A DNA stretch of 64,000 nucleotides from Boothiomyces macroporosus (lineage: Eukaryota > Chytridiomycota > Chytridiomycetes > Rhizophydiales > Terramycetaceae), in the NCBI GenBank assembly GCA_027604185.1, contig JADGKB010000005.1, positions 1-64,000 of the forward strand, read 5' to 3'. Below are positions 1 through 64,000 of the stretch, piece by piece (within the stretch, counting starts at the first letter, position 1; the number at the start of each line of letters is the position of its first letter). Both the position numbers and the translations under genes were made by a program. The notes under the pieces are model-generated. The model saw nothing but the letters and a program-made list of their open reading frames with translations. It had not been told where the DNA came from and made no database searches.

Positions 1-278
1 CATGCCAAACTACAAATAGTACATTGGAGCAAATTACTGTGAAAGCAAATTCAACTGTTTTACTCAGGTTCATCAATACTGCCACCATTACTGAATTTGA
101 TATTTCGATCGACGGTCATATAATGACTGTGGTAGAAGCTGATGGCACTTTTCTGGCAAATCCTCAGCAAGTACAGAGCATTCCACTATCAATAGGCCAA
201 AGATACTCTGTATTAGTGACAGCAAATTGGTACTTTACAACCCAAAGTAAGATTCAACTAGTCTTTATTCGCAACTAA
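1..278 (+). CDS. Multicopper oxidase, 3' end only (partial)
   Basis: The reading frame is open from base 3 and reads as the second cupredoxin domain of a Fet3/laccase-type multicopper oxidase, with the family block ISIDGHIMTVVEADG followed by GQRYSVLVTAN. These enzymes couple oxidation of ferrous iron or phenols to reduction of oxygen at the cell surface or outside the cell. The 5' part lies outside the window. The frame stops only about 15 codons after the VLVTAN block, so the third cupredoxin domain, with the C-terminal copper ligands, is missing. A 21-nt intron at 261-281 would move the stop to 293, and a longer one would extend the frame a little further; neither restores domain 3. The product is therefore either truncated or divergent. 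The family call is good; the exact 3' end is uncertain. Confidence 0.7.
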   Translation, partial: CQTTNSTLEQITVKANSTVLLRFINTATITEFDISIDGHIMTVVEADGTFLANPQQVQSIPLSIGQRYSVLVTANWYFTTQSKIQLVFIRN

Positions 279-341
279 TAGAACGCGAAATAGAAAAAGT
301 AGAAATCACAGATTCATTTGCTTTTCAGCAGTATAGTCGGA

Positions 342-2527
342 TTATTTTTTAAAGTGACTGAGACCAACTATTTTCCTTTTTAATCCAATAGCTGTTCCTC
401 GATCGAATTCTCGTTCTAAAGAGTTCTTATCAAAGCCAAACTTGACAAACTTATCCCCAATGAGATTGATTTCATCTTCATTTGCCATAAAGTCCCGTCT
501 TTTACCTGAAGATGTGGAAAACACCCCTTGTCCACCATTTGTAAAATCACAAGCAAATCGAAATCTACTACGTATTGAATTATACGCATGGTTTGCTGAA
601 CTTTTGAACCCGTAAATGAGGTAAATCCACCACATGTGCAAAAATAGTATTACGCCAAGTATAAGAAGCAGAATATTTAATATGGTTACAAGAGTACTGT
701 CAATATCCAAATACCCTGTCCCGTCTTGTCCATAGTAATCGCATTGGTCAGTCACACTTGAATTATACTGCATGAGCAACAGATGAGCCACAGATGCGAA
801 TGCTCCCATAACACCTTGCGACATCAACGAATCATGGTAAAACCTGTCTGGAAGCTAAATTAATCCATTTTTACCGTTGCCCATTCAAAAATATTGCTAA
901 AAACCTCCCCTTTGGATGAAGTAAAAGTACCATTGTTAAATATTTTGGTGATGGAATATCGATAATGTCGCAGCATATTGTACTGGTCGTCTATATTAAT
1001 GATATAATACCTAATTTGTGCTGTTCAAAATCGCTATACATGTACTGATTTGCGGTGCCGGAAGAGACTGTCAAATTGCTAGCAGTGATTGATAGTAATT
1101 TGTAAAAGTTTAATCCAGCCCACTGATCTACATGAAAGCTACTTTCTACAATCCCTGGAAAGAATTGCGTAATCACTGTGCATTCTTGCATATACCCGAA
1201 CTGGCTGGAAACTTGATCATAATCCAATATGATTGAATTTTGCGGAGTGTAGATCACAAGTGTTCCTAAAACAGCATTCCCTATCTGTTTAAAATTCTGG
1301 GTCCAAGTTCGTGTATCGGTATATGCCTGAGTAGCTGGATAAACTTCAGAACAATCTACCGACAAGAGGTACACAATTCCAGAATGTTTAATGGAAAAGT
1401 CTGTGTTTGGTGTGACTAGTGGCCAACCTCCCCATCCACCAATAATTCCATCAGCCAAAGGGATTCCATAAGAATATATAGTAGCCTGATTTACTGCTCC
1501 TTGAGAAAAACTAGAAGCTGGTATTGATATTCTGCTGGAATTGTATGTTGGGGGAATACACTTGTCTGTCATAAACTTTGCGATTACTGGTTTCCAACCA
1601 AACCTAAATGCAGTGTACGATACAAATACAGCAATTATCAGTGACAGTACCCACATATATCGTCGAAGTTGAGCGCCTGGGATTTTCGAAGTTGAGAGTG
1701 TGGACTTTAAATCGCTAATTGTGCATCCTTTAGTGGCTAAAGCACTTCCGAGGATCCAGAAATGAATAGCATGTAGCAACCGGTCGCACGAGTAAAATAC
1801 AATATGGCCAGAAAGCGTATATGCAATATGAAAGGCTAATTAAGTACAACTTACCATTGTAGTCCGAGAAATGTGGAAAGGGTACTTGCGGAAGAAAGAA
1901 TAACGAAATGACAATAAATAGGGATACAGTCACAAGCAGCAAGGTGTATATAATCAGTTTAAAGTATATTGAGTGTAATCCGAATCGCAAATTCCTCACA
2001 AAACTGGAATTCATAATAATTATTAATCTATTCTGTAATCTCGTAATGAAATTTGATTGGATTGATGACTTTGATGATCTATGAGATGCAACTCCTGATC
2101 CCGAGTGAGCGTGAAGATTATGGCCGACATTAATATCCATCTCACTATTTTCAACCGAATGAGATTCATACTCGATTGGCGCATTACTCGTCCCTGGCAA
2201 TATATCAAAAGAGAGATATTTTGATGGAGATGTGGGTTTCTCGTCATGATCCGAAGATATTATTGAATGGAGTGGAGACTTGTGTAAAATCGGCCTCTGA
2301 TGGTCAGGTATAGTTACCGATAAGCCATTGTAGTGATGATAAGAGAAATCAGTGGATATTCCGAGCTCATGCTTTTCATGCTTGGGAAGGTTTTCAGGAA
2401 ACTGGAACTCGGTCGTAGCATTCCCATTCTAAAATCAAAATATATTTACGTCGGAACCATTCACTCCTTCGTCGTCTTTATTCTGCACAATATTAATCGA
2501 GTCGTATTCTGCTGGGTTTGTATTCAT
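342..2527 (-). CDS. Polytopic membrane protein of unknown function (5 exons)
   Basis: Five exons join into a 701-aa protein after removing introns at 2429-2449, 1836-1854, 991-1010 and 855-874 (19-21 nt each). All four are needed to keep one frame. The start is the first ATG after an in-frame stop. The first ~200 residues are hydrophilic and rich in Ser, His and Asp. They are followed by hydrophobic segments near FKLIIYTLLLVTVSLFIVIS, AFHIAYTLSG and RYMWVLSLIIAVFVSYTAF, then a ~300-residue Ser/Thr/Asn-rich region that is probably extracytoplasmic, and a last strong segment, ILNILLLILGVILFLHMWWI. A short charged tail ends the protein. I do not recognise the family. The topology suggests a surface or endomembrane protein with a large lumenal loop. 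Confidence 0.75.
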
Positions 2528-3295
2528 CTGCTCAATAGGTTAGGATTGGCGTAAGTTTCACGAAATAGGTAAACTTGATCATACGTCATCACTGGAATGG
2601 CTTCTCGCGCATTGGCTGCAAGATAAAAGAGAGCATTTAATAGAAGGATCAATTTTGATTATCACTGACAAGCTACTCATCCACAGGAATGATCTTCTTA
2701 CCACTCCTGATCATTACTGGACTACATTTCAACTCTCCAGATTCCACTCCAATTTTCATATCAAAAACTACAAACAAAGCTTAGTATAATTACATACCAC
2801 TTCCTTTTGATTATTTTTTTGCAAAATATCAAGTTCCACAACTGTCCACTTTTTCAGACGCGGTCAGCCTTACACAGAATGAGAAAACAACTATGCATAT
2901 TCTCGCACTGGTCTAGCAATCAGTACTCTATTCTATCAAATTGTGATTTCGTAAGTCAATTTTTACAGTTTCTTTTTCGCCTCTGTTAGAGTTGGAGTCA
3001 AAGAAACCTCGCCCATTAAAGAACAGTCAATGTAACCACAAGTTTGGTGGTGGTGAATTACTTGTGTGTGTGGTAATCAATTTCTGTGTTACTTTGTGAC
3101 AAGTATAAAAGAAAATGTTTTGATCGTAATAAACAACGTGTTCAACTTAAATTACTTACTGTTAGAATTGAATCAAACATGGGTTACTTCTCTTTTAAAT
3201 TACTTTATTCACACGAGTAGTCATCAGTGAGATCAAGTATTCCAGAACGCGATCGAAAAATGATTACCAATCTAATTCTAAAGGTTTATTACTAA
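2528..3295. other. Intergenic stretch, no supported gene
   Basis: This is the longest gene-free stretch in the window. It lies between the start of the membrane protein and the 3' end of the GH16 gene. Only short, unconvincing open frames occur here, and no pair of splice sites joins them. A 17-base string at 2594-2610 (TGGAATGGCTTCTCGCG) recurs at 8768-8784, probably by chance. Confidence 0.5.
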
Positions 3296-4345
3296 TCAGC
3301 ATTCTTTATAGATTTTAACCCAGTCAATCGCCATTGCACCAGTATTATCATTGGGCCAAGTTGGCTGCCATTGATCTCTGGCATTCCAAAAATCCAACGC
3401 GCCAGTCTGCGAAGTTCTAGTCCAAGGTCTAGTACTATCAGACGGAAAGTAATCGCTCATACCTCCAACAGCGACATTCAAAATTAAATAGAATTCCTGA
3501 TCAAATGGAGCATTTGGGTGTGATTTTGGCCACGGATTGTTCATGTTTCCAAAATTTCCTTGATTCCACAAGTTGACAATGTTGGCATTCAAAACTACAT
3601 TAGAGACATCATCCACATAAGTAATGATATTTGTTGCATTCCAAATCAAACCAAATACATGAAAATCGTCAGCGAATGTGCCATTCTTCAAAGTAAAAGT
3701 GTTGTGAGTTAATGGAAAGCGGTTGTTGCGATAATCAGTTCCCCAATGAAGAGTGGATCCAAATTGATTGACACCACCATAAGGATAGCTTGCAACATTA
3801 CCTCTCCCTTCTAAAAGATCTATTTCTCCAGATACGGGCCAGATGCCATACTTGTTGTCAGTGGGCATCATCCAAATTGCTGGCCACTTCCAATCACCAA
3901 TAGGCATCCTGGCACGGACTTCTAATTTCCCATATTTCATTGATACTGTGTTTTTGGTTTTGATGAACGCAGATTGGATTGGATTGATAATGTCCCTGCC
4001 GTTTGATTGGCGAACACATCCAAAGAAGGCATTGTTGGTACATCCTTCGCTCCACAAATCTAGAGTTCCGCCATTTAGCATCGTATCGAGTCCAATTCGA
4101 TCAGCAGTTAAAGTGGGCTTGATGTATAAGACTCCATCCTCTACAAAAGAGTTTGTTCGATTGTTTGTGTAGTATTGGAATTCCCAATTACCACTGCCGG
4201 CAAGGGAAGCAAAGGTTATGTCATGCTGCCATACTTTTGTATCCAAAATATCGTTGAAATCGTCAGTAAATGCTGGGCAGTAGTTTGTAGCTCTAGCAAC
4301 AGAGAATATTAGAGAAAGCATTGTTGGTGCTACTGAAACCGACAT
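3296..4345 (-). CDS. Secreted GH16 family glycoside hydrolase (beta-1,3-glucan type)
   Basis: A single-exon gene encodes 349 aa. An N-terminal hydrophobic signal (about residues 1-20, ending near SVARA) predicts secretion. The GH16 fold is clear: FTDDFND near the start, the segment KYGKLEVRARMPIGDWKWPAIWMMP, and the catalytic signature GEIDLLEGRG with E174, D176 and E179 (the ExDxxE motif of nucleophile, helper Asp and acid/base). Later conserved elements include FHVFGLIWN and the C-terminal WVKIYKEC. Members hydrolyse or bind beta-1,3-glucans and act in wall remodelling or prey/substrate digestion. No glycolipid-anchor or membrane segment follows the domain, so the product is probably freely secreted. 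Length fits a stand-alone GH16 domain. Whether the substrate is its own wall or an external glucan cannot be told. Confidence 0.93.
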   Translation of the reverse strand: MSVSVAPTMLSLIFSVARATNYCPAFTDDFNDILDTKVWQHDITFASLAGSGNWEFQYYTNNRTNSFVEDGVLYIKPTLTADRIGLDTMLNGGTLDLWSEGCTNNAFFGCVRQSNGRDIINPIQSAFIKTKNTVSMKYGKLEVRARMPIGDWKWPAIWMMPTDNKYGIWPVSGEIDLLEGRGNVASYPYGGVNQFGSTLHWGTDYRNNRFPLTHNTFTLKNGTFADDFHVFGLIWNATNIITYVDDVSNVVLNANIVNLWNQGNFGNMNNPWPKSHPNAPFDQEFYLILNVAVGGMSDYFPSDSTRPWTRTSQTGALDFWNARDQWQPTWPNDNTGAMAIDWVKIYKEC

Positions 4346-4420
4346 ATTTATAGTCTGATCGGGCCATTTTTCCCAGTATGATCAAATCAATCAATTTAAT
4401 TTAGCCTAATCCTTATCATC

Positions 4421-4736
4421 ATGTCTATTCCGCAAAGAACGACCGAAAACGAAATTGGAATCTGTTTCAAAAAATATCTCAATTTGGCAAATACCGGCAC
4501 AGCCAATACAGAACAATCAAGTTGTTTTTGATTGGAGTAAAGTAGTAGCCAAACCGATACCGTCCTCATCAGTACAGTTTAAATCCGGTGTTGCAATAAA
4601 ACTGCGGCAGCCATCCAGTAAGTTTCAGGCATGTATTCGGCTACAGATAAGAGGAACGGCACTCTTTTGTAGAGCAGTTTCCATTTTCAGACATACTTTG
4701 AAACAGTTAATGAAGCACCAAAACAAATTATTGTGA
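4421..4736 (+). CDS. Possible small two-exon gene, unknown
   Basis: An ATG at 4421 opens a frame that stops after about 35 codons. Removing a 22-nt GT...AG segment beginning after the sequence ACAGAACAATCAA joins it to a second frame ending at 4736, giving 97 aa with total length divisible by three. The product is basic in its second half (FQACIRLQIRGTALFCRAV) and matches nothing I recognise. It would be transcribed divergently from the GH16 gene. The intron has the right length for this genome, but its branch-point region is not typical. Chance joining of two frames remains possible. Confidence 0.3.
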
Positions 4737-4773
4737 AACACAATTTATTGATCTGTAGAATTGCGATCGTGAT

Positions 4774-6684
4774 TCAAATATTTTCAGTTTCCAAGTCATT
4801 ACAGTTATCTCTATCATCTCCAAGCGATAAACTATGTTGCTCAGTCTCGACAAAAGAGTCTTCAGGTAAAATTGCGCTAGTATCAATATTTAAATTTTCA
4901 TCCTTTAAATCGCCAGCTGGATTAAAATTAGATTCCTGAATACTAAATTGGGTGGGTGGATAGAACACTTCGCTTGGAGTTCCGAAATTGAATGAAACCG
5001 TACAATCACCAGTTGTTCCAACACTTGGGTAAATTTTATCCGGAAAGAACCCATCAGTTACAAACTCATCTCCGATCCTAGTGCCATTATGTGTAAAGTA
5101 AAATACTGTTTGATTGATTACATGCTGTCCTATTTTTTCGTATTCAATAATCCTATAGCCAATGCCCAAGACATCCCCCTCTTTCAGTTCTGTTCCACAT
5201 GGTATTCCAACTTCTTTTCTATCATTCAAGTACACTCTTCCAGTACTACTGTGGTAACCAATAGAATACAGGTCATATCCTGGCAATCGAAATGGTGGGT
5301 ATGGACAAGTACTGAATCCAATACTAATATTCGCATCCCTGTTTGATATTATTTTGAGTTCATAATAGCATTCCTGGTTTATAGATTCAGAGTTGAAACT
5401 AGGAGGTGGTTGCGGTCCATTTGAAAATACATCTCTGGGCTTTAAGCAGGCATTTGCTTGTATACAACATTCTTCCTCGGTGATAAATTCTATTGTTTGC
5501 GTCCCAAATTTAGTCATTGCACCAATTTTTACAAACGGCGGCTCTTCAAATTCATAGTCGTCAAACTGTCGGACCAAGAGCATTGTAATTGCATTTTCTA
5601 TGCCTTCCATTGAAACTGGAATCGCACAATCAGCATTAAGCGCTACAACAGCTTGCTCTGAATCTGGTTGATAAAGCGCAAGGAATTCATCTGCTCTCGC
5701 CAATCTGTCTTGCAGTTCTTGTAATTCAAATCTTGTCCGCAAATCCGCGATTTGATTTTTAAAGTAACATTGGTGAATAGCGTACACCACAGTGATAAAT
5801 AGCAGCAGCATCAAGAAAGGAAAGAACGCAGTGATTGAAAATAGTGGGTTTACAGTCTGTACAACATTCACAACAAACGACGAAACTCCATTGAAACTAA
5901 AGTTTACAGTCCCTGAGATAGTGCCAACAGAGTCATACACATCCAAATTCAAGATTAAATTCGAGCCTTGAGCAGAGATTGATAGGGTATTTTGCTCCAT
6001 GTAGATCAGAGATATATTCCTGAATTCAAACAATGTCAAACTCGATACTTGATATGCCGTGATGCGAAATCGGGAAGAGAGGAATGTGTTTGTTAGATAA
6101 AACTGACCATCTAGAATTGCATTGGAGAATATCGATCCAATCCTGCCAGAAAAGTTGGCGTTCAATCTTTCAACATCTATGGGTAAAATTGTGCTATTAA
6201 ATAATTGACGATTGTTAGCGTTGAATTGCTGATCAATATTCGATATCTTGCTGACATTTGCAGATAGGGACTGATTCCACTTTTGAATTCCATCAGCAAA
6301 TCCAGCATCCCAATTTCCACTTTCAAAATTCACATTGATACTACCGGTGGATATATTCGCCTGTCCGGAATACAGTACTTTGTCATACACTGAGCTGGTA
6401 TTGCTGTACATCAGGTTTTCCTTGGCATTTGAACACAGTGCATCGACACCAGTTGCATTAGTAAACTGACGGAAATAGTTTTGCAAAAAGTTGGAGGGTA
6501 TAGTGAGAAACGGCGAAACATAGAGTTTAATATTTTCAAGAATTATTTGCTGGTCGTTTACAGAATCATAGCCAGAGATTGAGCATGCGGTCGTAGCGCT
6601 TTGAAACTGCACCGCTTCGAGTTGGTTGTATGCAGATATGAAAGAGAACATACCACCAGGTATAATTCCCACCGACTGTTTCAT
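4774..6684 (-). CDS. Single-pass membrane protein with cytosolic SPRY domain (Ssh4/Ear1-like layout)
   Basis: Intronless, 636 aa. Residues 1-280 form a large Asn/Ser/Thr-rich region with many possible N-glycosylation sites, probably lumenal or extracellular. One membrane helix follows at about residues 282-304, then a charged coiled-coil-like stretch (about 310-335). Residues ~440-590 carry a SPRY domain, seen in blocks such as YDLYSIGYHSSTGRVYLN, GDVLGIGYR, VFYFTHNGTRIG and IYPSVGTTGDCTVSFNFG. This arrangement recalls fungal Ssh4/Ear1, transmembrane SPRY adaptors that recruit Rsp5-type ubiquitin ligases to endosomal cargo. The lumenal part is longer than in yeast Ssh4, and I see no clear PPxY motif in the tail (only PPPSF and PPTQF). 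The adaptor role is therefore an inference; the SPRY domain and topology are well supported. Confidence 0.82.
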   Translation of the reverse strand: MKQSVGIIPGGMFSFISAYNQLEAVQFQSATTACSISGYDSVNDQQIILENIKLYVSPFLTIPSNFLQNYFRQFTNATGVDALCSNAKENLMYSNTSSVYDKVLYSGQANISTGSINVNFESGNWDAGFADGIQKWNQSLSANVSKISNIDQQFNANNRQLFNSTILPIDVERLNANFSGRIGSIFSNAILDGQFYLTNTFLSSRFRITAYQVSSLTLFEFRNISLIYMEQNTLSISAQGSNLILNLDVYDSVGTISGTVNFSFNGVSSFVVNVVQTVNPLFSITAFFPFLMLLLFITVVYAIHQCYFKNQIADLRTRFELQELQDRLARADEFLALYQPDSEQAVVALNADCAIPVSMEGIENAITMLLVRQFDDYEFEEPPFVKIGAMTKFGTQTIEFITEEECCIQANACLKPRDVFSNGPQPPPSFNSESINQECYYELKIISNRDANISIGFSTCPYPPFRLPGYDLYSIGYHSSTGRVYLNDRKEVGIPCGTELKEGDVLGIGYRIIEYEKIGQHVINQTVFYFTHNGTRIGDEFVTDGFFPDKIYPSVGTTGDCTVSFNFGTPSEVFYPPTQFSIQESNFNPAGDLKDENLNIDTSAILPEDSFVETEQHSLSLGDDRDNCNDLETENI

Positions 6685-6794
6685 GAATGAAAATTGCTCT
6701 TATTCACAAGCTTTCAAACCGCACGCCACAACAAAGCCGGGATCGTTGACAGTTGGAGTAAATTACTACTAGAATTCATTTCAAAATTTTTATT

Positions 6795-8571
6795 TCAAAA
6801 TATCGACCAGCCAAGTTTGGATACCAAAGTGCCAACAAAGTCTGCACAGCTTCCGCTCTTTGTAATCTTTAGTCCATGGAGATTCAACAACCAAACTTTA
6901 CACAACTCGATTTCCAAACTAACATTCTCGATTTCAATTTGAAATACATAGAATCCCTCTAGTTTCCGCATATTAAATTTCATAGTTTGATTAATTTCAA
7001 CGAGCACACGATGTAAATCCTTGAACATTGTCGCGGGTTCCATGTTTGACAAGAGACCTTTTTTAAAACTGAATTTCATTGTTCGGATACACTTAGGTGG
7101 CTTGTGAATTGCATGCCAGCTGTTGATTTCATTGTTATCTACTTCTACAGGTATCACGGACATGGTGCTAAATCTGTGAACTACTGACACTTCTCTGCTT
7201 TCTATTTCAATCAATGGCCCGCATGTTTCAATTTCATCAATCGCAAAACTATTTTTTTGCTTGGTAACGGATGGTCTATTAGAATGCATTTGCGCTGAAT
7301 TTTCAGAAACAATAGTTGTAGATTGAAGATCACCTCTAAAAGACTGGGAGCACTGGAAGCTTCTTGCTCTTTTTCTTTGCACATTTGTCAAACTTTTGCG
7401 TTTTTGAATGTCATTGTCCATTTCTTTGTGGTTGGCTAGTGTGTATTGCGTGCAATTTTCTTCGCGTGTTACACTAGACACTAATTTCGCTAGGGATTCA
7501 TTCGTGGTAACTGTTGGCTCCGTTACTTCAGGTTTTTCATTGTATCCTATATTCAGCCATCTGCTGTTTCTGATTTCACTCATTGATAATCTTTTTTCAG
7601 AATCAGTGACGAGTATGAACCTAACAAGGTCTGTCAGTTCCCAAGAAAAATGTTGAGGAATTTCATAATCTGAATGTTTAATTTTTTTGAATAGCGATTT
7701 GATTGAATCGCCTACAAATGGGAGATTACCAGATACCATGGCATATAGAATTACCCCCATAGCCCATATATCGCTTTTTATGCCATAATAAGGTTTTCCT
7801 GTGATAATTTCTGGGGCAGAGTAGCTTAACGTGCCACAAAACGTCTGTTTCAGATTTTGTTTACCTTCATTTTGTCATCGTGTGTAAATCCTCGACCCAA
7901 ACCAAAATCCGTGATTAAAACCTTTCCCTGTGAATCTAGTAATACATTTTCCATTTTCAAATCTCTATGAACTACCTTGGAGTTATGAACATAATCCATG
8001 GCTGAAACTATTTGACGGAAAAATTTACGACTATCAGTCTCTGATAAGAGACCATGCTTGCTTACATAGGTGGATAAATCTCCACCAGATGCATATTCCC
8101 TATAATTCAGCAATCTAATACATTACTACATAGATATCCTGAGGAGATTCTATAACCTGGTAAATTTTGATAATGTTGGGATGATTGAATCTCATCATCA
8201 GTCTCACCTCCAACTGAAAGTGCGACACTGAATCACAAGCAGCATTTTCACATCCAGTAGAATCTTGCGTACCGGTTTTTTCGAGTTTCGTTATGGTTTG
8301 CGGCAGTTTCCCGTCTTCGTTTCCTATTACTGATTGGCGCTCTTTGCCTGTCACCATTTGTTGCTTTTCAGCAAGAACCCTGTCAATATCTTCCTGCAAC
8401 TTTCTTTTCTGGACTTCCAGCTCCTTTAGCTTGTGAATATTCATAATTTTAATAGCAACCTTGGTTAGAATGACATACTTTTTGTCCATTTGGTAGATAC
8501 TTTGCGAGCTTGACTTTTCCAAATGTTCCTTCGCCCAAGGTCTTGCCAATATCGTAATTTTTCAATTTCAT
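6795..8571 (-). CDS. KIN1/MARK-like serine/threonine kinase with KA1 domain, array copy 1
   Basis: Four exons give 571 aa. The first intron is at 8460-8478; the second splits the hinge Met codon; the third precedes TFCGT. The N-lobe has GEGTFGKVK and VAIKIM, then an inserted charged helix-rich stretch of about 70 residues before the helix leading into [19 protein letters not shown]. The catalytic loop [13 protein letters not shown] and DFGLG are intact. The activation segment reads [12 protein letters not shown], and [11 protein letters not shown] follows. After a Ser/Lys-rich linker, the C-terminus shows a KA1 domain ([31 protein letters not shown]...). KIN1/PAR-1/MARK kinases control polarity and the microtubule cytoskeleton, and KA1 binds acidic membrane lipids. 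Last in transcription direction of a seven-gene same-strand array. An upstream ATG lies at 8587, 16 nt before the start. Confidence 0.88.
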
Positions 8572-9016
8572 AAGAAATTGTCTCCATTGTTTTCCTTATA
8601 TTTCGTGACATTCCGCTGACCAACCTGTCTGAAACTTTCTGGGTAAACTATTACTCATTTTGACGAATGGATTAGCCAAACTTGGTAGAATCACTCAACT
8701 GCAATACCATACCAGAAGCTTCTAGGTTAGACCTCCGTCAATGTAAAATTTAGTCCACGTAAACAATGGAATGGCTTCTCGCGTTGTGATTGTCTCCACG
8801 GGTACAGAGAAATTTACTCTGGAACATATTCCCAAGGGCCTTGAGCCACCTTTTGGTTTCAAATAAAAAGAATTCTGTTAAAAAAGTTTTGCAACATGGA
8901 CAGCTGTCATTGCTCAACGAGACAAGCATGGTACTAGGATATCCCTCAGCCTAGCCATTGGCCTGACTAGCAGTTGAATGGTAAAATCCAAGCCCCAAAC
9001 TCAAAAGTCTTTATTT
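8572..9016. other. Intergenic region between kinase copies 1 and 2
   Basis: This holds the promoter of copy 1 and the 3' end of copy 2. A 31-codon frame beginning at 8772 (MASRVVIVSTGTEKF...) is closed at both ends but has no other support. Nothing else is recognisable. Confidence 0.5.
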
Positions 9017-10933
9017 TCACCAATTAAGTTTTGTTACTAAAGTCTGGATAAAGAAATCAGAGGTTTGGCACTTGGATATCTTTAGCCCGTGCATTTTCAA
9101 CAGCCAAATCTTACATAGCTCGATTTTCAACGTTATTCCATTCAGTTCAATGTGAAACAAATAGTAATCTTGTACTTTGGTCATTGTGAAATCAATTTGC
9201 TGCTTCATTTCTACCAAAGCGCGATGCAAATCTTGGAACATCACTGCTGGCACCAAGGACGATACCAAACCTTTTCTAAAGTGGAATTTCATTGTGCGGA
9301 TCATTTTTGGAGGTTTATGGATCAGATGCCAGTCTTGAATCTCCTGTATTTTCACATCAATTTCGCCTGAAGTCATAGATCCCGAAACATTGTTCATGCG
9401 GTTTACTACAGATACTTCTCGAGCAAAGGATGTTTTACTTTCTTGTAATGGGCTTTCATTAGTATAGGTTTTTTTCGTGGATAAAAACGAGAGCATAGCA
9501 TCAGAAGCTCTTCTTGGATGATTGGTCTTTGAAAAAACGTCGTTGTCTATCCCGTCTTTCATGGAAGCAACCTTCTTTGTGTTTTTGTCAATGTGACTCA
9601 AATCACATAGAGATTTTCCACCAATTGTGGATTGATTCACACTAGAAGTTTCGGACGCTAATGTTAGTATGCTTTTTCTTTGTTTCAAATCGCACACGGT
9701 TGCAGAGAAGCTCTTTGTTTTTTGTTTTTCCGCAAATAACTCTATGGTTTTCACCATCGCCAAGTCCCTGTGGGCATTCAACGTGTATATCATGCAATTA
9801 TTTTCTGTAGTCACACCGGATATCATTTTAGCCAAATGCTCCTTATTTAGGGGACTAGGCTCCATTTGTTCTGGTTTTTCCGAATATCCAATATTTGCCC
9901 ATCTGCTGTGTCTGATTTTCTCCATATCCAGTCGCTTTTCTGGCTCCACAAGAACCATTCGCAGCAAATCAAGAAGCTCCCAAGTAAAGTGCCCCGGAAC
10001 TTCAAAATCAGTTTTTCTGATTTTGTGAAATAGCTCTTTCAGAGAGTCTCCTTCAAAGGGTAATTTACCAGCATTCATTGCATACAAAATTATGCCCATT
10101 GCCCAGATATCGATTTGCTTTCCGTGATAGGGCATCCCTGCCACTACTTCTGGCGCTGTATAATTGGGAGTTCCACAAAACGTCTGCTTCAATTACGATT
10201 TACCTTCATATAATCACTCTTTTGAAAGCTCTTCCCCAGCCCAAAGTCACTTACCAGCACGTTTCCATGTTGATTCAACAGAATGTTTTCGAGCTTCAAA
10301 TCCCGATGAACCACTTTGGAAGAATGCAGAAAATCTACAGCTGATACTATCTGACGAAACAATTTCCTAGATTCAGTTTCAGTCAAGTATCCGTATTTGT
10401 AGATATGGCTAGCAAGATCACCATTGTATGCAAAAGCCCTAGATAAATACACCAGTACATTACAATACAGACATATTCAGGAGATTCAATAACTTTAAAG
10501 ACTTTGATGATGTTGGGATGATTAAATCGCATCATCAGTAAAATTTCTTTCTGGAAATTGGATATACTTTCGCAAGTAGAGCATTCTTTTTCAAAGCCAA
10601 TATTTTCAGCCTCCTCCTTTACTTTAGCCAAAAGTGCAGCAAGATTTGTCTCATTTTCCTCCCCAGCGAAATCAGGATCGGATTTGATGAGTTTGACCGC
10701 GTCATCATAGATCTTTTTGCGTGCCCTGCGTACCATCACTTGGTCAACAACTTCTTGTGTTACTTTTCTGCTCGCTTCTATTTCTCTGAGCTTCTGCAGG
10801 TTTATGAATTTTACTGCTACCTGAAATAAGATGGTATTACCTTTTCTCCAGATAGTAGATGTTTCCCCAATTTTACTTTGCCAAAAGCCCCTTCTCCAAT
10901 AGTTTTTCCCACCTTATAATTTGACAATTTCAT
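9017..10933 (-). CDS. KIN1/MARK-like kinase with KA1 domain, array copy 2
   Basis: Four exons, 618 aa after removing three 20-nt introns at the same codon positions as in copy 1. Residues 1-31 contain GEGAFGKVK. The second exon starts with VAVK and carries the family insertion (RRARKKIYDDAVKLIKSDP...), then [51 protein letters not shown] and IWAMGIILYAM are all present, so the kinase looks catalytically competent. A Ser/Lys-rich linker leads to a KA1 domain (IRTMKFHFRKGLVSS...) ending in KLNW and stop. The stop is followed directly by AATAAA on the sense strand. A six-codon upstream ORF (10930-10950) ends in a TGA that overlaps the kinase ATG. Confidence 0.9.
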
Positions 10934-10950
10934 GAAAAAAATGTATCCAT
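10930..10950 (-). promoter_or_regulatory. Upstream ORF overlapping kinase copy 2 start (ATGA)
   Basis: Read on the minus strand, ATGGATACA... encodes six codons and ends in TGA. The TGA shares two bases with the kinase ATG. The uORF start lies in a strong context (ACAATGG). Copies 3 and 4 have the same arrangement at the same spacing. Confidence 0.55.
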
Positions 10951-11249
10951 TGTTTTGAACGATATTTAAAACAAGCCAGGAACAAGCAGTTTCAATTCCA
11001 CTTCAAACTCATTCAAACTTTTATGAAAGGTATGTACAGGGCTATGGAAATCTTTCCGAAATCTTTCAGGTTAAATATCCCACAGCTCTTGTATAACTCA
11101 CGGAAAAGACTATCCAACAGTACAATGGAATTGAAATACGGTGGATGAAAAATTTTTTGACAAGGATTCATTAAACCAAAATGGCTTCAAAAGCATTTCC
11201 ACCTCTACAAGATAATTGTAAAAAGACGCGTATAAATCTATTCTATTTG
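10934..11249. other. Intergenic region between kinase copies 2 and 3
   Basis: Apart from the upstream ORF of copy 2, no gene or RNA feature is visible in these ~315 bases. Confidence 0.5.
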
Positions 11250-13220
11250 TCACCAAGCCAGTTTCACTATTAAGCAATTGATGAATTCCTGGCATTGCTT
11301 TCCCTTCGATATTTTTAATCCGTGCATATTTAGGAGCCACACCCTACACAATTCAATGTTGATGGCGTGTTCGCCTACTTCCACATGAAACAAGTAGTAA
11401 TTATCCAACTTTGTGATTTTCAAATTAAATTGTTCTTTTAGTTCAATTAAGGCTTTGTGCAACTCTTGAAACACAACAGGAGGATCCAAACATGTCAACA
11501 ACCCTTTTCTGAACTGAAATTTCATTGTCCGTATTCGTATTGGAGGTTTATGGATCCAGTGCCAATCGCTAATCTCTTGAAAATTCATTTCGACATTATT
11601 TGGAAAGGAGCCTTCGGAATCATTCGTCATTCGGTGGAGAATGGAGAGTTCTCGGCTGTGTTCTGGAGTAATTTTCTTTTCTTTACTGTGACAGTAATTC
11701 AACTTTGACGTTTTGCTGCACGTACTGCTTCGATGTCTATGTTTGTTGAAATCTGTCCGGAAATTATTGCAAACTTGTGGATTCTGCACCACCCAGTCCC
11801 TATTGGTGTATTGAGGCGGATTTCTTTCGCAATTAGACTCCCTTCCTTTGGTAATCGAAGAGGAAATACTTTCCTCATTTCTTGTGTTGCTGCTTGACAG
11901 GACGGTTGCAAGCGGCGTGTTGAATTCCAATGGTATCTTGACATATTCTGGAGTGGAAATACACTTGCTTTGTTTAATATTTCCCTTAAAACCAGATAAA
12001 CTACTAATTTTATCTGGATCAACTTTATCTTTTGTAACAGTCAGTGGTTTGTGGTTACTGATATTGTAAATAGTCGAATCATATTCGCTTGTAACACTCG
12101 ATATTAATTTTGCGAGCGACTCCTTGGTCATAAGCGGCGGCTCATAGTGTTCTGGAGGAACTATATACCCCATATTTATCCACCGATCTTCACGAATCAT
12201 GTCTAAATCGTATCTCTTTTCAGGATCTTTGATCAAAAGCATCTTGATTAATGCTTGTAATTCCCAAGATATCGTTGATGGTATTTCATATTCGGCATTC
12301 GCAATTTTCTTGTAGACAGTTTTTACAGTATCACTTTCAAATGGTAGTTTTCCTGTGACTATTGCATACAAAATTACCCCCATCGACCATATATCAGTCT
12401 TGATCGCTGCATAAGGTCTTCCAGAAATCATTTCTGGGGCTGAATAGGAGAGTGTACCGCAGTTGGTCTAAATTAGAGATTCATACTCTCATCAAGTCAT
12501 TGCTTTGAAAGCTTCTCCCCAATCCAAAATCGGTAATGAGTGCATTCTTTTGCTGGTCTAATAGGATATTTTCCATCTTCAAGTCTCTGTGCACTACTTT
12601 GGAACTGTGTATAAAATCAACTGCAGAAGTTATTTGTCGAAACAATCTCCTCGACTCTGCTTCCGTCAAAAACCCATGCTTTGCAATGTGAGAAGCCAAA
12701 TCTCCATTATAGGCATGTGCCCTAGCAATTAGAGTTAGAATACATTATAATGCAAAGCTCTTCCTTGGATTCGACCACTTTGAATGTTTTGATTATGTTT
12801 GGATGATCAAATCTCATCATCAGCAAAACTTCATTTTGGAAACTGGACAACGACTCTGAAACTGAGGGCTCTTTTTCAATTACACTGATCTTTTGGGATT
12901 CTTCTTTGACCTTGGCAATGAATAGAGCCAAATTAAGTTCATTTTGTTCATCAGTAAGGCCAGGACCCATTCTCACATGCTTGAGCGCGTCATTGTAAAT
13001 CTTTTTCCGAGCCTTTCTAAGCATAATATCATCCGCTTCATCATAGTACTCTTTCTTCATGTCTTCCTGTTCCTTTAATCTTTTCTTGTTAATGATTTTG
13101 ATTGCCACCCATGTTACCATAAGTTACCTTTTCCCCAGAAGGTAGATGCATACCGTATTTCACTTTCCCATAAGCTCCTTCCCCGATGGTTTTGCCAATT
13201 TCATAGTTTGATAATTTCAT
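11250..13220 (-). CDS. KIN1/MARK-like kinase with KA1 domain, array copy 3
   Basis: Four exons give 636 aa, in frame only if a 19-nt intron at 13109-13127 is removed; its 3' end reads ATGG instead of ATAG (see findings). The N-lobe shows [15 protein letters not shown], the charged insertion ([19 protein letters not shown]...) and [30 protein letters not shown] and TDFGLGRSF are intact. The activation segment is [12 protein letters not shown], with Asn where most copies have Phe. A long linker contains runs of Ser and Asn. The KA1 domain ([15 protein letters not shown]...) ends in KLAW. Copies 1-6 share three intron positions, so they duplicated after these introns were in place. Confidence 0.87.
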
Positions 13221-13237
13221 AACAAATTCGTCTCCAT
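13217..13237 (-). promoter_or_regulatory. Upstream ORF overlapping kinase copy 3 start (ATGA)
   Basis: Six codons beginning ATGGAGACG, in the context ACAATGG, end in a TGA that overlaps the kinase ATG. The distance from uATG to ATG is 17 nt, as in copies 2 and 4. Confidence 0.55.
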
Positions 13238-13589
13238 TGTCTTGTTTTTTAGTGAATTAGGATTTCCCCGCCATCTTTCTCATTGAATAACTTTGTCTTC
13301 TACTATGACGCGATATCAATCGACATTTTGTTTTGATGCAGTCTGTAATCGTTAAAGCAAGTATATCATTTCTTGACGCAAGTTTGAGGGTTTGCGTGCC
13401 TTAGGACAATGGAAATCTGTTTAGTGGACGTAGACATTTTCAGGAATGGGAAGAAGGAAATCATACCCCTACTAAATTGCATGTACTCCATATAAAAGAA
13501 ACCTCCTCAATACGATAGTATAAATACTTCAAATCCTATTTATTAGAGCAGAAACGTTGGTATCATTCATGTTCCAAATGAATGCTCTC
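13221..13589. other. Intergenic region between kinase copies 3 and 4
   Basis: About 370 bases with no supported gene. It must contain the promoter of copy 3 and the 3' untranslated end of copy 4. Confidence 0.5.
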
Positions 13590-15472
13590 TTACCAACCCA
13601 ATTTAGAAACTAATGTGTCAATAAACTCTGTAGCATTTCCATTCGTTGAAATTTTCAACCCATGGAGGTTGAGCAGCCAGACTTTACAAAGCTCGATATC
13701 AATCGCCGCTTTATCCATCTCCACATGAAATAGATAGTATTCATCCAGTTTCGTAATATTGATATCGTACAAACTTTTCATTTCCACCAATACTCGATGC
13801 AAGTCTTGAAACATTGATGGAGGATCACGAGAGGAAAACATCCCACGCTTAAATTGAAATTTCATTGTTCTGATTCTTTTTGGTGGTTTATGTATGCCAT
13901 GCCATTCTTTAATTTCGTTAAAGTTTAGTTGAAGCTCGCTGGGGAATGATCCTTGCGATACGTTGCTCATACGATGGATAACAGAAAGTTCTCTGCTTGC
14001 TGAATCGCATCCAATCGAACTTGGGCTGCATTCTATCGCTGAATTTCTTCTAAAAGCTTTAAAGCTGGTATTCATCTGTGCTTTTTCTGGTATATATTCC
14101 TTGGAAGAAAACTTTGGGCAAAATTCACTTTCAGCTGTGGAAGCAGTGTTTTGCGATTTATACAAGGATTTTGGAACAGAATATCGGCCAGTATAGCTGG
14201 AAATACTTGGCTGGTAACTCGCACTCTTTCTTCTTTGATAGTTTGCAAAATTGGAAGGATGCTTTTGCACTTTTTCATATAATTTTATGCTCTTGTCCAA
14301 TTCAAGATTTTTGTGAAAGTTGATATTGTAAATAGTGCAATTACACTCAAACGTCACACTGGATATCAATTTCGCGAGAGAATCTTTGTCTATCTGGGGT
14401 GTTGGGTATTGCTCTGGGCTTTGTCCATATCCAATATTCACCCACCTGCTATTTCTAATACCTTCTATGCTAATCCTTGAATCCGGATCTGGAACCAGAC
14501 TTTGCCCAATCAACATTTTCAGTTCCCATGAGAAATGATTAGGATAGTCATACTGACAATTCCTGATTTTGGTAAACACTGCGTTTACATTATCGCCAAT
14601 GAATGGCAGGTTACCAGCAGTCATGGTGTACAAAATAACCCCCATTGCCCAAATGTCAATTTTAGTTCCATTATAAGCAAAACCTCCAATTATTTCTGGC
14701 GCGGAATATGCCGGTGTCCCGCAAAAGGTCTAATTTAGATGGAGATTACTTTCATGTAATCTGAATTTGTAAAACTTCGTCCCAGTCCGAAATCCGAAAC
14801 CAGCACATTTCCCCTCTGATCTAGAAGTATATTTTCCAGCTTTAAATCTCGATGTACGACATTTGCAGAGTGTATGAAATCTACAGCGGATACAATTTGT
14901 CTAAATATCCGTCTCGCCTCATCTTCTTTAAGGTATCCCATCTTGGTAACATAGGATGCCAAATCACCATACGCACAAGCCCTGGATAAACAATTCCGTA
15001 CATTATTATGAATACTTCTTCCAGCGATTCGACTACTTTGTAAATCTTGACAATGTTTGGATGATTAAATCTCATCATCAACAAAATCTCTTTCTCAAAG
15101 TGAGCCAATGATTCACAAACTGATGGTTCTTTTTCAAAGCTATCCGCAACTTCCGCTTCCTCCTTTACATTCGATATCCACAGTGCTAAATTGCTTTCGT
15201 TGTCGGGATAATTGTCCTGTTCCCTAATCTTTTGCAGTGCCTCGTGGTACACTTTCTTCCTAGCTTTCCGTACAATAATTTGGTCAATCTCTGACTGCAG
15301 CTTTTTCCTCTGTTCTTGCATTTCAATCAGCTTCTGTTTGTTCATTATTTTAATCGCAACCTTGTTAGAATCGACCAACCTTTTCTCCAGACGGTAGGTG
15401 CCTGCCCGCCTTTACTTTTCCAAAAGCTCCCTCTCCAATAGTCTTGCCCACAGTATAGTTTGATAATTTCAT
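13590..15472 (-). CDS. KIN1/MARK-like kinase with KA1 domain, array copy 4
   Basis: Four exons, 607 aa; introns of 19, 20 and 20 nt at the shared positions. GEGAFGKVK sits at residues 13-21 and the beta-3 lysine is K35 (VAIK). Residues ~40-120 are the inserted helical stretch ([19 protein letters not shown]...), followed by [18 protein letters not shown]. The hinge, [34 protein letters not shown] and [11 protein letters not shown] follow in order. Behind the catalytic domain, a segment ([14 protein letters not shown]) conserved in all copies precedes a Ser-rich linker. The C-terminal KA1 domain ([15 protein letters not shown]...HGLKIS) ends in KLGW. All invariant catalytic residues are present. 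Confidence 0.9.
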
Positions 15473-15489
15473 GAAAAATTTCTATCCAT
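15469..15489 (-). promoter_or_regulatory. Upstream ORF overlapping kinase copy 4 start (ATGA)
   Basis: Six codons beginning ATGGATAGA, in the context ACAATGG, end in a TGA overlapping the kinase ATG. Same spacing as in copies 2 and 3. Confidence 0.55.
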
Positions 15490-15806
15490 TGTTGCATTTT
15501 CCCGTACAATATTACTTTACCTTATCATTACTCGGCTGCACCATCCAAGTATGCGGATAACAAGATATAACAGCTACTGGATACTATTTGCGGTATTTAG
15601 CCAAACTCGACGTTTCCTGGGTCTGTAAAAATTATTATGAAAACCATTCGGAGATTTTTCCCACCAGGACAATGCCAGGCTGGACATGGGCTAAAAGGCA
15701 AGCCAAATTACACTGAGAATTCGCTATTCAAAAATTCATTTATTTGCTCATCAAAAAATATTAAGAGGTATTCCAACGCGTATGAAAAAGTTGTATTGGG
15801 GATTAC
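15473..15806. other. Intergenic region between kinase copies 4 and 5
   Basis: About 330 bases; only short unsupported frames apart from the upstream ORF of copy 4. Confidence 0.5.
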
Positions 15807-17701
15807 TTACCAGGCCAACTTGGCAATCAAAGCGTCTACAAACTCACCGCACTCCCCAACTTTGCTGATCTTGAGGCCGTGAACATTTAATAACCACACT
15901 TTGCAGAGCTCGATATCCAGTGACGCGCTTTCCATTTCAACATGAAAAATATAATAGTCTGACGGCTTTGTAATGTTCAGTTTAAAAACAGGCTTCAGTT
16001 CAACAAGAGCTCTATGCAAATCTTGAAATATTGATGGTGGATCTAAAGTCGAAATCAGCCCTTTCTTGAAATTAAATTTCATTGTACGTATCTTTGACGG
16101 TGGTTTGTGAGTCAAATGCCACTCTGAAATGTCCTTAACAGAGAACTCTTCTTCTATATTTGATTTATCAGAGACTTTGCTCATGCGGTTGATAAATGAT
16201 ACTTCTCTTGAGGGTCTAGAAATTTCTTTGCCATTCAATAAATATTTTTGTTTCGTAGTTGGAGTATCAGTTAGTGAATGGCTTCGAACCAGGGATAGAT
16301 GATTCTGAGAAATGGTTTTGCTGTTTTCATAATTTTCTACACAAGAAACCCTGCTGCCATTCGTTGGAGTGGGGACATGAAGAGAAGAGCTGCTACTTGC
16401 AATCGAATTATCTGATCCGACAGAAATGCTTTTTCTTCGCTTCAGTTTAACGATTGTTTTCGAGGAGCTCTTTCTCCTGTGTTTTTCAAACTGTTCAATG
16501 TCTTTCGCCATTTCCACGTTCTTGTGGTAATTTATATTGTAGATTGTAATGTTATTCTCTACTGTAATGCTCGAAATCAATTTTGCAAGGGCTTCCTTGT
16601 TTGTCAAATTAGCTTCCATGCGCTGTGGTGGGTAATCACAGTTGATATTTACCCAGCGGTTAAATCGAAGTGACTCCATATCTATTCTAGTGTCTGGATC
16701 TTCTACTAGTATGAGTCTAAGCAGAGCGGTAATTTCCCAAGAAAAATGCTCTGGAATTTCATAATCCATTTCCCTAATCTTTTGAAATAGGGATGTAACA
16801 GTGTCGCCCATAAACGGCAAGTTTCCTGCTACCATCCCATACAAGATAATACCCATTGCCCATATATCAATCTTTGTTCCATTGTAAGGCTTTGCGGATA
16901 TCATTTCTGGTGGAGAGTAGGTCGGCGTTCCACAAAAAGTCTACTATTAAATCAAGTAACCTTCATATAGTCACTGATTTGAAACGCCCTACCCAATCCA
17001 AAATCGGTTACCAGCGCATTGCAGTGCTGATCAAGTAGTATGTTTTCCATTTTTAAATCTCTATGAACAACATGGGACAAATGAATGAAATCCACTGCTG
17101 AAATTATCTGTCGGAATATTCTCCGTGCTTCTAGTTCGGTAAGATATCCATGCTTTGAAACATGACTTGCCAAATCACCGTTATAAGCATATGCCCTACA
17201 TTAGAAACCACTTACATTACAATGTAAACATCGTCTGGAGACTCAAATACTTTGTAAATCTTGATAATGTTTGGGTGTTTGAAGCGCATCATTAATAAAG
17301 CTTCTTGTTGGAAGGATGTTAGTGAGTTGCTAACGGAAGGGGGCTTTTCAAACACCATCGCTTTCGTGGTATCTTGCTTTACCTTGCTGATGAATTGCGT
17401 TAAATTGATTCCATTTTCGTCCTTGTTTTGCTCCACCAATGCAGGATCCTTTGAAATTTGCTGCAGCACTTTGTCATAGGCCCTTTGCCTAGCTTTCTTG
17501 ATTAAAATCTTGTCCACATTCTCTTGGATTTTCTTTTGATTCGCATTCATTTCTTTTAGTTTTTCGATATTCATTATTTTGATTGCAACCTAGGTGAGCA
17601 GGGATTACTTTATCTCCAGAGGGCAAGTGCTTGCCGATTTTTACTTTACCAAAAGCTCCTTCACCAATAGTCTTTCCTATTTCGTAGTTTGATAATTTCA
17701 T
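15807..17701 (-). CDS. KIN1/MARK-like kinase with KA1 domain, array copy 5
   Basis: Four exons, 611 aa; introns of 19, 20 and 20 nt at the shared positions. N-lobe: [15 protein letters not shown], the insertion (KKARQRAYDKVLQQISKDP...), then [52 protein letters not shown] (PPE in place of APE) and IWAMGIILYGM follow. A basic linker (SSKTIVKLKRRKS) precedes a KA1 domain (IRTMKFNFKKGLIST...) ending in KLAW. The upstream ATG of copies 1-4 is missing here: the homologous bases read AAGGAG. Confidence 0.9.
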
Positions 17702-17945
17702 AAAGAAAATCAACTCCTTTGTTTCAATGTCCCGTGCGCGTATACGGAAATACTTTAGATGACTGCAAAATCTACCACTAGAGAAAACGGAATCTATTAA
17801 GCATATAATATTATTCTTTCAGAATCCGTTTGTTTGCATAATTATCATCAGCAATCTTGTCAAATTTAATGTACACTTTTTTTACTTATGGAACAATGAC
17901 CAAGCAATATTTTTTCCGCTCAAGCGTTCAAACTACAAATTTATT

Positions 17946-19904
17946 CTACCAATCCAGCTTGGTAACCAGTATTTTTATAAATTCTTCTGCATTCCCAGTC
18001 TTTTTCATTTTCAATCCGTGCATTTTGAGAAGCCAGAGTTTACACAGTTCAATTTCAACATTAAAATTACTACCACTCACATGGAATATATAGTAATCGT
18101 TTGGTTTGGCTATTTTAATATTCATCTGATTTTTGATTTCAACAAGTACGCGATGAAGGTCTTGGAACATTGTCGGAGGATCAGATGACGATATCAAACC
18201 TTTCCTGAATTGGAATTTCATGGTTCTGATTTTTGGTGGCGGCTTGTGAATCAAATGCCAGTCACTGATTTCCTGAGCAGTAAAGTCGTTTGCAATAGAC
18301 GATAAGGACACTTTGCTCATTCGACTAACAATCGACGCCTCTCTGCTGAGTTTCGAAGCCTCGTGGTTTATCTCTGCACTTTTTCTAGTTGGAGTTGGAA
18401 GGACTTTATGAGAGTGTCTTTCATAAGCCGAAGTGGTCCGACTTCTTTTGAGGTCTGTCGCGCCTTCATGGTTTACAGTTAACAGTAGTATTCCTGGCCC
18501 TGCAGAAGATACACGTGGCAGCGTGTTTGTATTTGATAAGTTTAGAGCTAGAGTTCCAGAATGTGAATTTTCTACTGCTTCTTGGTGATTTAGTGAAGGT
18601 AAATCAGATGCTGTGATTGATATTTCTGGATTCTGTTTCACAGATATATGCTTTTTCCTCTTGAGATCAGAGATGCTTTGATTAGCGCTCTTGTGTCGAT
18701 ATTTATCCAACTGAGATGCACCATCTTCAACTTGTTCATGCGGATGAATGTTGTATACAGTGGTATTGTTGTCGCGCATGATACTAGTAATCAATTTCGC
18801 CAACTCTTCCTTGTTTAGAGGAGGCGGTATGATTTGTAGTGGTTTCGATTCCTCGCCAATATTTACCCATCGACTGTGACGAATACCTTTCATATCCAAT
18901 CTACTTTCTGGAGCTTCAATAAAAATATTGCGGAGTAAATCCGTCAATTCCCATGAAAAGTCTCTAGGCACTTCAAATTCTGCACGAATTAATTTTTGCA
19001 ACAGCTTTTGATCCGAATCAGCTACAAATGGAAGGAATCCAGTAACCATTGCATAGAGAATCACACCCATTGCCCATATATCCACCTTTGTCCCACTATA
19101 CGGCTTCCCACCGATTACTTCTGGTGCGCAATAGAATGGGGTACCGCAAAATGTCTTTATCAGAAACGTTTACCTTCATGTAATCTGAATGATCGAAGGC
19201 TCTGCTCAATCCAAAATCAGTGACTAGAACGTTGGAATGATTATCAAGTAAGATGTTTTCAAGCTTTAAGTCTCTATGTACTACATGCGACAAGTGTATA
19301 AAGTCCATTGCTGAAACGATCTGACGAAATATCCTACGCGACTCCAATTCAGTCAATTTCCCATACCTAGCAACGTAGCCTGAAAGATCTCCTCCAGAAG
19401 CATAGTCCCTACGTTAATTATATTTACATTATAATGTAAATGTCTTCCATACTCTCGACTACTTTGAAAATTTTGATGATGTTTGGATGAGAGAGCTTCA
19501 TGAGCAATAGGACTTCGTGCTGGATGTTTACCATCGACTCGGAAAAGGAAGGTTCGCTTTCAAACTGCAATGTTTGATTTGCTTGCAACTTTACTTTTTT
19601 CATAAACTCTTCCAGATTTACTTGGTTATCTTCCCCGTTGAGATCCGGATTATGTTTGATTTGCTCGATAGCATCCGCATAAATCTTTTTACGAGCCCTT
19701 CGGGCTAGCGAGTGGTCTACTAGCGTCTGTATCTTCTTTTTCTCTTCTAAGGCCACCTTTTGTTTTTCGATATTCATAATCTTTATCGCAACCTATGTTA
19801 TCAGATAGTACCTTTACGCCGGTAGGTATATGTCTGCCTACTTTCACCTTACTGAAGGCTCCTTCGCCTATGGTTTTTCCAATCTCGTAGTTTGATAGTT
19901 TCAT
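17946..19904 (-). CDS. KIN1/MARK-like kinase with KA1 domain, array copy 6
   Basis: Four exons, 633 aa from the ATG homologous to the other copies. An upstream in-frame ATG at 19922 would add MAKYFA; it corresponds to the upstream ATG of copies 1-4 but is in frame here. The glycine loop reads GEGAFSKVK (Ser at the third conserved glycine). VAIKIM, the insertion (RRARKKIYADAIEQIKHNP...), [39 protein letters not shown] and [11 protein letters not shown] are present. The Ser/Lys-rich linker is the second longest of the set. KA1 ([15 protein letters not shown]...) ends in KLDW. All three introns are 19 nt, at the shared positions. Confidence 0.88.
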
Positions 19905-20136
19905 GGCAAAATATTTAGCCATTGTTTGGAAATTTTTGGTAGCCTCACAGTAAAAACGACCCAAGAAGGACCGAAAGCGATTCCCAAAATATCCAAATGT
20001 ACTTTACTAATATTTCGACACAGCCGTTTTGGTGTGCAGTCATTACTCTTGATGATAGTTGTCTTACAATACTTTCAAACTATGGAACAATGGCCAAGTA
20101 CCTGAGATGCCAAAACAAACTTCAAGATTGTTAAAC

Positions 20137-22197
<2,061 letters not shown>

Positions 22198-22774
22198 AAT
22201 GGATATTTCTCAACCTTTCACTTTATAAAACCCGGATAAACTTTTAGTCATCACAGGACCCACAATGTGTTTTCCATGACTGTATTCCAAACGTGTCAAG
22301 GTAAATTGGAAAATAAAATGATTTTGATAATTTAGAGATTTGACCCGTTGCCCTATCTTCCAGTGATATCAATCATATTTAAAGAAATTCCAATGTATTT
22401 TTGATTTTTGAAGGGGTGGAAACCATTGTTGGGGCAGGCGTACCAAGTCAAACTGAATGTGACATAAGTCAACAAAAATCTAGAATACCAATACTCATCG
22501 AATTACCCAAATGTATCTATAAATCTATTTAGCAGAGCGATTTGAAGGTTGTAGGAACTGAACTAGAAATTAGGTCCCTTGATGGTACAATAACTAGATC
22601 TGCTGAGTAGCTTTGAGGCTTTGGCCGTGACTAATAACCAACCATTTTGTCGCATTAGTTATCATTGCACTAGTCCAAAGTCAAAGACATTCTAGGATTC
22701 CAACAATTCCAGATGCACATGGTAAATCGTCAGCAGTGACAAAGACCGAGAAAACTTTAGCAACAACGATTTAT
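22198..22774. other. Intergenic region, no supported gene
   Basis: These 577 bases separate the kinase array from the P450. They hold the copy 7 promoter; no open frame, RNA or repeat is convincing. Confidence 0.5.
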
Positions 22775-24312
22775 TCAACATTTCTTTGAGATTATCACAG
22801 GCAAATGTTCAAGTCGTAGGGTTGGTCGAGTGATGCCGTTTGCCTTGAACCCATCAACCAGCTTGAAATTGTAATTTTGAAGCAAATGCATTGTGAATAC
22901 TTTGGCTTCAATTATCGCCATTTTTTGCCCAATGCAGTTGTGCTGCCCGTCTCCAAATGGAATAAATGAACCAGGAACATGTGGCTCATCCCATCGATCT
23001 GGATTGAACTTATGAGGTTCCTTGTAGTACTTTTCACTCATGTGAATGGATGCGATGCCAACGATAACTCTGGTTCCTTTTGGTATTTTGTACCCTAGAA
23101 TTTCGGTATCTTCCACTGCCACTCGTTGAACTCCGTTAACAATTGAATGGGTTCGTTGAACTTCTTTGATAAACTTGTCCAAGTATTTATAATTGAACAG
23201 TTGCTCCACTAAAGCAGGATCATCTAAATTGACATTCTTGATTTCTTGATACAACTTTTGAGCGATTTCAGGATGTTGACAAAGCTCATATAATGCCCAG
23301 CCCATTGTAGCAGAAGTAGTTTCATGTCCAGCAAAGTAGAATCCGACGAGTTCTCCATAAATTTCTTCCTTGGTAAACCCCTTTTGTCAATACTTTTTAC
23401 ATTTTCTTGCTTGAGCAAGCGGTGCAATACATCCATGTCCCAGCTCTCCTGAGTAATAGTTTTATCGTTAATTTTTTGGATTCGTTCATCAGCAAGCTTA
23501 TCTAGGAAGGAAAATACCGCCTTTTTGTTTTTTTGGATAAAACTACTGGATGACGATACTCCAGCAAATGGCCATAGTACGCTTGGTAGTAATACTCTCC
23601 ATCGAATAGGTTTGCTGACCAGATTTTCCAGCTCTTGCCATTGCTGTTGTTAACTCTGTTTACCCATTCGATATCTTCTTCTAATTTCTTGGTGGAGCCA
23701 AAGTTGTGATTGAATCCGACCATAGAGATTACATCCAGAGTAAGCGATTTGAAAGCTATCGTAAAGTCAAGGACAGTTGATTCATTTCCTTGGAGTTTCT
23801 TGTTGATGACATGGTCCAAGTCCTTCATTGCGTCTTCAGCGACTTTTCCAGCGTGTCGAAGATGAGTAGGACCGAAAGCAGGCTGCAATAACTTTCTGTG
23901 CTTTTTCCAGTTCTCACCTGTTGGTAGCGCGAATAAGGCGTTGTTTAAAATACCAATCCCAATTCTATTGATAATGGAATTGTTTTTAACGAATTGGGAA
24001 GTGTTTAGAATTCTCTTTGCTTCATTCGCATCAACAACCAATACTGCTGGGCTACGTTAACAGTGTTTACCCTATGAAATCCATTTTTACCACGTCTCCA
24101 TACTTTTCGACCATCTGGTCTACATATTCATGTCTTTTTGATCTGAATAATGCCCAGATTAAAGCCGGGTCGTCAATCAGAGGATAACGCGGTGGACCTG
24201 GTATCTTTCGAAGTGGATCTGTAAACCCTTTGATTTGATCATATACAAGTTTTGCTAGCAAGACTGCAGAGGCAGAAATCGCGATCGTAGACAATGTTTG
24301 GTTATCGATCAT
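22775..24312 (-). CDS. Cytochrome P450 monooxygenase, frame broken twice
   Basis: The P450 hallmarks are all present: an N-terminal membrane anchor (STIAISASAVLLAKLVY), a proline hinge (RKIPGPPRYPL), the I-helix FAGHETTSATMGW, the K-helix ExxR in KEVQR, FNPDRW, and the heme-binding loop FIPFGDGQHNCIGQ. One 19-nt intron lies at 24052-24070. The frame then breaks twice: at the poly-T run 23528-23534 and in the homopolymer-rich stretch 23375-23385. Each break would need one extra base; with both, the product would be 506 aa, a normal P450 length. Both sit in homopolymers, so assembly error is as likely as real decay. The heme site and upstream region are well conserved, which argues against an old pseudogene. 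Substrate unknown. Confidence 0.85.
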
Positions 24313-24672
24313 GAGGTGATAGCAGTAAAGTTTTTCCGATTTTAATAGTTTATGCAGTCGGCCGGCTTGGTATTTTGATTGGATGAGTCGGGCTAAACAA
24401 ACAGCAAACCCAGCCAATATCCTGTGACATCATGCCAATTAATTATATCCGTCTACTAGACAGAGTCACATGGAAATGAGTCTGTTGTAAAAGAATCTCA
24501 CTTTAATACACATCTTCAGAAGCAAAGATGCGTGGTGTCGCTCGTAGAAATCTCCACCGGCTGGATTCCATCAACAATTATAACCATAAGCGATTGTAGT
24601 AAAGAAACATTTACGGCTTCACCGAGTTTTCCAGAAATATTTTTTATCCCACAAAAAAGGAGACAATCAGAA
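24313..24672. other. Divergent promoter region between P450 and hydrolase
   Basis: About 360 bases between two outward-facing genes. The hydrolase frame is open upstream to 24532 but without an in-frame ATG, so no gene is called here. Confidence 0.5.
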
Positions 24673-26357
24673 ATGCTTACCATCTACCAAATCACCGTTG
24701 AATGGATCCATTTGAATACCGCAATTCCAAAACCAATGATCACTCCTATGCTACTGTTTCTTGGATTTCTGCTGTGGTATTTTTATAGAGTGGAAAAAAC
24801 ACAATTATTCCATAGAAACCAAACAGCTGAAATCAAATATAAATCACCGATAACAAAGGAAGTCAAATCGCTTCAGTTACACCAAATGATTAGCCTCACT
24901 TGTCCAAGTCTGCAGACTTATTTTTTTCCGCATCCATTCTTGATCAATGGCCATCTACAGACTTTTCATGCTTCAATATTTGCTGATTATGTATTTGAGC
25001 CAAAGGTCAAGTTTCATCGTCAAGTAGTGAATACTCCTGATGGCGGTGTGTTTTCGTTGGATTGGTCTGACCTGCCCAAAGAAAATGGAAAGAGGACTCC
25101 ATACTTGTTCATACTACATGGATTAACAGGGGGATCTCATGAAACGTATGTGCAGGATTTAGTGATTGAAGCCAAGAAATACGGATATGCTTCAATAGTG
25201 ATGAATTTCAGAGGGTGCTCTGAAACACCAGTTAAATCAGCTCAGCTATATTCCGGATCTTTTACTGGTGATGTGGAACTATCTATTCAAGAAATCAAAA
25301 AGAGAGATCCCTCTGCAGTTTTATTTGGAGTTGGGTTTTCTTTAGGTTCCAATGTAATTGTTAAATATGCTGGCAAAATGGGAGGTAATTGGTATTTGAC
25401 ATAGCCAACTGTCCGCTAATCGGAGTGGTTAGCATAGGGAATCCGTACGACTTTTTGGGTTCATTGAGAGCGTTGCATCGCACATGGCTAGGCAGATACC
25501 TCTATTCTATCAAGATGGGGCAGAACTTGGCTCGGTTATTGAACAAGTAAGTCAAATTAATACAGGCATCATCATGCATTTAAAGATTGTGAGTGGTTGG
25601 ATATGGATAAAGTGAACAAAGCTACAAACATAATGGAGTTTGACGCTGCTGCAACCTCAAAAGGGTTTGGGTACAAAACTGTTCACGAATATTACCGATT
25701 CGGATCTTGCGCAATTGATATTCCTTATATTACTGTACCTACATTGCTCCTGACTGCCTTGGACGATCCGATTTCAAATTGCGAAGTAATTCCATATTAT
25801 GAAATTGAATCTAATCCAAATGTAGTACTAGCTACTACTGGGGCAGGTGGTCATTTAGGGTGGTTCAAATTCTCTCCAGAGTTAGTTCCAACTCAGAGGT
25901 GGTTTGCTAAACCCATTTCAGAATTCATTCACTCTATTTTCGAAGCAAGATTTTCACTTGACGAGCCACTGCAAATACCTCAAGATCCATTACCAGTCGG
26001 AACACCTTGGCATTCATTGCCAGAGCAGGCAATTGAAGCTCAAAAGATTTTGTTGGGAATTAAAAGGTACCTTTTTGCTAATCAGAAACTCTATTCAATT
26101 AGAAAAGATTCAAGAATTGTCTGTACAAGATTCAATTATACAGACAAATGAACCAGTACCAGAAACGGAAAAAACGAATACAGGTGTACAGGCTGTCATT
26201 GAAAAAAAGACAGTCTCATCTCAAATCACAAAACCAAGGACCAGTAATTGTTACTAACGTAGACACGTTCTTGTACATAATGAAACTACTAAACATCAAT
26301 TCCACCACAATCATGTACTTTTTGCTCGGATTCTTGTTCAAAAAGTACCTCAAATAA
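24673..26357 (+). CDS. Alpha/beta hydrolase of the ABHD1/ABHD3 - Eht1 type
   Basis: Five exons, 535 aa; introns at 25385-25404, 25547-25565, 26067-26085 and 26244-26262. An N-terminal membrane segment (PMLLFLGFLLWYFYRV) is followed by the family core: HPFLINGHLQTFHAS, ILHGLTGGSHETYV, VMNFRGCSETP, and the nucleophile elbow GVGFSLGSN with its serine. The acid ALDDP and the histidine in GAGGHLGWF complete the triad. This family includes yeast Eht1/Eeb1 (medium-chain ester synthesis and hydrolysis) and animal ABHD1/3 phospholipases. An unusual feature is a second hydrophobic segment at the very C-terminus (TTIMYFLLGFLFKKYLK), joined by the last intron, which predicts membrane attachment at both ends. 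The exact lipid or ester substrate is not evident. Confidence 0.9.
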
Positions 26358-26442
26358 ACACAGATTTGATTTCAAGTACTAGGTTACGATCAATTTCTAC
26401 TTGCCAGTCTGATCAATGAAAATATGTTTATTGATGAATAAG

Positions 26443-26709
26443 TTAGCCCAAGCACGCTTCGCATTGGAGTTTAGTAGCGAATGACTTTGGTTTTTGTCCT
26501 TTGACAGCACATTGAGTAGAAGTAGCATGAATGTCAAAAGTATACTCGGTGCATTCGCTTCCCTTCATGTACCACACAGAAGTAGCATTGGTTGGATTGC
26601 AAAGTTGGTTTTGTGGTTGGGCATAGTAAGCAGGGACTTTGGTTGATGACCAGCAAGGCGATTCGCAAGATACCAAGGCAAAGATGGAGGCAAAGACAGT
26701 GAGTTTCAT
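26443..26709 (-). CDS. Small secreted cysteine-rich protein
   Basis: Intronless, 88 aa. A signal peptide (MKLTVFASIFALVSC) precedes a mature part of about 70 residues with Cys in CESPCW, LCNP, ECTEY, QCAV and QCEACLG, a number suited to disulphide bonds. A TATAAATA box lies at 26735-26742 on the sense strand, 26 bases before the ATG. No family is recognised. It could be a wall protein or an effector-like secreted peptide. Confidence 0.75.
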   Translation of the reverse strand: MKLTVFASIFALVSCESPCWSSTKVPAYYAQPQNQLCNPTNATSVWYMKGSECTEYTFDIHATSTQCAVKGQKPKSFATKLQCEACLG

Positions 26710-27092
26710 TTTGGATTGACGATGGATTTGCAGGTATTTATAGCTTTTTGCTATATTAAAAACTACCTTTTCCGTCTGTCCGTCACAGGATTTCCTTTTT
26801 GGCTTTCCTTTTTGGCTTTCCGGTTTCTTGGCCACAAATGAAAGTCATATTAAATTGGAACATTAAATACTCATCAAAGGAAGCTTTGTCTGAAAAGCTA
26901 GGTTTTCCTGCAAACTTGTTCAATCATGAGATTACGCACGCCAAGTGATATGCAGTCATCCTGATACATCATAAAGAGAAATTACGTGTAATTTACAACT
27001 CAAATTCCCACCACTGATTTGATTTGGAGACACAATTCACATAACCCTAACCCTTTTTTCATTCATTGGTCATTTAACTTTTTGCCACCACA
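26710..27092. other. Intergenic region
   Basis: Divergent promoter region between the small secreted protein and the TMEM97-like gene. It contains the TATAAATA box at 26735-26742 (minus strand) and no supported gene. Confidence 0.5.
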
Positions 27093-27591
27093 ATGAGAAT
27101 ATTGGACCTAGTGTACCTTGGATTCTTTGCGTCGCACATTCCAGCATCGCTATTCATTGACGGACAAGTACTATTTCCCCGCTCATTCTTTCCAGAAGCA
27201 TGTCGCATTGCATTAGAGCACTGGGTTGAAATATCCAAAGATCCATGGATGACACAATTAGTTTCAAACCAGCCAGTAGATCAGTGGTTCAAATCAATCA
27301 TTATGGGTACTCTTTGTTAATGCAGGTGAATTCATGTTTCAGCTTCCTCTATTCTTTTATTTCATTTACTCAATCCTGAATGGGATCAAGGCCACTCACC
27401 TTAAGCTCCTATACTCTGCTCATGTGTGTACAACCATGATTCCTATACTTGGGGAGTTGCTTGTGTATCAAGTGCCTGCAGAAAACAAGATCATTTTGAT
27501 GGCTGCCTATTTGCCTTACTTGATTGTCCCTTTGATCTTTATGGCTGATACTCTGTTGGAATCAAACAAACCAAAACTGAAAAAGGAATAA
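27093..27591 (+). CDS. TMEM97: TMEM97/sigma-2 receptor-like EXPERA-domain protein
   Basis: Two exons (19-nt intron at 27307-27325) give 159 aa with four membrane segments: LVYLGFFASHIPASLFID, MFQLPLFFYFIYSILNGI, LYSAHVCTTMIPILGELL and LMAAYLPYLIVPLIFMADTL. The length, the early HIP motif and the polar residues inside helices match the EXPERA family (TMEM97, EBP, TM6SF). TMEM97 is an ER/endolysosomal sterol-binding protein. A dilysine-like tail (KPKLKKE) fits ER retrieval. Its stop codon is six bases from the stop of the convergent gene that follows. Confidence 0.82.
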
Positions 27592-27597
27592 AGTATA

Positions 27598-30500
27598 TTA
27601 ACTGGTTTCTATTGACGGCACTGCCTCGTTTACAGCTTCCACTACTGGGACCGTCGAGAGCTCTTTTTCTTGTGGTGCAGCTTCCTTTACCTTTTCTTGT
27701 TGAGATTGAGTAGAAAATCGCCATTTCAGTAGCCCTTGAAGCAAATCTTTATCCGGATAGTCTTCCATATTACCCAGTATGACCGCTTCCTTCATTATAT
27801 TGATAGTGTCATGGCTTTCAACCCCAGTATGATCTGTAAATCCTTCAAGAACTTCTTTGACTTGCTTTTCACCGAGATGCTGCACCATATTGATTGCAAC
27901 ACTTCGCACTTCGCTGTCAGGGTCTCTCCATAGTTCAATTAGCAACCGCAGTATACGCTGTTGCATTTCCCTTTCTTCAAAGTGTATTATAAGCTGTGCG
28001 GCAGTAGAAGCGAAATCTGCTTTCTGTGTTAATTTCATTTACTTTTCTAAAGAGTGTGTAGCTTTCCTTTTCCATCCTATCCATTGTATCTACTACAAAC
28101 GATTTCACTAGAGGTTGAAGTTGATTGTGATTATTCAGATTATCAACCACCGCAACCATATACACCAACGCATCGATAACAACCATTCTAAATCCACGAT
28201 GCTCTTCGTCAATAAGTTTGGAAATGAATTTGAACGCTTCGCAAGTCAAATATTCAGAAAGGCCTTCTGTCAGAATATAGTACAATCCATATCCTGCCAA
28301 TACATTTTGTGATAGAATGGTCATTATTCTTAGATAGTCACTTTCAGAATCAACTTCCCCGTTCCACTGATCATTTTTGTTGTCAATCAAATCTACTTTT
28401 TCAGTCTTTCCTGATTTGACTACGTCTAAAATCGCTTCTTGCGACAAATCTCGAAGCTCTTGAATAGCAGCTATTTGTTCATCAGATATAATCGGAATAT
28501 CTGCAAATTGGTTTGCAAAGTAAAATGATTGCTCCATATCAAAATAAAGTGATTCACGAAGTTTGGCGGATACACTGCAACATACCGATATGATATTTTG
28601 CAGTCTTTCTATCCATGTTTGAACAAACTCCCCTTCTGTTCCAAACGCGACAAGCAAATTGGATAATAAACTGATTTTGATGGACATCATTCCGACATCT
28701 TTGTCTTCCTCGAGCTGCTGATCAGTTTTACCTTCTGCCTGTGGTACTATTTTTGCAATTTCTTCCAAATTACAAAGAATTTCCGAAACAATTCTTTCTG
28801 CAATCATTGGAGAAAACTTGACCAGAACTTTGAGAACCGATAATGGTCTGATTCTCTTTAAATTTTCCAACTCTTCTTCCTTTAGAGGCTGGACAGTGTT
28901 TGCAACACCATTTACAATCTTTTTCTCTACAAAATCCATTATACTTTGAGTGACTGGTTCCATTGCATTGGCAAAGAGACTTTCGCTCATTCCATATCTT
29001 TTAGTAGCATCCATTCTCTTCTGGGACCTGAAATATTTCACGTTAAACGGATCTGCATTTGGGTCAAACTCTTGAATGTCTTCATCTTTTGTAGAGGTTA
29101 TATTTACTTGAATCGCCACTTGATTCATACATGGGAGAGTTGCTAGCTCTAAAATAGAATCTCTGGCGCCTGTTACCGGAGCCAGTTTTCGTATATCTGG
29201 TATGGCAAAATCAATCAAGCTGTCTTCAAAGATAATGTCCCTTGCAGTTTCCCGAATCTACATTAACAAAACGAAACCTTATAATTACAGTCGCCCAAAA
29301 AGTAAAACAAGAACGACATTGATTCATCATTTTGCAAGTTCTTTGCAAAAATTCGGTAGATTTCAAGGGACTGCATTCTATCTTGGCAATTCTTGGACTT
29401 TAGGTATTTTTTAGCCTGCACTGCCATTGATCGGAATAGTGGATGTCGCTCACCTGCATTATTTACAAGTAATCTTCCAGCAACTCTATAAACTTTAGCC
29501 CTTGCTCCAATGTGAATAGACTCTAGTAAGGTTTGGAATGAATCCAAAACATCTTTGTACCCGTCATGTCCACCTAATAAAGAAAATTCTGCTGCCAAAT
29601 GAGCAGCAAATATTCTTTTGTCTTGGGGATGTCTGCTACTGCTTACAAGGGAACATAAGTTGTTCACAAGCATGGTAATTTGGGTGGCACTTAAATTACG
29701 CAGAAATTCAAACAAGTATACCATTGCAATCAAGTCTCCTTCAGCAAGAACTGCATTAGAAGTGATCCTATCCAGCACACCGTTAGCCATTGCTCTTGAA
29801 TTATCCAATATATTTGCTAGTCCAGCTATGCTAGCCTCCAAAACAGCCTTGTTTTCAGTGTTCAATTCACAAGATAAATTTGCCAACAGTGCACCGGCTG
29901 TTTCCTCAAAAACATCATCATGCACAATACCAAATTCGCATAATACTAAAACCATGGGTCCCTATTGTAAGAAGAAATTACATGTAGATGCGGCAGTTCA
30001 GTGTACATGTTTAGATGGTACAACACTTTTTCTCGTGAAGATGGCGGAAGTGTGTGCACCATACTTTGAACTAGCTCTTTAAATCTCTCCATTAGCTTCT
30101 TGGAGACTGTTGGCAAGTGGAAGCATTCATCTTCTTGCGGCTAATATTAATACAGTTTACCAGGTTGTACGGCATTTCGACAATCAGCTCGTCAATACTG
30201 AACGAAAGATCTGCAATGTATCTGGTGTTGACAGCCAATGTGCTGTGATCAGTTAAAATATCTTCCCATGTTATGATTGGGAGAATAGGGTTATCGTCAG
30301 GATGTGGTAGGATAGCATTGGTTCTCAGCACGATAAACGATTGCACATTTCTCCTAAACTTTGACCATAGCAGTCTAACGTTAAAATTCAAGTCTGCAAA
30401 AAGCGGCAGGAGAATCCACACAATGGTTGTAGTTTCTAGTGAATCCATAACAGATATTAAATTGATTATTGAAGCTAGAGCGTTGATTCTGAAAATTGCT

Positions 30501-33500
30501 TTTGGATGCTTCAAGAATTGCAAAAGGTATTGGGCAGTTTCAAAATACAGAGTTTTCGTGTCTGTGATCAACCCAAGCGAATAAACACTAAGTGCTAAAA
30601 TCTGTTGAATTTCATCTTGACTAAGGTGGCTAATAATAGGGTCGGCAACTGCTTCGAGGGAAGTAGGATTCTGTAAAAGCTGAATTTCATTTTTCAAAAA
30701 GTTTTCAAACTCTTCAGCATTTGAAGAACTTACCGCTCTGAATATAAGTGGATAAATTCTAGCAGCAGCATTTACCACTGCTGGATTCCTATTGCCTAGA
30801 AACGATCTTGTAATATCTCTGGTTTCCTGGAGTTTGGAAGACATTCCTTTTGGGAATACCAGCAAGAATAGTTCAAACAACCCAAGGATTGAAACTAGCA
30901 AGATTGGCGAATGCGCATTATGTAATAATTCCATACACAAGTCAAAGTATTGTTGGAAAACAGCTTCAGCTATTCCCGGTATTTTTAATCTTATGATTGC
31001 TGAAAAGATGTCTATTGCAGATAGCTGGTATGTAATGTACTTTGAAACCAAAAATTGTTGAGTGACGAATTCTAAAAGTCCTCTAATCATTTCACCAGTG
31101 CCATTTGTACCCTTGAAACAACAAATTAAGGCGGCAATGCTGGCTGGTTGTCTAACAATGGGATTCCAGCTTCCCAGACTTGGAAATAGACATTGCATGA
31201 ATCCACATATATATCTTCGTTTACCCATTGGTGTTGTAGGAATGATATCTCTTCGTGCGCCTGAATCACCTAGTGGCGGTGGAGGTATACTGAATTTTGT
31301 GTACAAGAGCGAAATCCATAGAGGATTATGTATATTGTTCAAGTCATAGTTATACTCGTCTGGTCTTGCAAGCTGATTGTCGGGGACTGAGGCAAGGTAA
31401 AATGCCCAAAACTTGTCCACTTTTGCAGGTGCAGCAATTGCATCAATCAAAGCACGGAGATCAACTTTGTTCACCGCCATTGCGGTGCTTAGCTGATCAT
31501 ACAATCGTAATTGGGCTAGCGGTGAAACTCCAGCTGAATCGCGTAGTTTTCCTAGTGGAAGTAGAATAGGCGACAAGTATGACCCTCCAAGTTCAGTCAT
31601 TTTTTCAATGATCCATTTTACACTATTATTAAAGGGTCTTACTTTGCTGGGGTGCCGTCTCCAAGAGCCAGAAAAAGCAGAGAAAGCGCTGCTGGAATGA
31701 GATTAAAACTCTTCCAGTACTCTCCAGCAGATCCAACAAAAGTGTACAGTTCTCTACGTACATGTTTGTTGCTACTGAACATCAACCCATATAAAAGTAC
31801 GAGTAACTCATCTCTCGCAGTAGCACTTAACTGCTGCAATGGAAACTTTTTTAATAGCTCCAACCCAGCTACAACAACTTTCTACATTAGCATAGTTTAC
31901 TGAATCAATATGAGGGTCCAACAAAGCTGACATGTATTTCCATAAAAAGTGCATATCGTTGGGGCTTGGATTCGTAATACCTGGAAGTAGTGCATCAACT
32001 GCTCTAATTGCATGTAATTGAACTTGCTGGTTATCATTTGAACACAATGGTACAAGTATTTGCATCAAGTACATGTCCAATTTAGTTGCTTTTCTACCCC
32101 ACACCCGAATCAACTCTAATTGCTTGAGTTTCAACGGAACTGGAATGTAATCCAGGGCATTTGCAAGTTTGTGCAGCATTATTCCACCCAGTGGAGGACT
32201 GTTTTTTGCCAGCAGGTCCATGAGCTGTGAATAAGTGCTCTGAAACGAATCGTTTTCCCATTGATAGCCAATATTGTAATACTGATCATAAGTTATACCT
32301 TTTGTGCCGTCATTTCTACTCAGTTTGGATACCAACTGTCTTGCAGCGTCGCTATCCACAGTTTCTATTCGATTGCTGATTGTCAAATAAACTGCTTTCG
32401 TCATGAAATCCGAATCCATTAATCCAGGAATAATATACTGCCATACTTGCGGTGTATGTGTTGCAAATGAAGGGCAAATGTTGATTATTGATAGCAGAGC
32501 TAGGGCTGAAGAGTACCTTATTAAAGGAGGTGAAGATTTGAAGTGGTTGGATAGCGAATAAAAGAAATCTTGTAGAGTTTCAGGTGAGGTTATTTTAGTA
32601 GCTGTAGCAACTTTTTTCTTTTCCATTGCCATGAAATACGTTTCTATAGCCCAGGAGAGCAAATCGCAAGCAGTTTCTTGTTGACTAGAGATAATTTCCA
32701 GGAATAACTGCGGATATTCATGTCGAGGTTTCTCCAGTTCTGATTCTACTTTTGTCGTATCGGTCGCGTTTTTGAATACTATATCCAGAATATCCTTGAT
32801 CATTTCTGTTTCTTTTTCGGTCTACATTACAACAATTTACCTTGTTTGGGATCAGCAGCAAAGTAGACACTATATTTGTTGATAATTCGTGGTTTTCAAC
32901 TGCGTAGATGGGTGCCAATAGGAGCATCGCGTCTATTATTACAACACGATCTGGGAATATTGGAGAAATGGATGGAATCAATCCAAGCAAGAAATACAGA
33001 TTCCAAATAGCAGCTAACCGATCTTCATGAATAAATTTTTGCTGGTTCTCATTAACCAGTTGGGCAATAGCACAGTTACAAATCCCACGAACCCTCCAGT
33101 CACTAGAATTATTGTACAGCTCTAATCCAGATATGATAGCTATTGCCATTACAGAGAATGATTGCCCCACAAGTTTAAATAGGGCATGAACGCAATCGTA
33201 ATACCCGGATTCGTTTGTTTCCAATGATGCCAGGATCCTCGATAATTCTGTCTGGTTTATAGATTTACCAAGCATGATTTCGGATAGAAAGGAAATCAGT
33301 ATAGCTGCTTCTACACGCACTTCACTGGAATAATGCCCAAGTATTGAAACTAGTTGAACTAGCAGTCTTACAGTGACAGATTCAATAGCCTCATCAAATT
33401 TTGCAGTTTCCCTCTCGTTGTTTTCTTCGTCATCTGGTTCCAGTTCCTGTTCAGCTAATTTTGCCCTCTCTCTAAGAGTGTTTGTAATCAGCTGATTGTA

Positions 33501-33647
33501 CAGATTAGGATCTATATTCCCGAGTACAGTCATGTAGAACTGTGCCACACTGTTTATCCAGTCAGAGATATGCTGGTGTGTACCTTGCGGTAAAGTAAAA
33601 GACAGCTGATGGGGGATATTTGTGTTGTTTATTGGTGGTTTGGACAT
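27598..33647 (-). CDS. Very large helical-repeat (HEAT/ARM-like) protein, 8 exons
   Basis: Eight exons join into 1,969 aa after removal of seven introns (six of 19-20 nt and one of 23 nt at 30085-30107; a 21-nt version of the latter gives an immediate stop). The whole length is made of amphipathic helix pairs of the HEAT/ARM kind, for example LLLAPIYAVENHELSTNIVSTL, LMDLLAKNSPPLGGIMLHKL and FRINALASIINLISVMDSL. There is no signal peptide, membrane helix or catalytic domain. A low-complexity acidic patch (EQELEPDDEENNERE) lies near the N-terminus. Such solenoids serve as scaffolds (coat adaptors, focadhesin/RST1-like proteins, MROH proteins). Length is near the range of focadhesin-type proteins, but I cannot confirm that from motifs. 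Confidence 0.8.
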
Positions 33648-33769
33648 GCGCGTTTTTGAAACAGAAAAACTCTTTATGAAACATGTCACAGATAAAAAGT
33701 CACACCCTCATGTGTTTTCGTTGTTAATTTTCTTTTTTGAAAATTTAGCCAGCGCTGGCACCTTGTATA

Positions 33770-34312
33770 ATGACCATTTATCCACTGCCAAATTTCACAT
33801 CTCCCACTTGTATTTATAGCTGGATCGTAGGGAAGAGTGATGAAAAGTTACAATCGATTATTAAAGGAAAATCAAAACCTGAAAGCTATCTGTTGATGGT
33901 TAAATTGATTCGCAAAAAGGCTGCGATAGCTCTCATCGCCTCATCTCAGAACGAACCGATAGGTACCTGATAGTTTATGATAGGTTTCGATGTGCCGGTG
34001 TTCAATGGGATAACCCCTTGCGACATATCAATGGATGTCTTTCTTTTAAGTGAACCGCCGCTCTTTGACGATTCGCAGCTGTCCCATGTAGATGATTTTG
34101 CTTGGCCGGCTGTCCAAGACAAGGAACAACCCAAAGCGGCTTCTCCGCTAAAGGAAGACTTTCATTTTTTCGAAGAGTATCCGGAAATGCAAGTGGATTA
34201 CTGTCCGTTGAAGCGCTGCGGAGACTATGGCTGTCTGGAATTGAAAAGAGCCAGAACTGATAGTGGGTTCGATGACCTTACAAACGTATATCCTTCTCCT
34301 CCTGATAATTAG
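33770..34312 (+). CDS. Unknown protein, two exons
   Basis: A 21-nt intron at about 33965-33985 joins two frames into 173 aa; the total is divisible by three and the junction codon is Gly. The first half is basic (KLQSIIKGKSKPESY, KLIRKK). The second is acidic and aromatic (FLLSEPPLFDDSQLSHVDDFAWP, FHFFEEYPEMQVDYCPLKRC). The acidic/hydrophobic second half could act as a transcriptional activation region, but that is a guess. It starts 122 bases from the divergent HEAT gene and probably shares its promoter. Confidence 0.55.
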
Positions 34313-34355
34313 TTTTATGTAAAAAGTTAATAGAAAATTGTAATGTTAAACAGTT

Positions 34356-34460
34356 GGTTTCCATTTCTGTATCCTGTACTGCTTGTGTTGTGTGGTTTCC
34401 ATTTCTGTATCTTGTACTGCTTGTGTTGTGTGGTTTCCGTTTCTGTATCTTGTACTGCTT
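34356..34460. repeat. 38-bp tandem repeat, about 2.8 copies
   Basis: The unit begins GGTTTCCATTTCTGTATC and ends GTGTTGTGT. Two full copies and a partial third differ at only two positions. It lies just downstream of the stop at 34312, so it may be in the 3' UTR of that gene. It has no strong hairpin. Confidence 0.9.
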
Positions 34461-34633
34461 AAGCAGGGTAAAACAAAAAAGTTTACACCGCATATCCGCA
34501 CAGTAACTGCCGGTTGTTAGATCTAATTAAGCCGTTTTCCTGATTTGTTCCTTCCACTGTTGGTGGCTTCAACGCACCCTTGTACGACTTTTTTCATCAA
34601 TCGAGTTGCTGCAAATCCCTCAAACAGCAACGA

Positions 34634-34956
34634 ATGCTATTGGAACAATGGGGATCTTCAAACACTGGACTCAACCAAGAATTTTCTCTAGGGAACAATG
34701 GGCAGGAAATTAATAAATTCATTTTCCAAGATATACATGAATTACATTATCGCATGAATCCGCTAGAGTAGGATATATTAACAGCAATGGTTCTAGTGAT
34801 CCAACAACAGCGATTCAATTCGAATTTTTCCAACTTTATGGCAAATCACGTGACTATGATTGGGTGGAAATATTACTTTTCATTACTCATGGAACGCCAA
34901 GTAACTACCTTACAGTGGGATTCAAGAAATACAGGATGGTCACGGGTGGAGATTGA
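34634..34956 (+). CDS. Possible small gene, unknown
   Basis: Two frames can be joined by a 17-nt GT...AG segment (34768-34784, ending ATTAACAG) to give 101 aa. The second half (YGKSRDYDWVEILLFITHG, NYLTVGFKKYRMV) reads like a folded protein. The intron would be the shortest in the window and the ATG is internal to a longer open frame, so the model is weak. Confidence 0.28.
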
Positions 34957-35093
34957 ATTCACACTAACGAGCAATACAAGGCAAGTTGACTGGTACATTT
35001 AGCCCAAATTTTCATCAATATACAAATCCACTTGAACCAGAGTGGCTGGGCAAAAAAGTTGTATAAAAAGGAGACAAAGAAACGGAATTCAGG

Positions 35094-35728
35094 ATGAAGA
35101 GTGCGATCGAAGTCAGAAAGGAAAAGGCAGATGAAATCCACAGTGGGGTAATCAACAAGGGTCTCGAAGCTGCTGCGATTTGGGGTGCTGGTGGTCTCGC
35201 TGGCCATTTCCTTGCCAACAGATACGTTCCAGCTTACGCAAGAGGATACAGAGCATACAAAGTACTTTATTCTTTTACATAGCTATTCGTTCTATGCATG
35301 ATACCAACCGCGGCTTTCTTTACAGTTACAGATGTGGAAGCAAAGAATGCAGACAGACGATTCGCCCAAGAATTCTCTGTTACAAAATCAGATGAATTAC
35401 AAGCAGTAAAGAAGTCAATGTCTGCTGAAGACTGGAAGAAAAAGTTTTGGGAAAACAAAAACTCTATTGTTGGTAATTGCATCTTATTTTAGGATATACA
35501 TGGCTCGGGTTGATGTCTGGGAGCTTATTCTATAACTTCAGACAGAAGGATATTAACTTTACACAAAAGTTGATCAACTCTCGTTTAATTGCCCAGTCGG
35601 GTGCCTTGCTTGGGATTGCAGCTCTAGGTATTATGGCGATCAATATGCCTAAAGAGGAAACTGTTGTTGTGGACAAGTACTATGAAAGAATAGTCAATCC
35701 AGAAGGAAATGCGGAAGTGAAACATTAA
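35094..35728 (+). CDS. RCF2: Rcf2-like mitochondrial HIG1-domain protein
   Basis: Three exons (introns at about 35261-35281 and 35475-35494) give 197 aa. The N-terminal half has two hydrophobic segments (LEAAAIWGAGGLAGHFLAN and LFVLCMIPTAAFFTV). The C-terminal half carries a HIG1-type pair (WLGLMSGSLFYNF, and INSRLIAQSGALLGIAALGIMAINM with the R/Q pattern of the family). This is the layout of yeast Rcf2, a mitochondrial inner-membrane factor that supports cytochrome c oxidase and its association with complex III. No typical presequence is seen, as in yeast Rcf2. The final 25 residues are charged. Family assignment is from layout and the HIG1 segment. Confidence 0.65.
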
Positions 35729-35944
35729 TAAAATCATTGGAATAAAAAGACCTCGTACGTTGAATTACTAGTAAAACACAATATTTGAGGATTACAGTCC
35801 CGTCTGTAGAACGAATGGTAAAACTCAAAGCATCCATGCGCGTAGCAGTTACTAGTATTAAAATCATAGCAACTGCAAGACAATCATCATCCTTGATATG
35901 TGGCAAAAAGTCACGCTCCAAAGTTTTCAAAAAAAGCAATCAGA

Positions 35945-36923
35945 ATGACAGTGGATATCTCCCTCATTCTAGCCATATTCCTCACCGCATTCGTAATCTT
36001 GTATAGTCTACTATATACTTACTCTTCATATCCCCGCAAACCGACTGTAAACGAGCTGCAGTACTACAGCACGAAAACAAAGAAAAAGGAACAGTTTCCA
36101 AGTTTATCAGGACCGAGCTCTGTCAACTTGTCCATCATCGTGCCTGCGTACAATGAAATTGATCGTTTGGAAATCATGATGGATGAAACATTAGAGTATT
36201 TGAAGAACAGTGATTACAGTTATGAAATAATTATTGTGGATGACGGAAGTAAGGATAACACTAGTGAGCTGGGGTTGAAGATTGCCAAGAAGCACTCAAA
36301 GAATGGAGAGATTAGGGTAATGACGCTGGAAAGAAACAGAGGCAAGGGGTAATTTTTGTTTTAGTTAGTGGTGCTGTTATACAAGGAATGGCTGTATCAA
36401 GAGGAGAATATTTATTGATGGTTGATGCTGATGGTGCGACAAAGTTCTCTGACCTTGATAAATTGATGGAAGGAATTGAACAAATCGGCAAAAACGGATA
36501 TGGAATCGCTGTTGGATCAAGGGCTCATATGGTAAACACAGAAGCAGTAGTCAAAGTAATATTTACTAATATCAGCGGTCTGCTTTTAGAAACTTTTTGA
36601 TGCGTGGGTTTCATTTACTGGTTTACATCCTTGGAATTAAACATATCAAAGATACTCAATGCGGGTTCAAATTGTTTACCAGGAAAGCAGCCAAAAAGAT
36701 TGTTGCTAATATGCATGTTGAGGGGTGGATATTTGATATAGAGATGCTGATTATTGCTGATAGGAACCGCATTCCTGTTATTGAAATACCTGTAACATGG
36801 CATGAGGTAGATGGCACTAAAATGAACCTGTTGCGGGATTCTGTACAGATGCTTGTTCATTTGCTCATGATTAGACTCAACTACCTGTTCCGGATCTGGA
36901 ATGATAGTAAAAATATATTATAA
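35945..36923 (+). CDS. ALG5: Dolichyl-phosphate beta-glucosyltransferase (Alg5)
   Basis: Three exons, 312 aa; introns of 20 nt, one inside the conserved NRGKGGAV block and one before [11 protein letters not shown]. An N-terminal anchor ([19 protein letters not shown]) precedes a GT2 catalytic domain: [41 protein letters not shown] with the DxD motif, and [14 protein letters not shown], all typical of Alg5. The enzyme transfers glucose from UDP-glucose to dolichyl phosphate on the cytosolic side of the ER. This gives the donor for the three terminal glucoses of the N-glycan precursor. Length and motif order match the family closely. Confidence 0.95.
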
Positions 36924-37603
36924 TTCATACTTTTTGCGTTGCTGATGAGCATGATTGCCTCTGTTCACAAGCACTTTCAATTAGTATCTGATCTCATGAT
37001 GCTATTGCTCTCTGTGATCGTATATAGCTTTGATTGCAATATTGGCTTGATGTCAATCTTTGTAGAGGGTCTATATGAATACGGAATTGGCTATAATTAT
37101 CCGTTGATTATCTGCTACCGTTAGGAATATCTGGTAAAGACTTGGAGGATAGTGACTTGATAAGCGATCATAGATGGCAGGCGGAAGAATATACAACAGT
37201 TGCGTTTTATTTAAATAACAATAATTGCAGTTTTTAAGTTTAAGCACTAAATGAAGGCTCCCTAGCCGGAATATGTGTAGCCATTAGAAAGACAACTCGT
37301 TAATCGTATAAATTTATCCAGTGATAATGATTCTATTCAATAAAGCTACCTAAACAATCTATAAAAAGAGCGAAATAGCCCCGAATCAGGTATGGCAAAG
37401 CCAAGGTAGCGCGTTTTTCGATGAGGACATGAAATCGTACCCATCGATTAGTTAATTTCCACGAGGGCTTCCCTGATCATAACAATGAATCTAATTCAGA
37501 TATAAAGGGCTATATATTAAAGGCTTGATAACATTGGCTTTTGTATTGTGTCATTAAAGTTTTCCAAACAATACAATTTGTTTACATTTGACTTTCTTCA
37601 CCA
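36924..37603. other. Intergenic region, no supported gene
   Basis: About 680 bases upstream of the guanylyl cyclase. Two short frames at 36945-37237 can be joined by a 20-nt segment, but the donor is GTTAGG and the product (90 aa) resembles nothing, so no gene is called. Confidence 0.45.
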
Positions 37604-40500
37604 ATGTCTTCGAAAGGGTCAGCGATGCGCAAGACTACAGATAAGCCAAAAAAGAAAATGGCGGTTACAAACTCAGGTTTGGATACAGAGGCAACTTCTA
37701 AAAGCCAAGAGCAAAGGAATTCAGGAAACAGACCATCTTCATCTAGAACAAATGAAATTCCAATGACTTCAGAGTCGGATATTTCCAAAGAAGATAATCC
37801 AATTTATGATAGTCCTAAACAGGAGCATCAAGAATCTTCAAATAGAAACCCCATTGAAAACGACAAAGAAGCAAATGAATATCAAAAGCTTAGAGAACAA
37901 ACGGAATTGGTCGAGGAGAATGTAGCTATTGGAGAGGCAGAAGTGCTGCGAAGTAAAGAAATCGCATTCATGATGAGACAGAACGAAATGGCAATGTCCA
38001 ACTTGGTTACAGCCCATGTAATATATACTAACCCAGAATATTGATTTACAAAAAATGAAGCAATTGTACGAACGTACTTTGGCTGCAAGACGCGAAAGAA
38101 AAATCAATAAGCGAGAGACGAGAAAGACAATCAGAGGGGCGAAAAAGAGAGATTTGATTATTCAACAACAGGAAAAATCTGCATTGGCAGCAGCTAGAGT
38201 AAAAGAAACTATTGCAGAGAAGCGATTAGCTTTTGACCAACTGAATGCCCATATGCACGAGGTACACGATATCCAACGGGATAACTTGGTGCGATCACAA
38301 GATAGAAGGATGGCCTATGAAAAATTCATTTGTGATTTGGAAACAAGGTCGTTAAAAGTACCGATTCTCTAACAAAGCCTGAAGTACGAAGCACAATCCT
38401 GAAAAAGCTGCAGGTAAGACATACACACCAAGGTCACCTCAACAAAATCATCAATGACAATCTAAGAGAGTTTCAGTTACTTGAATTGCAACACATCAAG
38501 GAAAAATTTGAATTGGATATGGTGTCGTTTGATGAAGTTGGAAACAAGAAAATTGTCCATGAAAATCGACTGGCTGACATGCGCTTGAGACACATGAATG
38601 AGATACACGAGGAAAAAGAGAATGTGATGATCAAGAAGGAGGCTGCTAAAGAAGTAGAGCTGCAGAGCAAGTACGATAGGGAAATTAGGAAGCTTCAAAA
38701 CGAGCAAAAAATGGAAAGAAAGCAGTTGAGAGCAAAGCAGTTGGAAAAGTAATAAAAAACTAAACGCAGATTGGGTGCAAAGGCTGGAAATAATGTTGGT
38801 TCTAAAGCTGGTTCGGCTCCTGGATCAAAAGGTGGATCTAAAATTGGATCTCGAATAGGATCAAAAGCCGGCTCGATACAAGGTTCTCGATTAGGGTCAG
38901 TAGGAAATTCAGCCCCGTTATCTAGAGATGATTTTACAACCCATGATGTAGTCACTGACGCTACTACCAATAAAGCAACCTTGCAGCAAGGACTGATGGC
39001 CTTACTCAGCGAAGTTGCAGATGAACCAGACACTGAAGAAGTCGATATCGAAAATGGAAGCAAGTACCCTCGATCAGTTCAACTTTTGATGAGCAAACAT
39101 CGTAGGGAAATTGCAGAATTGGAAAAAGAAATCAAGAACGAATTGAACGACTGTTTCCTTTCTTATGAAGTAAAACTGTCTGATCTGGAAGCTGCGCAGC
39201 AATCAGCATGCGAGTTATTACTGGCACAGCAAAATAGTCTGGTAGAGGAAATGAGGGAATCCCAGGAAAAAGAAATCAAAATGGAAGAAACCATGCATGA
39301 TAATGAAATGAAAATGCTTGTTGAACGAAGAATGCTGACTAGTGTTTTGAGTTCTGTTTCAGATGGAATTATCAATATTACACCAAAAGGAATCGTTACT
39401 AGGTTCAACAAGGCTGCTGAAGTCATTTTCCAATGGAAAGCATCTGAAATACTTGGACAGAATGTTTCCTTACTGATGGAAGATGCAACTGCTAGTAAGC
39501 ACGATGAATATATAAATACATATCTCAACACTGGCATTGCAAAGGTAGTCAATTCAGGAAGAAGAGTCCAAGGAAAGAGAAAAGACGGCAGTGTGTTTAC
39601 GATGCATTTGTCACTAAGTGAACTAAAGGAAGGCGAAACTCATTTGTTTACTGGAATAGTCCATGACTTGACCGAAGAAGTATTCTTTATTTTACATAGC
39701 TTGCTGAAGAAGAAAGACAAAAAGCTATTGAAACTGCTAAAAATGCAGAGCTGGAGGCATTCGCCAAGAAATTGGATGTTGAATCAAAGAAGTGTGACGA
39801 CTTACTAAGACAAATCCTACCAGCTTCTGTTTCTGAAGCACTGATGAATGGACAACAAGTGGAACCTCAGCATTTCGCCGCTGCGTCAGTATTCTACTTT
39901 GATTTGGTCGGCTTCACAACAATTTCAGCTCAAGTTTCCCCACTAGAGATTGTTGGACTGTTGAACGACTTGTACGAGCAATTTGATAATGTTATTGCTA
40001 ATTATGATGCATACAAAGTCGAAACAATTGGCGATTCGTACATGATTGCGTCAGGTGTGCCCAATGTCATTGAAAACCATGCTTGTGAGTTGGCCAAGAT
40101 GGCTTTGCATTTGCTGGAAGTAGCTAAACGTTGGGTATACAAGCCCAATCCAAACATTAAAATCAGGTTGCGAATGGGTATCAACAGTGGCCCAGTGATT
40201 GCTGGTGTGGTGGGAACCAAGATGCCTAGGTACTGCTTGTTTGGAGAAACTTGTATGATTGCGTCTAAAATGGAATCTTCAGGGTCTCGTAATTATAATT
40301 AACGTAGCAATGAGAATACACGTCAGTGCTTCTACCCACGCTCTCCTAAGTAAAGACGAGACTTTTAGAATGACGCGAAGAGATGAAGTGGAGCTCAAAG
40401 TAATTCTTTGTAACTCTAGGGCAAAGGCATTGTCACTACATATTGGCTGGACTCCAAAGATGGGTTCGATCCGCTAGCAGAAGAAAACACTACTCAATAA
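37604..40500 (+). CDS. PAS-domain class III guanylyl cyclase with long coiled coil
   Basis: Seven exons (introns at 38018, 38358, 38749, 39680, 40289 and 40400) encode 925 aa. Residues ~60-365 are Lys/Glu/Arg-rich and coiled-coil. Residues ~370-415 are a Gly-Ser repeat (GSKAGSAPGSKGGSKIGS...). A second coiled coil leads to a PAS domain at ~558-672 (VSDGIINITPKGIVTRFN...RKDGSVFTM). The cyclase domain follows: metal-binding D740 (FYFDLVGFT) and D784 (VETIGDSYM), and guanine-selecting E780 and C851 (PRYCLFG). In the next motif the family's VNTASR reads CMIASK, so the transition-state Asn and Arg are M858 and K862. The protein has no membrane helix. It would make cGMP in the cytosol or on the flagellar apparatus if active; the substitutions leave that open. 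Confidence 0.9.
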
Positions 40501-40631
40501 ATAGAAATAAAGGTACCATAAGAACACATTTCAAGGCGTATGAAATAATGGCTTTGAGCCTCTACAAAATGAGGCGTATTTTTTCTTCTCCATTTCCTGT
40601 CACAAACAAAAATCACAGTCACAACAATAAT

Positions 40632-41503
40632 ATGGACGTATGACATTTCTGACTTTAGTTCCAGATAAAGACTGATCTCCCGCAACAAACGATTTCGGTA
40701 CTTGGTTTTCTAACAACAGGCAAGTTCCGTTTTAATCATAGGTAATGAATACTTGATCATAGGTAGCAATTAGTTAATAAAGGTATGGGTGCAGCTAGCA
40801 AGGTTTGCTCTAGATCAAGTGCATGTGGATCTCGTTGGTAGACAAACGCAATTGCATGTACATCCGCAAACCCACATGGACGGACTGGTACGGCAGCTAA
40901 TTCATGACGATGCCTTTAGAGACGAAACTGCAAACTTGGGAACAGCTAAAATTAGAGTATTTACTAGATTAGTATTGGATAATGGAAGGCATGCTCCCAT
41001 TGAAGAGCTGGAGCCGTACAACCTTGTCGATGGGATGGGGCAGAACGGAACCATGCCCCTGATAGTAGTCGCACCACCAAGAAACAATCTATCGTTTGGA
41101 GAAGAAATGGAGTCCTTAGCCTACTCGCAGAATGCCCAATATACAATGGTATGTTTTGCTAATGTAGCCCTACATGGTCCAGCCTCTCAGACATTCAGTA
41201 ATTTAAACTAATGTAGCTGGGACTTGCAATGCCGCCTTATGAAGAGTTTGGAGACTCGGATTCCAAACCAAGGAGAAAGAAGCTGGGGGCAAATTCACCA
41301 AACTCCAAATCAATTGAAGAGAAGAGGAAAGCAGACAGAATCAGACAGCGCAAATGCAGAGCACGAAAAAAGGTAACGAAAATGTAACGCAGCAATTGAA
41401 GATGCAGCAGGAGTTGCAGCAGGGATTGACAGATATGCAAAATGGAATGGCCAATTTCAATCAACAGATGCAATTACCAGCTGATATTCACGAGTTTAAA
41501 TAA
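40632..41503 (+). CDS. Crinkler-like N-terminal module plus basic-region (bZIP-like) tail
   Basis: Proposed model: ATG at 40632, introns 40638-40658, 40698-40782 (85 nt, see separate entry), 41149-41167, 41198-41216 and 41373-41392, giving 235 aa in frame. The first ~125 residues (QVHVDLVGRQTQLHVHPQ, then KIRVFTRLVLDNG, EELEPYNLVDGMGQNG and MPLIVVAPP) follow the pattern of the ubiquitin-like header of Crinkler (CRN) proteins, which are known from chytrids. The C-terminal part carries a basic region, EEKRKADRIRQRKCRARKK, resembling a bZIP DNA-binding segment (CRxRKK) with Asp in place of the invariant Asn. A Gln-rich amphipathic stretch follows instead of a clear leucine zipper. Nuclear action is likely. 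The Crinkler comparison is pattern-based; the start codon is the weakest point. Confidence 0.5.
40698..40782 (+). other. Stack of four back-to-back intron-like units
   Basis: Four consecutive segments each have the size and ends of an intron of this genome: 40698-40719 (GTACTTGG...CTAACAACAG), 40720-40741 (GCAAGTT...TTAATCATAG), 40742-40762 (GTAATGAA...TTGATCATAG) and 40763-40782 (GTAGCAATTAGTTAATAAAG). There is no exon sequence between them. Of all combinations of units that could be removed, only removing all four (85 nt) gives an open frame into the downstream exon. Confidence 0.6.
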
Positions 41504-41629
41504 ATAATTGTGCCTTGTAACGCTTAATTAGACCAAACTAGCCCTATCCGTAGTAATACCTCTGTCCTTTACAAGCTTTTCTGCGTACCATAAAACGTGC
41601 TAAACAATCTATTTTTTTTGATATCAAAA

Positions 41630-42625
41630 ATGCAAGCAATTTTCGTTGGGACAGGAACAAGTGGGAACGTACCATACATTTCCTGCTTAATCGAAGAACC
41701 AGTTACTTGTAAAGTATGCAAATCAGCCCTCATTACTTCTGCACCACCAACAGAATTATCACTTCCACTAATAAGCAAAAACAGAAGGAGAAATACCAGT
41801 TGTCTAGTACGTATACCTCATCCAGACGGCCGTATGCGGTACGATTAATTAATGCAGAAATATTCTAATTGATTGTGGAAAGACGTTTTATGAATCCGCA
41901 TTGACGTGGTTCACACAGTACAGGATTAGGAATTTAGACGGTGTGATACTCACTCATGGGCATGCGGATGCGATGCTAGGTTGGGGTTTACTAATGCAGG
42001 TTTGGATGATTTGAGACAGTGGACAATGGCGCCAGGGAATAAACCTGGTTTACAAGCTACAGTGAATATTTATTTGGATGAGGCTACAATGAAAGTAGTA
42101 AGCGGTGCGTTTCCTTATATGGTTGATACTGCTAAAGCGACTGGGAGTGGAGAAGTTGCATCTTTGCAATTCCACTTGATTAGTCAAACTGAGCCGTTTG
42201 AGATTGATGGGATTAAAATACAGCCATTTAAAGGTACTTTAAGCTAATGTAGTGGAGCACGGTAAAGTTAAAGGTGGGGAGCCGTACTATGCCCTTGGCT
42301 TTAGAATTAACGACTTCTCGTATGTGTCAGATACAAACAAGATACCGCCAGAAGGTATTGAAATCATCAAGGGATCTAATACCATTATAATGGATGCTCT
42401 GAGACGTAATTGATTTTGATTGTAGCCACTGAACATTCTTCCCATTTTTCATTCAAACAAGCATTTGATACTCTAGAATCACTATTACCAGATAGTGGAA
42501 AGGGATACTTTGTAGGTTTAACGCATGATGTTGAGCATGAGGATATTCTTCAATGGATTAAAGATCAAAAGGGAACCAAGAATATTACCTGCGCGTATGA
42601 CGGTTTAATGATTGACATGGAATAA
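41630..42625 (+). CDS. Metallo-beta-lactamase-fold hydrolase (SPCC777.06c/PhnP-like)
   Basis: Five exons, 305 aa; introns of 19-20 nt, including one directly behind the metal-binding motif. The N-terminus [13 protein letters not shown] and the motif [18 protein letters not shown] (HxHxD) are typical of the Lactamase_B_2 group. Further metal ligands are likely in [15 protein letters not shown] and TEHSSHFSF (last His). A cysteine pair (CKVCKSA) near residue 30 is shared with eukaryotic proteins of this type. Related proteins occur in plants and yeasts as uncharacterised hydrolases; bacterial PhnP cleaves cyclic phosphodiesters. Cytosolic location is likely. All four introns are required for the catalytic motifs to be in one frame. 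Confidence 0.9.
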
Positions 42626-42650
42626 AAAATTCATATTAAATCGCTGCATG

Positions 42651-43706
42651 TTAAGATTGGTTGTCGGCTGTAGCTTGAAGGCGAAAGAAAAAGTACTTTA
42701 GAGCGTATGAAGAGTTTGTCCAATAGTACAAATCGAAAACTACTTTTACAACCAACAACAGAAGCCTGTTTTGATTAAAGAATTCATAAAAGATGATATA
42801 CCCCAGCATCATCAAGCTAATCAAAAAGTATAGCCACCAAGCAGTAGATTTAATCAAGTACCCTAATGTCTTTACTCTATATTCCGTCTGATCGCGTTTG
42901 GAAATCTTTTTTGGCAACACAGATTGAGATGCAGACACGGATTGGTCTGTCGTGCCTAAATTGGATACATTTGATTTTTTCTCTTTCAATTTGGATAATA
43001 CGATAGTTCCAAAACTAAGAACGATGGGGAAAGAAACGAACAGCGCTACAAATCCATACAACGCGTAAAAGCATCTTCTCCATAAGTTGTAAGACTCTAA
43101 ATTGGTATTTAGTCCTATGTTAGAAAAAAGTACCCCAAGTTTGCCATAGCGAGGCGAATATAGTGAGGATTATGAGGTTGACTAACCTAACGTATTTGAG
43201 AATCTTTCCAACATCCAATTTCATTCCATTGAAACTTATTTTATCATAAAGCGAAGCACTTCCAGCCATATCCACAAGCATAAACACAAATAAACTAAGT
43301 GTGATTGCTCCCAACAGGAAAAACAGATAATCAAAGCTAATTGACACCTTGAGAACTGCTTCAATGTCCTCGTTGGTATATTCAGTCGGATTGAAAGCAA
43401 ATTTTGCAGTTGTGGAAGCTACTATTAGCAAGAATTACTGTTGAATGAATAGATTGATCGAAATATCAGCATTACAGGAGCTAATAGACATATTGTATCC
43501 ATCCTCGACCAAATTGTCTTTATAGATTTGGTTCCTAACCCGTTCCGTAATAACTGAACAATCAATATTCCAATATATCCAAGTGCGGATATAATATACA
43601 ATGATCCAGTGATATAATCAATTATTTGGAAGGGGAAGGCAAACTGTCCGCATCCTGCATAATTAACATGAAAATCACAGATTCCAAATAGAAAAGAGTC
43701 TGGCAT
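42651..43706 (-). CDS. Seven-transmembrane protein, copy A
   Basis: Three exons (introns of 20 and 19 nt) give 338 aa. A short N-terminus (FGICDFHVNYAGCG) with two Cys is followed by seven hydrophobic segments: IIDYITGSLYIISALGYIGI, ICLLAPVMLIFRSIYSF, YLFFLLGAITLSLFVFMLV, VNLIILTIFASLWQTWG, YGFVALFVSFPIVLSFG, WWLYFLISLMMLGYIIFY and LVVKVVFDLYYW. A Ser/Lys-rich loop lies between segments 5 and 6. It is a tandem duplicate of the gene at 44084-45225, with closely matching blocks (DYITGSLYI, GLGTK, IWSRMDT, ALKYFF/VLKYFF). The topology resembles a receptor, but no GPCR motif (DRY, NPxxY, retinal lysine) is seen. Function unknown. Confidence 0.85.
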
Positions 43707-44083
43707 TTGGGCTGGAACTCTGCAAATCTAATTATTGGGAAACGTCACCTTTTAAATTTCATTTGGAAAACGTGATGCCTATGGATATAGTAAGATATCT
43801 ATTTGTAATCCCATTGCTTGTCTTGAGTGGCAAAATTTCAACGATTCGAATTAAAGAATGCCAACCATCGAACGAATAGCCTGTTATAGTAGGGTATTTT
43901 TTGAGCTACAGATAGATGAAATGATCATTCATAAGAGAAGTTTTAAGCAGTACGAACCGTCAAACATGAACCTTAGGGTGTATGCAAGTCATTGAATCAC
44001 TAGTTACGTCAAATTCAATGATTATCGTGAATTTGAATAGGATAAAAGACAGATACAACCTTTAAACATCTTAACAATAGAAT
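43707..44083. other. Intergenic region between the seven-TM genes
   Basis: About 375 bases, promoter of copy A and 3' end of copy B; nothing else visible. Confidence 0.5.
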
Positions 44084-45225
44084 CTATTTCTTATCAGCAT
44101 TGTGGCTCTGGTCGCTATTTCGACTGGCTTCAACAGTATTTGCGTCATCCATATTCCATACCCTAGTGAAAAAGTACTTTAAAACATAAGAAGAGTTGGA
44201 CCAGAAATAGAAATCACACAGAATCTTGGCAACCAGCAGCACAGAACTGTTGTTGGAAAAATAGGTGTAGATAATCAAGTAGCAATACATCATAATTCCA
44301 AGCAGCATGTAGAGCCAATAAGCTGTGCTTTGAATTAGATATGCAAGAGCCCTCATTTTGGAATTCGCTGCCCCTTTTTTGGCAACACTTTTTCTACCAA
44401 CAGACACTTTAGTTCTGATTGACTGATTAGTTAAAGTTTGGGTTCGTAATACAGAGCTTGGTCGAGTTACACTGTTTCTTTCTACCTTTTCTCCAACTTT
44501 TTCATTCAGCTTTTTCATGACTACATTCCCAAATGTCAAGACGATGGGAAACGAGATGAATAACGCAGCACTTCCATACACGCCGTAAAGTGTGTTTCTC
44601 CACTTGTTGTAGGATTGGATATCATCCAGACCTGTGTCAATCTTTTCATACCAAAAGTACACCATAACGCGGTGATGACAGTTAAAACTGTCATTGTCGT
44701 TAATCTAATAATCTTCATGATCTTGCCAATATTCAACTCTCTACCAAATACTTGCATCTTATCGTACAAAGTCGCGTTTCCTGCTAAATCTACCAATGAA
44801 AAGACAAATATGCTTGTAGTCACACCGCCAATTAGCATAAACAAATAGTCAAATGCGATTGATACTTTCAGAGTGCTTTCGATATCATAGTTTGTGTACC
44901 CGGAGCCGCCGTTTGCATAATTCGCAGTTCTTGAAGCTAATGTCAAGTAATTGATACTACTGAAAGAAAACCCCGCACGGACAGCTTGACAAATAGGAAT
45001 TAATGATCCAGCAGTGTCCATTCGACTCCAAATCTTCTTTAACGGTTTCGTACCAAGTCCTAGTTTTTTGAGTTGCAAGTAGATGACCAGATAGTAGGTC
45101 AATGCAGTTGTAATGTACAAGCTCCCAGTGATATAATCAATGACCTTAAAAACGTGAGCGGAATCTCCACAGCCAGCATAATTGATATGAAAATCACAGA
45201 CATCAAATAGGAATGAGTGCTGCAT
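44084..45225 (-). CDS. Seven-transmembrane protein, copy B
   Basis: Two exons (20-nt intron placed after ALWCTFG) give 373 aa. It has the same seven-segment plan as copy A but a longer, basic third loop and C-terminal tail (RNSVTRPSSVLRTQTLTNQ, KVSVGRKSVAKK), which suggest cytosolic regulatory sites. The intron of copy A after the second segment is absent here: the paralogous position reads straight through (SSINYLTLASRTANY). So either copy A gained it or copy B lost it after duplication. Family not recognised. Confidence 0.85.
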
Positions 45226-45537
45226 TAAGAAAAGATTGTTGGAAAATTACAGTGACGTAAGCACGAATGTCGAGTTGGACAACAAGAATAATTTCTATTT
45301 GGGAAATATTATGATTAATTTTTATATCTTGTACAGAAATGGTTTGTTTCGAGATATCGACTTTATAAACTGTGAATACGAGCGTGTTTTTCGAATTCGT
45401 TATTTCCACACCATTGTCTTTAAAATGTAGTAATCCTAGAAGTGATTCTCGCTACGAGCGCTTGGGTTGTGAATATTTCGTACACCACTACACCTCAAAT
45501 AACAAAAGACAAACATAAATACAATCTTCTTTATTAA
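45226..45537. other. Intergenic region
   Basis: About 310 bases. An open frame on the plus strand (45236-45430) lacks an ATG start and homologous features. Confidence 0.45.
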
Positions 45538-47625
45538 TCAAACTTCTGACTCGACAGAATTACTTCTTTGCATAGGTAACAATCCATTCTTGTTTAAAAG
45601 ATTGACAAAATCTTGGATTATCTGCGCTTGAGTTTCAACTCTCTGTTTTAGTTTGGAGATTTTTTCTGAATCTGGTAAATCTTCAGGAATTGGAACAGTG
45701 GTTTGGGCTAACAGTGGATGAGCTTGAGCAAGCAATTCTTGTGGAGTGGCATCAATTATCTTGAATCTGCTCTTTTTGTCTAGATTAATTGGAAAATACC
45801 AGTCGATGCGATCGAACTAACTGTAGCCTGATTTGGGGACATTGACATTGGGTTGTCAGTAATCACTGTAAACTTTCTTGGGATTTTCGGGCCTTCAGTT
45901 GCAGGCATCACTGGCGAAGTTTTTGTGCTTGGTGGCAAGTTTTGGAAAGCAAATCTACCCGCTTTTCTTTCAAGAGCTAATTGTCAATCATTAGTTACAG
46001 TTATAGTTCTCGGAAATATTTGTTTCAGACGATCCTGTCAATGTTTGGGTAAGGGGAAGATTTGGAAGGACTTGAGTTGAAGAGCTTGTACCAGTTACAC
46101 TATTTGCATTTGAAGACAAATTAGTAACACTGGCTTGAGAATTGACACTGAATCTCCCCTTCTTGACTTCAGCAGGTGGTGGCACTTCTGGCTGAGGCTC
46201 TGGTTTAGTGGCAGGAGCATTAGGATTGTCAACCACAAATCTACTTTTTCTTGGAAGAGAAGAATCTTGAGAGCCTTTATGCTCAGCTGGTTCTTTAATA
46301 TCTGGAATTAAAAATATCGTACCACCAAATGAAACCGTTTTTGGTCTGTCCATGGACTCTGTATTTGCAGGATCATGTGTAAGACGATCTTTAATCAAAG
46401 TTTCTGCAGACTGGTCTTTCTTTTCTGGATATGGAAGTGATTTTTCACCAGCAGACTTGTCGTCAAAGTCCCATTCGTCTCCGGTCTTTTCGGCAGTTAG
46501 CTCTTCCAAATTGATTTGCGACTGAGTTCTATGCTGTCTTTCTGTAATTGGAGTAAGATCTTTTAAAAGGGTTCCGACCAAGTATTGCGGTTTCTTTGCA
46601 GTTTTGAAGAACGGATGGGTTAATAGCTTTTCTGCGGTTGGTCTCTTTGTAGGATCTTTTTGGAGACACGAATCAATCATATCTTTAAATGATTTTGAAT
46701 ATTTGTGGACAGTGTTTTCACGATCCAGGGTAGGAGGACTGTTTTGCAAAGTCAACATCAACACTTTCTAATGTTAAAGAAATGTACCATTGGAGGATAC
46801 TTTGCATAAGGAGCGTGCCCTTTTGCGAGTTCTAGTGCTGTAATACCAAAACTCCAAATATCAGCTTTGAAATCATACCCAGACTGATCCATAACCTCTA
46901 TCATTAAACAGCAAATCACCTGGTGCCATCCAACAAGGAGTCCCAACAAAAGTTTTTCTGCTAGCGTTTCTGTTTCCATTTTCACTTAGAGATGAAGAAA
47001 CTCCAAAATCAGCAAGCTGGACTAAACCATCGTTATTCACCAACAAGTTTCCAGCTTTAATATCACGGTGAATCAACCCTTGAGCGTGCAAATACTCCAG
47101 CCCTTGTAAAACTTGCTTTAAAATGGTCGCAATCACAGCTTCTTCCATTCCATTCTTGTAAGCAGTCTTCATAATATCTAATCCAGATCCTGCAGACAAA
47201 AACGGTGTCACGATGAATAACTTGCTTCCGTTTACAAATGATCCATATACAGGTAATAAATTCGGGTGCTTGGATAGAGTCATAATCTGCAGTTCACGCT
47301 ACATTAGTATAAAGTACTCGCAATTCATCAATTTGATTACGTTCAAATAAATCCAAATCTATAACTTTGATACTAACTGGCAAGTTTTGTAATTTATAAT
47401 TTGCTAGGTATACAGTGGCAGATGAGCCTTGTCCTGGTGTTAATATTGCGTACCGATAACTTGTTTTAATTCATAGTCTTCTGGGTTCATTGAAAACCCT
47501 TCAGTTGGCACGGTTGTATTTGAAGCTGTTCGTCGCATAGTTCCGTTTAACCTCACTCCAATCCCTCCTAGCTTGGCTTCTATAGCGTCCTTTGCTGTTT
47601 CAGCTATTGACTGCCTTCGTTCCAT
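45538..47625 (-). CDS. OSR1/SPAK (Fray)-type STE20 kinase with repeated RFxV motifs
   Basis: Seven exons, 654 aa; introns of 19-22 nt. After a ~45-residue leader, the kinase domain shows [44 protein letters not shown] and the subgroup signature [16 protein letters not shown], with [17 protein letters not shown] and the [14 protein letters not shown] motif typical of OSR1/SPAK. Animal members are activated by WNK kinases and control cation-chloride cotransport. The tail lacks an evident CCT domain but repeats a short basic motif ([41 protein letters not shown]) and ends in a coiled coil ([22 protein letters not shown]). The motifs look like the RFx[V/I] peptides that CCT domains bind. All catalytic residues are present. 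Confidence 0.92.
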
Positions 47626-48017
47626 TTTATGTGCGGATTGTAAAGTTCAAAAAATAAAAGGCAGCCACTTTCACGTTTTGCGTAATCATGAATACGAAAA
47701 ATGCTTGGTGGAAACTAGGACTAGGAAACCATGAAAAATGTTGCCGCTTCTCAATGGCGATGAATGCCGATTGAGTTTCCAGTTTTCTTTTATTATTTGT
47801 GGGTATATTCATATCGTGTTCCCTGGCTGACTTGACCGTTGATTTAGCACAAGTAAAAGGACAAAGTCCGGCGGAGCACATTCTTTTAAGAAGCATTTTG
47901 AACCAATTTGGGCCCAAGTTTCCATTTCTTTGTTATGAATTGATCCTTAACATTAAAAGATACCTGCATCTCTTTTTATAATACCAACCGATTGATAAGA
48001 TGCACAGATCTTTATTA
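47626..48017. other. Intergenic region
   Basis: About 390 bases: promoter of the OSR1-like kinase and 3' end of the aminotransferase. Short frames on both strands show no coding features. Confidence 0.45.
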
Positions 48018-49373
48018 TTAGAGCAACTCTGCCAATCTGCGACATGCTTCATCCATTTCCTCTTCAGTGGCATAAGAATAAGAAGCCCGAACATACCCAG
48101 TGTCCCTCTTGTTTGGAAAGAATTCCTAAATTAAAAATATTTACCACTCCAGGCACAAGCAGTATCTTTGCTTCTCTTGCTTTGTTTGTAATCAAGTCAA
48201 AGGAATCATTGATTGGGAGCTTAATCCATACAAACATTCCTGCTTCAGGCACAGTCCATTCCGCCTTTCCTTTCAGATGGGTGTCCAAGCTGTGGAGGAA
48301 TGCGTCTCTTCTCTTTTCATAAAACTGTGCTACACTTCGAGTATGTTCAAGGAATCCATTTACACCCCATTTGTTTAAAACAGTATGAACCAACAGCTGA
48401 CTAACACCAGAAGGATGAAGGTTAGTGGCCATTCCATGCAATACAATTCGCTCTACCAATGCAGGAGGTCCAGACACCCATCCTACTCTCATACCTCCAG
48501 ATAAAATCTTTGACACGGAATCAAATCTTAGTACTCTGCCATCACAATCTAGAGAGAAATAGCTAGGCGTTAAGGGTGTCTTGAATTGCAAATAATAGTA
48601 TGGATCATCCTAACATTAATTTCAATCACTTCAAGAATGATAAGGTTGAATTTCTGTGCAATTTCGTATACTTTCTTTTTTCTTTCATAAATAGTAGACA
48701 AGCCAGTAGGGTTACCAGCAGTCGGGACAGTGTAGAGCACTTTTGGCCGAGTAGCGATATCTGGCCAATTTAAAAGGGCTTCTTCAAGTGCATCGGGTTG
48801 AATACCTTGGTTATCAACCGGGATTTCAAGAAACTTTGCTCCCAAAGGTCTTAGGAAAGCTAAAATCCCGACATAAGTAGGTGATTCAATCAAAATCGTG
48901 TCACCTGGGTTGATCAATGCCTCCATTGCCTTCGTAATCAAATCTTGACTTCCATTTCCGACGCATATATCATAGGATTGGTAGGGTGGATTGTGTACTT
49001 GTTCCTGCAATTGTCTTAGCCAGTCCACTAACTGCGAATCACCTGGAGTAGAGCCATATTGAAGCGCTTTATCCAACACCTTGTCTTTCAATTCAATGGT
49101 TTCTCCAGTCTTTAGTTTAACCGATATTGATTCAAAAGGGAAAGTTTGAGTGTTTGGAAGACCACCTCCAAGCGAAATCATTCCTGGAATTGAAAGATAT
49201 TTCTGCATGGCTCTTATCGCCGAATGCTTGCGTAGTTTGCTGTTCTCTGAAAAGAATTGCGAATAATCCATTACTTGCTTAAAAGTCGAAAATCTTTTCA
49301 TCTCTTCAGCTAACTGACTCAAATCGCGTGATAATTTTTTATGAACTTGAGGTTTTGAACCTGCTGCGGTCAT
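48018..49373 (-). CDS. ARO8: Aromatic/2-aminoadipate aminotransferase (Aro8 / KAT II type)
   Basis: Three exons (introns of 20 and 19 nt) give 438 aa. Fold-type I PLP-enzyme motifs occur in order: GMISLGGGLPNTQTFPF, YGSTPGDSQLVDWL, CVGNGSQDLITKA, VLYTVPTAGNPTG, LEDDPYYYL (an intron interrupts this block) and FDSVSKILSGGMRVGWVSGP, with the Schiff-base lysine in SVSK. The C-terminal arginine block (GYVRASYSYATEEEMDEAC) binds the substrate carboxylate. Yeast Aro8 and animal KAT II transaminate aromatic amino acids, 2-aminoadipate or kynurenine. No mitochondrial presequence is obvious. The upstream frame is open but lacks ATG, so the start at 49373 is preferred. Confidence 0.93.
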
Positions 49374-49740
49374 CAGGTTGATACTGCGGATATAGTACGG
49401 AGAGAGACAGCGGTTAACTGCTATACACCAATTCAACCCTTCAAAAGCGAATCTCTGTTTGGCTATCTGTAGGTTCTTAGTAATGCTATTTGGTCACTAT
49501 TCAACCTATCTGTTAAATGATTCCCAGTAGAGTTTAACGGCGTTCAGAGTTATAAATATTAAATCTAAACACACACATTCGCCATCCTCACAACAGTATT
49601 TATCATATTTAAAACATTGATTCCAAGCCACGTATATTTTCACCAGCCACAAAACTGCGCCTCGCGACTTGATTGGCCAAATAATTCTCCGAAACGAGTC
49701 TTCAATTCTTTTTTTCCTGCCTTTTTCCCTCACTTTTATA
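49374..49740. other. Divergent promoter region, aminotransferase / eS28
   Basis: About 365 bases. The eS28 side contains a GATTGGC (CCAAT) element near 49670 and a long pyrimidine-rich stretch running to the ATG. Confidence 0.55.
49667..49678 (+). promoter_or_regulatory. CCAAT-type element upstream of eS28
   Basis: TTGATTGGC about 70 bases before the eS28 ATG. The same nonamer lies 77 bases before the eS4 ATG (58785-58793, opposite strand). GATTGG is the reverse of CCAAT, the NF-Y/HAP site. Confidence 0.4.
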
Positions 49741-50018
49741 ATGGTATGTGCAAACAACAATTCAACCAATGGAACAGGACTAATAATAGGATTCCGCAAA
49801 AGCTTCAGCACCAAAGAATGCTCGTGTTACTAAAGTTTTAGGACGTACCGGATCACGGTAATTATATATTTAATTATAGCGGTGGTGTCACTCAAGTCAG
49901 AGTTGAAATCATGGAAGAAGGAAACCGTTCAATCATCCGTAACGTTAAAGGCCCAGTCCGTGAAGGAGATATTTTAGTTCTATTGGAATCTGAACGTGAA
50001 GCTAGACGCCTTCGTTAA
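49741..50018 (+). CDS. RPS28: Cytosolic ribosomal protein eS28
   Basis: Three exons encode 69 aa. The first exon is only the ATG; it is followed by a 46-nt intron (49744-49789), more than twice the local norm, and the second intron (49858-49879) is 22 nt. The product is plainly eS28: [36 protein letters not shown] and the C-terminus [12 protein letters not shown]. eS28 sits near the mRNA exit channel of the small subunit. The start is fixed because the exon after the 46-nt intron begins with GATTCC (Asp-Ser), as in other eS28 proteins. Confidence 0.97.
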
Positions 50019-50324
50019 ATATGTTTAAATAAACAATTGGAATTTAATACAGGATGGAATTGGATTTGGAAATATTGTCGAAATACAGTGGTGATGGTCA
50101 GTAGGAAATATTGGAGAGGCGAACTGATACTGTTTGTACTGAATTCTGTTGCAGCAAATATGAAATGGAATATTTGTGATGTAGGAATTTATCTGTACAT
50201 TTTTTTCTATTGGTGCACCATCGTTAGTTGCCTTTTATTGTGAGTTGAATCTATTGTTCTTTACGTGAGAGCCTTTCAAGAGGAAAAAAGTCCGATAATT
50301 TGAGTTTGAAAATCAGAAAAATAA
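50019..50324. other. Intergenic region
   Basis: About 305 bases; 3' end of eS28 and promoter of CEP120. No gene seen. Confidence 0.5.
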
Positions 50325-53242
50325 ATGGCGACGCACACCATTCTAGTCACTATATATGAGGGTACACGATGAAATAATGTAGGGAAAAACTTTGTGAAGC
50401 GTCCAGACCAAGTGTATATTCAGTGCAGGTTCAACAACGAAATCCTGACAACAGATCCAGTACCACAAACCAAATCACCAATATTTGATACAGAGCTGGC
50501 TTGGGATATCGAGCATAAACAGCTCTCCTTCTTGCGGTCACAAAGAGGTACTTTTTCACTCACTCAGCGACTTTGAAATTACAAGTATACTCGATAAACA
50601 GTTATTCTCAGCGCGAACTTTTGGGTTACATTATTCTAGATTTACGTGCAGCAAGCGGGCAAGCACCTTATCCAGAGAAATGGTATACCTTGATCAATAC
50701 CAAAAACGCTTCCCCGTTTAAACCGCAACTTAAACTTTCGTTTGCTGTTTCTAGTGCGAAAACTGCTTTTATACTTGAACCAAAGAGTCCGAATTCAAAA
50801 GTTAACAGTCCTTCTATTAGGCCAAAAGTACATTTAACCAGCGAAGGGTACTATCAAGTTGGCCCTTTTGACCAGGAACAGCATACTTATACTCTTTGGA
50901 TAACAATCGCTTTTGCACAACATTTGCTATTGATCAAGCCAGAACCTAGCCAGATTGATTTCTATTTCTATTATACGCTGCTTGGGGCCGATATTCAAAC
51001 TGGACGGTTTCAAAAACTCTCTGATCCAAACTTTCCAGCAGAGCGTGTTTCTATTAGATTTAGAGCCTTTCCTTCGGATCTATCTCTGTTATTGGTTCAA
51101 ATCAACAAGCTTGTTATTTATTTGTGTCAAGGAAGCGTTGTTTTAGGTGTGTGTGAAGTATCTATGCAGACACTCGCCAAAAAGGTTGATCAGGATGATG
51201 TAGTATTTGAAGAGAACGTATATCCACTAGTAGGTACCAAGATGGGTGTTGATTTTGGAAGTGATGGAATTGTGCCGGGAATTGGTGTTTCTCTAGCATT
51301 GAAAAGAGGGGAATTTGAAGGAGCGGGTATCGTTAGGGAGAGTAATGCATTTGAAAGTGTTCCGCAAACTCCAAAACTACACGTTCCAAAACCTGATATT
51401 CCAAAAGATGTTGCACACAACACCGTGATTAATACTGATAAGCCAATTACACCTGTTGATATTGCCCGGGCATCACAGACTAGACAAGTTGTTGAAAAAA
51501 CTGCAAACGATCAAAATATTCTGCCAGAAGGTCAATCCAACACTACTACCCGTTCTAGTCAACTTTCAAAAACAATTGTAGAAAATCAAATATTGACTGA
51601 AGCAAACACAGAAAGCAAAAATCCATTAGAGTCCAGTAGTGCTCCAGTATCACTTCAAAATCCGTTAATTCCAGATTCTGTTCCAAGACCAAATCCTAAT
51701 CTTTTACAGAGAAATGAAGATGAAGAATTTAAAAGTAGAGCAGTACACAACTATGCAATGACAAGTAATGAGCTTTTTGGAAATACCCTTGGTGAATGGC
51801 ACCAGTATAGATTTTCGATTGAACTACGGTCTATCAGAGATTTCAAACTGAAATCGGCTCAAGTTTTCCTACAATATACATATGCGCCTTTTGGAAGTTC
51901 TAATCCCACTTCAACCCATCCTGTTGTTCAAATTGTGCAAAACGAAGGAGAATTTCTACTTCCTCATTCGTTTTGTGCATTTGAATTTGCAATGCTCCAA
52001 GATCAACTAGAAACTGCTCTAGAAACTGTTCCTTTACTTGTAAAGGTATTTCACAAAGATCCACACCAAAAAAATATCTTGTTGGGTGAATGCTCAATAG
52101 AGCTGTTCCAGATACTTCATGCCTCTAAAACTGGTAACGGAGCCCATAAATTACAAACATTGGATGTGTTCACGCCGATAATTTCATCTGGGATAGTTTC
52201 TGAAAAATACAAGAGCTTTGGGGAACTTCGAACAATATTTTCCTTGGAAGATTTTGGGCAAATAGATATGGACGAATTTGGAGGAAAAACAAAAGACGGT
52301 GGTAAAGTTGAATTAGATAAGCGATATGCGCATCAGTCAAACAATGATATTCATTCTACAATTCAATATGAAACTGCAGTAGAGTTGGAATTCTGGAAAC
52401 ACACCGAGCAAGAAAAGTTTTTGCTAGAGCTTGCAGAGAAGGAGCGACAGCTGGAACTCAAGTATGAAAGAGAGTATGAAGCTAGAGAACAAGAACGCGA
52501 AGCGATTATGCATGCTAAACTGGTTGAATATAAGGACAAAGTAGCTAAACTTGGAGAATTAACCAATAAGCTGCAAGAAAGAGAAATGCTAATCAAAAAA
52601 GCCGAAAGTGACCTGGCGCTACGATCCAAACAGCTTGAAATTGATACTCAAAGGCAACTGGATTCCCAAAAAGATGCCAATAAACGACTGGCTGAATCGT
52701 TGGCGCATGCTACGAAACTGTCGCAACAAAAACTGGATGATGCGGAAAAGAGTGCAAAGAATTATGAAAAAGAACGAGATTTATTACGAGCAAGAGTGCT
52801 TGAACTCGAAGTTGAAAACGCCAAACTCAAATCTGACAAGAGCAGTACGCTAATGATACAGCAGTTGCAACAAGAAAAAGAACTGCTTGAACAAAGATGT
52901 AAGCGCCTTGTTACATCTCGCCATGAATTGAAAAAGAAATACAAGCAAGTAGTACAGCTATATCAAGATGCTAAAACCAAAGTGCTATCTGAAAGCAGTG
53001 ATACAAAGTCTCAACTTACTCAACTTACAAAGCAAGTTAAAGAGCTGCAAGAAGTCAAAGTAGAATTGCCAAAGGAACCTCAACAAGAAAACAAGGAAAA
53101 TATAATGGATGATAGTACTAGAGAAGCTATAGAGCGTATCAAAACCGAAAAAGCAATGCTGCTAGAGTCTGGGTTGTACAAAGAAACCGATCCGCTAATC
53201 AAAGAATTCAACACCAACCTAACTCTTTTGATGACAAAATAA
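50325..53242 (+). CDS. CEP120: CEP120-like centrosomal protein
   Basis: Three exons (introns 50362-50382 and 50548-50567) give 958 aa, close to human CEP120. The N-terminal C2 domain matches CEP120 in detail: TILVTIYEGKNFVKRP, LTTDPVPQTKSPIFDTELAW, then LLGYIILDLRAA and EKWYTLINTK...PFKPQL. A second C2-like domain lies around 90-230 and a third around 390-520 (WHQYRFSIELRSIRDFKLKSAQVFLQYTY). From ~600 to the end the protein is coiled coil (ELEFWKHTEQEKFLLELAEKE...). CEP120 works with TALPID3 and C2CD3 in centriole elongation and appendage assembly. Its presence argues that the organism builds centriole/kinetosome-based flagella. The stop is nine bases from the convergent Hsp20 stop. Confidence 0.93.
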
Positions 53243-53251
53243 ATCCTTTAT

Positions 53252-53677
53252 TTAATTGATTGGAATCTTTTCATCAATCTCTTCTGGTTGCTTTGGCAAG
53301 ACCAATTCCAGAACACCGTCATTCAACGTGGCAGTAATCTGTTCTTTTGGTACACTGTAAGGCAAGCTAATAGACTTTGAAAACTTTTGGTCCAACCTTT
53401 CACGTATATGATACGTATCGTTATCTTCCAAAACAGTTTTCTCTCCAGACAGGTTGAGCATGTTCCCCTTTACCGAGATGTTAATCTGGTCTTTCTTGAA
53501 GCCTGGCACATCCGCATGTACAATATAGTTCTTGCTAGTTTCCTTGAAATCGATTGATGGGTAGGATAGATCTGTTAGGTGGGGAGAGTAGAATAAGAGG
53601 TCGTTGTGTGGGAACCGCTTCAAATTCGCGGTAGCTACTCGCTGGAATTCAGGGAATATCTTGTTTATTAATGACAT
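53252..53677 (-). CDS. Small heat-shock protein (Hsp20/alpha-crystallin)
   Basis: Intronless, 141 aa. The alpha-crystallin domain spans residues ~40-135: SIDFKETSKNYIVHADVPGFKKDQINISV, LNLSGEKT, and the C-terminal GVLELVLPKQ (the GVL block). It ends in EKIPIN, an IxI-like motif used for oligomer assembly. Such proteins form ATP-independent chaperone oligomers that hold unfolding proteins. The promoter has a TATAAATA box and clustered heat-shock elements, which agrees with heat induction. Confidence 0.95.
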   Translation of the reverse strand: MSLINKIFPEFQRVATANLKRFPHNDLLFYSPHLTDLSYPSIDFKETSKNYIVHADVPGFKKDQINISVKGNMLNLSGEKTVLEDNDTYHIRERLDQKFSKSISLPYSVPKEQITATLNDGVLELVLPKQPEEIDEKIPIN

Positions 53678-53699
53678 TGGGGTTTAGCTAGTTTGGGGG

Positions 53700-53707
53700 T
53701 ATTTATA
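53700..53707 (-). promoter_or_regulatory. TATA box of Hsp20 gene
   Basis: TATAAATA on the minus strand, 22 bases before the ATG. The same octamer stands 26-27 bases before the ATG of the two small secreted protein genes (26443-26709 and 56974-57396). Confidence 0.6.
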
Positions 53708-53736
53708 CTTTGTTGTGACTCATTTTCATGCGAAAC

Positions 53737-53770
53737 GGAATTCGAAAAGATTCTAGAACACGTTTCGGAA
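53737..53770. promoter_or_regulatory. Heat-shock element cluster
   Basis: Alternating GAA and TTC units: GGAATTCGAA, then TTCTAGAA at 53751-53758, then TTCGGAA at 53764-53770, the pattern bound by HSF trimers. It lies 60-95 bases upstream of the Hsp20 ATG. Confidence 0.7.
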
Positions 53771-53912
53771 AACTAGAGTTTCCTAGAGTGTTTCAGTCAG
53801 TTGGAAAATGATCGGAATTGGATTCAGAGTGCATTCCAGTTCGAGCTGTCAATAAAAACGTCAATCGCATTTGGATAAATATGAATACAACTCAAATTAT
53901 TTTTATTTACAT

Positions 53913-54794
53913 CTAATGAGTAATAACTTGGATCGGGATTCGTAAAGTATACTTGTTTCCATCATCAACATTTACGTCTACAGATAGTAAATGCTTGACA
54001 GTGAGGTAGTTGCCCTTGACATCAGGGCCAACAAAGTCTTCCAAACGCAGCACTTCCAAAGGCATTGTAACTGTTCCATCTTGATATTCAAAGTCTATTT
54101 CAGCCAATTCCACAGAAGCGATTGGTTTTTCTTCTTTTTTGATTACGTTCATTGCTACATCCCAAGAGTGAGGTCTGTGCTTTACCCTGAGAGCAGTCTG
54201 TTCAATGATAGAGTAACAAACACTAGTTACTTTGCGAGTGCCAACTACAACTAGTTTTGGGCGGAACGGACTGATCAAGAACTGCGAGTCGTCGTCACTG
54301 TGTAGGAGCAGTATTCTAGATCCTTCGATTGAGAAGAGCAAGTTTGAAGGATTAGCAAATATTTGAAAAGTTGAAAGTAGCCTATTCAACACATTAGTAG
54401 GGATAATTACATCAAGGCTAGTAGTACAGATATTGATCTTGTTGAAATAGAATTCAACCTTGTATGAGATACTAGCGTTCGTAATTTTCACAGACCTTAA
54501 AAAGCCCTCTGGGGAAATAGGCTGCTGAACTCGGATTTCGTTTGTAAACTTTTCTACTTTGAATTCTTGAACTAGAAACACATGATCTTGCGATTTCTTG
54601 TTCACGACTGATTCTGTCCCAATTATTTTGAATGAAAAATTGCCAAGTGCATTAGAGGTAATTGTAAAGTTGAAATATGAAGGTTCTTTTGCTATGAGGA
54701 TTTGCGGTTCGATATTGAGTGTGATTTGCTTATTTCCAGAGATGTATACATGTCTGGAAGCATTTGGTAGCGGCATTGGCATTGGGGAGTGCAT
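53913..54794 (-). CDS. Arrestin-like protein, paralogue 1
   Basis: Intronless, 293 aa, no signal or membrane segment. It is made of beta-strand-rich blocks: HVYISGNKQITLNI, YFNFTITSNALGNFSFKIIGTESV, YKVEFYFNKINICTTSLDVIIP, and near the end LTVKHLLSVDVNVDDGNKYTLRIPIQV. The last block (long strand, charged loop, LPI-type strand) resembles the ends of arrestin N or C domains. Arrestin-fold proteins link receptors to trafficking or ubiquitin ligases. No PPxY motif is present. The arrestin call is from pattern only; an unknown lineage-specific family is the alternative. It has two tandem relatives downstream in coordinate order. Confidence 0.7.
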   Translation of the reverse strand: MHSPMPMPLPNASRHVYISGNKQITLNIEPQILIAKEPSYFNFTITSNALGNFSFKIIGTESVVNKKSQDHVFLVQEFKVEKFTNEIRVQQPISPEGFLRSVKITNASISYKVEFYFNKINICTTSLDVIIPTNVLNRLLSTFQIFANPSNLLFSIEGSRILLLHSDDDSQFLISPFRPKLVVVGTRKVTSVCYSIIEQTALRVKHRPHSWDVAMNVIKKEEKPIASVELAEIDFEYQDGTVTMPLEVLRLEDFVGPDVKGNYLTVKHLLSVDVNVDDGNKYTLRIPIQVITH

Positions 54795-55023
54795 ATTTGA
54801 CCAGTAAAATGAAAACGTTTTTCAAAGCGGCCAAATCGGGTCAAATGACGATCACCGCCACAATTAAAAAGGCAGTGCATTGACAACGAATGAAGTCTGT
54901 GGGTTCACACACTAATGAAAATAAAACTGATCTTGGACAGCTATAATGCATATCAGGGTTAAGTCAAATTTATTTCTGCATTGCCAACAAAGTGGGCTCT
55001 TAATTGGTAATGTTGCAGCGGCA

Positions 55024-55887
55024 TTAATTAGTGATGACCGTTACAGGGAACTGTAATTTGTACTCGTTGCCATCTTCCACCTGAATACTGACCAGCATAT
55101 AATGACGAATGTTGATGTAATTCCCCGCAACTTGTGGTTCTGCATACTCGTCAAGTCGAATTATTTCCAACGGCATATCAACCATCCCATCATAATATTC
55201 ACACTCTCGAGGTTTTCTAGCAGTAGTCTTTATAATCTTTTCTTCCTTTTTTACAATATTCATTGACGGCTCCCAGCTGCTCCGCTTGTACCTTACTTTA
55301 ATCTCTGACTTTTCCAATAATGAATATTTCACGCTGGTAATCTTTTTGGTTCCAACAATAATCAAACGCGGTCTAAAAGGGCTGATTAGAAATTGATTTT
55401 CCTTGTCAGAATGTAACAATAGAATCCTGGATCCTTCAATTGAAAAAAGTAGTTTGGAAGAATCTACAAATTTTCTTATGTGATCATGAACCAGATTCCT
55501 AGGAATAATTACATTTAGTTTTGTAGCACAGACATTGATCTTGTTGTAGTAAAACTCGACTCTGTATTTAATACTGCCTTTTGTCAATTTCACCGGCCAC
55601 AACAACTTTTCACTATTGATCAGATATTTGTATTCCACCGGTTGATTTGTTATATTATAGCTTGTTGTATACCGCTGTTTGAGAAATAAATGATCTTCAG
55701 CTTTCCCGTTCATCACAGTCTCTATTCCAATTATCTTGAAAGATAAATTACAGTTGGTATTTGAAGTACAGGTAAAATTAAAGTATGTGAGAGTATCACT
55801 GTTGACAGTTATGTTTGGGTTGATTTGCAAAGATATTACATTACTTCCGTTATAGTAAGCGTGTCTTTTGTTTGTCCAACAGTTCAT
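55024..55887 (-). CDS. Arrestin-like protein, paralogue 2
   Basis: Intronless, 287 aa. It shares with its neighbours the blocks FNFTCTSNTNCNLSFKIIGIETV, YRVEFYYNKINVCATKLNVIIP, SKLLFSIEGSRILLLHSD, QFLISPFRPRLIIVGTKKITSV and a C-terminal NEYKLQFPVTVITN. It is the most divergent of the three, with more Lys and Tyr. The central FSIEGSRIL...QFLISPFRP block is the best conserved, so it is probably the functional core. Gene order and strand are the same as for the other two, indicating tandem duplication. Confidence 0.72.
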   Translation of the reverse strand: MNCWTNKRHAYYNGSNVISLQINPNITVNSDTLTYFNFTCTSNTNCNLSFKIIGIETVMNGKAEDHLFLKQRYTTSYNITNQPVEYKYLINSEKLLWPVKLTKGSIKYRVEFYYNKINVCATKLNVIIPRNLVHDHIRKFVDSSKLLFSIEGSRILLLHSDKENQFLISPFRPRLIIVGTKKITSVKYSLLEKSEIKVRYKRSSWEPSMNIVKKEEKIIKTTARKPRECEYYDGMVDMPLEIIRLDEYAEPQVAGNYINIRHYMLVSIQVEDGNEYKLQFPVTVITN

Positions 55888-55960
55888 GAAAACGTTTTTT
55901 TCAAGGTTGAATCTCGATTGGATAGAATTTGATATCAGCCTAAAATTTTGTGGATAATAT

Positions 55961-56827
55961 TTATTTGGATATTACTTGAACAGGAGTGTGTAAACTATAT
56001 TTATGGCCATCAACAACATGTACATTTACTACTAGCGAATGGCGGATGCTGATATAATTGCCTTTGACATCTGGCTCGACGAACCCTTCAAGTTGCAGGA
56101 TTTCCAAAGGTACACAAACAGTTCCTTCCTTTATGTCAAACTCCTCTGGAAGCAGATCAATTTCAAGAAGCTTTCGCTCATCCTTTTTTACAACATTCAT
56201 TGCGGGATCCCAACTGTGTGGTCGGTACCTTACCTTGAACCCAGTTTCCTCAACCAACGAAAAACTTATTTTTGTGATTTTCTGACTGCCAACAATAACC
56301 AGCTTTGGCCGGAATGGGCTGATTAGAAACTGGATATCTTCTTCAGAGTGGATAAACAAAATCCTTGATCCTTCAACAGAAAACAACAAGTTTGATGGAT
56401 TGGCGAATAGTTGGTGGTTCATTAACAAATTGTGTTTGAAAACTGAAGGCGTGATTACAGCCAGTTTTGCAGTACATATATTGATCTTATTAAAGTAGAA
56501 TTCCACCTTGTATTTGATGCTGGCATTCTTTAGTTTTACCGAGCACAACAATCCCTCTGGTGAAATCAATTGCCTTAGTTGCTGGTTATTCTCCACTAGA
56601 TTGATCTTGTATTTCCTATCCAGAAACATGTGTTTTTCAGCTTTCTTGTTGATTACCGTTTCAGTCCCTATTAATCTGAATGAAAATGAACCACAAGTAT
56701 TGGAATTGATCTGAAATTCAAAGAAAGCGGGCTCTTTTCTTGAAAATACAATTTCTGGTACTATGTTTACACTAATTTGAGTTTCACCAGATAAATATAC
56801 ATGTCTTGAATTTTTGAATAGAGTCAT
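55961..56827 (-). CDS. Arrestin-like protein, paralogue 3
   Basis: Intronless, 288 aa, closest to paralogue 1 (HVYLSGETQISVNI, ISPEGLLCSVKLKNASIKYKV, FANPSNLLFSVEGSRIL, PHSWDPAMNVVKKDE). The 73-base gap to paralogue 2 leaves little room for a promoter, so paralogue 2 may depend on a very compact one. Same fold remarks as for paralogue 1. All three lack introns, unlike most genes in this window, which could reflect an origin through a retro-copied ancestor or a family that never carried them. Confidence 0.72.
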   Translation of the reverse strand: MTLFKNSRHVYLSGETQISVNIVPEIVFSRKEPAFFEFQINSNTCGSFSFRLIGTETVINKKAEKHMFLDRKYKINLVENNQQLRQLISPEGLLCSVKLKNASIKYKVEFYFNKINICTAKLAVITPSVFKHNLLMNHQLFANPSNLLFSVEGSRILFIHSEEDIQFLISPFRPKLVIVGSQKITKISFSLVEETGFKVRYRPHSWDPAMNVVKKDERKLLEIDLLPEEFDIKEGTVCVPLEILQLEGFVEPDVKGNYISIRHSLVVNVHVVDGHKYSLHTPVQVISK

Positions 56828-56973
56828 TTCAGTTCATTTTGGTGATTGGATCCTCCCTTATATTTGTAAGTAAAGGATGTGTACCACCAATATTGTGTGT
56901 GAGTCATAGCCACCTTTCTTGGTAAACTCAAGCCAAATTATCCGAGAAGGAAAATAAGGAGAAATTATTCCAT

Positions 56974-57396
56974 TTATTGTATAAATAATGCAGAATCTAC
57001 ATTGGCACAGGCGGTTGTTACAGTAGCTATATTTTTAGTTACTTGCTTGGTGTGAATTGCAAGTTTAGCCTGGTCGCCAGTAATCTTTGCTTCATTCAAC
57101 AGGCATTCGTTCTTTAGCACTTTGTTTCTGGCTTTTTGACATTGGATGGCAGCCTTGGCTTTAGGATCAGTAGCCGCTGCGATGGCTGGGTTGAATAGCT
57201 GAAGCTCAGCAGATTCACCAAGCTCGCCCTTTTGAGAGAGTGTTTTTGGGTCGGAACCAGGTGGACACACTTTGTCTGCATTCGCAAGAGCAGCTTTACC
57301 ATCACCTGGAAGAGTAGAAATGTCGATTGCAGCAAAGCCAGCAGGTGCAGATGGGGCAGCAGCAAGAGCAATAGATACCAATAATACAAACTTCAT
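56974..57396 (-). CDS. Small secreted helical protein
   Basis: Intronless, 140 aa. A signal peptide (MKFVLLVSIALAAAPSAPAG) precedes a mostly helical mature part with five Cys or fewer (KVCPPGSD, IQCQKARNK, NECLLNEAK, TTACANVDSALF). The motif FNPAIAAATDPKAKAAIQCQ is kept in a damaged paralogue at 62033-62563. A TATAAATA box is at 57423-57430. No domain is recognised. It looks like a lineage-specific secreted protein expressed from a strong promoter. Confidence 0.8.
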   Translation of the reverse strand: MKFVLLVSIALAAAPSAPAGFAAIDISTLPGDGKAALANADKVCPPGSDPKTLSQKGELGESAELQLFNPAIAAATDPKAKAAIQCQKARNKVLKNECLLNEAKITGDQAKLAIHTKQVTKNIATVTTACANVDSALFIQ

Positions 57397-57594
57397 TTTG
57401 ATTTTTTACATTCAAACCAGTGTATTTATATTGGGTTCACTGCGCCAGGCTTATCATCTAATGGGCGTTGTTTCATCAGTAGTACACGGTGCACCAATTC
57501 AAATTTGATGCTTCAAAGAACTTAACTTATAGTATGGTTGGTGTGCCGTAGTATTAACTCGTGAGTGATTTTTGGTGTAACACTGGGGCTATTT

Positions 57595-57807
57595 CTAATA
57601 TAAAGACTTTCCAGGAATGTAGGGAAATTTATGGGGACCACAGGCTCTACCATAAGTACACCATGCTTTGGAATGGGATGGCTCATTGTAAAGAACAGCG
57701 CTGATGACTTGATCAAGATTGTAAACTGTAAAAGCCCGTTGATACAAACCGGATTGCTGATTTATCAAATAAGCAGATGCAGTACCTTCTCGACTATAAG
57801 TCAGCAT
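57595..57807 (-). CDS. Possible small protein, unknown
   Basis: A 70-aa ATG-to-stop frame (MLTYSREGTASAYLINQQ...SKAWCTYGRACGPHKFP) just downstream of eS4 on the same strand. Composition is protein-like and it has three Cys near the end, but no homologous family, signal peptide or intron supports it. Confidence 0.3.
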   Translation of the reverse strand: MLTYSREGTASAYLINQQSGLYQRAFTVYNLDQVISAVLYNEPSHSKAWCTYGRACGPHKFPYIPGKSLY

Positions 57808-57873
57808 ATTTGCTTTGAAAAATAAACAATTAAAAAATCAGCATATGCACTTTTATTTGGAAGCATTACAAAT

Positions 57874-58708
57874 TTATTGTGAAGCAAGTAAACGTTCACG
57901 GCGACGGTCACGTTCTTCAGAGATAGAGAGTTTGACACCCTTTCCTTTTGGAAGAGAGATTAATGGCTTGTTGCCTTGTCCAATAACAAAGACGTTTCCG
58001 ATACGGGTAGCAAAGGTGTGGCCAAGAGCATCTTTAATGTGAACAATTTCGAAACCACCTTGGTGCTTTTCACGGTGAGTGATGACACCAATACGTCCCA
58101 TGTTGTTACCACCGGTAACATAAGCTACGTTTCCGTTATCGAATTTAACGAATTCGGTGATCTTTCCAGTTTCAATATCAATCTTGACAGTGTCGTTGAC
58201 TTTGATTGCTGGATCTGGATAACGGATGGTTCTTCCATCGTGAGTAACAGCGTATGGAATAGCTTTTTGTCCGAGTTTGACTTGCTTGACTTTGCAAAGT
58301 TTGTATTTGGCTTCTTCTTCAGTAATACGGTGAATTGCAAATCTTCCCTTAACGTCGTAAATCAAACGGAAGTTTTCTCCAGTCTTTTCGATTGAAATAA
58401 CATCTACAATTAACTAGTAATTACCCATGAATCCAGCTGGGTAAGTGATATCAGTGCGAACCTTTCCGTCGACTTTAATCAAACGTTGCATAACGATAGC
58501 TTTAGTTTCCTTGTTGGTGAGTGCATAACGAAGACGGTTACGGATGAAAACAATCAATGGAAGACATTCACGGGTCTTGTGTGGACCAGCAGATGGCTTT
58601 GGTGCCCAAGTACCAGTGAGTTTGTCCAACATCCAGTGCTTTGGAGCATTTAAACGCTTCATGTGCTTCTTTGGTCCTCTTGCCTACTGTTATTGAATGA
58701 CTTACCAT
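57874..58708 (-). CDS. RPS4: Cytosolic ribosomal protein eS4
   Basis: Three exons encode 263 aa, the standard eS4 length. The first exon is the ATG alone, followed by a 22-nt intron; the second intron is 21 nt. Sequence is highly conserved: [48 protein letters not shown], the KOW-like [18 protein letters not shown] and C-terminal [18 protein letters not shown]. eS4 is a small-subunit protein. The upstream region has the CCAAT-type element shared with eS28. Confidence 0.98.
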
Positions 58709-59050
58709 TTTTAAAAAAGTAAAGAACTCACTTGCTCCTTTTCTTTTTCTGAAAAAATTCAACTAAAAATTCCGATGGAAAACAGCCAATCAAATTCTTG
58801 CTTTCCACACCTCTGTTTCATTGGTTCAAAAAAATTCCCCGAAAGATGTTCATTCTAATGTTTAAGCTATTCGCGAATGCCTACTGATTGCCCTGGAGGT
58901 TGGTTCAATAGTCCTCTAGGATTCCAATTATTATGAGTTACTCGGACCTTTAATTACCGGTCCATGAGATAGCATGGGGGCTTGTCTGAGCTCCTATATC
59001 GCGAAACTATTTACAATCCGCTACAGAAATCTTTAAGCGCTTAGAGTAGC
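58709..59050. other. Divergent promoter region, eS4 / EF-P-like gene
   Basis: About 340 bases. It contains the GATTGGC element (58785-58793, minus strand). I looked for a tRNA around 58890-58940 and found only a weak B-box-like string without a cloverleaf. Confidence 0.5.
58785..58793 (-). promoter_or_regulatory. CCAAT-type element upstream of eS4
   Basis: TTGATTGGC on the sense strand, 77 bases before the ATG, matching the element upstream of eS28 in sequence and nearly in position. Confidence 0.4.
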
Positions 59051-59721
59051 ATGGCAGAAGCTCACTGTTCCATCTTGAAAATTTTCACTTGTCATCAGAA
59101 ACAAATGCAAATAAAAATATTTCGCCAATTCACCAGACAGCTAAAGACTGAAATTTCAAAGATTAAAAAAGGAAACATTATCAAGCACAATGACAGGCTC
59201 TACCTCGTCATGGCAGCACAGGCACGATCCCAAGGAAGAGGAGGTGCGATTCACAAATTGGATTTAAAAGACTTGAATTCAAGCTCTAAAATTACTGAGC
59301 GATTCAATGCGAATGCAAATTTGGAAACTGTTGAACTGGAACAAAAGCGATTGAACTATTTGTATACTGACGAGCAAATTATTCTGGTAGATGAAGATTA
59401 CAAAGAGTACCAAGTGCCAATAGACTTGCTTGATGGTAATTTATACTCACTGTAGCCAAAGTATTGCCGTTCCTTAATAGCGAAATGGAATTCAAAGTGG
59501 ATTTCCATGAAGACAAGGTAGTTGGATTAAAGATTCCAGACAAGACTGTAGCCAAAGTAGTAAGTAGTGGCGTAGTAAAGAATTCTACTGGTGAATCTTC
59601 AAAAGCTCAAAAGATGGCTGAATTGGAAAATGGAGTTAAAATCAGCGTTCCAGAATTTGTAAAAGATGGTGATGAAATTGTAATTGACTTGAATGAAATT
59701 TCCTATCTATCCAGAAAATAA
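59051..59721 (+). CDS. Mitochondrial elongation factor P-like protein
   Basis: Two exons (20-nt intron inside LLDAKVLPF) give 216 aa. The EF-P/eIF5A-like N domain is seen in ISKIKKGNIIKHNDRLYLVMAAQARSQGRGG, followed by FNANANLETVELEQKRLNYLYTDEQ, typical of EF-P domain 2, and a C-terminal OB fold (VKISVPEFVKDGDEIVIDL). EF-P rescues ribosomes stalled at polyproline. The N-terminal basic amphipathic stretch (MQIKIFRQFTRQLKTEI, from an internal Met at residue 19) looks like a mitochondrial presequence. At the domain I tip, where bacterial EF-P has a modified Lys or Arg, the loop reads SQGRGG. Confidence 0.9.
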
Positions 59722-60337
59722 ATCTATTTAAACTTCTTTACGCGCAAATGAACCAATCATTTAGGGATCAGATTGTACAATTATTTCCGAGGACAGTTAT
59801 ATTGACATTCAAGATCTGATCATCGATTGTCTGAACCATTACTGAAAACCAACTTTTTCACCCACCATCCTACAATTACCAACCAATTTAAGGAGTATTC
59901 TCTTTTACTAATAGGTGTGTAAATTTAAACCTATAAACTACAAAGAAACCCCCAATTAACTGCTGTAAACAAAAGATGAATTTAAATATTATTTTTATTG
60001 ACAATTCTTAACCCTACTGTAATTAAAAACAAATTACCCCGTCATCCAGTAAACTGGTTTGGAAACAAAGCGAAGGCGAAAGTGAAAGATTTACCGCCCG
60101 TAGTTGAATTTGTACTGGCTTTGGTTTGATTGCTATTCTCTTTAGTTTAGGTCTGATATTTCTAAGTGTCCTGAATGTTCTCAACATTTTTTCAAAAAAA
60201 TTCAAAGTCAATGTGATCTTGAAAATATCAATGTAATATTGGAATGCTTTATTGTTCTACGGCAGATGCGAATGTATGTCGAGTGTTTGCTTCATGAATT
60301 AGACAATTCTTTGTAAACCGCCTTTATTGATACCTTT
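59722..60337. other. Intergenic region, no supported gene
   Basis: About 615 AT-rich bases between convergent genes. A 62-codon frame on the minus strand (60023-60211) is basic but has no other support. Confidence 0.45.
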
Positions 60338-61761
60338 TTAGTGGAATATTGGAATCCCATCTTCATCAAACTCCTGCTTCGCCCCATGAAATAGTTTGTT
60401 CTTGCATGGCCCAGAAGAATAATGAAGCAATGGATCAGCCCCAGCTAACTCATCCCCACACAAAAAACAAAAGTGACAGTTGCAAGTACAAATCATATGG
60501 TTACACCCGCTCTGTTTTTCAATCCAACTACTACAACGTGGACATTTCTGAGAGTTTTGATGCAAGTACTCTTCAGTTAGCACTCCGCTATGGTACCGCT
60601 CAACCATACTTTGCAAGTTTTCCTTGCCAAATTGTAATTCAAATGGTTCTTTATCTTCTGCATTCATGTATTCTATAATTATTTGGTCTTGTTTTTTCAT
60701 TTGACATGCTTGAGAGTAGCCGTGCCAGGTCTGATTGCAGTAAAAACAGAAACAGTAATCGCAAGCTTTACAGATTACAAGTTTCTTTTCTCCATCCAGA
60801 GTGCATGGATACTGGCATAATGGTCGAGGGCAGTAGGTAACATCTTTTCTGTCCTGCAAAGAGTGTTTGTAAAAAAGCAGGTAGTACCTATCCAATTCCT
60901 TTTCTGTAAGCAGCTTTTGCAAATCAGAATAGGGAATGTGGTGAAGTCCCTTGTTGATTGGATTTTTCAGGGATTCCTTCTTACATTCTTGATCTGGACA
61001 ACAAACCAGAGAGACTTGTCCTTGCTCTACCAAATACTTGAAGAAAGAAGTTATGCAATCCGTGCAGAATACATGCTTGCATAATTGGAACTGAAAGCAT
61101 TTGGTACCACTCTTGGACTCCATACAGATACCGCAGGTATGTTTCTTGCCTTCAAATACAGCTTTTGATTTTTCATTATTGAATTCAAGTAATCTATCAA
61201 ATATCTTGTAATTAATGTTTGGAATTTCAAGCACTGTCGATTTTGAATTTGGAATAGGCTGTTGGTTACTTTCAGGCGACTGTAGAAGACAAGACGAAGC
61301 CGCATCCTTTTCTAGTCGATTGGAATCGGTATCCAAGGTTAAATTCTGCATCTTGTCCAAGACATTCCCGAATGAATCCAAATCGACCTTCTTCAGCCAA
61401 TTAAAGTGTGTAAAAAAGTCATGCTGTAGAAAGTCAATAATTTGAAACAATACTACTGTTCGTTGCTCATCCCACCAAGAGTAGAACAAGTCATAAAGCG
61501 GTTTGAAATCTGTTATCCAACAACACTCCATTTCCAGCTGTAAATATTCGGATTCTGGATACTCGGTATTATATTTGAAATGAAGCCGGATATCGGGAAG
61601 GTAATTGATGCTGTATATTTGATTTTCAATTCTTAAATTTGTTGAAAATTCGATAGGAATTGAAAGGGTATTATCGTCTAGGAACAAATCTTCGTATATT
61701 CCCTTTGGTTAATTTTGATTACTTTTAGCGCTATAATTTCTTGCTTTTGTTCATCATTCAT
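60338..61761 (-). CDS. RNF14: RWD-RBR E3 ubiquitin ligase (RNF14/ARA54-like)
   Basis: Two exons (20-nt intron near the start) give 467 aa, the size of RNF14. An RWD domain opens the protein (KQEIIALKGIYEDLFLDD, then LPDIRLHFKYNTEYP). RING1 follows (CGICMESKSG...LCKHVFCTDCITSFF), then the IBR (VTYCPRPLCQYPC...CKACDYCFCFYC) and RING2/Rcat (CPRCSSWIEKQSGCNHMICTC). The catalytic cysteine of RBR ligases, which carries a thioester ubiquitin, is in this last block. Yeast Itt1 is the fungal counterpart; RNF14 acts on stalled translation factors with GCN1. The first exon supplies the RWD start, confirming the intron. Confidence 0.95.
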
Positions 61762-62032
61762 AAAGATTTTCCATCAAAGCAAGGAAATATAAGGTACTCA
61801 CGTGATATTAGTCATTCGATGATTTGCTTTTGACTCGAGCTGGTTCATCACTTACTAGGAGAAAGACAATGAAATTTTACCGAGCTTCTTTATGGCTGAT
61901 GGTAGATTACCTGCATCTCAAAATATTCTAAAACTTTAAAGATGTATCTAACAAATGATGAAAATCATTAAATCTGGTGCTTTACCATTGAGCCTATATT
62001 TCAAAGAAAGCGTTCAAGGCACCGATTGCTTT

Positions 62033-62563
62033 TTCTAGTTGCAGCCTTCACAACTGATCCTTTGGTTGCAGCACCTGCGGGATTTCAATTGAGCCCATCT
62101 GATGAATGATAGCGTTAGTTCTTGTAAATAGACGTATAACTTGTTGAATGATACCGGTGGAATGTAGTCTCACACAATCGTTGGTGAATGTTACTAACGC
62201 AAAAGGCACTAAAGCAAAGGGAAAAAGAATTCAGTTGACGGTACACAAGCTTCCATCAATGCAAACAAGGTTTGTCCAGTTGGTACAAATGAAAAAACCT
62301 TGGCTCAAGATGGTTCTTTGGCAAATGCAACAGAGGAAAGCTTTTTTAATCCAGCTATTAAATCAGCAACTGATCCCAAAGTAAAAGCTGCCATTCAATG
62401 TCAAAAGAATCGAAACAAGGTATTAAAGAACACTTGTTTCTTGAACTCTGCTAAAGCAAAAGGGGATCAACCAAACATTGATAAGCATTCCAACCAGCTG
62501 CTCAAAAATAAGGCTGACGCTACATCCAGCTGCACTAATGTTGATGCCAATCTATTTATATAA
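62033..62563 (+). pseudogene. Broken paralogue of the small secreted protein at 56974-57396
   Basis: The 3' half is intact and clearly related (NANKVCPVGTNEKTLAQDG, FFNPAIKSATDPKVKAAIQCQKNRNKVLKN, SSCTNVDANLFI). A separate upstream piece at about 62033-62105 encodes a signal-like start (LVAAFTTDPLVAAPAGF) that ends in a stop. Between them are ~120 bases of unrelated sequence with stops, and no ATG or intron pair joins the parts. The 5' end seems to have been lost or split by insertion. Confidence 0.5.
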
Positions 62564-62957
62564 TAAATATTCATTGTATATCTAAAACTTTTTGTTGTAG
62601 TCTTGTCAATCCACGAAAATGTCTTTGGATTAATATGAAATGAGATCATCTCAAAGATATCGGCCAGTTTCCGGTATGACAGTATTTCTAGGCTACACTC
62701 AATGATTCCACGCACTAATTACATGATAAACAAAGTAAAAACGGCTTTTTTAAATTATTTTTGTAAATAAATCCTGACCGGTTGAATTATCGTCTCCAAG
62801 ATATTCGCCTTGAAGTTGCGTTATACTTTTAGCGGATATTGCCAGCGTAGCCATACGCCTTTTTCCAGTTGCTTAGTAAGCAATAATGAGTCTGTAATCA
62901 CGTGACAAAAGATCATCATTATCATAAAACAGGGAATTTTCACTGAAAAAAATAAAT
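62564..62957. other. Intergenic region
   Basis: About 390 bases upstream of the phosphoglycerate dehydrogenase; no gene or RNA seen. Confidence 0.5.
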
Positions 62958-64000
62958 ATGCCTCCAAATTTCCGCTCAAAGACTTTAAAACCATTCAACT
63001 CTGGTGATATCAAAGTATTATTACTGGAAGGTCTAAATGCAACTGGTGTCAACATCCTCCGCAACGCTGGCTATCAAGTAGAAACACACCCTAAAGCGCT
63101 CGACGTTGAAACCTTGAAGGAAAAAATCAAGGACGTTCATGCGATTGGTATCCGTTCAAAGACCCAGTTAACCAAAGAAATATTGCAACATGCCGAAAAG
63201 TTGCGTGTTATTGGTTGTTTCTGTATTGGTACAAACCAAGTCGATTTGCAATTCGCAGCTTCAAAAGGTATTTCGGTATTCAATTCTCCTTTCAGTAACA
63301 GCAGAAGTGTAGCTGAAATGGTTATTGCTCAAATTATTGCCTTGTCCAGACAGATGGGTGATCGTAATACCGAGTTACACAACGGCATCTGGAACAAAGT
63401 CTCCTCCAACTGTCATGAAATCAGGGGAAAGAGCTTGGGAATTGTGGGATATGGGCACATTGGATCTCAGTTATCTGTCCTTGCAGATTCATTTGGTATG
63501 AAAATCTTCTTTTTCGATATTCTACAAACTATGCCTCTAGGATCAGCAGTTCCTGTGCCATCTTTGGAAGAACTGCTCTCCAAATGTGATTTCATTTCTC
63601 TGCACGTTCCAGAAACCCCGGAAACTAAAAATATGATTGGAAAAAGAGAATTTGATTTGATGAAGAAGGGAGCTGTTTTCATCAATGCTTCAAGAGGGAC
63701 TGTTGTTGATATTCCATCACTAAAGCAAGCCCTAGTTAGTGGACACTTGGCTGGTGCTGCTGTTGATGTATTCCCAGTTGAGCCATTCAAAAATGGTCCA
63801 GGATTTGAATCAGATTTGATTGGATGTCCAAATACAATCTTGACCCCTCATATTGGTAGCTCATTTTAATGTAGGTGGTTCTACTGAAGAGGCACAATCA
63901 TCTATTGGTATCGAAGTTGGATCTGCCCTTGTAAAATACATCAACACCGGCTCTACTCTAGGCTCTGTCAATTTCCCAGAAGTAGATATTAGATCACCAA
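62958..64000 (+). CDS. SER3: D-3-phosphoglycerate dehydrogenase (partial, runs off the window)
   Basis: First enzyme of serine biosynthesis, oxidising 3-phosphoglycerate with NAD. Landmarks: KVLLLEGLNATGVNIL, VIGCFCIGTNQVDL, the Rossmann motif LGIVGYGHIGSQLSVLADSFGM, FISLHVPETPETKNMI, the catalytic region VFINASRGTVVDIPSLKQAL and AAVDVFPVEP. A 19-nt intron (63856-63874) interrupts the invariant TPHIGGSTEEAQ, so exactly those 19 bases must be removed to restore it. This is the cleanest proof of ultra-short introns in the window. The C-terminal regulatory (ACT) part is beyond base 64000. Confidence 0.97.

Follow-up and report, generated by a model that had tools for sequence, protein, structure and literature searches.

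Introns of the heterotrich ciliate Stentor coeruleus are reported to be 15–16 nt long (PMC9505925). In that account they are used genome-wide in a free-living cell and have GT-AG borders, a fixed branch position, a 5-nt tail from branch to acceptor and canonical U1 and U2 pairing sequences, features that they share with the introns described below from the chytrid Boothiomyces macroporosus. They differ in that the Stentor branch A lies at position 10 rather than mostly at 14–15, and in that Stentor is described as without a strong branch consensus whereas 111 of 162 Boothiomyces introns carry YTRAY; in addition, Slu7 and Prp18, both present in Boothiomyces, are given as not detected in Stentor (Table 1 of PMC9505925). 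Mikrocytids, which are intracellular parasites, are reported to have introns of 16–17 nt, 224 in total, and 17–19 identified spliceosome proteins (PMC10245619); the narrow length range and conserved intron sequence recur in Boothiomyces, but there we found 162 introns in 336 kb alone and all tested spliceosome components except RED, and the organism is a fungus listed from soil. The chlorarachniophyte nucleomorphs have introns of an equal length range (18–21 nt) and likewise high density, described as lacking any evident motif at donor or branch and as accompanied by shrunken U1 and U5 (PMC6461891), unlike those of Boothiomyces, which have a motif and whose U1 (163 nt) and U2 (193 and 191 nt) fit their models end to end. 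Microsporidia, relatives of fungi, share short introns with Boothiomyces and differ by having few per genome and a reduced spliceosome, as summarized in PMC10245619, and the introns of Paramecium and Nyctotherus, also uniformly short and in a free nucleus, are longer (about 25 nt) and belong to ciliates (PMC5014332). For Batrachochytrium, of the same order as Boothiomyces (Rhizophydiales), 37,153 introns have been predicted (PMC5364385).

In the openly licensed papers that were searched, we found no report of such tiny introns in a chytrid or other free-living fungus. Other chytrids are not known to depart from ordinary intron lengths. B. macroporosus is classified in Terramycetaceae, Rhizophydiales, Chytridiomycota; PMC11210171 gives the source of the ex-type strain as soil on pine pollen, from which we take the fungus to be free-living. 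The DNA analysed here is a stretch of 64,000 nt from this fungus (the window), together with parts of other contigs. A reading made from the sequence of the window alone had proposed that nearly all of its introns are 19–22 nt long. Our analysis indicates that these segments are, with high probability, ordinary major-type spliceosomal introns, probably near the smallest workable size and likely common to the family, and the Boothiomyces introns are almost as short as any reported. The differences from known tiny introns that were tested are the presumed branch at position 14–15, the clear motif, the full-length U1 and U2, and the fact that Slu7 and Prp18 have been kept.

Length class of the short introns

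A simple count of GT...AG spacings made without a coding model rises weakly at 19–20 nt and shows nothing stronger, so a coding-aware finder was needed. We used a gene finder that was given codon usage, stop codons and GT...AG borders only, with a flat prior under which lengths from 10 to 100 nt were equally likely, and ran it on a 264-kb sample consisting of the window and one 10-kb stretch (positions 20,001–30,000) from each of 20 other large contigs, a non-random choice. It placed 142 of 252 GT...AG introns at 19–23 nt, with 25, 74, 20, 17 and 6 introns at 19, 20, 21, 22 and 23 nt, respectively, and 0–7 at any other length. Eight false donor/acceptor pairs gave 7–28 introns at 19–23 nt in the same 264 kb, compared with 142 for GT...AG, and the largest count at any single length was 74 for GT...AG and 16 for a decoy. 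The length peak thus appears with GT...AG and is absent for the eight other pairs; a rare GC-AG border, of which there is one example, is described below.

When lengths up to 300 nt were allowed, 97 introns fell at 19–23 nt, against 7–19 in seven decoys, and this comparison also bears on whether a longer class of true spliceosomal introns exists beside the 19–22-nt class. We regard such a second class as unlikely, since no GT-AG bin from 24 to 300 nt rose above the range of the seven decoys and the counts from 24 to 120 nt lay below it. The figures that lean the other way are a 201–300-nt bin with 50 GT-AG introns at the looser setting, above six of the seven decoys (range 41–54; at the stricter setting 26 against 23–32), and a probable 46-nt intron with donor GTATGT just after the ATG of the eS28 gene (below). 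We discounted the 24–100-nt introns called by the finder, most of which would be neighbouring genes run together, because decoys yield as many or more; some real introns may be among them. With lengths to 300 nt allowed, nearly all introns therefore lie within a narrow span under about 25 nt, with exceptions such as the likely 46-nt intron.

Excluding overlaps, 162 introns of 19–23 nt were collected from 336 kb. Of these, 37 come from the window, 101 from the ten-kb stretches and 24 from elsewhere; 19 of the 20 ten-kb stretches from other contigs had at least one short intron and the remaining stretch had none. Introns of 17 and 18 nt hardly occur (1 and 2, respectively) and those of 19 nt are frequent (31), so 19 nt acts as a floor. 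The finder is blind to 18- or 21-nt introns that lack an in-frame stop, and all 26 of the detected 21-mers contain a stop; since an in-frame stop is present in 65 of the 129 introns of 19, 20 and 22 nt, the 18- and 21-nt introns are undercounted by perhaps half.

Within the window a signal-trained model gave 82 introns (27, 39, 9 and 7 at 19, 20, 21 and 22 nt), for the majority of which the gene model is the sole basis. Four more that it missed were found by pattern or by eye: 15361–15379, 49858–49879 (in eS28), 21460–21480 (GC-AG) and 13109–13127 (GT...GG). The sequence-only reading had placed about 75; the short class is real and the count becomes 82 of 19–22 nt plus these four. Its statement that nearly all are 19–22 nt long holds within the window and beyond it, though "all" would fail on the likely 46-nt intron of eS28.

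Predicted introns in the window genes and their borders

The intron at 63856–63874 (plus strand), GTAGCTCATTTTAATGTAG, is 19 nt long, lies where that reading had put it and breaks the reading frame of a phosphoglycerate dehydrogenase (PGDH) gene that starts at 62958 and continues beyond the window. Its borders had been called certain, and the spliced protein bears this out: with the intron removed it reads ILTPHIGGSTEEAQ, and residues 7–418 align with solved PGDHs at 543.8 bits, gap-free at the junction. The protein tested has 419 residues, was also freed of a second intron at 64208–64227, beyond the window, and comes from a model trimmed by hand ahead of the next gene. The branch-like A of the 63856–63874 intron is at position 14, followed by a tail of 5 nt.

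Each of seven tandem protein kinase paralogues (6795–22200, minus strand) has three introns, whose places correspond in all seven; the homologous junctions are GEK|VAIK, M|A.A.NGD and YMK|TFCGT, and the one paralogue tested matched Pkinase at 220 bits. Introns at the first junction are 8460–8478, 10821–10840, 13109–13127, 15361–15379, 17590–17608, 19793–19811 and 22086–22104; those at the second are 8100–8121, 10439–10458, 12722–12743, 14982–15001, 17196–17215, 19409–19427 and 21716–21735; and those at the third are 7845–7864, 10184–10203, 12468–12486, 14730–14749, 16941–16960, 19155–19173 and 21460–21480. All 21 are 19–22 nt long, and 19 of them are GT-AG. The 21-nt intron at 21460–21480 is GC-AG with donor GCAAGT, and its removal restores LLR|TFCGT. 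The 19-nt intron at 13109–13127 has a GT...GG border where its paralogues end in AG; among cuts of 18–22 nt only 19 yields VAIKIINKK, and the acceptor could be either broken, in a copy under decay, or of a non-canonical kind.

A damaged copy might show just such a border, and the GT...GG intron is the one point we see in favour of explaining the short segments by translational read-through or bypass, by sequencing errors or by pseudogene damage. That explanation is most unlikely: the 162 introns include 129 of 19, 20 or 22 nt and are thus mostly not multiples of three, they share a motif, a length peak at 20 nt is not expected of errors, the segments occupy identical places in seven paralogues whose intron sequences have diverged, and Prp8, of which one copy was found, has five of them. 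Spliceosomal introns remain our reading of these segments. The five in Prp8, on another contig, are 20, 19, 21, 21 and 22 nt long, and each junction is continuous with 3–5 of 7 homologues, the others being without a clean alignment there. Once spliced, Slu7 gives a single match of 293.9 bits to the full profile in place of two exon matches (154.6 and 94.7 bits).

Other window genes agree. The eS4 gene (57874–58708, minus strand) has introns at 58404–58424 (21 nt) and, immediately after the ATG, at 58684–58705 (22 nt); after splicing, residues 1–251 of the protein, from a model whose end was trimmed by hand, are gap-free against human eS4 at 449 bits. The gene at 49741–50018 (plus strand), which we take to be eS28 from its sequence, was read directly and has a 22-nt intron at 49858–49879 and probably a 46-nt intron at 49744–49789 with donor GTATGT, so that in both ribosomal protein genes an intron (in eS28, the likely 46-nt one) directly follows the ATG. 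A cytochrome P450 gene (22775–24312, minus strand) had been singled out as the one multi-exon gene not divisible by three; this exception falls away, as removal of introns of 20, 20 and 19 nt (23381–23400, 23644–23663 and 24052–24070) gives one frame whose protein matches PF00067 at 285 bits over profile positions 13–438 of 462. An RWD-IBR (RNF14-like) gene (60338–61761, minus strand) with an intron at 61703–61722 matches PF05773 and PF01485, and a CEP120 gene (50325–53242, plus strand) with introns at 50362–50382 and 50548–50567 matches PF12416 (Cep120) at 88.9 bits in its first 321 residues. At 35094–36923 (plus strand) the model runs an upstream gene together with one for a family-2 glycosyltransferase (Alg5-like), with introns at 35262–35282, 35473–35492, 35951–35972, 36349–36368 and 36556–36575, and its second half matches PF00535 at 101 bits.

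Further introns are predicted by gene models. On the minus strand they fall in a membrane-protein-like gene (342–2527; introns 855–874, 991–1010, 1836–1854 and 2429–2449), a low-scoring model (a 21-nt intron at 26915–26935), a long model (27598–33647; 28024–28042, 29258–29277, 29962–29981, 30141–30160, 31623–31642, 31882–31900 and 32822–32840), several genes gathered into two models (42651–49373; 43115–43133, 43419–43438, 44632–44651, 45436–45455, 45529–45550, 45780–45799, 45977–45998, 46302–46322, 46768–46787, 46898–46919, 47299–47317, 47434–47453, 48126–48144 and 48610–48629) and a model that joins two similar genes (a doubtful 20-nt intron at 56049–56068). Those on the plus strand fall in a gene that we presume to be hydrolase-like (24352–26382; 25385–25404, 25547–25565 and 26067–26085, with weaker calls at 26244–26262 and 26345–26363), two short models (a 19-nt intron at 27307–27325 and a 21-nt intron at 33963–33983), two models at 37604–42625 (38018–38036, 38358–38377, 38749–38769, 39680–39699, 40289–40307, 40400–40419, 40464–40483, 40638–40658, 41149–41167, 41198–41216, 41373–41392, 41839–41857, 41918–41937, 42234–42252 and 42406–42425), and a presumably elongation-factor-P-like gene (a 20-nt intron at 59436–59455). 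Within the two models, the gene at 37604–40900 contains several of these tiny introns and resembles what we take to be a PAS plus guanylate cyclase protein.

Intron anatomy and the splicing machinery

Although no motif was used in finding the 162 introns, 111 of them contain YTRAY, against a mean of 35 and a maximum of 49 in 200 shuffles. Taking the best motif match as the presumed branch, so that its position derives from the motif alone, the branch-like A lies at position 14–15 in 115 of 162 introns and 5–6 nt from the intron end in 114 (elsewhere in the other 48). The donor is GTAA in 90 and the end is TAG in 112, and the short introns are 28.7% G+C. The earlier description of a branch point almost touching the acceptor is thus borne out. 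The 14–15 nt from donor to presumed branch is the stranger of the two spacings: for the human B complex the smallest workable separation is put at about 52 nt, and one of 35 nt abolished assembly on one substrate, according to PMC6692369.

Each intron consists of three packed signals: a donor GTA(A), then about 8–10 bases rich in A and T, and (C/T)TAA(C/T) as the presumed branch motif, whose A sits mostly at position 14–15, followed by a tail of mostly 5–6 nt to the AG. In the working that we propose, U1 would read the donor, SF1 and U2 would read the branch motif, and the donor would then pass to U6 while U2 adjoins it, with almost no spare RNA between. The acceptor would not have to be searched for, being the AG that comes a few bases after the branch, and the floor of 19 nt would follow from the usual smallest donor-to-branch distance (14) plus the usual smallest tail (5). 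We found no way for the human B-complex geometry, as given in PMC6692369, to hold a donor-to-branch distance of 14 nt; such a distance would therefore imply either a hand-off in which U1 departs no later than U2 and U6 take their places, or a B complex of another kind.

The genome encodes the major spliceosome, in that U1, U2, U6, Prp8, SF1, U2AF65, Slu7, Prp18 and Isy1 were all found. U1 scores 68.8 bits (curated cut-off 69.5), is 163 nt long, matches its model end to end and has the canonical 5' end AUACUUACCUG. Two U2 genes of 193 and 191 nt score 142 and 135 bits, also match end to end and carry the canonical GUAGUA, to which the YTRAY of the 111 introns is complementary; U6 (62 bits) carries the canonical ACAGAGA. 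The U2 genes, at C80:60682–60874 and C178:9607–9797, differ more in their 3' part and are identical in the branch-pairing stretch. Among the proteins, Prp8 (775 bits, a single copy found by the search), SF1 (115 bits), Slu7 (293.9 bits spliced), Prp18 (183 bits) and Isy1 are present, and U2AF65 gives an unspliced match of 231 bits (cut-off 310) with internal stops that are probably introns. RED_N gave no match in a genome search run without a positive control. It had been suggested that SF1, U2AF or Prp8, or their contacts, may differ here; at the level of presence and motif the components are in place and the pairing sequences of U1, U2 and U6 are canonical, so that the machinery looks ordinary as far as tested.

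This inventory weighs against removal of the segments by a non-spliceosomal route, for instance a tRNA-type or HAC1-type endonuclease and ligase. A donor-to-branch distance below the supposed human spliceosome limit (PMC6692369) would speak for such a route, which we nevertheless judge very unlikely: U1, U2, U6, Prp8, SF1, U2AF65, Slu7 and Prp18 are kept in a genome with no longer intron class above the decoy range to account otherwise for them, the borders are GT...AG with one GC-AG whose donor is GCAAGT, and the branch motif matches U2 in 111 of 162 introns.

We had predicted a loss of Slu7 and Prp18 like that of Stentor, and it was ruled out when both genes were found. PMC10711555 describes both as dispensable in yeast when branch and acceptor lie near each other; they are kept here, though most introns have a tail of 5–6 nt. 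Fixed branch position and a tail of about 5 nt, a trait of ultra-short introns, recur in Boothiomyces (115 and 114 of 162), whereas the reduced snRNAs, reduced spliceosome or undetected Slu7 and Prp18 of some such cases were not encountered, since U1 and U2 are complete and both proteins were found.

The deposited Isy1 of Boothiomyces sp. JEL0838 is without the MARN-type start (MARNEEK) seen in five of the seven other aligned proteins; of the remaining two, that of Globomyces starts MANN and one starts later. A simple pattern search found no MARN-type start in the DNA examined ahead of the B. macroporosus Isy1 gene (L046:1434–1720). A non-conserved Isy1 N-terminus has likewise been reported for Stentor. 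The altered start stays a lead, because tiny introns blur where the gene begins.

We put forward tentatively, and with slightly more doubt than belief, the idea that a free-living chytrid family recently shrank its introns from longer ancestral ones to a fixed ruler (14 nt from donor to branch, 4–7 nt from branch to acceptor) while its spliceosome stayed unreduced, with full U1 and U2 and ordinary Prp8, Slu7 and Prp18. If so, assembly would proceed without U1/U6 and U2 being some 50 nt apart, through a hand-off made directly between neighbouring stretches of RNA; Slu7 and Prp18 must serve some purpose that does not hinge on the branch-to-acceptor distance; and an altered Isy1 N-terminus, in Stentor too, would represent convergent adaptation of the active site. 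If the segments are spliced out as predicted, a seemingly ordinary fungal splicing machine handles introns far below the supposed human tolerance. In the earlier cases (ciliates, rhizarian parasites and nucleomorphs) the snRNAs or the spliceosome were reported as reduced or step-two factors went undetected, and a fungus that is related to well-studied yeasts and chytrids and has a conventional set of tested components separates tiny introns from those changes. Three questions can thereby be tested: what determines the smallest distance between donor and branch, what role Slu7 and Prp18 have when 5 nt separate branch and acceptor, and, provided that the change took place inside a single order of chytrids, how introns shrink.

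Fungal placement and probable spread in the family

Prp8 is 83% identical to that of Basidiobolus and 82% to that of Phlyctochytrium, and a quick maximum-likelihood tree of 53 Prp8 sequences places it inside Fungi, beside Phlyctochytrium (SH-aLRT 92). Rozella, considered early as a source, falls in another part of this tree, whose rows include no aphelids or mikrocytids. In a protein search one of the window kinases was 98% identical to a deposited B. macroporosus protein. In the whole assembly a universal 18-mer of 18S rRNA has no exact match, and the rDNA may be missing from it.

Short eliminated elements of ciliates have a similar length class, and one could imagine that the segments are DNA elements excised from a working copy of the genome, like those internal eliminated sequences. 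We give this the least credence of all the alternatives: the host is a chytrid, chytrids are not known to have a second nucleus, and the segments have splice-type borders and a branch motif. The claim that a free fungal genome uses spliceosomal introns of 19–22 nt throughout, and that this would be unusual, is instead supported, at the level of sequence, by the length peak, the borders, the motif and the fungal placement.

Similar kinases occur in Boothiomyces and Terramyces, which suggests a family-specific expansion, and their deposited proteins point to short introns beyond B. macroporosus. Among the 120 matches listed, four of six kinase proteins of Terramyces sp. JEL0728 have inserts at the kinase junctions and the other two drop stretches there. 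The five inserts in the deposited annotation are VFLINQ, VIFTNK, VTITNE, VSVANLQ and CVNFKAR. The first four, at phase-0 junctions, begin with V (GTN) and end with K, Q or E (NAG), and the N codon in each sets a branch A at position 14. Read from the proteins, the inserts look like unspliced introns of 18–21 nt that the annotation translated, presumably kept by the annotator because they contain no stop. Since they sit at the same kinase junctions, the short-intron trait likely spans the family.

In B. macroporosus itself the deposited models agree with ours in part, and to that extent speak against our reading: all four kinases among the matches listed (P0122, P0127, P0135 and P0136) lack a piece of the protein at one of the three junctions, the pattern expected had the annotation removed a longer intron, and P0122 and P0127 agree with our kinase models at the other two junctions. 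Of the 16 Boothiomyces and Terramyces kinase proteins compared (P0122–P0137, among the matches listed), 11 drop exon pieces or translate intron-like inserts at these three junctions and 5 do not; the public proteomes of the family are therefore probably wrong in many places.
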